Below, one piece after another: positions 1 through 36,356 of a DNA stretch of 36,356 nucleotides (position 1 is the stretch's first letter; each line of letters opens with the position of its first letter). The notes beneath the pieces were generated by a model that was not told the DNA's origin, did no database searches, and was given only the letters and a program-made list of their open reading frames with translations. The DNA comes from a bacterium. GTDB lineage: Bacteria > Zhuqueibacterota > Zhuqueibacteria > Zhuqueibacterales > Geothermadaptataceae. The stretch lies in assembly GCA_024275575.1 (NCBI GenBank), contig JAJRYV010000019.1, forward strand, positions 1 to 36,356. Direction: 5' to 3'. The position numbers and the translations under genes are program-made.

Positions 1-132
1 GTATTTGAGAAATATCAATCCGAGAACGATATGCTTATATTCCGCAGCGTCGATATTTTTGCGTAATTTGTCTGCCGCTTTCCAGAGTTGTTTTTCCAGC
101 GGTTCTTCTTTGTTGTTGTTATTCCGGGCCAT
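1..132 (-). CDS. hsdM: Type I restriction-modification DNA methylase, N-terminal fragment (cut by window edge)
   Basis: Reading the minus strand from ATG at 132 gives 44 codons open to the window edge. The translation contains [18 protein letters not shown] followed by [11 protein letters not shown], which I recognise as the start of the helical N-terminal domain of HsdM, the modification subunit of type I restriction-modification systems. HsdM methylates adenine in a bipartite target together with HsdS, and with HsdR forms the restriction complex. Only the beginning is present, so neither the catalytic NPPF/Y motif nor the partner genes can be checked; they would lie beyond position 1. No strong Shine-Dalgarno site precedes the ATG. 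It lies downstream of mgtE on the same strand after a 135-base AT-rich gap, so it probably has its own promoter. Confidence 0.85.
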
Positions 133-267
133 TTAATTTTTTCTGTTAAACTGAAATGAATTGATGCTTTACAATAATGAAAAGAAATTAAACTTTTAAT
201 TATTTCAGTAAACGATACTATTGATTGCTTATTATTCATATTGAGTATACTTTGAATTCCTAACGCC
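133..267. other. AT-rich spacer between mgtE and hsdM
   Basis: This 135-base gap is clearly more AT-rich than the genes beside it. On the minus strand it holds several weak promoter-like hexamers, such as TTGTAA followed 18 bases later by TTTAAC, but none convincing enough to call. I saw no terminator hairpin after the mgtE stop. An open frame crossing it (positions 15-239) lacks any family resemblance and overlaps the real hsdM start in another frame. Confidence 0.4.
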
Positions 268-1665
268 CTAGATATCCAGAATCACCGTAGCGATCGCAAA
301 ATAGATAAAGAGTGCGATGATATCGTTTGACGTTGTAATAAACGGTCCGGTCGCCAGGGCCGGATCAATCTTTATTTTTTTTAAAATAAGTGGAATGGTC
401 GTTCCAACAACACTGGCCACGAAAATCACCGAGAGTAAAGCAATGCCGACAACAAGGCTCAATTCCCAGGGTTGCACGGAAGCGATCATCAGGCTGGCTT
501 TTGCATCGTCTGCCCGGATAAAAGCATAAATAAAAAGCAAGGTACCGAGGGCGAGTCCATTGATCAAAGAAATTTTGAGCTCTTTAAACAGGCGTTTGTA
601 GATATCTTTAAAATCGATTTCACCGGTCGCCAACCCGCGCACAACAATTGCCGAACACTGCATGCCGACATTGCCGCCCATCGATAAAATCACCGGAATA
701 AAGATGGCGAGAATGGCAAGTTTCGCAATTTGATGCTGGAAAAGTTTGATCACCTCCGCTCCCCATAAACCGCCAAAAAGCCCGAAAACAAGCCACAGAA
801 TTCGCCCGCGAACGATACGAAATGAGCTTGGTTCGCGCAATTCTTCTTCATCGGTAATCCCGGCCATCCGGTGTAAATCTTCCGCCGCCTCCTCTTCCAT
901 AACATCGATGATGTCGTCGATGGTGATGCGGCCGAGAAGATGGTATTGCTCATCGACGACAGGCACGGAAACGAGGTCGTATTTTCGTGCGTAATTGGCC
1001 ACTTCTTCCTGATCCATGGTCACCGGAACAGAGGCCACATCGGTTTCCATGATCTCTGCAATCGGAGTATCACCATGAACGAGAATTAAATCTTTGATGC
1101 TGACCTGGCCGACGAGTTTGTTTTCATCATCCACCACGAAAAGGTTATAAATCTCTTCCACCTCATCCGATTTGCGACGGATTTCCTCAATCGCTTCATC
1201 GACTGAAACATCTTTATTGACAACGACGATTTCCAGCGCCATGATGCCGCCGGCCGTATCCTCGCGATGCTGCATAAGCTGTTTAACTTCGTCGGCGTCC
1301 TCCTGCTCAACATTTTTAAGGACGTCCTCTGCCATTTCATCGGAAAGCTCGGAAACAAAATCGGTCGCGTCGTCTGAATCCATTTCATCGACGAGCTCGG
1401 TTATCATTTCCTGTTCCAGTAATTCAACGAGATCTTCACGAATCGCTTCATCAATTTTCAGGATTGTATCGGAGGCGACTTCTCTGTCGAGAAGATGAAA
1501 CAAATAAAGGCGATGTTCATCCTTACGGATGCGATTGAGGATGGACGCCACATCCGAAGGGTGCATACCGACGAGCAGATGCTGCAAACGGGCATCCTGT
1601 TTTTCTTTGATGAAAAACTCGAAATTACCAACCAGTTCCCGCAAGTCTTTTTCGTCAATACGCAT
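268..1665 (-). CDS. mgtE: Magnesium transporter MgtE
   Basis: This 465-residue inner-membrane protein has the full MgtE layout. A helical acidic N domain (about 1-125) is followed by two CBS domains (about 130-255), a connecting helix, and a C-terminal membrane domain with about five helices (about 280-465). The membrane part carries the family signatures IPVILSMGGNVGMQ and DPALATGPFITTSND; the final Asp matches the pore aspartate of the family. MgtE is a Mg2+ channel gated by Mg2+ binding to the N and CBS domains, so activity should be controlled by cytosolic Mg2+. The ATG at 1665 lies 10 bases after the ksgA stop and is preceded by AGAGAG, so it is probably the last gene of the envC-holB-ksgA transcript. 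Confidence 0.95.
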   Translation of the reverse strand: MRIDEKDLRELVGNFEFFIKEKQDARLQHLLVGMHPSDVASILNRIRKDEHRLYLFHLLDREVASDTILKIDEAIREDLVELLEQEMITELVDEMDSDDATDFVSELSDEMAEDVLKNVEQEDADEVKQLMQHREDTAGGIMALEIVVVNKDVSVDEAIEEIRRKSDEVEEIYNLFVVDDENKLVGQVSIKDLILVHGDTPIAEIMETDVASVPVTMDQEEVANYARKYDLVSVPVVDEQYHLLGRITIDDIIDVMEEEAAEDLHRMAGITDEEELREPSSFRIVRGRILWLVFGLFGGLWGAEVIKLFQHQIAKLAILAIFIPVILSMGGNVGMQCSAIVVRGLATGEIDFKDIYKRLFKELKISLINGLALGTLLFIYAFIRADDAKASLMIASVQPWELSLVVGIALLSVIFVASVVGTTIPLILKKIKIDPALATGPFITTSNDIIALFIYFAIATVILDI

Positions 1666-1675
1666 GAATGGCTCT

Positions 1676-2491
1676 CTATTTTAAAGGCGCTGTGTAGGGA
1701 ATAAAATCATTACATAAATCTATAATTTCCAAGACGGACAAAGCTTCCGGCCGGCGCTGCAGATCAGCAGAACTGTTGGCGCTGAAGGCCTCAACGTCAC
1801 CTAGCTTCTTGAGCGTGTTGCGTAGCATCTTGCGGCGTTGATTAAAAATAGTCCGCACAAATATTCTGAAAAAATCGGGATCACCGGGTTGTCGAATCTG
1901 TTTTTCTGAAAAATCCCAATGTACGATCGCCGAGTCAATATTCGGTTTTGGTATAAAAACCGAAGCCGGCACCGTCAGAACGATCGCCGGTTGTGCATAA
2001 GTTTTGCTGATCACCGAGAGAATGCCAAAATCCTTGTTACCATGCACGGCAACAACTCTTTGTGCAACTTCTTTCTGCATCATCAACATCATGTCTTTTA
2101 TTAATCGGTGTTGTTCAAACGCCGCGAATATAATCGAGCTGGTGATATGATATGGAATATTACCGATCAAACGAATAGAACCGCTCTTCTTACTTACCGT
2201 AGCCAAACTGAATTTGCGAAAATCATGGTGCAGCATATTAAAATTATCACATTTGTCAAATTTTTTTCGCAAATCCACAATCAGACGTTGGTCGATTTCA
2301 ATGCCTGTATAATTGCAGCCGGAGGGTAAAAGCTCTTCGGTGAGCGCACCAAAACCGGGTCCGATTTCCACAACATTCTCATTTTGCGCCGGTGCGAAGA
2401 TATCGACGATTTTTCGCGTGATATTTTTATCGAACAGAAAATTCTGTCCCAGGCTTTTGCGCGCTTTGAACGCATTCAATTTTTGAATCAC
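1676..2491 (-). CDS. ksgA: 16S rRNA (A1518/A1519-N6) dimethyltransferase
   Basis: The 271-residue product is KsgA/RsmA, which dimethylates two adjacent adenines in the 3'-terminal hairpin of 16S rRNA late in small-subunit assembly. Visible motifs are KSLGQNFL (residues 12-19), the S-adenosylmethionine loop EIGPGFGAL (42-50), the acidic EID of motif II (65-67), the catalytic NIPY (111-114) and the family block MMQKEVAQR. The C-terminal small helical domain contains FNQRRKMLRN. The start is GTG at 2491; no in-frame ATG lies before the conserved KSLGQNF motif, so the GTG is accepted. GGAT lies about 8 bases upstream. It follows tatD by 43 bases, in the order also found in the Firmicutes holB-ksgA region. 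Confidence 0.96.
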   Translation of the reverse strand: MIQKLNAFKARKSLGQNFLFDKNITRKIVDIFAPAQNENVVEIGPGFGALTEELLPSGCNYTGIEIDQRLIVDLRKKFDKCDNFNMLHHDFRKFSLATVSKKSGSIRLIGNIPYHITSSIIFAAFEQHRLIKDMMLMMQKEVAQRVVAVHGNKDFGILSVISKTYAQPAIVLTVPASVFIPKPNIDSAIVHWDFSEKQIRQPGDPDFFRIFVRTIFNQRRKMLRNTLKKLGDVEAFSANSSADLQRRPEALSVLEIIDLCNDFIPYTAPLK

Positions 2492-2534
2492 GATATAATC
2501 CGGATTTTAAAACAGGGATGCAGAATAATTCCGC

Positions 2535-3317
2535 TTATTCCGTCGTTTGAAAACGAAAAAGCCGCCGGGCGTTCTCTGTTGTTGTACGCGCTATGCTGTC
2601 AAACGATATGCCGCGAATTTCAGCGTGTTTTTCTGCGATCAGATGCACGAAACCAGGCTCATTGCGCCGCCCGCGTTTGGGGAGCGGTGCTAAAAACGGG
2701 CTGTCTGTTTCAAGCAACAACCGCTCAATTGGGACAAATTGTGAAACTTCGGGAAGGATGGAGTTTTTATAGGTAATATTTCCGGTGAATGAAATATAAA
2801 AGCCCATATCCAAAACAGTCCGGGCAAAATCAGCGTTTTCGTCAAAGCAGTGAAAAACACCGCGCACAGGCTGATTTTGATAAGACCCGAGGATATTCAA
2901 AGTCGCTTGCCCGGCATTTCTATTATGAATCACAACCGGCAAATCGCATTCGACCGCAAGCTCGATTTGTTTGCTGAAAAATTCCTTCTGAATTTCAGCG
3001 GTCGTCTCGTCCCAGTAAAAATCCATCCCGGTTTCGCCGATTGCCACGACTTTCGGGTGTTCGCTGAGACGGTGGATTTTATCCAAATCTGCAGGCCCGG
3101 CATTTTTTACATCCGTCGGATGAATACCGACCGCAGCGAATACATTATCGAATTTTTCCGCCAGCCCGACGACTTGATAACTCGTTGTTAAATCTGTTGC
3201 CAGGCTTAAAATCGCTGACACTCCGGCGTCGGAAGCTCTTTTTATGACCTCAGCACGATCGGCATCAAATTTGTTCCATTGCAGATGCGCATGGGTATCG
3301 ATCAGCGGTTCGGGCAT
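2535..3317 (-). CDS. tatD: TatD family metal-dependent hydrolase (3'-5' DNase type)
   Basis: The 260-residue protein is a TIM-barrel amidohydrolase-type nuclease of the TatD/YcfH/YabD family. Metal-binding positions are visible in order: DTHAH near the N-terminus (H9, H11), the glutamate of AIGETGMDFY, VVIHNRNA, GVFHCF and the aspartate of LLETDSPFLAP. The length is the family norm. Relatives are metal-dependent exonucleases of DNA or RNA; the cellular substrate cannot be told from sequence. The ATG at 3317 comes only one base after the metG stop, so the two are very likely translationally coupled. The metG-tatD-ksgA order is widely conserved. Confidence 0.95.
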   Translation of the reverse strand: MPEPLIDTHAHLQWNKFDADRAEVIKRASDAGVSAILSLATDLTTSYQVVGLAEKFDNVFAAVGIHPTDVKNAGPADLDKIHRLSEHPKVVAIGETGMDFYWDETTAEIQKEFFSKQIELAVECDLPVVIHNRNAGQATLNILGSYQNQPVRGVFHCFDENADFARTVLDMGFYISFTGNITYKNSILPEVSQFVPIERLLLETDSPFLAPLPKRGRRNEPGFVHLIAEKHAEIRGISFDSIARTTTENARRLFRFQTTE

Positions 3318-3318
3318 A

Positions 3319-5382
3319 TTATTTTACCGCGCTTCCCGGTTTGATCTTTTTATCCGGTGAAATGATACTCAACTGGCCATCAGCGTCAGTCGCGGCGAGG
3401 ATCATGCCCTCAGAAATATCTCCGCGAAGTTTTGCCGGTTTTAAATTCGAAACGACGACAACCTGTTTGCCGATCAGATCTGCCGGCGCATAAAATCCGG
3501 CGATCCCGGCGATCACCTGTCGTTTTTCGTCGCCAAGTTGCACCTGCAACTTGAGCAGCTTTTTCGTTTCCTTCAGAGGCTCGGCAGCAACAATTTCGGC
3601 AACCTTGAGCTGAATTTGAGCAAATTCGTCGATAGTAATCTGGCTGTCCTGCTCACGCTCAGCTTTGCTTGTCTCTGCGTTTGTCGTCTGTTGCAAACGC
3701 TCAATTTCCGTCCTGATTTTTTCATCTTCAATTTTAGCAAAAATAATTTCCACCTGACCGAAGCGATGCCCCGCAGCGAGAGGAAACTCCGCCGCCTTCT
3801 CCCAGTCGTCCATCTGCCTTTCATCGAGTGCCAGTATTTTTCGGATTTTCCCGGCGGTAAAAGGCAGAACCGGCTGCATTAATACGCCAAGGGCATAAGT
3901 CATTTCAACACATAAATGCAGCGCTGTTGCACAGACGGAAATATTTTCCTTGCGTGATTTCCACGGGGCCTTATCGTTAAAATACTTGTTGGCAAAACGC
4001 GCCAAATCCATAAAATGACGGCTTGCTTCTTTAAATTGGAAGCTGTCGATCGCCCGGCCGATATTCTCTCCGGCAGCGCTAATGCGAGCGACCAGCTCAC
4101 CGTCGAGGGCATCGAGCTGTCCTTTTGGCGGCAACGTGCCGTCAAAATATTTTTCGATAAAAGTAAAAGTACGATTGACAAAATTGCCGAGAATATCCGC
4201 CAGCTCATTATTATGCCGCGCCTGAAATTCACTCCACGAAAAATCAGCGTCTTTCGTTTCCGGCATATTGCTGCACAGGGCATAACGCAGCGAATCCGGC
4301 TCAAACTTTTCAAGATATTCATGCAGCCAGACAGCGTAGTTGCGGCTGGTGCTCAATTTTTGCCCTTCAAGGTTGAGAAATTCATTGGCCGGCACATTTT
4401 CAGGCAAAACATAGTCACCATGTTTCATCAGCATCGCCGGAAAAATCAGACAATGAAAAACGATGTTGTCCTTGCCGATAAAATGAATCAATCGTGAATC
4501 CTTATCCTGCCAATATTTTTTCCACAGTTGAGGATCACCCTGCTGCTGCGCCCATTCTTTTGTTGCGGAGATATAACCGATGGGCGCGTCGAACCAGACG
4601 TACAATACTTTTCCTGCCGCTTCGACGCCGGCAGCCTCGGCGATTTCCTCCGGCACAGAAACTCCCCAGGGCAAATCGCGGGTTACGGCGCGGTCGTGCA
4701 GCCCGGCATCAAGCCAGCTTTTGACCTGCCCTAAAACATTGGGCCGCCAGTGTGACTGCTGATTAATCCAGTTTTCCAGATCAGGCTGGATTTTTTCCAG
4801 CGGCAGATACCAGTGTGTGGTTTTTTTTAACACCGGCTTGGCGTTGGTGATCGAACTGCGCGGATTGATCAAATCGGCAGGACTGAGCGAGGAGCCGCAT
4901 TTTTCGCATTGATCGCCGTAGGCTTTTTCGTAATTACAGTTGGGGCATTCGCCAAAAATGAAGCGATCAGCGAGAAAAAAACCGGCTTCAGGGTCGTAGA
5001 GCTGATCTTCTGATTTGGTGATAAATTGCTTTTTATCATTCAGCTTGCGGAAAAAACTGCGGCTGGTTTCGCGGTGTACCGCCGATGAGGTGCGGCCATA
5101 ATAATCGAAACTCATACCCAACCGGGCAAAACTTTCCTCGATCATCGCATGATAGCGATCGACAATTTCCTGCGGGTTAACACCTTCAAACCGGGCGCGC
5201 AACATGATCGGCACACCATTTTCATCGGAGCCGCAGATGAAGACCACATCACGTTTTTTCAAGCGGCAATAGCGGACGTAAATATCGGCGGGTAAATAAG
5301 CGCCGGCAATGTGGCCGACATGCAGTGGGCCATTGGCATATGGCAGCGCGCTGGTAACAAGTGTCCTCTTGTAGTCAGGCAA
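3319..5382 (-). CDS. metG: Methionyl-tRNA synthetase with C-terminal tRNA-binding domain
   Basis: The 687-residue enzyme charges tRNA-Met with methionine. The class I signature PYANGPLHVGH (residues 14-24, HIGH variant HVGH) opens the Rossmann fold. A zinc knuckle with the cysteines of CPNC and CEKC follows, and the second signature is KLSTSRN at about residue 340, the usual variant of KMSKS. The anticodon-binding helical domain and a C-terminal OB-fold tRNA-binding domain (about 585-687; motifs LKVAEIV and VVVSNLKPAKLRG) complete the long form. The start is TTG at 5382, two bases after the psp1 stop. AGAGGG sits about 7 bases upstream, and no ATG exists before the HIGH motif, so the TTG is the likely true start. 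Confidence 0.97.
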   Translation of the reverse strand: MPDYKRTLVTSALPYANGPLHVGHIAGAYLPADIYVRYCRLKKRDVVFICGSDENGVPIMLRARFEGVNPQEIVDRYHAMIEESFARLGMSFDYYGRTSSAVHRETSRSFFRKLNDKKQFITKSEDQLYDPEAGFFLADRFIFGECPNCNYEKAYGDQCEKCGSSLSPADLINPRSSITNAKPVLKKTTHWYLPLEKIQPDLENWINQQSHWRPNVLGQVKSWLDAGLHDRAVTRDLPWGVSVPEEIAEAAGVEAAGKVLYVWFDAPIGYISATKEWAQQQGDPQLWKKYWQDKDSRLIHFIGKDNIVFHCLIFPAMLMKHGDYVLPENVPANEFLNLEGQKLSTSRNYAVWLHEYLEKFEPDSLRYALCSNMPETKDADFSWSEFQARHNNELADILGNFVNRTFTFIEKYFDGTLPPKGQLDALDGELVARISAAGENIGRAIDSFQFKEASRHFMDLARFANKYFNDKAPWKSRKENISVCATALHLCVEMTYALGVLMQPVLPFTAGKIRKILALDERQMDDWEKAAEFPLAAGHRFGQVEIIFAKIEDEKIRTEIERLQQTTNAETSKAEREQDSQITIDEFAQIQLKVAEIVAAEPLKETKKLLKLQVQLGDEKRQVIAGIAGFYAPADLIGKQVVVVSNLKPAKLRGDISEGMILAATDADGQLSIISPDKKIKPGSAVK

Positions 5383-5384
5383 AG

Positions 5385-6251
5385 CTAATCCCTCTGATTC
5401 TTGATGTAATCGTTAAAATTGCAGTCACTTGCGGCATGCTGTTCACACTTAAATCTATCTTTTATCGTTGCAAGATGCAGCGTTTCAAACTCATTTGATG
5501 CATATCGGACAAGTACCGATTCCTTTAAAATATCGATGCGTTCGACAGTGCCGGTTCCCTTCTCTGTTTTAATTTGTTTTGCCAGTCCGGGAAACTTCGC
5601 CACTGTCCAGTTGTAGAAATCGCGTTCATACATCAGACAGCATTTCAAACGGCCGCAGACGCCGGCCAGTTTATTGGGATTCAGCGGTAAATTCTGATCT
5701 TTCGCTGCCTGCGTTGTGATCGGCTGAAACATTTTAATCCACGAGCTGCAACATAATTTGCGACCGCAAACACCATATCCGCCCAAACGTTTCGATTCAT
5801 CACGCACGCCGATTTGCCGTAGTTCGATGCGTGTACGGTATTCAGCGGCCAAATCTTTCACCAGTTCACGAAAGTCGACACGTTTTTCAGCAGTGAAATA
5901 AAAGGTGATTTTTTTGCAGTCAAACTGATATTCAGAATCCACTAGCTTCATATTCAATTTATGCTTGAGCACTTTCTGCCGACATGTCTCGATCGCTTTT
6001 GCCTCATTGACCTGGTTCTGCTTGTGTTTGAGAATGTCGGTCGTCAGTGCTTTACGAACTATTTTATAGATTTTGCCGTCATCTTTTTCACTGGCAGGCA
6101 TTTCACCAAGTAAGTTATTGACAACTCCAATATCCTCACCTTTTTCTGCCTCAACGACTGCAAAATCTCCCAATTTAAAGGGAAACTGCAGCGGATTTGC
6201 AAATATATTCTTTCGCTCACCCTTGAATTTTATTTCGATGTAATCCGACAT
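5385..6251 (-). CDS. PSP1 domain protein (YaaT/RicT-like)
   Basis: The 288-residue protein has a PSP1 domain with two cysteine motifs, CGRKLCC (C162, C167, C168) and CGRLKCC (C199, C204, C205), typical of the family. In Bacillus subtilis the homologue YaaT/RicT is part of a Ric complex that binds iron-sulfur clusters and affects mRNA processing and development. The role outside Firmicutes is less clear. I place the start at ATG 6251 because AGGAG lies 5 bases upstream; an in-frame ATG at 6272 would put that ribosome-binding site inside the coding region. It sits between holB and metG as in Firmicutes. The cysteines could hold an Fe-S cluster; that is inference from the homologue. Confidence 0.9.
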   Translation of the reverse strand: MSDYIEIKFKGERKNIFANPLQFPFKLGDFAVVEAEKGEDIGVVNNLLGEMPASEKDDGKIYKIVRKALTTDILKHKQNQVNEAKAIETCRQKVLKHKLNMKLVDSEYQFDCKKITFYFTAEKRVDFRELVKDLAAEYRTRIELRQIGVRDESKRLGGYGVCGRKLCCSSWIKMFQPITTQAAKDQNLPLNPNKLAGVCGRLKCCLMYERDFYNWTVAKFPGLAKQIKTEKGTGTVERIDILKESVLVRYASNEFETLHLATIKDRFKCEQHAASDCNFNDYIKNQRD

Positions 6252-6274
6252 TTTATCTCCTGACCATAGCAAGG

Positions 6275-7384
6275 CTATGGTTTTACTGCAAATTTTCGCA
6301 ACTTTCGCATCAGGACGATGAGAATAACAGCCGGCTGTACATATCTTTCGAGCATACGAATACTGGTCTCGACCTCTTTAAGGGCCGCGTTATATTGAAA
6401 TCCCGGAAAATTTTCCGAGAATTTTTGCAATTTTTCTTTTTCATCCAGATTCGTTAAACCGACCTGTGCTTCATCCCATGCGAGATTTGATATTAAAAAC
6501 GCATCCCGTAACCACAACATCAGGCTTTCGAGAATTTCTTTTAATTGTGTGCGTTCATATTTTCCTGCTATTTCATTTCCATAGATTGCCAGTTCAAAGT
6601 GTTTTTTAAATGAACTGCGCAAAATCTCCACTGCAACCTCCTTCAATTCAGAGGCGCCTGCCTCAAGCAATTGAAAAGCCCGCCGTAAATTACCGCTCGA
6701 CAAACGAGCGACCAGCCGTGCAGTGGTGTCATCGATCGTTGATTGTTTATGCAGTTCCTGTTCGATTTCATCATCCGTTAAAATGCCGAGTGAAATAATC
6801 TGGCAGCGGCTGATAATCGTCAGCAAAAGTGATTCACGTTCTGCTGAGAGCAACAGAAAATGAGTTCTCTCCGGCGGTTCTTCGAGAACTTTCAATACGG
6901 CGTTTGTTGCCTCTTGCGTCATTTTGTGGGCATCGATGATGACGATAACCCGGCTTTGCCGGTCGAACGTTTTCAGACTGAGTTCGCGACGCAACTGCCG
7001 GATCGCTTCGATGGAAATTTGTGGATTATTCCACGGCAGTCGCAATTGAAATGGCGCTGTTTTAATCGTTTGCAACACCTGTTGCTTTTCATTCTCTTTG
7101 GCGCTCTTCGGGTGTGGAAAAACAAAAAACAGGTTTGGATGATTTCCGGCTTTAAAAAGCAGGCAGCTTTTGCATTGATCACACGGTTTGCCTGTCTTGC
7201 TTTCACAAAGTATTGCAGCGGCAAAAGCCGTAGCAAGCGCCAGTTTGCCGCAGCCTTCATTGCCGGAAAAAAGATAGGCGTGCGCCAGTCGCTGGTTTTC
7301 GAATATCTGCTGCAGCAGTTGCTTGACTTTGGCCTGGCCGGGAACGTCTTCAAAATGGACGCCCGGTATCAATATTTTTTCCAT
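6275..7384 (-). CDS. holB: DNA polymerase III delta-prime subunit (clamp loader)
   Basis: The 369-residue protein is the delta-prime subunit of the clamp loader, which loads the sliding clamp on primed DNA. It shows HAYLFSGNEGCGK (about 35-47) as the Walker A region, a four-cysteine zinc module (C60, C68, C71, C74), the RVIVIIDAHKMT Walker B-like segment, LKVLEEPP and the SRC motif (ISRCQIISL). In place of the usual Thr/Ser, Leu follows the Walker A lysine, in keeping with delta-prime being unable to hydrolyse ATP. The C-terminal helical collar domain is divergent, as is common. The start ATG overlaps the upstream stop by one base (TAATG), showing coupling to the EnvC-like gene. Confidence 0.93.
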   Translation of the reverse strand: MEKILIPGVHFEDVPGQAKVKQLLQQIFENQRLAHAYLFSGNEGCGKLALATAFAAAILCESKTGKPCDQCKSCLLFKAGNHPNLFFVFPHPKSAKENEKQQVLQTIKTAPFQLRLPWNNPQISIEAIRQLRRELSLKTFDRQSRVIVIIDAHKMTQEATNAVLKVLEEPPERTHFLLLSAERESLLLTIISRCQIISLGILTDDEIEQELHKQSTIDDTTARLVARLSSGNLRRAFQLLEAGASELKEVAVEILRSSFKKHFELAIYGNEIAGKYERTQLKEILESLMLWLRDAFLISNLAWDEAQVGLTNLDEKEKLQKFSENFPGFQYNAALKEVETSIRMLERYVQPAVILIVLMRKLRKFAVKP

Positions 7385-8556
7385 TACTCAAGCCACTCCT
7401 GCGGGTTGAGGTGATCAAATTTTTGCCAGACTTGAAAATGGATGAGCGGGTCTTTATCAAGACCCGCTTCACCAACGACACCCAGTGCAGTTCCCGCTGC
7501 AATGTTTTCCTGCAGTTTTACAATAATTTGATCAACGTGAGTATAGACCGTGTAAAAACCGTCGCTATGATTAACGATGATCAAATTGCCGCGCCCCCGC
7601 TGCCAGGTGATCGCCGTCACCTTACCCCCCGCAACACAGCGCACCGGTGTGCCCCGTCCGGCTTTGATATCGACGCCGATATTTTCCGTTACTGTTTTCA
7701 AAACCGGGTGTTTATAAGGCCCGTATTTGCGGATAACCTTTCCCACCACCGGCCAGGGCAATTTGCCTTTAAGCGCTTTAAAATCATAGTCCCGGGTAAA
7801 ATCAGCCGGTTGTAAATCGATATCGTTATTTTCACGCCGTGCTTTTTCTTCACGTTCACGCTGTGCTTCCGATTCGGTGATAATTTTTTGAATGCGTTTA
7901 ATAGAAGCGAGATAATCCGCAACTTGTTGCACATAGACTTTTTTATCCCGGCGGATTTTCTGCAGCAGTTTCTTCTTCGCTTGCCTGCTTTGTTCCAGCT
8001 TCTTCTGGTTTAATTTTTTCTCTCTCAGACTTTGGTGTTGTTTTTCCAGCAGCAATGCGACCTCTTTATCTGACGAATCGAGTTTGGCCTTGCGGGTTTT
8101 TATCGATGAAATCAGCCGCGCATCCATCTGGGCGAGACGGCGTTGATACTCTGCCCATAATAACATCTGGTTCACATTTTTTGCATTAATGAGCAGCTCC
8201 AGTGTACCAATCCGGCCGTTTTTATAAAGACTCACCATACGTTGTGCAAAAATATCCTGAACCTTGTCCAGTCGGCGGGCGAGCGTTACTCTTTGCCGCT
8301 CAAGTTTTGTTCGCCGTTTTTTCTGCCTGTTGATGTTCGCAGCCAGTTTGCCAACGATTTCTTTCTCCAGGCTAATCTTCCGATCTAGCTTTTCAACGGT
8401 ATCGATGGTCTGCTTTTCACGAACCACCTGCTCGTGTAGGTTTTTCTCCAGGGTTTTGACTTCCTGTCGTAATTTCTCGAGCTCCACTTCTTCTGCAGAC
8501 TGGGCGAAAACTGCACCATGCAGAACAAAAGAAGTTATCAGCAGTAGTCGAGTCAT
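7384..8556 (-). CDS. EnvC-like coiled-coil protein with degenerate LytM/M23 domain
   Basis: A signal peptide (MTRLLLITSFVLHGAVFAQ) leads into a long coiled coil (about residues 22-250) and a C-terminal LytM/M23 domain (about 270-390), so the protein should be periplasmic. In active LytM enzymes zinc is held by HxxxD and HxH. Here the first His is Asn292 (NIGVD, with D296 kept), H340 is present in YTHV, and HxH is L371-I-H373. Two of four expected catalytic or ligand residues are missing. This matches EnvC/NlpD-type proteins, which activate amidases for septal peptidoglycan splitting and do not cut by themselves. I chose ATG 8556 over an in-frame TTG at 8616, because the signal peptide starts there and the upstream part is not signal-like. 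No partner amidase is in the window. Confidence 0.87.
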   Translation of the reverse strand: MTRLLLITSFVLHGAVFAQSAEEVELEKLRQEVKTLEKNLHEQVVREKQTIDTVEKLDRKISLEKEIVGKLAANINRQKKRRTKLERQRVTLARRLDKVQDIFAQRMVSLYKNGRIGTLELLINAKNVNQMLLWAEYQRRLAQMDARLISSIKTRKAKLDSSDKEVALLLEKQHQSLREKKLNQKKLEQSRQAKKKLLQKIRRDKKVYVQQVADYLASIKRIQKIITESEAQREREEKARRENNDIDLQPADFTRDYDFKALKGKLPWPVVGKVIRKYGPYKHPVLKTVTENIGVDIKAGRGTPVRCVAGGKVTAITWQRGRGNLIIVNHSDGFYTVYTHVDQIIVKLQENIAAGTALGVVGEAGLDKDPLIHFQVWQKFDHLNPQEWLE

Positions 8557-8622
8557 TTTATGATTTTTTGTAACACCACTTTTTAAACAAAGTTCAATAT
8601 TTTCATTTGGGTACAAACGTTA

Positions 8623-8651
8623 ATTATAACGGAAGTTCCCCTCAAATGCAA
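8623..8651 (-). promoter_or_regulatory. Predicted sigma70-type promoter for the envC-holB-metG operon
   Basis: On the minus strand a perfect -10 hexamer TATAAT (8623-8628) is preceded by a 17-base spacer and TTGCAT (8646-8651; three of six match TTGACA). The predicted transcript would start near 8616 and give a leader of about 60 bases before ATG 8556. This also argues against the TTG at 8616 as a start codon. Confidence 0.5.
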
Positions 8652-8693
8652 TTAAAAACTCAAAGCTGCCGCTGCTCCAATAATCGATTAATC

Positions 8694-8722
8694 TTGACAG
8701 CAGACAACGAAATCACTATATT
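8694..8722 (+). promoter_or_regulatory. Near-consensus sigma70-type promoter
   Basis: TTGACA (8694-8699), an exact -35 consensus, is followed by a 17-base spacer and TATATT (8717-8722), five of six matching TATAAT. Transcription would start near 8729, about 224 bases before the ATG at 8953. It probably drives the cyclic-nucleotide-binding gene and the two genes after it, with an unusually long leader. Confidence 0.6.
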
Positions 8723-8952
8723 TCATGCCGACGTTAAAGCAAAGAATTCATTACAGATACCGTTGTTTTTAAAAAGATGTATCAATAAATTAACTGCAAT
8801 GAAACGACATATTGCTGCTATAAATGCGTAAAAAGTTCTATTTTTCAAAGAAGAAATATCGCAATACGATCGATGATTAAACTGATCACCGCCTTTTAAA
8901 TCGAACAGCTTTTTACTCATTTTGTTATCAATCAAGGCAAAAACATCCGTTC

Positions 8953-9456
8953 ATGTTTCCGCAAGATTCAAATAATCGCGACGAAATTTTGGAAGTACTC
9001 CGACTCGTGCCGCTTTTTTCGCAGATGACCAAAAAGGAACTCATCGCTTTTCAGGAAATCAGCCATCACCGATTTTTCAAAGCGAACGAGCCTGTTTTCT
9101 GGGAAGGAGAACCCGGCGTAGGCATGTACATCATAAAAAACGGCAGCATCGCCGTCTGCAAAATCAGTCCGGAAAAAGGGAAAGAAGAATTGGCGATCTT
9201 GCGCCGGGGCGAGTTCTTTGGTGAGCTAGCGCTCATCGACGAAGGGCCGCGGTCGGCGACATGCCTGGCCCACGAAAACGCTGAAATCATCGGTATCTTC
9301 CGGCCGGATTTATTGAAATTATTAGAGAGAAAACCACGATTGGGCAATAAATTTTTCTTTCGTTTTACAACTTTATTGGGCAAAAGGCTGATCGCCACAC
9401 AAAAAGAGAATAAAAAACTGCGTAACCAACTCGAAAAATCAAACATCATCATATAA
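8953..9456 (+). CDS. Cyclic nucleotide-binding domain protein without DNA-binding domain
   Basis: The 167-residue protein consists of one cNMP-binding domain of the CAP/cyclic nucleotide family (about residues 14-130) and a short basic helical tail ending in lysines and asparagines. The phosphate-binding cassette is intact: FGELAL (89-94) with Glu91, then PR with Arg100, the two residues that in the family contact ribose and phosphate. There is no helix-turn-helix after the domain, so it is not a typical CRP/FNR regulator. Its stop codon directly abuts the ATG of the next gene (TAAATG), suggesting that it works with that membrane protein. AAGG lies rather far (about 15 bases) upstream of the ATG. 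Ligand and output are unknown. Confidence 0.88.
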   Translation: MFPQDSNNRDEILEVLRLVPLFSQMTKKELIAFQEISHHRFFKANEPVFWEGEPGVGMYIIKNGSIAVCKISPEKGKEELAILRRGEFFGELALIDEGPRSATCLAHENAEIIGIFRPDLLKLLERKPRLGNKFFFRFTTLLGKRLIATQKENKKLRNQLEKSNIII

Positions 9457-10557
9457 ATGACCCAGCCCCCAATGGTATCTTCATCCCCAACACCTGAATT
9501 TACATTCACCCCATGGAAGAATCCGGCAAATCACCAACTCGCTGCTGCTGCATTATGCACATTTGTTTTAATCTTTTTCCTGAGCTATTTTTCAACCATC
9601 TTTTTAATAAGCTTGCTCGCTATCGCAATTACCGCTGTTCTCAAACCAGCCGCCCAAAATCTGGAAAAACAGGGTATCAATGCCTTTGGCGCTTCAGTTC
9701 TTATTTACTTTCTCTTTTTGTTCGTCCTTTTCGCTGCCGGCCTGTTGCTGGCGCCGCAAATTTTGAGTGAAATCCGAGCGTTACAGCAGCTTGCACTTCA
9801 AACCAGCAACACTCCCGGCAATTCGTATTCTCTGGCGATCATTTCCGCTTTTGCAAAAAAAATCAATTTATTAAACTCGCTGCAATTGCAACAAAATATT
9901 GCCGGTCATTATTTTCATTACTACGCTTCGTTTCTGCAAGGCGCGGCCAGATTTAGTACGACTTTTTTTTATTCGATCCCACATCTGCTGCTGTTTTTGA
10001 TCGCTGTCTTTTTTCTGCTCAAAGACAGCGACGCCTTGCACAGAAAAATCATTGCCGCTGTGCCCAATCGCTTCCTAGAATTTGCCAGTACCGGCGGCGA
10101 ACGTATTCGGCACGATCTTTCTGCATATTTCCGCCGGCTGTGCACTATCGTCGTCATCAATGCGACGATTTATGGGCTTTCTTTTTATCTGCTCGGATTG
10201 CCCTTTCCGGTTTTGCTCGGCATATTCGCCGGACTGACGGCAGGCACCCCTGTTCTTGGTTCAATCATCGGTATAATTCCTGTTGCCCTAACCGGTATTG
10301 CTGTTTTTAATAACAGCGCCATTCTCTTCGTTCTCGCAGGTTTGTTTGCCGGGATAAATTTTATTCAAACCGTTTTTTTCAGATATTACGCCGCTACACT
10401 TCCGGTTAAAATTCACCCTCTGTCAATTTTGGCTGCAATTATCATCGGAGCGACTGTTTGGGGCGTCTGGGGTGTGGTTTTTGCCGTGCCTGCGGCTATT
10501 TGTTTAATTTTTGTTAGCAAACAAATTCTCTGGGGGATGCAAAATTTTCATTTTTAA
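9457..10557 (+). CDS. AI-2E family (PerM/YdiK-type) membrane protein
   Basis: The 366-residue protein belongs to the AI-2E transporter family, named for TqsA, although members include Na+/H+ antiporters and export proteins of unknown substrate. About seven or eight membrane helices are visible: a pair at about 26-65, one at about 72-95, a long amphipathic stretch, one at about 165-185, and a C-terminal bundle. The family block GLPFPVLLGIFAGLTAGTPV and the terminal GVWGVVFAVPAAI are clear. The ATG at 9457 immediately follows the stop of the cyclic-nucleotide-binding gene, so translation is probably coupled; the substrate cannot be told. Confidence 0.88.
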   Translation: MTQPPMVSSSPTPEFTFTPWKNPANHQLAAAALCTFVLIFFLSYFSTIFLISLLAIAITAVLKPAAQNLEKQGINAFGASVLIYFLFLFVLFAAGLLLAPQILSEIRALQQLALQTSNTPGNSYSLAIISAFAKKINLLNSLQLQQNIAGHYFHYYASFLQGAARFSTTFFYSIPHLLLFLIAVFFLLKDSDALHRKIIAAVPNRFLEFASTGGERIRHDLSAYFRRLCTIVVINATIYGLSFYLLGLPFPVLLGIFAGLTAGTPVLGSIIGIIPVALTGIAVFNNSAILFVLAGLFAGINFIQTVFFRYYAATLPVKIHPLSILAAIIIGATVWGVWGVVFAVPAAICLIFVSKQILWGMQNFHF

Positions 10558-10570
10558 GGACGATATAAAA

Positions 10571-11089
10571 ATGACCAAAAAGGAACTTGCAGCTCAAATC
10601 AGACAAAAATGCTACCTATCCGGTTCGTTCAAATTGCGCTCCGGCCTAAGCAGCAATTTTTACTGGGATAAATACCGTTTCGAAAGCGATCCCTTGCTGA
10701 TAAAACATACCGCCTCATTCATGCAGGAGCTGCTCCCTGATCATTTCGACCGTCTCGCCGGGCTCGAACTTGGCGGTGTGCCAATCGCCACGGTGTTATC
10801 ACAACTCACAGGCAAGCCAACTCTATTTGTGCGGAAGGAAGCCAAAAAATACGGTACTTGTCATTTGGCTGAGGGTGGATACAAAATGGGCGAGAGTCTC
10901 GTCATCATCGAAGACGTCATCACGACGGCGGGGCAGGTTTGCACTTCCGTACGGCAGTTGCGGGAACTCGGCTTTTCCATCGAATATGTGCTCTGCGCCA
11001 TCGACCGGCAGCAGGGCGGCGGGGAAAAAATCGATGAAATCGGTTGTCAGTTGTCTTCGGTTTTTACGCTTTCGGAACTGGAAGACTGA
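10571..11089 (+). CDS. pyrE: Orotate phosphoribosyltransferase
   Basis: PyrE joins orotate to PRPP to make orotidine 5'-phosphate in pyrimidine synthesis. The 172-residue product shows FKLRSGLSSNFYWDK near the N-terminus, the RKEAKKYGT catalytic loop region and the PRPP-binding motif VIIEDVITTAGQ. I use ATG 10571, which is preceded by AAGGA about 10 bases upstream; an open frame from 10511 overlaps the end of the previous gene and adds no conserved sequence. The gap from the AI-2E gene is 13 bases, so it is probably in the same transcript. It ends 14 bases from the stop of the convergent ABC permease gene, with no hairpin terminator seen between them. Confidence 0.94.
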   Translation: MTKKELAAQIRQKCYLSGSFKLRSGLSSNFYWDKYRFESDPLLIKHTASFMQELLPDHFDRLAGLELGGVPIATVLSQLTGKPTLFVRKEAKKYGTCHLAEGGYKMGESLVIIEDVITTAGQVCTSVRQLRELGFSIEYVLCAIDRQQGGGEKIDEIGCQLSSVFTLSELED

Positions 11090-11103
11090 TTGAAACAACA
11101 TTT

Positions 11104-11892
11104 TTAACGCAGGAGTTTTTCCCGCTGCCGCATCCCTCGCAATGCAGCAAAAATAAAAGCCGCTCCGAGCATGATCAATCCGAGGCGATTTTGCCATGTC
11201 CAGTCATTCCACACCGCAGGATCAACACGATTATGGGGTCGGTCATAGGGGTTGAAAAATAGTGACCAGCGGGTATCGTGCAGGGCTTCATTGAAGATAA
11301 ACATGAGAAAGAGCAGCACAGCCGAAACCATGCCCGCAGCAAGGCCGTTGCTGAATTTTACAGCAAAATAAAAAACCAGTCCCGAAATGAAAAACGCCGG
11401 TACATAAGCATGAAACGCAAACCCCCAGATTGGTAAATCGACGAAAAAGAAAAATCCGATTAAACTCAATAAATACGCCAGAATTAAAAAAAGAAGACAT
11501 AGGCTGCCGAAACGAATAAGCCAGATTTTGATGCGAGAACCCGCTATGGTGAAAGTTATTTCGAGGGTACGATTATCTTTTTCCGAGGCGATAAGGTTCA
11601 TATTTAAAAAGACGGCAAAAGCCAAAAGCGGTAATTGCAGCAGAATGTGGAATATCGTATTCGCGGACATCCGGTCGTAAATATTGCTGCGGTAATTGGC
11701 GACGTAGAGAAAGATACAATACACTGCCAGCCCGAAAAGAAACCAGGCAAATCTGTTCGAAAAAACAATGCGGGTATTCAGGCGAAAAACATCGAAGACG
11801 ACCTTTATCTTGCGGGTCAATTTCAGTTCCGAAAAAGTTGTCGAATTTTTATTAATTTCTGCCAAAAGTAGCTGCAAATCACCCTGGTTCAT
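11104..11892 (-). CDS. ABC-2 type permease subunit
   Basis: The 262-residue inner-membrane protein has about six hydrophobic helices and the ABC-2 hallmark of a cytosolic loop, ASEKDNRTLEITFTIAG, between helices 2 and 3. A soluble N-terminal stretch of about 35 residues precedes the first helix, and a periplasmic segment rich in Trp and Asn lies before the last. It begins 7 bases after the stop of the RND-ABC fusion gene, with GAGAG as a likely ribosome-binding site. The natural inference is that it forms the membrane channel driven by the ABC ATPase domain of that fusion, perhaps paired with the other ABC-2 permease of the cluster. Substrate unknown. Confidence 0.85.
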   Translation of the reverse strand: MNQGDLQLLLAEINKNSTTFSELKLTRKIKVVFDVFRLNTRIVFSNRFAWFLFGLAVYCIFLYVANYRSNIYDRMSANTIFHILLQLPLLAFAVFLNMNLIASEKDNRTLEITFTIAGSRIKIWLIRFGSLCLLFLILAYLLSLIGFFFFVDLPIWGFAFHAYVPAFFISGLVFYFAVKFSNGLAAGMVSAVLLFLMFIFNEALHDTRWSLFFNPYDRPHNRVDPAVWNDWTWQNRLGLIMLGAAFIFAALRGMRQREKLLR

Positions 11893-11899
11893 TTCTCTC

Positions 11900-14800
11900 T
11901 CACTTTCTCTCCTGCAATAAATTCAAATAGGCATCTTCAAGGTTTGGTTCTACCGTGCGCGCCTGCAGCTCCTGTGCCGGTTTCTTGCGGGAGACAAACC
12001 GGATGTAGATTCCATCATCTGTTTTATTGTGTTGAATAAGCTGCAATTGATGTTGGGCTTTTTTGAATAATTTTTCCGATAGCAGCGCTTCATAAATTAA
12101 ACCCCGAGTGCGATCCTGCAACTGTTCAGGCGCCCCCTGAAATATCACCCGGCCTTCATCGAGCACCGCCAAATCCCGGCAGGTGCTGGAAATATCTTCG
12201 ATGATGTGGGTACTGAAAATGACGATGCGCTCTTTTGCCAGCTCCGACAGTAAATTGCGAAAGCGGATGCGTTCCCGCGGGTCGAGGCCGGCTGTCGGTT
12301 CATCAACGACGATGATTTGGGGCAGGTGCAATAAAGTTTGTGCTATGCCAACGCGCTGTTTCATACCACCGGAAAAGGTTTTGACCTTATCATTTCGCCG
12401 CTCCCATAGACCGACACTTTTCAGGATATTTTCGATTCGCTTCCCGCGGTCTTCAGCTTCATAAATACCGTTCGTCAGTGCGTAATAATTGAGATATTCC
12501 ACCGGTGTCATATTCTCGTAGAGGCCAAATTCCTGTGGCAGATAACCGATCGATCCATGAAAGGTCTCACGGTGCTCATCAAGTTTGAGACTATTAATCC
12601 TGATGCTGCCGCGTGTTTGCTGCAAAACACCGACGAGAATACGCATCAAGGTTGTTTTTCCGGCGCCATTCGGCCCGAGCAGACCAAACATACCTTTTTT
12701 AATGTGCAAATTGACGCAGAGCAAGGCATCGACCTGCTTATGCGGCGGCCGGATAAACGGTATCTTTTGTACGATGATATAAATCAGGCGCTTAATCCTG
12801 CGCATACGCCCTTGCGGCAATTCCGGGTTGATTTCTCCATTGCGAATTTTCGCGGAAATTTTCCTGAAACGCCAGATGAGGAATGTAATGATCAAAGTGA
12901 TGATAAAAACGGCGGCATTGCCGGTACGCCAATAAAAACAGGCTAAAAAAGCAAACACGATAAAAAAACTGCCACGTTTTTTGTAATTTGCAAAAACATA
13001 TGGCTTGCGCGCCTCTTTTCCCTGAAAAACAGCGCCGGCAATCGATTTGAAGCGCGAGGGAAATGGTGGTCGCCTCAGCTCAAAGCGCCATTTGTACCAG
13101 TAATCACGCAAAATATAAAGAAACGGTAAAGTCAGCAATGTTAGAACACCAAGCCAAAATCCCGAGGTAAAAAAAGTGTGCAGATAAATGAGCATGACAG
13201 CGCCCGCAACCACCCAGATCGAGCCGGCTTGTAATGTTTCCCGTGTCCATTCAAACTCCTGACCATTACCGGACGATCTGCTTCTCCTTCGGCGCTGGTT
13301 TTTCCGCCATTCCCGCGTAAGCCGGCCAGGCGCACCGTAAATTTTTGTTAAATTCGAAATTTCGATTGTCAGATCCACTCCGGCAAGACGGACTTTTTCC
13401 TGTCGTATTTTCAGCATCGATTGAACGGTATAGATCAAGGCAAGGATGATAAACCACACCGGCAAAACGAGAAGCAGAGCATAAAGAAAGCTCGAATAGC
13501 GGTGATCGTACCAGTAGATTATTCCGGCCATGAGAAACGTTGCGATGACCACCCAGGACAGACCAATTTTTTTCAACCACACATGTGTTTGCTCGAGCCC
13601 GACGTAGAGCACCGGAATGAAAAATAATGTCGAAAATGCGGAGAACGACAATCCACCGATAACTGTGAGAGCAAACGGCGGCCAGATTTCCAGTTCCATG
13701 CCTTGCTTCAACGCCAGTGGAAAAACGCCGAGCACGGTCGTTACCGAAGTCATGATGATGGGCCGGACCCTGCTCTGACCGGCGACGATTATTGCGTGCT
13801 GCCAGGAATATCTATCGCGTGTGCGCAAAACGGTGATGCGATCGAGCAAAATAATGCCATTATTCACAACGATACCCAACAGCACGATCAGCCCGAGCAA
13901 TGCCATTGGAGCGCCGGAACCCAGCGATAACGGCGTGCCCGTCAGGGTGAGCGTGAACAAAGCACCGATGATCGCCGTCGGGATGGTGCCAAGAATGACT
14001 ATCGGGCCAAAAAAGGATTCAAACTGAGCGGCGAGAAACATAAAAATTAACAAAGCGCCGATACCCAGCATCCAATAATAGGGTTTTTGCGATTGATCTT
14101 CCTTTTCTTTTTCCAGCGTAAAACCCCGCGGCAAGCGCATATCACCCACGAGGCGATCGACCTGCTTTTCAACCTGCTCGAGGCGGGATTTTGCCTCTGT
14201 TGCAATTTTGCGAAAACCGTATTTAATCCGCACCTGCCGTTCCTGATTATGCCGGGAAATGCTGCCTTCCCCCTCATCCGTGCGGATGGTCGCAACCTCA
14301 TGCAGGGGCACGAGCACACCTGCCTGGCTCAGGATTTTCAATTCCCGCACATCCACAATTCTCGCTTCTTCGATACTCTGAAAGCGGGTGTTGATTTGAA
14401 CATCCCCATGCTCGCTGCTGAAAGGTGTTTGCGAGTTAGCACCGGTTGCCCGCGTCATCCAAATCGTTTGCATAACCTCGCGCATGCTCAAACCCCACAT
14501 CGCCAGCCGCAATCGATCTCCGCGGATTTGCAATTCCGGCATACCGCCGCGCAATGTGCTTTTGACTGAGCGATCGTCGATATCCTGCAACTCTTTCAGT
14601 GTTTCGACGAGTTGCCGGCTCAAAACATCTAATTTCGCGAGATCGTGACCTCGCAAAATCAATGATTTCTTGCTGGAACCCGCCAGAGCGCCGACAAATC
14701 CACTACCGCCGCGCCCCCCGGAACGGTTTCCTTTTTGATCAAAAGTCAAATCAGTACCACGGAAACGCTTATTCCAGCGTCGAATCTTTTCTTTAATTTT

Positions 14801-16636
14801 GGCAAGATTGAGCGCTTCCTGACGTTCATCCGCTGGTTTGAATACGATAGAGATCGAGGCCTCTTCTTCCTGAATATTGGCACGAAATACTTCGACATCT
14901 TTTAATTCAGCGATATTTTTTTCGAGATTTTCCACCACTTCATCGGTGCGGGCAAGGGTGGAACCACGAGGCATGGAAATAAATGCTTCGATACGTTCCG
15001 GTGGTGGCGCCTCACTGCTGCTCATGATAAAAACGACACCGATCAGCAAGCTGACCAGCAACAAACCAACCACTGCACTGAGTGTGCATATTCGATGACG
15101 CAAAACCAATTTGAGAAAAATGCGATAGATTTCTGCAGCCCGGCTGTGCCGGGCTCGATATTCCGGCATTATTTTGAGACTGAATGTTGCCAACAGAGGA
15201 ATGATCGACAAAGCGACGACGAGTGAGATGGCCAGCGGGAAAATGATGGATAATGCCAGCTCGCGAATGAAAAGCCGGGCGTTGCTTTCGACAAACAGCA
15301 ACGGCAGAAAAACGAGAATCGTCGTGCCGGTTGCAGCGAAAATCGAACGCGCCATTTCCCGTGTTCCATCGAATGCAGCATCTTTTGCGGTTTTGCCCTT
15401 TTGAAAATGGGAAAATATATTTTCCATCACCACGATGCCGTTATCGACCAGCATGCCGATCGCCAATGCCAAACCACAAAGGGAAAGAATATTCACCGAA
15501 AGATCATAAGCGTACATCAGATTGAAAGTAATGAGCAGGGAGATGGGAATGGCCGCCATCAAAATGAGGACAAAGCGCAAATTGCGTAAAAAGAGAAAAA
15601 GCACCAGCATAGCCAGCAAAGCGCCGGTCAAAGCCAAATTTTCAACACGCTTAATGGCCCTCTGAATAATTTCCGCCTGATTAAATCCCACGGTCAACTC
15701 GTAACCCAACGGCTGCAGTTCCGCGTTGAGCTCGTCAATTTTTTCCAGGGCATCGCCGGCGACAGCCAACATATTGCTGGTATTGTCCTTCTGCACTATG
15801 ATGCCAACGCTCGATTTGCCATTGACGCGGTAGATGCTGGTCTGCGTTTCACGGTTATAACCAACTTTGGCGACATCACGCAGGTAAACCGGCCCTTGCG
15901 CTCGAACGATGAGATTTTGCAGGTCGCGGATATCATCGATGCGGCCGTCGATGATCACATCCCACATGCGGCCGCTATCGGTTATTCGCCCGGTTTGCCT
16001 AGGTTGTTTGTGGAAGGCGTTTATTTTCTGCTGCACCTGTAAAATGGAAATATTAAGCGCTTCGCAGCGCTCTTTATCCACTTCGACAGCGATGTTTTTC
16101 CGCCGGCCGCCGCCGACGCGCACGTTGACGATGCCGTCGATTTGCTCCAGCGCCGGACGCACCCGACGCTCTGCGACTTCACGCAGGGCTTCGAGCGTGC
16201 TTTGCCCGCGAATGCTCAATTGCATTAAATAAGACGAGATGTCCGCCGTATCAAAATGATTGATGCGCACGAACGAACCGGCAGGCAGGCGCTTTTGCAC
16301 GGCATTAATTCGCTGCTGCAATTTGAGCAGCATAAATTTCATGTCCGTGCCGTATTTAAAACTGATTTGTATCGAGGCAAAACCGGCATTGGCCGAACTG
16401 TTGATATCGACGACGTTTTCAAGCTGGCTGATCTCGCCTTCGATGGGAATAATCAAATCACGTTCGACCTGCAATGGCGAGGCGCCCTGCAGCCCCGCAC
16501 CGATGAAAACCTCAGGCATGATAAATTGCGGTAATAACTGGACCGCCAGCTTGTTCCAGGAAATCAGGCCGAGCAAACACAAACCGATAGCTATCATCGA
16601 CACGGTGACGGGTCTTTTTGCTGAAAAGAAAATCAT
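11900..16636 (-). CDS. Giant RND permease - ABC ATPase fusion protein
   Basis: One uninterrupted frame encodes 1578 residues. Residues 1 to about 1020 are a complete RND (AcrB/HAE-type) permease with the N-terminal helix, two periplasmic porter regions and the TM4 motif GMLVDNGIVVMEN (D398, N399) plus TM10 VVNNGIILLD (N925, N926). Two extra helices follow (about 1026-1042, 1049-1074). Then comes IEISNLTKIYG, which reads like the first strand and A-loop of an ABC ATPase (Tyr1100), and about 200 residues with an RRRR-rich linker and four predicted helices (about 1138-1155, 1159-1176, 1223-1236, 1239-1256). The rest of the ATPase runs from about 1302: Walker A GPNGAGKTT (K1327), Q1368, signature FSGGMKQR (1421-1428), Walker B VVDEPTAGLD (D1445, E1446) and H1477. 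All catalytic residues are present. The RND part should form trimers with an adaptor and TolC-like channel; how that fits with dimeric ABC ATPases is open. Confidence 0.92.
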   Translation of the reverse strand: MIFFSAKRPVTVSMIAIGLCLLGLISWNKLAVQLLPQFIMPEVFIGAGLQGASPLQVERDLIIPIEGEISQLENVVDINSSANAGFASIQISFKYGTDMKFMLLKLQQRINAVQKRLPAGSFVRINHFDTADISSYLMQLSIRGQSTLEALREVAERRVRPALEQIDGIVNVRVGGGRRKNIAVEVDKERCEALNISILQVQQKINAFHKQPRQTGRITDSGRMWDVIIDGRIDDIRDLQNLIVRAQGPVYLRDVAKVGYNRETQTSIYRVNGKSSVGIIVQKDNTSNMLAVAGDALEKIDELNAELQPLGYELTVGFNQAEIIQRAIKRVENLALTGALLAMLVLFLFLRNLRFVLILMAAIPISLLITFNLMYAYDLSVNILSLCGLALAIGMLVDNGIVVMENIFSHFQKGKTAKDAAFDGTREMARSIFAATGTTILVFLPLLFVESNARLFIRELALSIIFPLAISLVVALSIIPLLATFSLKIMPEYRARHSRAAEIYRIFLKLVLRHRICTLSAVVGLLLVSLLIGVVFIMSSSEAPPPERIEAFISMPRGSTLARTDEVVENLEKNIAELKDVEVFRANIQEEEASISIVFKPADERQEALNLAKIKEKIRRWNKRFRGTDLTFDQKGNRSGGRGGSGFVGALAGSSKKSLILRGHDLAKLDVLSRQLVETLKELQDIDDRSVKSTLRGGMPELQIRGDRLRLAMWGLSMREVMQTIWMTRATGANSQTPFSSEHGDVQINTRFQSIEEARIVDVRELKILSQAGVLVPLHEVATIRTDEGEGSISRHNQERQVRIKYGFRKIATEAKSRLEQVEKQVDRLVGDMRLPRGFTLEKEKEDQSQKPYYWMLGIGALLIFMFLAAQFESFFGPIVILGTIPTAIIGALFTLTLTGTPLSLGSGAPMALLGLIVLLGIVVNNGIILLDRITVLRTRDRYSWQHAIIVAGQSRVRPIIMTSVTTVLGVFPLALKQGMELEIWPPFALTVIGGLSFSAFSTLFFIPVLYVGLEQTHVWLKKIGLSWVVIATFLMAGIIYWYDHRYSSFLYALLLVLPVWFIILALIYTVQSMLKIRQEKVRLAGVDLTIEISNLTKIYGAPGRLTREWRKNQRRRRSRSSGNGQEFEWTRETLQAGSIWVVAGAVMLIYLHTFFTSGFWLGVLTLLTLPFLYILRDYWYKWRFELRRPPFPSRFKSIAGAVFQGKEARKPYVFANYKKRGSFFIVFAFLACFYWRTGNAAVFIITLIITFLIWRFRKISAKIRNGEINPELPQGRMRRIKRLIYIIVQKIPFIRPPHKQVDALLCVNLHIKKGMFGLLGPNGAGKTTLMRILVGVLQQTRGSIRINSLKLDEHRETFHGSIGYLPQEFGLYENMTPVEYLNYYALTNGIYEAEDRGKRIENILKSVGLWERRNDKVKTFSGGMKQRVGIAQTLLHLPQIIVVDEPTAGLDPRERIRFRNLLSELAKERIVIFSTHIIEDISSTCRDLAVLDEGRVIFQGAPEQLQDRTRGLIYEALLSEKLFKKAQHQLQLIQHNKTDDGIYIRFVSRKKPAQELQARTVEPNLEDAYLNLLQERK

Positions 16637-16673
16637 TGAACCACTTTGGTTTGAATTTTTTTTACAGACGCAT

Positions 16674-17159
16674 CTATTCGTTGCGCGCTTTCCCCGTTAT
16701 ATGATCGATTTCAATTTTAATCACAACGGTTCGTTTAAACTCTTTTTCGATAACGGCTGCGCCTTCAACCGTAAATTGCGGTGAAAATTTATCGACAAGC
16801 GCCTCGAGCGCCGCTTTTTTTTCCCGGTCTTCGACACGGCCGGCATGGCCAAATACGACTACACTTGCGTAATTTGTGGTAAACTGCTCCGGTATGACCT
16901 GGTTCTTTCCGACGACACAAAAACAGACCTGATTATTTGAGTCGATATTATCAAGTTTGTGGCCGCGGCTGGCAGAGTGGAAATATATCGCGTTACCGAT
17001 CACCACATAATGTACAGGCGTACCATAAGGTTGGTTGTTCGGGCTAACGGTAGAAAGAATACCAAATTCTGCGGTCTGCAAGATTTTCCGGGCTTGCTGT
17101 TCACTTAAAACCCGGTCTTTTCGTCTGATTGGACGGACGTCGCTTTTATTGGACAGCAT
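16674..17159 (-). CDS. NimA/PNPOx-like FMN-binding protein
   Basis: The 161-residue protein is a small split-barrel flavoprotein of the pyridoxamine 5'-phosphate oxidase superfamily, closest by eye to the NimA/'flavin-nucleotide-binding' branch. Signs are the N-terminal RRKDR, GILSTVSPNNQPYGTPVHYV, and IYFHSASRGHKLDNI, the region that binds FMN in relatives. NimA members reduce nitroimidazoles; most relatives have unknown substrates. The ATG at 17159 has AAGGGA just upstream. It sits between the two RND genes on the same strand, with 76 bases before and 37 bases after, so it is probably co-transcribed with the pumps. Its link to export is unclear. Confidence 0.86.
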   Translation of the reverse strand: MLSNKSDVRPIRRKDRVLSEQQARKILQTAEFGILSTVSPNNQPYGTPVHYVVIGNAIYFHSASRGHKLDNIDSNNQVCFCVVGKNQVIPEQFTTNYASVVVFGHAGRVEDREKKAALEALVDKFSPQFTVEGAAVIEKEFKRTVVIKIEIDHITGKARNE

Positions 17160-17235
17160 CGATTCCCTTTTTATTTAAAATAGTGAAAAAGGACCTTTCA
17201 ATGAGCAAACAACTTCAACCGGTGCATCGGGGTTT

Positions 17236-20200
17236 TTACTCTCTTTTTCTATCGATCAAATCATATACTACGGGAATGATCAGCAGCGTTAGAATCGTCG
17301 AGGTCACGAGACCACCAATAACAGCGATGGCCATCGGTGCGCGCAGTTTTGCCCCCTCACCAAAGCCGATTGTCAGCGGTAACAATGCGAGAATCGTCGT
17401 AGCGCTGGTCATGACGATCGGTCGCAAACGATCTCTTCCGGCCTGCATGAGCGCTTCCTTGCGCTTCATACCGTCCGCCCGTAAGCGATTGACATAGTCA
17501 ACCAGCACGATGGAATCGTTTGCAGCGATACCCGCCAGCATGATGATGCCGATATATGCCATCACACTCAACGGCTCGCCGAGGAGAAAAAAGGCATAAA
17601 GTACACCGACACCTGCCAAAGGTAACGTGAGCAAAATTGTAAACGGGTGCAAAAAACTCTCAAACAGAGAGGCCAGGGTCATATAAACCAGCAGCACGGA
17701 AAGGATAAGTGCAAAACGAAGCTGATCGAAAGATTCACGGCGAGCCTTTTCTTCTCCGGCAAAGCGCAATTCATAACCAGGTTTGAGCACGATTGACTGC
17801 ATAATTTCGTTGACTCGCGCGATCGCCTCGCTGAGGGCGATTCCTTTTTTGAGATAGGCGGTGACATAAGCCACCCGTGATTGATTATCGCGCAAAATCT
17901 CTTTCGGTCCTTCTCCTTTTTCAAAATGTACAATGTCTTTCAGCCGTAAAATCGTGCCGCCCGGTGCTTTAATCATGAGATTCTGCAGTTCGGCCAGCGT
18001 CGATTTATCGTACAATACCCGGATATCCCGCTGAATGCCGTCGTTGTAAAAAGTCGTTGCAACTTCTCCGGCAAGGCGGTTTCGCACAACCGAGGTCACC
18101 TGCTCCAGGTCGAGATTAAAACTGGCGGCCAGCAATCGATCGAGACGTAATTTGATTTCCGGCCGGCCCAGTTGGAAGCTGCTTTCGATGCTTTGCAAAA
18201 GATCGAGATCAGCAAAAGCGTTTTCGATGCGGGCACTGGTTTCGCGCAAACCATCGAGGTTTTGCCCGCGAATCTGCACCGTGATCGGCGCGCTGTCGGT
18301 GCCGATGATCTGCTGAAAACTCGTTTCACGAATATGAAAATTTATGCTGACCTCTGGTAAATCCAATCGTGGGCGTAAGCGTTCAATCACTTGCGGCGCT
18401 GTCAAAACATCGTTTTCTGCAGACAACAGCAGTGTTATCGAAGCCCGGTGTTCACCGGATTCGGCGGTTTCGGAAATGAGACTCTGTACCGTGCGCACAT
18501 TAAGCGTCGCAAAGACATGTTGCAGATTCTTTCCTAAAACCTGACGAATTCGACCTTCTGTTGCCGAAAGCACTTTTAGCGTATTTTCCAGCGAAGTGCC
18601 GGGATTTAATTCGACATCGATTTGCAGTTGATTTTCCTGGCTGCGCGGAACGAATTCCGAACCGATTTTCGGTAATAACAACAATGCCGAAAGCAATAAA
18701 AAAGCGGCGATCAGGATCACTTTTCCCCGGTTATCGAGTGCCTGCCGCAGCAATTTTTCATAGAAAGGAAAACGCAGTTCCCGCGCGGCAAATTGATGCC
18801 TCTCCTGTTTTTTAAATAAACGTGCAGCGAGAACGGGGATCAGTAAAAATGCGATGAGCAGAGAAGAGAGCAGCGAAAACGCCACCACCCAAGCCTGCTC
18901 ACGAAATAACTCCGCGGCCACGCCACGCACAAAAACGATAGGCACAAAAACGATAATCGTCGTCAAAGTGCTGGCGACGATTGCCACGGCGACCTCATTT
19001 GTGCCTTTTGTCGCTGCTTCTTTTGCAGAATCTCCGAGGGACTTGCGGCGAAAAATATTTTCTATGACGACGATGGCATTATCCACCAGCATGCCGGCGC
19101 CAAGCGCCAGACCGCCGAGGGTCATGACATTGAGTGTGAGATTTTGAAAATACATCAGGGAAAAAGTGGCCAGAATGGAAATCGGGATGGCCAGGCTGAC
19201 GATGATCGTCACCCCGACATGCCGCAGAAAGACATAGAGCACCAGAATGGCGAGAATGATACCGAGTACGGCCGTCGATTTCACTTCACCGATAGCGCTG
19301 TTGATAAACCTCGCCTGACTATTGATGAGGATGAATTCCAAGCTGGGCATTTCCCTTTGCATATCTGCCATCGTCACATCAATTGTCTGCGCAACGATAA
19401 CTGTATTGTCCTGCGCTTCCTTGAATAAATACAGGGCTACGGCTTCCCGCCCATCAAATCGCACGACATGATTGCGCTCCTGCGGAGCATAACCGATTTT
19501 CGCCACATTAGAAAGAAAAACCGGTGTTTTATCACCAGAAAATTTCCCGCCGGATTCAACGCTGACTAGCGAATCTGCCACAGCTGATCTATATCCGACG
19601 ACCGTCGTGCCTACATCCTCGATGGATGCGAATTCACCGATGCCTTTGATGAGATAGGATTTACCCTGCTGGTCGAGTTTTCCTCCCGAAGCGTTGGCAT
19701 TGGCTTCCTTTAACTTGTTGATGATCGTGCTCGGCGTCAGGCCATAGGCTTCAAGCAGGTAATCATCGAGTTTGATCTGAATTTCACGTTTGATACCACC
19801 GAATATCCGCACCTGCGCCACACCATCAAGGCGCTCGAGATTGCGTTTGATGACGTTTTCAGCGATGCGCCGCAATTCATCGAGATCGTGCTCACCCCTT
19901 GACCGCAGTGCGTAAATTACGATCGGTTGCTGCTGCGGATCATAACGGGCGATGGTGATATCCTGCACCTCCGGATCTGATTCAAGTGAGGCGACCTTTT
20001 TTTGGACATCAAGCAGGGCAAAGTCCATATCTGTCCCCCAACTGAACGTTGCCGTCACGATCAATCGTCCCAGACTGCATGTCGTTTGTACATCGACAAC
20101 CCGACTGATCGTGCCGAGCTCACCTTCGAGTTGCCGGCCAAATTTATGCTCCATCTCCAGCGGCGACTTCTCTCCTGAACGCAATTCGACGACGATGCGC

Positions 20201-20331
20201 GGATTGTAAATCGCGGGCAAAAGATCGGTTCCCAGTTTATCCAGTGAAATGAATCCCAGCAAACAGATGCCCAGCATAATCATGGCCACGGTGACAGGAT
20301 ATTTTACTGAAAAATTTGATAAATTAAACAT
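17236..20331 (-). CDS. RND efflux permease (AcrB/HAE-type)
   Basis: The 1031-residue inner-membrane pump has the usual RND length and plan: a first helix (YPVTVAMIMLGICLLGF), two periplasmic porter/docking regions and two six-helix bundles. Motifs include GMLVDNAIVVIEN in TM4 (D417, N418) and GIAANDSIVLVDYVN in TM10 (N938, D939). Compared with the AcrB proton relay (D407, D408, K940), the second Asp is Asn and the Lys position is Asn. Such pumps trade protons or other ions for export of drugs, lipids or metabolites through an adaptor and TolC channel, both encoded just upstream. I start at ATG 20331; an in-frame TTG at 20358 adds nine residues without family character. Confidence 0.93.
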   Translation of the reverse strand: MFNLSNFSVKYPVTVAMIMLGICLLGFISLDKLGTDLLPAIYNPRIVVELRSGEKSPLEMEHKFGRQLEGELGTISRVVDVQTTCSLGRLIVTATFSWGTDMDFALLDVQKKVASLESDPEVQDITIARYDPQQQPIVIYALRSRGEHDLDELRRIAENVIKRNLERLDGVAQVRIFGGIKREIQIKLDDYLLEAYGLTPSTIINKLKEANANASGGKLDQQGKSYLIKGIGEFASIEDVGTTVVGYRSAVADSLVSVESGGKFSGDKTPVFLSNVAKIGYAPQERNHVVRFDGREAVALYLFKEAQDNTVIVAQTIDVTMADMQREMPSLEFILINSQARFINSAIGEVKSTAVLGIILAILVLYVFLRHVGVTIIVSLAIPISILATFSLMYFQNLTLNVMTLGGLALGAGMLVDNAIVVIENIFRRKSLGDSAKEAATKGTNEVAVAIVASTLTTIIVFVPIVFVRGVAAELFREQAWVVAFSLLSSLLIAFLLIPVLAARLFKKQERHQFAARELRFPFYEKLLRQALDNRGKVILIAAFLLLSALLLLPKIGSEFVPRSQENQLQIDVELNPGTSLENTLKVLSATEGRIRQVLGKNLQHVFATLNVRTVQSLISETAESGEHRASITLLLSAENDVLTAPQVIERLRPRLDLPEVSINFHIRETSFQQIIGTDSAPITVQIRGQNLDGLRETSARIENAFADLDLLQSIESSFQLGRPEIKLRLDRLLAASFNLDLEQVTSVVRNRLAGEVATTFYNDGIQRDIRVLYDKSTLAELQNLMIKAPGGTILRLKDIVHFEKGEGPKEILRDNQSRVAYVTAYLKKGIALSEAIARVNEIMQSIVLKPGYELRFAGEEKARRESFDQLRFALILSVLLVYMTLASLFESFLHPFTILLTLPLAGVGVLYAFFLLGEPLSVMAYIGIIMLAGIAANDSIVLVDYVNRLRADGMKRKEALMQAGRDRLRPIVMTSATTILALLPLTIGFGEGAKLRAPMAIAVIGGLVTSTILTLLIIPVVYDLIDRKRE

Positions 20332-20442
20332 ACGGCTATCCAGATGTTGAACCCACAAAAGGGTTACTTAAAAGTGTACTTTTTTCATTAAGAAATTATT
20401 TCAAGCTCATTTCAACATCAACACCGGATGAGTCGCCGGGCT

Positions 20443-21501
20443 TTACTCAATAACCCGGACTTTCGATTTGTCGCGCAAAGTTTCGTGCCCTTTGACGACA
20501 AGCCGATCTCCTTCCGCCAGGCCCCCGGTTATCTCGATCAAATCACGTGTTTCGATGCCGGCGCTCACCATAATACGGCTGGCGGAAATGCCATTAACGA
20601 TGAAAACCAGTTGCTGGTTGTTGCGAGTTAAAACCGCATATTTCGGAACGACGAGTGCATTTTTTTTCTCTTCAGTGATGATATCGGCTTTGACAAACAT
20701 GCCCGGGCGCAGCAACAAATCGCGGTTTTCCACTTCGATGATGACTTTGAAAGTGCGCGTCTGCGGGCTGATTATCGGATCGATGGAGGCGACCCGGCCG
20801 GAAAAAATTTCATCTTCGAGCGAATAATTGCTAATTTCCACCCGACTGTCCGTCTTAATCTGTCCCTGGTCAGAATTGGGTAAATTAACTTCCAGCGTAC
20901 ATTTTGAATAGTTGCTAATCGTGCAAACTTTAAAACCCGGCTTGATTCTTGTATTAACGAAAGTCGTCCCTAAATTGGCTATAACTCCGGCACCATGCGC
21001 CCGCAATTGCAATTTTTGTTGGTTCAAAACCGCGGATTCATAATTCAGGCGAGCGTCGAAAGCAGCACGTTTTGCCAGGTTCAATTCTTTCTCGGTGACG
21101 CCCCCTTCCACGTACAACGCCTTTTGCTTTGTCCATTCGCGCTCAGCATCCTGCATCGCCATTTTTTTCGATTCCACACGAGTTAACAGCACATGTTCCG
21201 GATTTTCCAGTATTGCGATAATTTCACCGGCATGCACGGTTTCGGCATTTTTATATTTTCGCAGTATTGCCGGGCTGATGTGTAAAACTCCCTCAATTTC
21301 GGCAATCAGCGCTTGTTCGTATTTGGCTTTCAACGTACCTGTCGCCGAAATACTGCTGGCGATGGTTTGTCGTGTAACTTTCATCGTACTCACCGGAATG
21401 GTGAGATCGGCAGCAGAGCGGTTTTCATTTTCATCACATGCCCAAAAGAGTAAAAGTGAAAATATGGCGAGCCATCGCATTAACCAGGCTGAATCTTTCA
21501 T
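20443..21501 (-). CDS. RND periplasmic adaptor (membrane fusion protein, HlyD/AcrA type)
   Basis: The 352-residue protein has a hydrophobic N-terminus ending in ACDEN (Cys22), which probably makes it a lipoprotein, although the lipobox is not ideal. A lipoyl half-motif, a short helical hairpin (about 100-165), the second lipoyl half, a beta-barrel domain with DPIISPQTRTFKVIIEV, and a membrane-proximal domain ending near VKGHETLRDKSKVRVIE follow. It would bridge the inner-membrane pump and the outer-membrane channel across the periplasm. The ATG at 21501 has GGAG 5 bases upstream. It is the only adaptor gene in the cluster, so the two RND proteins may share it. Confidence 0.93.
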   Translation of the reverse strand: MKDSAWLMRWLAIFSLLLFWACDENENRSAADLTIPVSTMKVTRQTIASSISATGTLKAKYEQALIAEIEGVLHISPAILRKYKNAETVHAGEIIAILENPEHVLLTRVESKKMAMQDAEREWTKQKALYVEGGVTEKELNLAKRAAFDARLNYESAVLNQQKLQLRAHGAGVIANLGTTFVNTRIKPGFKVCTISNYSKCTLEVNLPNSDQGQIKTDSRVEISNYSLEDEIFSGRVASIDPIISPQTRTFKVIIEVENRDLLLRPGMFVKADIITEEKKNALVVPKYAVLTRNNQQLVFIVNGISASRIMVSAGIETRDLIEITGGLAEGDRLVVKGHETLRDKSKVRVIE

Positions 21502-21536
21502 CTATTCTCCAAACTATATTGAATTTAAATTGATCA

Positions 21537-23048
21537 TCACTCTTCCTGTGGCAGTTGCACTTCGATGCGTTTGTTTGCCTCGAAGTTCCACAGCGTCTTG
21601 CGGCGCAAATCAGCCAGCGCCTGCTTATAATCGATGATTGCATTGAGATAATTGGTTTTTGCTGTTGTCAGCCGCGTTTGTTCAAGCGCCAAACCCTGAC
21701 TCGAAAGATCGCCATTTTCAAATTTCAATAATGAGATGCGGTAATTTTTCCGTGCAAGCCCCTCGCTGCGCCTGGTGATCTGAACACGTTTGTCAGCAGA
21801 TTTCAAATTACGCACGGCGGCACGGATTTCTATTGTGATAGATCGAATGCGATCTGCCTGCGCCAGTTTTTTGCTCATCAGCGCCGCTTTTTGCGACTGC
21901 ACCGAATACGCATTTTTGTTCCAGTCCCACAGCGGTACTGTCAACGAAACGATCACAGAGCGGTCGTCGTTAAAATCGCGGAAAGCCTCATCGAGTTTAT
22001 TCGCGCGGTTGAGCAGACCAAAACGGGCGTAGAGCTGCCCTTTTATTTCACGTTGTGCATCGGTTTCCGTGACGCTTAATTTGCCGAGCTCGATGGCGAT
22101 CTCATCAGAGCGCAATTCGGTGCGGTAGGTGAGCGCTTTGGCAATGGCGTCTTCAAGAGAAATCTTTGCAGGCTGATATTCAAGATCGGCAACCACTCGC
22201 AGGTCTTCCGTAATCTCCAGGCCGATGAGATTTTTAAAAGAATCCTGACTTTGCTCGAGCTGGGCCTCGTCGGTTGAAAGGCTATTCCGGGCATTGGCGA
22301 GATCGATTTCCAGGCGCAAAACATCAACTTCGGCGAGCAAACCTGCCTGTTGTTTCAGACGACCGATATTGTAAGCATTCAGCGATTGTTCCACCTGCGT
22401 TTTATCGATTTCCACCTGTCGCTGCGCTTTGAACAAATTGAAAAAGCCGGTTGTGATATTATAAATCAAATCGAGTTGACTGCGGCTGTAGCTCGCGGTG
22501 CTTTCTTCGAGATTCAATTCTGCCCGTTTAACGCCAGTTTTCAAACGATTATAAGTAAATAATGACTGCTGGTACTGCAGGGTAAGATTCGGACTGTAAC
22601 TTGTCACTCCGTCGGTCCTGGACAAGGTATTCTCCAAATTTTGATCAAACCTTTCCATGCTGCCGACGAGGGAAAACGTCCCATCCAGAAGCGGAATGGG
22701 TTTATTAATATATAGATCACCTTTAAAAGTAATATTATCTTGCTGCGAAAACAGGAACCCCCCGTTGATGGGAATTTTCTGTTCGGTTCGCAAATAATTG
22801 GGCAGGCTTGAAAAAACGAGTTCACTATTGCTCTTATAACCGGCACGTGCCGATTTCAGACTCATCTGTGATTGCACGAGACCCTGTTTTAACTGTTTGA
22901 TGCGAATACTTTTTCTCAGCGAAATATCAATGCATTGCTGCAAAGTATACAAATGAGGTGATTGGGAAAAGAGGGTTTTACAAGCCATAGTGAAAAAAAA
23001 GAACAACACGACAGAACCGAGCCGAAATAGTCTTGAACCTGTTTTCAT
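21537..23048 (-). CDS. TolC-like outer-membrane efflux channel
   Basis: The 503-residue protein is an outer-membrane efflux protein. A signal peptide (about residues 1-29) is followed by YTLQQCIDISLRKS, the typical opening helix of the family, then two repeats of coiled-coil helices separated by beta-hairpins (for example NLTLQYQQSLFTYNR). The second half shows LDEAFRDFNDDRSVIVSLTVPLWDW, the matching segment of the second repeat. It would form a trimeric channel that receives substrate from the adaptor and pump. GGAAGGAGAAA directly precedes the ATG at 23048, a strong ribosome-binding site. Gaps to the neighbours are 48 and 35 bases. Confidence 0.92.
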   Translation of the reverse strand: MKTGSRLFRLGSVVLFFFFTMACKTLFSQSPHLYTLQQCIDISLRKSIRIKQLKQGLVQSQMSLKSARAGYKSNSELVFSSLPNYLRTEQKIPINGGFLFSQQDNITFKGDLYINKPIPLLDGTFSLVGSMERFDQNLENTLSRTDGVTSYSPNLTLQYQQSLFTYNRLKTGVKRAELNLEESTASYSRSQLDLIYNITTGFFNLFKAQRQVEIDKTQVEQSLNAYNIGRLKQQAGLLAEVDVLRLEIDLANARNSLSTDEAQLEQSQDSFKNLIGLEITEDLRVVADLEYQPAKISLEDAIAKALTYRTELRSDEIAIELGKLSVTETDAQREIKGQLYARFGLLNRANKLDEAFRDFNDDRSVIVSLTVPLWDWNKNAYSVQSQKAALMSKKLAQADRIRSITIEIRAAVRNLKSADKRVQITRRSEGLARKNYRISLLKFENGDLSSQGLALEQTRLTTAKTNYLNAIIDYKQALADLRRKTLWNFEANKRIEVQLPQEE

Positions 23049-23096
23049 TTTCTCCTTCCAGATTTGCCTTTATAATGAAGTCCGTTGCCCTCAGTT

Positions 23097-24317
23097 TCAA
23101 TTGACGAATTCCCAGCGGATCGCATCAGCGATGAGCCGACCGTTTCCCTCATCGATCACTTCGACGATTGCCGGTTTTCCTTTTTTAAAATAAAACTGTC
23201 CCATCGGCAACCAGTCATCGGTGGTTTCGAAGGGATGCAATTTGATCTTTTGCCGGCCATCGGCGGTGGTTATTTTCAAAATCAATTCATCGACAAAATA
23301 GCGCGGCCGCAGAAACCAGGATTTGCCGTACGGCAATCGGTAGCTCAGCGCATAAGTCCCTGATTTAGGAATATCCGCCTGCCAGCGCGCCGGATATTCA
23401 CCCGAGGCTGCACGCTTAAAATGCCAACTCAGATAATAATCACCATAAGCCAAATCGTTAATTCGCGCCTGCCAGGATTTTCCCTTCAACGCGGGGCGAA
23501 AATACCTGGCTTCATCCTGCAGCGGCGAGGAGAATTGATCGCTCTGATCGTCCAGTACGAAATTAAGCGAATCATTCAGAGAATGGGTGACGACGAAAAC
23601 AGAATCGACGGCCTGCCGACGCAGGAACCCGGCTTTGATCTGTACCGCCCGGCGAATTTTACCGCGATTGCGCGCATAATAGGGAAAAAGTTGAATCATC
23701 TCGGGTTTCGCATAAACCGGAAACTGAATTTCTTTTTCTTCAAAGCTGTCGAGAAAAACCTTTTTCCAGATATCATCCCCTTCCACATCACAGCTTAATC
23801 GCACGAATCCAGCTCCCTCTTCGCCGTTTTTAATTCTCACTTTAACCTGATAAACCGTTTTGGTGTTGCGCCTTCCTCGCGGTTTTAATTTCTGAGCCTG
23901 TGCTACGGTGATTTTATAACCCGGATAGGTCGGTTTATCAAACCAGGTCACAAAAAAATCCTTTATCTGCGAGCTTTTTTGCTCCTGCACAATTTGCAGC
24001 AAATCCTCGCGCGATACCGGTTTGTAACGAAAGCGTTCGAGCAGGTTTTTCATCCCTTTTTGCCAGGTCTGTTCACCGACAAGATTGCTCAACATCTCGA
24101 GGATTTGCGGAGATTTAAAATCGAGTGCAGCACGGTACAATCCTCCGTTACCAGAGGGTTTCAGTTCAGAAAGCGGCACATTTTCCAAAACAGTGATAAG
24201 TGAATCCAGCTTGACATTGTAGCGACGGCGAATCAGCCAACCGGAATTGAAATGACGCACCTGATCGAAACTGCTGAAACGACGCTTTTCATCGCGGGGA
24301 TAAAAAGTATCATACAC
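23097..24317 (-). CDS. C-terminal part of the ABC-2 permease/M1-like protein, separated by an in-frame stop
   Basis: This 406-codon frame starts at GTG 24317, two codons after the TAA that ends the upstream 693-residue frame, and in the same frame. The sequence continues an M1 aminopeptidase-like fold: FNSGWLIRRRYN, then a helical stretch with GLYRAALDFKSPQILEMLSNL (given in part), and beta-rich C-terminal domains with FFVTWFDKPTYPGYKI. No signal peptide or membrane helix is present, so alone it would be cytosolic, whereas the fused form would put it in the periplasm. No convincing ribosome-binding site precedes the GTG. It is best read as the second half of one 1102-residue protein broken by a nonsense codon, unless re-initiation or readthrough occurs. 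The two parts show no other damage. Confidence 0.7.
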   Translation of the reverse strand: MYDTFYPRDEKRRFSSFDQVRHFNSGWLIRRRYNVKLDSLITVLENVPLSELKPSGNGGLYRAALDFKSPQILEMLSNLVGEQTWQKGMKNLLERFRYKPVSREDLLQIVQEQKSSQIKDFFVTWFDKPTYPGYKITVAQAQKLKPRGRRNTKTVYQVKVRIKNGEEGAGFVRLSCDVEGDDIWKKVFLDSFEEKEIQFPVYAKPEMIQLFPYYARNRGKIRRAVQIKAGFLRRQAVDSVFVVTHSLNDSLNFVLDDQSDQFSSPLQDEARYFRPALKGKSWQARINDLAYGDYYLSWHFKRAASGEYPARWQADIPKSGTYALSYRLPYGKSWFLRPRYFVDELILKITTADGRQKIKLHPFETTDDWLPMGQFYFKKGKPAIVEVIDEGNGRLIADAIRWEFVN

Positions 24318-24323
24318 TCGTTT

Positions 24324-24326
24324 TTA
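24324..24326 (-). other. In-frame TAA stop splitting the permease/M1-like gene
   Basis: Reading the minus strand, the codons are GAG CGG TGC TAA AAA CGA GTG TAT GAT. The frame is open for 693 codons before and 408 codons after this TAA, and both sides read as parts of the same domain. One base change from a sense codon (for example CAA, GAA or AAA) would explain it. A sequencing error is also possible. Confidence 0.75.
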
Positions 24327-26405
24327 GCACCGCTCAAAATATTGCACTTCCAGTGCACGATGAAGTACCGGATTTTGGATATCTACCTGAAAATGCAGGT
24401 AATTTTTCAAGGGCGAATTCAGTGTTCCATCACCCTGCCAGGCTTTATAAGGAAGAAGAAAATCGAGCATGAAATCGATGAATACATCTCGTTTTATTTT
24501 CCTGATACTGTCATCGCGGCCGCGGCGTTTTGCTTTTTTCTGCCGCAGTTCAATCTCTTTTTCGATATTATGGCCGGTAATTGCTGTTTCCTCAAGCATG
24601 ATGATACCCGGCTGTAGTAATGTATTGCGTACACCCGATTCCGTCAGATAAATTTGCATCTGCGTCGGAATTTCAACAAAGGAAAGTTGTGGATAGGGGT
24701 AAGCCGTTCCGGTGACCGTTTCAAATTCATCGAGCAGGGTTTCGATGGCTTCGAAGCAGGTGTCGGCGATTTCCGAGAACGTCTCAATCGCCGGCAAATG
24801 CTGCGGATAATAATACAACGCCAGCTCCGCCTGGCGGAATTTGCGTGACAGCTTTTTATAGGGGCCGGCATTGAGAGAAAAACCCGGTACCGGCTTTTCA
24901 ACTGCGAACACATACCGGCCTTGCAGGCTATCAGAAGATATCTGCCGACCCTGTGTAATATAATGCAATTCTGCAGGTCCTTCAATTGTTATGCGTGCCG
25001 TAGCAAAATTTTTTGGCGGGCGGCGACGAAATCCATATCCGCAAGCAACGCCGGGAATGGGATACCAGCCGCTCTCCATCGGTAAAATGACAAAATCATT
25101 ATCCAGCCAGGATGATATTGAACTTCTGAGAAAAGGTCCCTCACGCTTTCTGATGAGATCATCCTGATCAGGCAGGCGATCGAGTATAAAATCATCTGCA
25201 TTGGGTTTTCCGGCATAAGTGAGGATGAGTTCGATGGAATCTGCCGGTGTCAGCGGCTGCTTCAGTCTGATATTCAAAACATTAAATTTATGCTCGAATG
25301 GAAGCGTCTCGCCCGCAATACTTTTTAGGGTGTGAATTTTCAGCGCCTGATTGAGAGAGAAAAGCAATTCCGCCAAAGGCTCGGCATTGGGATTTTTTAT
25401 GGAGAATTGCACCGTTGCCTGCAGCGGTGCCCCATCGCCGAACAGCTTTACATCAAAATCATAATGAGAAACCTTGCATGTCGCTTTGTTTACAAGAGAT
25501 TTTTGAAAGGCATAGGCGTCCTTGCGCCAGTTTTGCAATTCCTTTTCCATTTGCACGACGCGCAAAACGAGAAAAACAGCGATCAGAGAAAAGATCGTTC
25601 CGCCCAATAATACAAAATGCTGCAATTTTTTGTTTTGTACAGGCCGGGGAAAAAGAATGATCGAAAAACAGAGCAATGCCAGGGCAAATACGGTGTAAAA
25701 AAGGCGCTGATACAAGAGGTAACCCAGGTCGGCAAAACCGATTAAATCACTGGCAAAAAGCGGTGAGGTGAAACAGGCATAATCAAAAAAGCCGAGAAAT
25801 TTTCCCTGAAAATAAAAGAGAATTGCAGCGACAAAACCTATCGGCAAAATGATTGAAAGCGCCTGCAGCCTAAGAGAGCTGACAAAAAAAAAGACCAGCG
25901 CCGTCATAAACAAAATCGCCGGGATCGTCGCGATCATTATATAAATGAATGCCGGTTGCAAACCGATGCTTGCATCGGTGAAATACCACTTGAATATTCT
26001 GCCGATGCTCGCCAGCACAATGAGGGCAATATTGAGATAAATAAGCGAACTGACAACCCCCCAAAATTTACCGATAACCCAGCTTGCGGTATCCACCGGG
26101 CGGGAGTACATCACCTGATCGAGACGGGAGTGGACCTCTGTTTTGCGAAAATCGCTGGCGATAAAAATAATCAAAATGGCCTGCAGAAAACTGAAGAGAT
26201 ACATCGCTAGCAAGGCATCCGTTCCCTGCAACATAAACTCCCCGGGCGGGTTATTATCAAAAATTGTCGCGAGAGTCGTGCCCAGGATGAACAGCGCCAC
26301 GATGAACAGGCCAATGCCGCTGAGAACCCAGAATTTTGCTGTGCGAAAAATCAGCAGTCTCTCAGCACGCCCGACAGCCAATATGTGTTTAATGAAAAGA
26401 CTCAC
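24324..26405 (-). CDS. ABC-2 permease fused to inactive M1 peptidase-like domain (N-terminal part)
   Basis: The first 300 or so of 693 residues hold about seven membrane helices of an ABC-2 permease, with the cytosolic loop ASDFRKTEVHSRLDQVMYSR between helices 2 and 3. A periplasmic M1-aminopeptidase-like part follows: an N-terminal beta domain (HYDFDVKLFGDGAPLQATVQ) and the start of the catalytic-fold domain (TGTAYPYPQLSFVEIP). Such ABC-permease/M1 fusions are known in the FCB group. The place where HEXXH is expected reads RDVFIDFML, so the zinc site is missing and the domain cannot be a normal M1 peptidase. The start is GTG 26405 with AGGGA about 9 bases upstream. The next frame downstream continues it after an in-frame TAA. 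Its ATPase partner is the gene just upstream. Confidence 0.85.
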   Translation of the reverse strand: MSLFIKHILAVGRAERLLIFRTAKFWVLSGIGLFIVALFILGTTLATIFDNNPPGEFMLQGTDALLAMYLFSFLQAILIIFIASDFRKTEVHSRLDQVMYSRPVDTASWVIGKFWGVVSSLIYLNIALIVLASIGRIFKWYFTDASIGLQPAFIYIMIATIPAILFMTALVFFFVSSLRLQALSIILPIGFVAAILFYFQGKFLGFFDYACFTSPLFASDLIGFADLGYLLYQRLFYTVFALALLCFSIILFPRPVQNKKLQHFVLLGGTIFSLIAVFLVLRVVQMEKELQNWRKDAYAFQKSLVNKATCKVSHYDFDVKLFGDGAPLQATVQFSIKNPNAEPLAELLFSLNQALKIHTLKSIAGETLPFEHKFNVLNIRLKQPLTPADSIELILTYAGKPNADDFILDRLPDQDDLIRKREGPFLRSSISSWLDNDFVILPMESGWYPIPGVACGYGFRRRPPKNFATARITIEGPAELHYITQGRQISSDSLQGRYVFAVEKPVPGFSLNAGPYKKLSRKFRQAELALYYYPQHLPAIETFSEIADTCFEAIETLLDEFETVTGTAYPYPQLSFVEIPTQMQIYLTESGVRNTLLQPGIIMLEETAITGHNIEKEIELRQKKAKRRGRDDSIRKIKRDVFIDFMLDFLLPYKAWQGDGTLNSPLKNYLHFQVDIQNPVLHRALEVQYFERC

Positions 26406-26453
26406 CTCAACATATCCCTATTTTTCCTCCTCCAGACCCCATTCTTTAAATTT

Positions 26454-27365
26454 TCAGGATTTTGCTTCCTGTAAAATATCTTCATCAACACGTTCCCCGG
26501 TGTGCTCATCCATGAAATTCATGTAAGCGTCTTCAAGATTTGCGACTGCCGGTTTGAAATCAAAACCGGGAATTGGCTTGCCGACAACACGCAGATGCAA
26601 GTTGCCGTGAGTGGAAATCGTCGAAATAATCTGCATTTTGGCGGCAATTTGAGAATAGTCGTGTTCGCGGCAAGCGACAGTCCATGCTTTCGATCTGGCA
26701 TGCTGAATGAGCCCGGCAGGCGTGCCGCGGTAAACAATTTTCCCCCGGGACAAAATCGCCAGTTCATCGCAGGTGCTGGAAATATCGCCGACAATATGTG
26801 TACTCAGGATAATTATTTTATCGGTACCGATACCGGCCAGTACATTGCGGAAACGAATGCGCTCTTCCGGGTCGAGCCCAACGGTTGGTTCATCGACAAC
26901 CAGCATTTGCGGGTCATGGATCAAGGCTTGCGCAATGCCGAGACGGCGCAGCATGCCGCCGGAATAGGTTTTAACTTTGCGGTCACGCGCTACATCCAAC
27001 GCGACCTCCTTGAGAATATGCAGAGCTTGCATCTGTGCAGTCTTACGTTTGATACCGCTTAATTGTGCAATGTAAAAAAGAAATTCATAGCCGGTCATCT
27101 GTGGATAAACTCCGAAAAACTGTGGCAGATATCCCAATTTCTGCCGGATTCTCTTCCGTTGATTGCAGATATTTTCACCATCGACGAAAACCTCTCCCGA
27201 ACTCGGCATCTCCAGCGTTGCAAGAATTTTCATCAACGTGCTTTTGCCGGCGCCATTGGGACCAAGCAGGCCAAACATGCCCTGACCAATTTCAAGGTTG
27301 ATATCATGAAGCGCCCGTACGCCGCCTTTATAGGTTTTATTGAGATTTTTGATCGCGATACGCAT
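26454..27365 (-). CDS. ABC transporter ATP-binding protein (ABC-2 exporter type)
   Basis: The 303-residue ATPase has every nucleotide-binding motif: A-loop Tyr12, Walker A GPNGAGKST (35-43), Q82, signature YSGGM (134-138), Walker B VVDEPTVGLD (156-165) and H190. A C-terminal tail of about 90 residues ends in ANLEDAYMNFM, a feature shared with the tail of the RND-ABC fusion (PNLEDAYLNLL). The protein is in the group that drives ABC-2 permeases and should power the permease/M1-like protein encoded 48 bases downstream. It is the first gene of the long minus-strand cluster. Its close likeness to the ABC half of the fusion suggests a duplication within the cluster. Confidence 0.94.
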   Translation of the reverse strand: MRIAIKNLNKTYKGGVRALHDINLEIGQGMFGLLGPNGAGKSTLMKILATLEMPSSGEVFVDGENICNQRKRIRQKLGYLPQFFGVYPQMTGYEFLFYIAQLSGIKRKTAQMQALHILKEVALDVARDRKVKTYSGGMLRRLGIAQALIHDPQMLVVDEPTVGLDPEERIRFRNVLAGIGTDKIIILSTHIVGDISSTCDELAILSRGKIVYRGTPAGLIQHARSKAWTVACREHDYSQIAAKMQIISTISTHGNLHLRVVGKPIPGFDFKPAVANLEDAYMNFMDEHTGERVDEDILQEAKS

Positions 27366-27539
27366 GAGATTTTTGTACTGTTTTTTGCGCTGATTGTTAC
27401 ATCACTTTTTTATTTGAATTACTAACCCGCACCTTTATATCCCCCCCTATTTCCCTGCCACTGAATCAATAATTGCGTTTTGGCACGATTAGCCGATAAT
27501 GTTTGAAAGCAATAAATCGGATACCGGAGCCAGAATATA
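27366..27539. other. Divergent intergenic region at the head of the export cluster
   Basis: This 174-base AT-rich region lies between the start of the ABC ATPase gene (minus strand) and a small secreted-protein gene (plus strand). It should contain the promoter of the 16-kb cluster, but on the minus strand I could only find an isolated TATAAA about 75 bases before the ATG, without a good -35. A run of seven C residues is present near 27441. No regulator gene or clear operator is adjacent. Confidence 0.4.
27473..27500 (+). promoter_or_regulatory. Possible promoter for the small secreted protein gene
   Basis: TTGCGT (27473-27478), a 16-base spacer and GATAAT (27495-27500) lie about 40 bases upstream of the ATG at 27540. 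The match is moderate and the call is tentative. Confidence 0.35.
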
Positions 27540-27956
27540 ATGCGCCTCTTTTGGATATTGCTCTTTGTTTTTATTTTTTTCAATGTCAAAAACAGCACGG
27601 CACAAACAAAACCCGTAGCAGAAAAACCATTCAGAATTAAACCCGATAATCCCTGGAAAAAAAACGATAAAATGCTTTTAGGTTTCTACTGGCTGGGGTC
27701 TTTTATCGATGCCGGGCAAACGATTTATGGATTGAGACACGGCGCTGCCGAGCTCAATCCGGTATTGGGAAAATCGCCGGGAAAAGTTCGGATTTATAGC
27801 TTGAAAATAGCTGCCGGAGCGCTGGCCACCGTGCTTTGTCATAAAAGCAATTCAAGTGATCGTAAATATATGCTCGGATTAATCAATGCCATCCAATGGA
27901 GCGCCGTTTTATGGAACGGTCAATTCGCCGGTGTTGGTTTACGCTTGCACTTTTAA
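27540..27956 (+). CDS. Small exported protein of unknown function (DUF5658-like)
   Basis: The 138-residue product starts with a clear signal peptide (MRLFWILLFVFIFF, ending near TAQ). The mature part has two or three moderately hydrophobic segments. Motif FIDAGQTIYGLRHGAAELNP resembles the 'D..T...G..E.NP' pattern of small membrane proteins such as the DUF5658 type, but I cannot assign a function. GGAG lies 11 bases upstream of the ATG. It runs opposite to the export cluster and converges on the GlmU-like gene, with a 28-base gap. It has its own likely promoter. Confidence 0.75.
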   Translation: MRLFWILLFVFIFFNVKNSTAQTKPVAEKPFRIKPDNPWKKNDKMLLGFYWLGSFIDAGQTIYGLRHGAAELNPVLGKSPGKVRIYSLKIAAGALATVLCHKSNSSDRKYMLGLINAIQWSAVLWNGQFAGVGLRLHF

Positions 27957-27984
27957 CTTTTTACAAAGAAAAAATACATGCTGA

Positions 27985-29208
27985 TCAAATGAAATGAATG
28001 CCCTCATAAATACGTTTTAACAGGTTTTTCTCAGCAGCAGACATTTCTTTTCCCCGCCGTGCCATCGCTGTTTTTGCCGCTGCAATGGCTTTATCAAAAT
28101 CATATCTTTCCGATGATTGGATGCCTCCCCAGGTAAAAGAAGAAATGTGCTTCGGCGTGAATCCCGCCCCGAAAATATTGGCCATAACACCGACGGTAAC
28201 CCCGGTGTTAAACATCGTGTTAATGCCGCATTTAGCGTGATCACCCATAAATAGTCCGGCAAAAATAGACTCACTGTTGACGGTTTTACCATTGAGCTGA
28301 ATTTTTATCTTGCTGTAATTGTTTTTCAAATTGCTGTTGTTGGTATCCGCCCCCAAGTTTACCCACTCTCCGAGATATGCATGACCGAGGAAGCCTTCAT
28401 GCGGTTTGTTGCTGTTGGCCTGAATGATCGAGTTTTCAACTTCACCGCCCACCTTGCACAATTTGCCGATGCTCGTGCCGCCATATATTCGTGTGCCCGC
28501 TTTGATTGTCGAATTTGCACCGATAAAGACCGGCCCTTGTAAAAAAGAATTGGCCATGATCACCGCGCCATCAGAGATGTAAATCGGTCCGCTTTCTGCG
28601 TTGAGCACAACACCGGGTTGCACAACCGCACCCGGTGCGATATAGACTTTCTTTTTATTGAGAATCACCACATTGGGGTAGATACTGCCCAATAATTTGC
28701 CGCCATATTGCATTAATAAAAAATCTGTTTCTATCTGCTCCATGCAGTGGTTGACCAGATCCCACAAATACTTGATCCACGTTCCACGCAATTCAGTTGC
28801 CGGGAATTGCTGAAATTGTCGTGTATCAAATAAACAGTTTTCAATTATAGTTTTCTTTTTTAAATCATTCGCCCGGATAAAGGCTCCGGCAATTTGATCC
28901 CCCGCAATAAACACAGTGCTTTTCCGCTGTTCTGTCGGAAATTTGTGCCCCGGAATAAAGCGACTATTGATGAAATAGGCATCCTTTTGCGGTGGCGTAT
29001 TAATGGGCGTATTTTCCTTTTTTACAGAAAGAAGCGGCTGCAATTCATCGCGCACAAAATAGTGCACCCGTGAGCCGGGAAAATACTGGACTATTTTTTC
29101 TTTCAAATTGAATATGCCACAACGCAACTCGAATGCCGGCCGAGTGAGCGTCAATGGGTATAAATTCCCGACCTCATCATCTTCATAAATACATAAATCT
29201 GGTTGCAT
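27985..29208 (-). CDS. GlmU-like sugar nucleotidyltransferase/acyltransferase-fold protein
   Basis: The 407-residue protein starts with an NTP_transf_4-type domain (CIYEDDEVGNLYPLTLTRP, about residues 4-24), a reduced nucleotidyltransferase-like fold. It ends with a left-handed beta-helix made of hexapeptide repeats (about 190-350; for example VYIAPGAVVQPGVV and VFIGANSTIKAGTRIYG). This is the two-domain layout of the GlmU-like proteins of Bacteroidota and relatives. GlmU acetylates GlcN-1-P and makes UDP-GlcNAc; whether this divergent form does the same is not proven. The start is ATG 29208, because GGAG lies 7 bases upstream and the anmK stop is 2 bases away. An in-frame TTG at 29244 would lie inside anmK. 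Confidence 0.85.
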   Translation of the reverse strand: MQPDLCIYEDDEVGNLYPLTLTRPAFELRCGIFNLKEKIVQYFPGSRVHYFVRDELQPLLSVKKENTPINTPPQKDAYFINSRFIPGHKFPTEQRKSTVFIAGDQIAGAFIRANDLKKKTIIENCLFDTRQFQQFPATELRGTWIKYLWDLVNHCMEQIETDFLLMQYGGKLLGSIYPNVVILNKKKVYIAPGAVVQPGVVLNAESGPIYISDGAVIMANSFLQGPVFIGANSTIKAGTRIYGGTSIGKLCKVGGEVENSIIQANSNKPHEGFLGHAYLGEWVNLGADTNNSNLKNNYSKIKIQLNGKTVNSESIFAGLFMGDHAKCGINTMFNTGVTVGVMANIFGAGFTPKHISSFTWGGIQSSERYDFDKAIAAAKTAMARRGKEMSAAEKNLLKRIYEGIHFI

Positions 29209-29210
29209 CT

Positions 29211-30398
29211 CTAACTCCGGAATTCTGAAAGTGCACCGGGCCAATTGATTTTTCCCAACAGGACACGCCGTTTTGCGCCTGTGGCCGGGAGTATGTTTGA
29301 CGGTTCGCCGACGAGCGTGGCATATCCCAGCGCTGCAAATCCGACCGCTTCTTTTGCGTCACCCGGGATTCCCAGTTTGGAAAATTCATATATATTTTCT
29401 GATTGCAAATCCGACCGCAACATATTCATCAAAGTTCTGTTGTGCTGACCACCGCCACTGAGATAATATTCCAAACCGGACGTTTTTCCCCGTTCTTTTT
29501 TGATTGCGCATGCAATCGATTTTGCAGTTAAACAGGTAACCGTTGCCAAAAGGTCGTACGGCTCTACCCCCCTTTCACGTGCCGTTGTCATAAGGTTTTC
29601 GGCATATTGAACACCAAATTTTTCCCGGCCTGTAGATTTTGGCATTTCACGACGGTAATAATCATCCTGCAATAATTCTGCTAACAACAGCTCATCGACA
29701 CAGCCTTCTTGTGCCAGTTTTCCAGCTTCATCAAATGGTTGTGAAAATAAGGAGGCACATACAGCGTCGATGATCATATTGCCTGGGCCGGTGTCATAGG
29801 CTATAATTTTTTCGCCGGCTGTTGCAGGAGGCACGATGGTAAAATTTGCAATCCCTCCAATATTGATAAATACCCGATAATGCTGCGGGTGTGAGAAATA
29901 GCGGTAATCAAAATAGGGAATGAGCGGAGCGCCCTCTCCACCGGCCGCGATATCGGCATGGCGAAAATCGCTGAGGGTTAAAACGCCGGTTCTTTCAGCG
30001 ATAACTGCTGCCTCACCCAGTTGCAGCGTACCTCCGAACGCTAAGGTGTCCGTCGGTCTGAAATCTGGCGTATGGTAAATTGTCTGGCCGTGCGAGGCGA
30101 TAAAATCAGCTTCAACTCCGGCTTTTTTGATTGCACTGTTAATCTTTTTCGCAAATTCGGCGCCGAGTGTCCAGTGGCATCGCGTTAATTCTTCCAGATG
30201 AACTGCAGGATTATCACAGAGTTTTTTAAGCACAGTAAATAAGGGCTGAGGATATTCAAAGGCGGCAAAATGCAGCAATTCGAGATCATCCCGACAAAAA
30301 CGAACGATAGCGACATCGATACCGTCGAATGAGGTTCCGGCCATCACACCCACTCCGGTGACTTGATCTCGGGTCAGCCAATATTGATGGTTTAGCAT
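29211..30398 (-). CDS. anmK: Anhydro-N-acetylmuramic acid kinase
   Basis: AnmK opens the 1,6-anhydro ring of anhydro-MurNAc released during cell-wall turnover and phosphorylates it to MurNAc-6-phosphate. The 395-residue protein shows MAGTSFDGID (19-28), SHGQTIYHTP, ADIAAGGEGAPLIPYFDY, NIGGIANFT and YDTGPGNMIIDA, the conserved blocks of the ASKHA-fold family, plus LSGGGQHN near the C-terminus. I start at ATG 30398 because GGGAG lies 5 bases upstream and the previous stop is 13 bases away. It lies between a BadF-type kinase and the GlmU-like gene. The next pathway enzyme, the MurQ etherase, is not in the window. Confidence 0.95.
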   Translation of the reverse strand: MLNHQYWLTRDQVTGVGVMAGTSFDGIDVAIVRFCRDDLELLHFAAFEYPQPLFTVLKKLCDNPAVHLEELTRCHWTLGAEFAKKINSAIKKAGVEADFIASHGQTIYHTPDFRPTDTLAFGGTLQLGEAAVIAERTGVLTLSDFRHADIAAGGEGAPLIPYFDYRYFSHPQHYRVFINIGGIANFTIVPPATAGEKIIAYDTGPGNMIIDAVCASLFSQPFDEAGKLAQEGCVDELLLAELLQDDYYRREMPKSTGREKFGVQYAENLMTTARERGVEPYDLLATVTCLTAKSIACAIKKERGKTSGLEYYLSGGGQHNRTLMNMLRSDLQSENIYEFSKLGIPGDAKEAVGFAALGYATLVGEPSNILPATGAKRRVLLGKINWPGALSEFRS

Positions 30399-30411
30399 TT
30401 TGACTCCCGAA

Positions 30412-31389
30412 TCAATACTTTTCACCATATGATGCTTTTAAATTTTCTAGAAAGTCTTTGAGCTGCACTTTTTCCGGCGCGGCCAAAAATATGGCGCCAA
30501 TTTCAGCCGGAAACCTCGGTTCGATGATTTGTACATTGCAGTCTGCTGCCTGCCAGCACCTGTGCATGGTCGGCAGCAGCAACTTTTTACTTTTGAAAAT
30601 ATTGCCGAGAAGCGCCAGTTGCACGGTGCGGTTTTTATCAAGCCGTGGCGCCAGTGCGGTGATATGTTCAGCCAGACGCCCGGCAGCAGTTTCAATAATC
30701 TGTAATGCAACCGAATCACCGGCTTTTGCTGCTTCAAAAACAAAAGGTGCAAACTGTGCCAGCGCTCCGCGAGTCGTATAATTGACATAAATTTCCGGCA
30801 CTGCCTCATTGATCGATTTGACCTGAAAAAAAGTCTCCAGTTGTGGCCGCAGCACAGTTTTTTCACCGCGGCCATCCCAGTCTTCCAGTGCGGCGGCGAC
30901 GCCGTTGCGCCCGATATCAAATCCTGCGCCCTCGGCGCCCAGCAGATAGCCCCAACCGCCGGCACGATAAACCCGGCCCATTGCTGATTTGCCGAAAGCG
31001 ATCGATCCTGTTCCTGCGATCAAAATAGCGCCGGGCTGACCGGCAAAAGCACCAGCGAGTGCGGCGGCGGCATCACTTTCCGCGATGACTGTTGCTGCAC
31101 ACTGATTTTTATCCAGCATCCGGCGGATGCGCGTACGCGTTTGTTGCGTTCCCAGGCCGGACAAAGCAACAGCCATTGCTCGTGGTTTTTTGCCGACGCA
31201 TCCTACCTGGGAACACAGTTTATCCACCAGCTTTAAAATACGCCCGATAATCTGTTGCTCATCTTTGCGCAGATAGTTTGTCGGGCCCGTTATGGCTGTC
31301 GCAAGCAGATGACCCTGTACATCCACCAGACAACCCACCGATTTGGTGCCTCCGCCATCGATGCCGATGAAAAAATCGATATTTTTCAA
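30412..31389 (-). CDS. BadF/NagK-type sugar kinase (N-acetylglucosamine or MurNAc kinase-like)
   Basis: The 325-residue protein is an ASKHA-fold ATPase of the BadF/BadG/BcrA/BcrD family. It shows FIGIDGGGTKS (residues 7-17, phosphate 1), AVALSGLGT, IAESDAAAALAGAF, ILIAGTGSIAFG (phosphate 2) and GGWGYLLGAEGAGFDIGR, a set typical of N-acetylglucosamine kinase NagK and of the MurNAc/GlcNAc kinase MurK. Next to anmK, an amino-sugar substrate from peptidoglycan recycling is likely. There is no ATG near the motif start; I use TTG 31389, preceded by AAGGA about 7 bases upstream. The frame stays open to 31734, but that part overlaps bioY and has no family resemblance. A GTG at 31425 is another possible start. 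Confidence 0.88.
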   Translation of the reverse strand: MKNIDFFIGIDGGGTKSVGCLVDVQGHLLATAITGPTNYLRKDEQQIIGRILKLVDKLCSQVGCVGKKPRAMAVALSGLGTQQTRTRIRRMLDKNQCAATVIAESDAAAALAGAFAGQPGAILIAGTGSIAFGKSAMGRVYRAGGWGYLLGAEGAGFDIGRNGVAAALEDWDGRGEKTVLRPQLETFFQVKSINEAVPEIYVNYTTRGALAQFAPFVFEAAKAGDSVALQIIETAAGRLAEHITALAPRLDKNRTVQLALLGNIFKSKKLLLPTMHRCWQAADCNVQIIEPRFPAEIGAIFLAAPEKVQLKDFLENLKASYGEKY

Positions 31390-31430
31390 TCCTGAATCCT
31401 TAAATGTATTGTTTTCCGGATGCACGCTAT

Positions 31431-32042
31431 TTAAACTTGCCGCTGCAAATAAACTTTGACGAAAAAAGTGATCATGATAATTTTGCCAATATCCCAAATT
31501 ATAAAATAGACAAATCCGGAAATCACAGCCTGGGTTAAAGTTAAGCCACTTTCGAGATAAAAATGGCTGATTAAAAATAAATATGCAACACCAGGGATAT
31601 AAATGAGCAAAATACCGCAGGAGCACGCCATCGCGATTCGTTTTGCAGATGTGTTTTTTAAAATATACAAGGCCCGTGGAAAAGTGAGTTCTCTCTCGTT
31701 TTGGTGCACGATCTTGCCGATGGTGAAGGCACAAAAGATAAAACCGATGAGGTAACCGAATGTTGGTTTTAAAATATATAAAATGCCACCTCCCTCAATA
31801 AAAACCGGTACTCCGGCAAGGCCGATAAAAAGATATAAAATCTGACTTAATGTGCCGTATTTCGCCCCTAAGAGCAAACCGGCCAACACCACAAAAAATG
31901 TTTGCAAGGAAATCGGCACTGGAGGCAGGGGGATTTTAATAAATGCACCAATCGCGGTGAGCGCAGCAAAAAGCGCTGCCGGAATCAGCAGGCGAATATC
32001 GGACATCGTATTCATTTCAGATACCGGGATGGAAAAATACAT
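31431..32042 (-). CDS. bioY: BioY family biotin transporter (ECF S component)
   Basis: The 203-residue inner-membrane protein has about six helices and the BioY signatures: IPLPPVPISLQTFFVVLAG, LGAKYGTLSQILYLFIGLAG, VPVFIEGG and PTFGYLIGF. BioY binds biotin and takes it up, alone or with an energy-coupling EcfA/EcfT module, which is not in this window. Three in-frame ATGs compete: 32042, 32015 and 32006. The predicted promoter would leave only about 11 leader bases before 32042, so 32015 or 32006 may be the true start; no strong ribosome-binding site decides. It heads a likely operon with the sugar kinase, anmK and the GlmU-like gene. I see no BirA-type operator. Confidence 0.92.
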   Translation of the reverse strand: MYFSIPVSEMNTMSDIRLLIPAALFAALTAIGAFIKIPLPPVPISLQTFFVVLAGLLLGAKYGTLSQILYLFIGLAGVPVFIEGGGILYILKPTFGYLIGFIFCAFTIGKIVHQNERELTFPRALYILKNTSAKRIAMACSCGILLIYIPGVAYLFLISHFYLESGLTLTQAVISGFVYFIIWDIGKIIMITFFVKVYLQRQV

Positions 32043-32059
32043 GATGAAAAAATTGCCTG

Positions 32060-32088
32060 ATATTACTAAATTACGCCAAGAATGTCAA
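32060..32088 (-). promoter_or_regulatory. Near-consensus promoter for the bioY-kinase-anmK operon
   Basis: On the minus strand an exact TTGACA (32083-32088) is followed by a 17-base spacer and TAATAT (32060-32065, four of six matching TATAAT). Transcription should begin near 32053. Confidence 0.6.
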
Positions 32089-32099
32089 CGGCTTTCCCG

Positions 32100-32128
32100 T
32101 TGCATAACTTTTTTAAAATACATATATT
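32100..32128 (+). promoter_or_regulatory. Predicted promoter for the patatin autotransporter gene
   Basis: TTGCAT (32100-32105), a 17-base spacer and TATATT (32123-32128, five of six matching TATAAT) point to a transcript start near 32135, giving a leader of about 180 bases before ATG 32315. It is almost back to back with the bioY promoter. Confidence 0.45.
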
Positions 32129-32171
32129 TCATATTCTTGTTTTGTATCTCGTTCAGCGCTCTATACGGACG

Positions 32172-32237
32172 CTGGGCCTGCCGAAGCGGGGGCATTCCTC
32201 ATCTTGTCTGAAACGTGCCCCTTCGGCAAGCTCAGGG
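32172..32237. repeat. REP-like imperfect inverted repeat
   Basis: The left arm (32172-32194, containing CTGCCGAAGCGGGGGCA) and the right arm (32216-32236, containing TGCCCCTTCGGCAAGCTCAG) can pair over about 20 bases with a few mismatches, leaving a loop of about 21 bases. The core CTTGCCGAAGGGG, read on the minus strand, resembles the 'CCTGAGCTTGCCGAAGG' type of dispersed palindromic element that I recall from many bacterial genomes. It is more GC-rich than the surrounding spacer. It lies in the predicted leader of the patatin gene and could fold in the mRNA. Confidence 0.6.
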
Positions 32238-32314
32238 AATGTTTCTCTGGCGCATGCTGAACAGATACCGTATTTTCTCCATTGGAGACAATTACAAAGG
32301 CTAATCTGCTCATA

Positions 32315-35038
32315 ATGCATTTACCGATAAATTTACTTCAAAAATCCTTTGCCAAAGTTTTCATTTGCCCGTTGGTCGGGTTTGCCCTGCCAGTTTTAGT
32401 TTTATTGACTGTACCGAATATTTGCCAGGCGAACAATGCCATCGAGATCAAACCAGATGTTGATAAAAAAGCCATTACGCGCCTGAGTTTTTTGCCGTAC
32501 TATCCGCTCCACAGGCCGAAAGTCGGCATCGCTTTTTCCGGCGGCGGCGCCAATGGTATCGCGCAGGTCGGTGTGCTGCAAGTCCTGCTCGAAAACAATA
32601 TTCCCATCGATTATATCGTGGGAACAAGTATGGGGTGTCTCATTGGCGGCTTGTACGCGGCCGGATATTCACCCTACGAAATTCAGGCTTTGATGGAAAG
32701 TTTTGACTGGAGCCGCATCTTAATTGACCGGCCGGAAAGACAGACCCTGTTCATCAACGACAAACAAGCACGCGACAAGTTACTTTTTCAAATTCGCCTG
32801 AACGGCTTAAAGCCGGTTATTCCACGCGCCCTCACCCCCGGCCAGCAAATTGAAAACTTGCTCACACAATACGTCATGCGCGCCGATTATGTCACAACGC
32901 AGAGTTTTGACGAATTGCGTATTCCTTTCCGTGCCATTTCAACCGATTTGATCTCTGGAAAAAAGGTCATTTTGAAACAAGGCAACCTTGCGGAAGCCAT
33001 GCGTGCAAGCATCTCATTTCCGCTGCTTTTCGATCCAGTCAAAGTGGGAAATATGTTGCTCGTCGATGGCGGTATGTCGGAGAATATTCCGGTCGAAGCC
33101 ATAAAAAAATTTCCTGTCGACCTGGTCATCGCCGTCGATGCGACAACGGTATTGCGTCGCAGTGACCAGCTTAACGCGCCCTGGGAAATCGCTGATCAGG
33201 TCACTTCGATCATGCAGCGTGAGCGCAATGAAAAAAGCCGCAAGCTGGCTGATTTTGTCATCCGTTTACAGGATTCCACCCACACAAACATGGAATTTGG
33301 CAACATCGACAGTCTGATACAAAATGGCCGTGTAGCAACTGAAAATCAGATCAATATTATAAAAACACGGGTTGCTCAAATTGCAAAAAACGATCGCACC
33401 AATATGAGTAATGACTTTTATATCATTAATAAACTGATCCATTTCCCGAAAAACTTCCGCTCCCTGTTGCCGAATCCAACAAACACAACGTCCGACAATT
33501 TGCATCTCTCGCACAAAGAACTTGCTGGAATCATCGATACCATGCATGAAAGCGGAGAATTTTCACAAATATCCGCAATTTTAATCCCCCTCGCCATCCC
33601 CGGCCTGTTCGACTTGGAAATAAAAACCGAGTTAAATCCAATATTGCAGAACGTTGTATTTCATGGCAACGCCGTGTTTAACGGGCAAGTACTCATTGAG
33701 AAAATAAAGGCTCTCATCGGCAAACCACTACATTACAAAAGGTCTGAAAAAGCATTGCTCTCGGTTTTAAAAACTTATCGTGCTGCCGGTTTTGCGCTGG
33801 CGAAGATCAGGCGCATCGAGTTTGACAGGCAATCTCAAACCGGACATATTTACATCGATGAGGGCAAAATAAATGCAATATTTATAGAAGGAAAACACGA
33901 GACCCGCAACCATGTGATTTTGCGTGAATTTCCTTTGCATGTCAGTGATGTTTATAATTATGATAAAGCGCAAAAAGGGATTAACAATCTGATTGGTTCC
34001 GGTTTGTTCTCACGTGTGAGCATATCACTCAAGACCGGGGTGCAGGGAGTTGATCTCCACCTGAATGTGCAGGAGAAACACAGCCGTGTTTTAAGCGCAT
34101 CCGGCCGTTTTGATCTCGAAAGAAGAGCACGAGGTTTCCTGCAGATCGCCGATGAAAATGTTGCCGGATTGGGAGGTAAGTTAACCCTGCAGGGGTTGTT
34201 TGGTGCAAATGATAACGGCTTGCGCGCGCGTTTTGCCATCGATCGGATTTTTAAAACATATATCACATTTGCCGCTGAATCATATTGGACTTTACGAGAT
34301 CGTAAAACATTTACCCGCCAAAGCAATGCGACTTTCGGAAAATATGACGAAAGCCGGATTGGCGCCTTTATCAGCATCGGACAGCTTTTCCGGCGTTTTG
34401 GAATTCTCAGCGCTGAGCTGCATATTGATCAGTTTAACTTGACAGCAGAGAGCGGCGCCGGTTACCCGACGGGGCGTTTCAACATCAATCGTCTGGCTTT
34501 GCGCTCCATTGTCGATACGCGCGACCGGCTACCCTTTCCACGAAAAGGCCGCTATGCTTCTTTTTTTTATGAAACCAGCTTTAAATCAGGCGTCAATAAT
34601 TCCTCATTTGTCAGGATGGCGTGGAATATCGAATCGTATTACACGCTTAAAAAACGCCACACAATTCACCCAAAATTTTCTTTCGGTACCTCGGATTTCA
34701 CGACACCTTTTGTCTTCCGCTTTTACTTCAATGGGCCAAAACAAATGTACGGCCTGCGTGATGAGGAATGGCGGGGCCGCCACTATCTTTTGTGGAATCT
34801 CGAATACCGCTATCAACTTTTCAGGAAATTTTCCTCTGCCGGCTATCTCGGAGTACGATATGATATTGGCGGCATTTGGGATGGCAACACGGAAAACTTG
34901 AAATACCGGGAAGAATTGAAAAAGGCTGTCGGAGTTTATCTCGGATTTCGAACGTTTCTCGGTGCGCTGAAATTTTCTTTCGGCCAGCTTGAGACAGGTG
35001 TAAAACGATTTTATTTCTCGCTGGGTTATCCGCTGTAG
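32315..35038 (+). CDS. Patatin-like phospholipase autotransporter (type Vd-like) with two POTRA domains
   Basis: The 907-residue protein has a signal peptide (about 1-39, ending near CQA), a patatin lipase domain (about 68-340), two POTRA-like domains (about 445-515 and 520-590) and a BamA/D15-type beta-barrel (about 600-907). The lipase site is intact: oxyanion loop SGGGANG (75-81), nucleophile Ser105 in GTSMG, and Asp251 in VDGGMSENIP. This resembles PlpD of Pseudomonas, a type V secretion protein that carries its lipase outside through its own barrel, but PlpD has one POTRA. The product should hydrolyse phospholipids at the cell surface or in the outer membrane. I chose ATG 32315 because the signal peptide starts there; an in-frame TTG at 32282 adds 11 residues. 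Confidence 0.9.
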   Translation: MHLPINLLQKSFAKVFICPLVGFALPVLVLLTVPNICQANNAIEIKPDVDKKAITRLSFLPYYPLHRPKVGIAFSGGGANGIAQVGVLQVLLENNIPIDYIVGTSMGCLIGGLYAAGYSPYEIQALMESFDWSRILIDRPERQTLFINDKQARDKLLFQIRLNGLKPVIPRALTPGQQIENLLTQYVMRADYVTTQSFDELRIPFRAISTDLISGKKVILKQGNLAEAMRASISFPLLFDPVKVGNMLLVDGGMSENIPVEAIKKFPVDLVIAVDATTVLRRSDQLNAPWEIADQVTSIMQRERNEKSRKLADFVIRLQDSTHTNMEFGNIDSLIQNGRVATENQINIIKTRVAQIAKNDRTNMSNDFYIINKLIHFPKNFRSLLPNPTNTTSDNLHLSHKELAGIIDTMHESGEFSQISAILIPLAIPGLFDLEIKTELNPILQNVVFHGNAVFNGQVLIEKIKALIGKPLHYKRSEKALLSVLKTYRAAGFALAKIRRIEFDRQSQTGHIYIDEGKINAIFIEGKHETRNHVILREFPLHVSDVYNYDKAQKGINNLIGSGLFSRVSISLKTGVQGVDLHLNVQEKHSRVLSASGRFDLERRARGFLQIADENVAGLGGKLTLQGLFGANDNGLRARFAIDRIFKTYITFAAESYWTLRDRKTFTRQSNATFGKYDESRIGAFISIGQLFRRFGILSAELHIDQFNLTAESGAGYPTGRFNINRLALRSIVDTRDRLPFPRKGRYASFFYETSFKSGVNNSSFVRMAWNIESYYTLKKRHTIHPKFSFGTSDFTTPFVFRFYFNGPKQMYGLRDEEWRGRHYLLWNLEYRYQLFRKFSSAGYLGVRYDIGGIWDGNTENLKYREELKKAVGVYLGFRTFLGALKFSFGQLETGVKRFYFSLGYPL

Positions 35039-35039
35039 A

Positions 35040-36299
35040 CTAATATTGCCCTTTGGAAACAAACCGTCTGAAAAGCAGATCTCCAAGTTTAATCGCTTCA
35101 CGGCTGAAAGCGCTGATTTTACGAGCTTTTAATTCAGCATCCATGACGGACTTGGCAGATTGCCAATTTTCCTGCGCCTCGAGATGCTCAATAAAATTAC
35201 TGTAGTCTGCTTCATCAGCAGCAAAAATTTTACTGATGAACTCATGACGTACGGCGTCATCGATAAGTGAATACAAAGTTTGATTTTCAACAACATCGTC
35301 AAAAGTATCGCCCGGCAGCATCTCCTCTTCAGATTGCGCCTGTTCCCCCGAGACAGGAAAATCATCCATCACAACATCAACCAGATCATCTGATTCGATA
35401 TCATCTTTAATGGGGAGAAACTCTTCATCAAGCGGGTTTTGGGCGATTTCGGGTTCTTGCGGCTCAGCGATAATTTCACTATCGCTATCCGCCGGGGCAT
35501 TATCGGTATGCATTAGCGGAACCGTTTCGCTCCCGATATTTCGGGTGAGAAAATCACGCACATCACCCAAATTCCAAAACGGTTTTTCTGTGGCTGCGGC
35601 CCTAAATTCGACAGCGATATTCTCCAGACGGCGCTCAACCAACATGCCGTGGATGATCTCCGCAGAGAGATCATCTTCCATATCATCCCCGATATTCGTA
35701 TAGAAATCGAGCAATAGCCTGATCTCTTGAAGAAAAATATCCACCGGGTTTTGCTGGTACAAAACATTATCAAGCTCGCTCAGGATTTGTCGGAAATGCA
35801 TTTTTTTAATCGTTCGCCTTTCCGTACTCCCGATACTTTCAATCAGTGATTTGATAAACGGTGAGCCGATGGACAGGCCGCGTAATATGCTGTCGATATC
35901 TTCCCGAAAGCGCTCGAGGCTAACATCGAAGAGGATGGCCATGCAGGTTTTTTGTGGCCGGGTGATAACATCAAACCCCAGGTCGACGCAGAATTGGATG
36001 GATTTGCTGATTTCATCAGCCGTAAAAAGCACGGATTCCATAAAGGTATCGCGCAGGGAAGAGAGCTCAAGTTTTAACTGCGGTAGGGAAAAATCAAACC
36101 GATCACTCTGGATAATACGCAACGGTCTTTCTGTTTTAAAAATTATTTTTGCCTGATTGAGTAACGTGCTGCGCAAGATTTCAGGCAATTCCTGTTTTTT
36201 TAGCTGCCCCCAACAGACTTTTTCGTGATTCGACAGAATGCGTTTTTCGAGGGCGCCAACCAGATAAATTTTTTCACTTTGCCAAAAATCGCTTTCCAT
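35040..36299 (-). CDS. Unrecognised 419-residue protein with acidic linker
   Basis: I do not recognise a family. The ATG at 36299 has GAGG 5 bases upstream, and the frame is fully open with normal amino-acid use, so it is a real gene. Residues 1 to about 260 look mostly helical, with no signal peptide or membrane helix. A strongly acidic, low-complexity segment (about 265-345, rich in Asp, Glu and Pro) follows, then a helical C-terminal domain (about 345-419) with SLIDDAVRHEFISKIF and ending in basic RRFVSKGQY. This layout suggests a cytosolic scaffold or regulator, but that is only a guess. Its stop lies one base from the stop of the convergent patatin gene. Confidence 0.75.
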   Translation of the reverse strand: MESDFWQSEKIYLVGALEKRILSNHEKVCWGQLKKQELPEILRSTLLNQAKIIFKTERPLRIIQSDRFDFSLPQLKLELSSLRDTFMESVLFTADEISKSIQFCVDLGFDVITRPQKTCMAILFDVSLERFREDIDSILRGLSIGSPFIKSLIESIGSTERRTIKKMHFRQILSELDNVLYQQNPVDIFLQEIRLLLDFYTNIGDDMEDDLSAEIIHGMLVERRLENIAVEFRAAATEKPFWNLGDVRDFLTRNIGSETVPLMHTDNAPADSDSEIIAEPQEPEIAQNPLDEEFLPIKDDIESDDLVDVVMDDFPVSGEQAQSEEEMLPGDTFDDVVENQTLYSLIDDAVRHEFISKIFAADEADYSNFIEHLEAQENWQSAKSVMDAELKARKISAFSREAIKLGDLLFRRFVSKGQY

Positions 36300-36356
36300 A
36301 TTTACCTCATTTCCTGAGGAAATTTGGCTCTACCGGACAAGTTTCGTATTTGCTTA
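36300..36356. other. Edge of window upstream of the unknown gene
   Basis: The last 57 bases contain the ribosome-binding site of the 419-residue protein and a short palindrome, ATTTCCTGAGGAAAT (seven-base arms), overlapping it. No gene is supported here. Confidence 0.3.

Follow-up and report, generated by a model that had tools for sequence, protein, structure and literature searches.

A gene in the window (the whole 36,356-nucleotide stretch of DNA analysed here) encodes a complete RND permease and the ATPase cassette of an ABC-2-type exporter in one polypeptide of 1578 residues. The unit that this protein forms with its neighbors is likely to be a real ABC exporter tethered to a tripartite RND pump, rather than an RND permease merely gated by ATP, because the fused ATPase has an adjoining ABC-2 permease and the same cluster encodes a second ATPase together with an ABC-2 permease bearing an M1-like domain (ABC-2/M1).

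One frame for an RND permease and an ABC cassette

The open frame runs on the minus strand from an ATG at 16636 to 11900, with no internal stop. Within it, Pfam ACR_tran matches residues 1-1013 (profile positions 1-1019 of 1021; E 1e-195) and ABC_tran matches residues 1308-1449 (E 2e-29), bearing out the claim of an earlier note on this DNA that a full RND permease and an ABC ATPase share one chain. The ACR_tran domain is full-length with both porter loops, as in HAE1/AcrB-type RND permeases, and the cassette residues singled out in the note (K1327, Q1368, FSGGMKQR at 1421-1428, D1445, E1446, and H1477) were each found where it had placed them. The gene and its parts are as follows:

11900..16636, minus strand: RND-ABC fusion gene, 1578 aa (ORF and translation; ACR_tran plus ABC_tran; conserved as a single frame)
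13598..16636, minus strand: RND permease part, residues 1-1013, 12 TM helices and two porter loops (Pfam ACR_tran; alignment to solved pumps; conserved positions)
15443-15445, minus strand: TM4 aspartate D398 (AcrB D407 position)
13421..13567, minus strand: first extra hydrophobic hairpin past the RND part, residues about 1024-1072, TM13/14 (alignment-averaged hydropathy; helices of the AlphaFold2 model)
13334..13372, minus strand: ABC cassette piece 1, strand beta1 and A-loop Tyr1100, residues 1089-1101
12737..13333, minus strand: membrane insert within the ABC cassette, residues 1102-1300 (R1108; hairpins at about 1138-1180 and 1222-1260)
11903..12736, minus strand: bulk of the ABC cassette plus a C-terminal ABC-2-type tail, residues 1301-1578 (ABC_tran; DrrA/GldA-like; fold match)
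12653..12676, minus strand: Walker A, residues 1321-1328
12353..12376, minus strand: ABC signature FSGGMKQR, residues 1421-1428
12299..12304, minus strand: Walker B Asp1445 and catalytic Glu1446

A search with fusion residues 1024-1298 matched 15 of 40 related genomes, and a profile of this linker recovered homologs from 41 of the 82 genomes of the source phylum (KSB1-like), nearly all as one frame of about 1565-1632 residues. The same single frame, of 1562-1592 residues, is present in cultured, independently assembled Bacteroidota. A scan of public bacterial genomes, queried with TM10-12 plus the linker and followed by a check for single-frame structure, returned homologs from Prolixibacter, Draconibacterium, Mariniphaga, Marinifilum, Marivirga, Sunxiuqinia, Parabacteroides, Bacteroides faecis, Bacteroides faecichinchillae, Odoribacter, and Tannerella within the Bacteroidota, and from Zixiibacteriota, Krumholzibacteriia, Latescibacterota, and Calditrichaeota outside it. 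The fusion is sparse in Bacteroidota: with part of the candidates scored, it turned up in at least 4 of the 296 genomes sampled. Conservation counts given below refer to 69 distinct near-full-length homologs.

Halves encoded apart, which the earlier note had named as evidence against a true fusion, are almost never seen. The single locus with separate ORFs is L129 (at L129:5507-5723), in which the RND frame ends after TM14, the cassette half including the insert restarts before beta1, and a non-coding stretch lies between TM14 and beta1; L031 has a frame change within the insert and L130 an in-frame stop within the RND part, and all three are isolated draft-genome cases. An assembly join, the other objection anticipated, was ruled out by the independent assemblies with the same single frame, those of nearly all of the 41 phylum genomes as well as those of the cultured Bacteroidota; although the source genome is itself a draft (144 contigs, 4.96 Mb), the 69 homologs, cultured type strains among them, leave an artefact fusing two genes a negligible likelihood.

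The divided cassette and its membrane insert

The Walker A lysine, Q-loop glutamine, SGG of the signature, Walker B Asp/Glu, D-loop aspartate, and H-loop histidine are each present in all 69 homologs, as are I1091, K1098, and the A-loop tyrosine Y1100. The cassette is catalytically complete and of the DrrA/NosF type, with a drrA match below the family cut-off; its nearest NCBIfam relatives (GldA, DrrA, and other ABC-2-type ATPases) all fall below family cut-offs. The earlier description of a complete ABC ATPase therefore stands as to the catalytic residues but not as to contiguity, since the first strand and A-loop (residues 1089-1100) are cut off from beta2 and Walker A by a membrane insert.

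Several observations place the missing piece before the insert. The fusion stretch LTIEISNLTKIYG, which carries I1091, K1098, and Y1100, aligns with the first strand and A-loop, IAIKNLNKTYKG, of the stand-alone ATPase encoded nearby. From Y1100 to G1315, the glycine preceding Walker A, the 69 homologs span 124-240 residues (median 193); the corresponding Tyr-to-Gly spacing in the stand-alone paralog is 15 residues. An AlphaFold2 model of residues 1010-1578 (32 homologs as input, mean pLDDT 82) has a strand at 1091-1100, and solved cassettes align to this model from residue about 1089-1090, across the insert: FtsE over 212 of 218 residues from model position 81 (residue 1090; rmsd 2.1, Z 26.5), and TM_1403 over 266 residues (Z 28.6). 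Because about 199 of the model residues inside the FtsE match lie past the insert, the strand before the insert must be used. The limits of this first cassette piece were set by conservation, the modelled strand, alignments to nucleotide-binding domains in the PDB, and the start of the stand-alone paralog (P0005).

The insert contains two hydrophobic hairpins, with one additional hairpin after RND TM12, and its R1108 is invariant (69/69). A Pfam search of the insert gave no family matching more than one member, and a sequence search of the PDB found no credible relative. Given the hairpin parity and the cytoplasmic C-terminus of the RND, both cassette pieces would be cytoplasmic. Sequence and model show the insert and the post-RND hairpin anchoring the cassette in the membrane next to the RND. 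A cassette interrupted by membrane helices is unusual in itself, and such a split would put the ATP-binding site in direct physical continuity with that membrane.

Probable permease partners and the conserved cluster

The genes accompanying the fusion in the window are all on the minus strand, with gaps of <90 bp:

11104..11892, minus strand: ABC-2 (type V exporter) permease, 262 aa, 7 bp 3′ of the fusion
16674..17159, minus strand: FMN-binding pyridoxamine-oxidase-like protein, accessory (Pfam Pyridox_ox_2)
17236..20358, minus strand: second RND permease, unfused, 1040 aa (ACR_tran; immediately precedes the fusion in most loci)
20443..21501, minus strand: periplasmic adaptor (MFP), 352 aa (HlyD_D23; RND_mfp above cut-off)
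21537..23048, minus strand: outer-membrane channel (TolC/OEP), 503 aa (Pfam OEP)
23097..26405, minus strand: ABC-2 permease with a C-terminal M1-peptidase-like/golvesin-like domain
26454..27365, minus strand: stand-alone ABC ATPase, 303 aa (closest paralog of the fused cassette in the source genome, 41% identity)

The strongest evidence on the role of the fused cassette is its linkage to the downstream permease gene, which lies 3′ of the fusion on the same strand in 61 loci, mostly overlapping it or within tens of bases, and was found by six-frame search in 7 further loci. Among loci with enough flanking sequence, the sole case without a downstream ABC-2 gene is that of one KSB1 genome (L034/L134). 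Because an ABC-2 gene adjoins the fusion in all flanked genomes but this one, the fused cassette can be credited with a permease partner, and we hold with good confidence that it serves the downstream ABC-2 permease. The product of 11104-11892 gave nothing above cut-off against Pfam, with weak matches to ABC2_membrane families; the top structural matches of its AlphaFold2 model (pLDDT 86) were all ABC-2/type V permeases with Z of 15-17, namely ABCG2 (16.7), ABCA1 (16.6), NosY (16.3), and PmtD (15.1). Conservation in this protein peaks in the cytoplasmic loop that joins TM2 to TM3, the coupling-helix position, in which E111, K122, and R127 are invariant. The downstream gene thus supplies a six-helix permease with a coupling loop as the likely cassette partner, as in type V exporters.

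The core order of the cluster is ATPase – ABC-2/M1-like – outer-membrane channel – adaptor – RND – RND-ABC – ABC-2, and the adaptor and outer-membrane channel encoded beside the permease are those of a tripartite efflux system. The window has in addition the FMN-binding gene between the RND and the fusion, a position in which it was found only here and in one genome of the same genus (L027). The cluster is complete, minus the FMN gene, in Bacteroides faecis MAJ27, Parabacteroides massiliensis, Marivirga sericea, and Marinifilum fragile, and it is likewise complete without that gene in many KSB1-like genomes; five genomes from the same taxonomic order in which the cluster is rearranged keep the RND ortholog (61-65% identity).

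The second ATPase and permease are related to the first pair and distinct from it. Fused and stand-alone cassettes formed related, well-separated clades in a tree, about 14 kb separate the stand-alone ATPase from the fused cassette in all eight Bacteroidota genomes compared, and the two ABC-2 permease families share weak profile similarity (hhalign probability 88%). Among 82 genomes, 39 carry fusion and ABC-2/M1 gene together, 2 and 4 have one without the other, and 37 lack both (Fisher p 4e-16, in a test that ignores shared ancestry); in G023 both are present on different contigs. The cluster therefore encodes two cassettes and two ABC-2 permeases, exactly as many as a single ABC exporter requires.

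The ABC-2/M1 gene is one frame of about 1100 residues in relatives and intact in nearly all other genomes with a match. In the window, an in-frame TAA at 24324-24326 (minus strand) cuts it into 693 and 406 residues, reflecting either decay or a sequencing error, and the partner in the source genome may consequently be broken or made as two pieces. The HExxH motif was found in none of 11 relatives' M1-like domains (L028, L029, L170-L178), so the domain looks catalytically dead and is perhaps a periplasmic cargo or docking domain.

A scan of 10900-28000 for promoter and terminator patterns gave no promoter signal usable above shuffled sequence. Beyond the cluster, 27985-31734 (minus strand) carries adjoining genes for a sugar nucleotidyltransferase, AnmK, and a BadF/BcrA-type kinase, perhaps a cell-wall sugar recycling operon. 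A patatin-like phospholipase, POTRA, and Omp85 are joined in a single chain of 918 residues at 32282-35038 (plus strand), resembling type Vd self-secreting phospholipases.

Energy supply and a candidate two-engine exporter

The proton relay of AcrB consists of D407, D408, K940, R971, and T978 in AcrB numbering; the TM4 and TM10 registers of the fusion were taken from alignment to solved RND pumps and the TM11 equivalence was set by motif. The positions of D407 (D398, 69/69), R971 (R956, 69/69), and T978 (T963, 68/69) are kept; that of D408 is Asn in 63 of the 69 homologs and Ser or Thr in the others, and that of K940 is Asn in all 69, leaving the fused RND without a complete AcrB-type relay. 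Since the D408 and K940 positions are Asn, proton drive of the fused RND may be weak or different. This change is not specific to the fusion, a possibility that was considered and rejected, because unfused RNDs of the source genome show the same motifs: VDN in TM4 of L002, L004, and L005, and VVNN in TM10 of L004 and L005.

On balance we lean toward a model of an ABC-2 exporter docked covalently onto a tripartite RND pump, in which the fusion would be the core component of a hybrid exporter spanning the envelope. Judged by family and gene order, the fused RND, the neighboring RND, the adaptor, and the TolC-like channel would form the trunk leading from the periplasm to the outside. The C-terminal third of the fusion would serve an ABC-2 (type V) exporter as its ATPase and, as the conserved gene order suggests, would pair with the ABC-2 protein encoded immediately downstream. 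By counting and co-inheritance, the stand-alone ATPase and the ABC-2/M1 permease probably contribute one cassette and one permease to a heterotetramer that has two of each; a pair of separate homodimeric ABC units would fit the sequences equally well. The cargo, for which a lipid-like or amphiphilic molecule is the most plausible candidate, would be carried by ATP hydrolysis out of the cytoplasm or inner leaflet and into the outer leaflet or periplasm, right at the RND entry. The RND would then push it on through adaptor and channel, possibly aided by the proton gradient via the retained TM4 aspartate. A class of two-engine tripartite exporters, with a cassette threaded through the membrane and ATP hydrolysis mechanically coupled to RND cycling, is a tentative extension to which we give somewhat less than an even chance.

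The hybrid machine envisaged in the earlier note, with ATP used to gate, prime, or feed the RND channel, fits these data and is strengthened by the conservation, but a merely gated RND is less likely than a tethered ABC exporter. Mechanical gating without ABC transport is nevertheless the main rival: the ABC part would carry no cargo, and ATP binding and hydrolysis would move the insert helices and the ABC-2 permease, opening, assembling, or priming the RND, adaptor, and channel. ABC proteins of type VII (MacB-like) and NosDFY-like systems do mechanical work, and here the insert connects the cassette with the membrane domain of the RND, the two Asn positions would leave room for ATP as energy source, and the M1-like domain of the ABC-2/M1 partner is large and has no HExxH. 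We consider this rather unlikely, however, as the adjoining permease has the ordinary fold of type V exporters, a class whose members move lipids and polymers, and the Asn pattern recurs in unfused RNDs.

Two separate pumps could instead share one operon, the link fixing only stoichiometry or position, with different cargos or with the fused cassette working as a homodimer with the downstream permease. The near-invariant linkage of fusion and ABC-2 gene, the co-inheritance of fusion and ABC-2/M1 even on the different contigs of G023, and a long conserved insert in place of a loose linker make this improbable, although RND, adaptor, and channel already make up a full tripartite set on their own and the second ATPase/ABC-2-M1 pair could be self-sufficient. 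A regulatory or assembly cassette, acting as a sensor or switch with no permease, would suit the L034/L134 genome, but the permease is present everywhere else with flanking sequence and its coupling-loop residues are conserved, so that we give this reading very little weight.

For an ABC-2 exporter docked on an RND pump, the nearest functional precedent, by analogy, is DrrABC with MmpL7. In the portions of two sources that treat PDIM export in mycobacteria, both the type V exporter DrrABC and the RND protein MmpL7 are needed, and MmpL7 lacks the proton-relay residues (PMC11539658; PMC8427324); a scaffold role for MmpL7 is proposed in the relevant part of the first (PMC11539658). As those portions describe it, the mycobacterial route shares with the fusion cluster a DrrA-type cassette, a two-permease type V exporter, and an RND needed for the same route; it differs in having separately encoded polypeptides and an MmpL-type RND, the fusion being one chain of the ACR_tran type, and in having no adaptor/TolC set, and the same portions describe no membrane insert in the cassette. 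Covalent docking would take the place of the loose ABC and RND partnership of DrrABC/MmpL7.

Other known systems share parts of the layout. HAE1-type pumps (AcrAB-TolC, MdtABC) have a full-length ACR_tran permease, an adaptor, and an outer-membrane channel, and MdtB/MdtC are likewise two adjacent RND permeases; these pumps have no ABC part, whereas the fusion has Asn at the AcrB D408 and K940 positions and, after TM12, three extra hydrophobic hairpins and the cassette. ABC-2/type V exporters (NosFY, PmtCD, Wzm-Wzt, ABCG/ABCA) share the cassette sequence type and the permease fold, but in the fusion the cassette continues an RND chain and is divided in two by the membrane insert. MacAB-TolC (type VII) is also an ATP-driven tripartite pump with an adaptor and a TolC-like channel; MacB differs in being one ABC protein with four TM helices, a periplasmic domain, and no RND part, and in the fusion no MacB/FtsX-family Pfam match was found, only ACR_tran preceding the cassette.

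A search of the open-access literature, which covered part of a large review, found no paper discussing an RND-ABC fusion, the sole phrase match being a Snf7-RND fusion; public databases may list the Pfam architecture. A review describes envelope-spanning efflux systems as ABC-, RND- or MFS-powered (PMC8277102). The fusion unites an RND permease and an ABC-2 cassette in one polypeptide conserved over several phyla, including in cultured gut bacteria. How ABC and RND transporters cooperate is a long-standing question, for example in mycobacterial PDIM export, and because the fusion cluster is present in cultured commensals, this cooperation is testable there with one operon. The fusion occurs in many environmental and some gut bacteria, and its nearly constant position next to the remaining parts of the ABC exporter suggests an unstudied two-engine machine exporting across both membranes.
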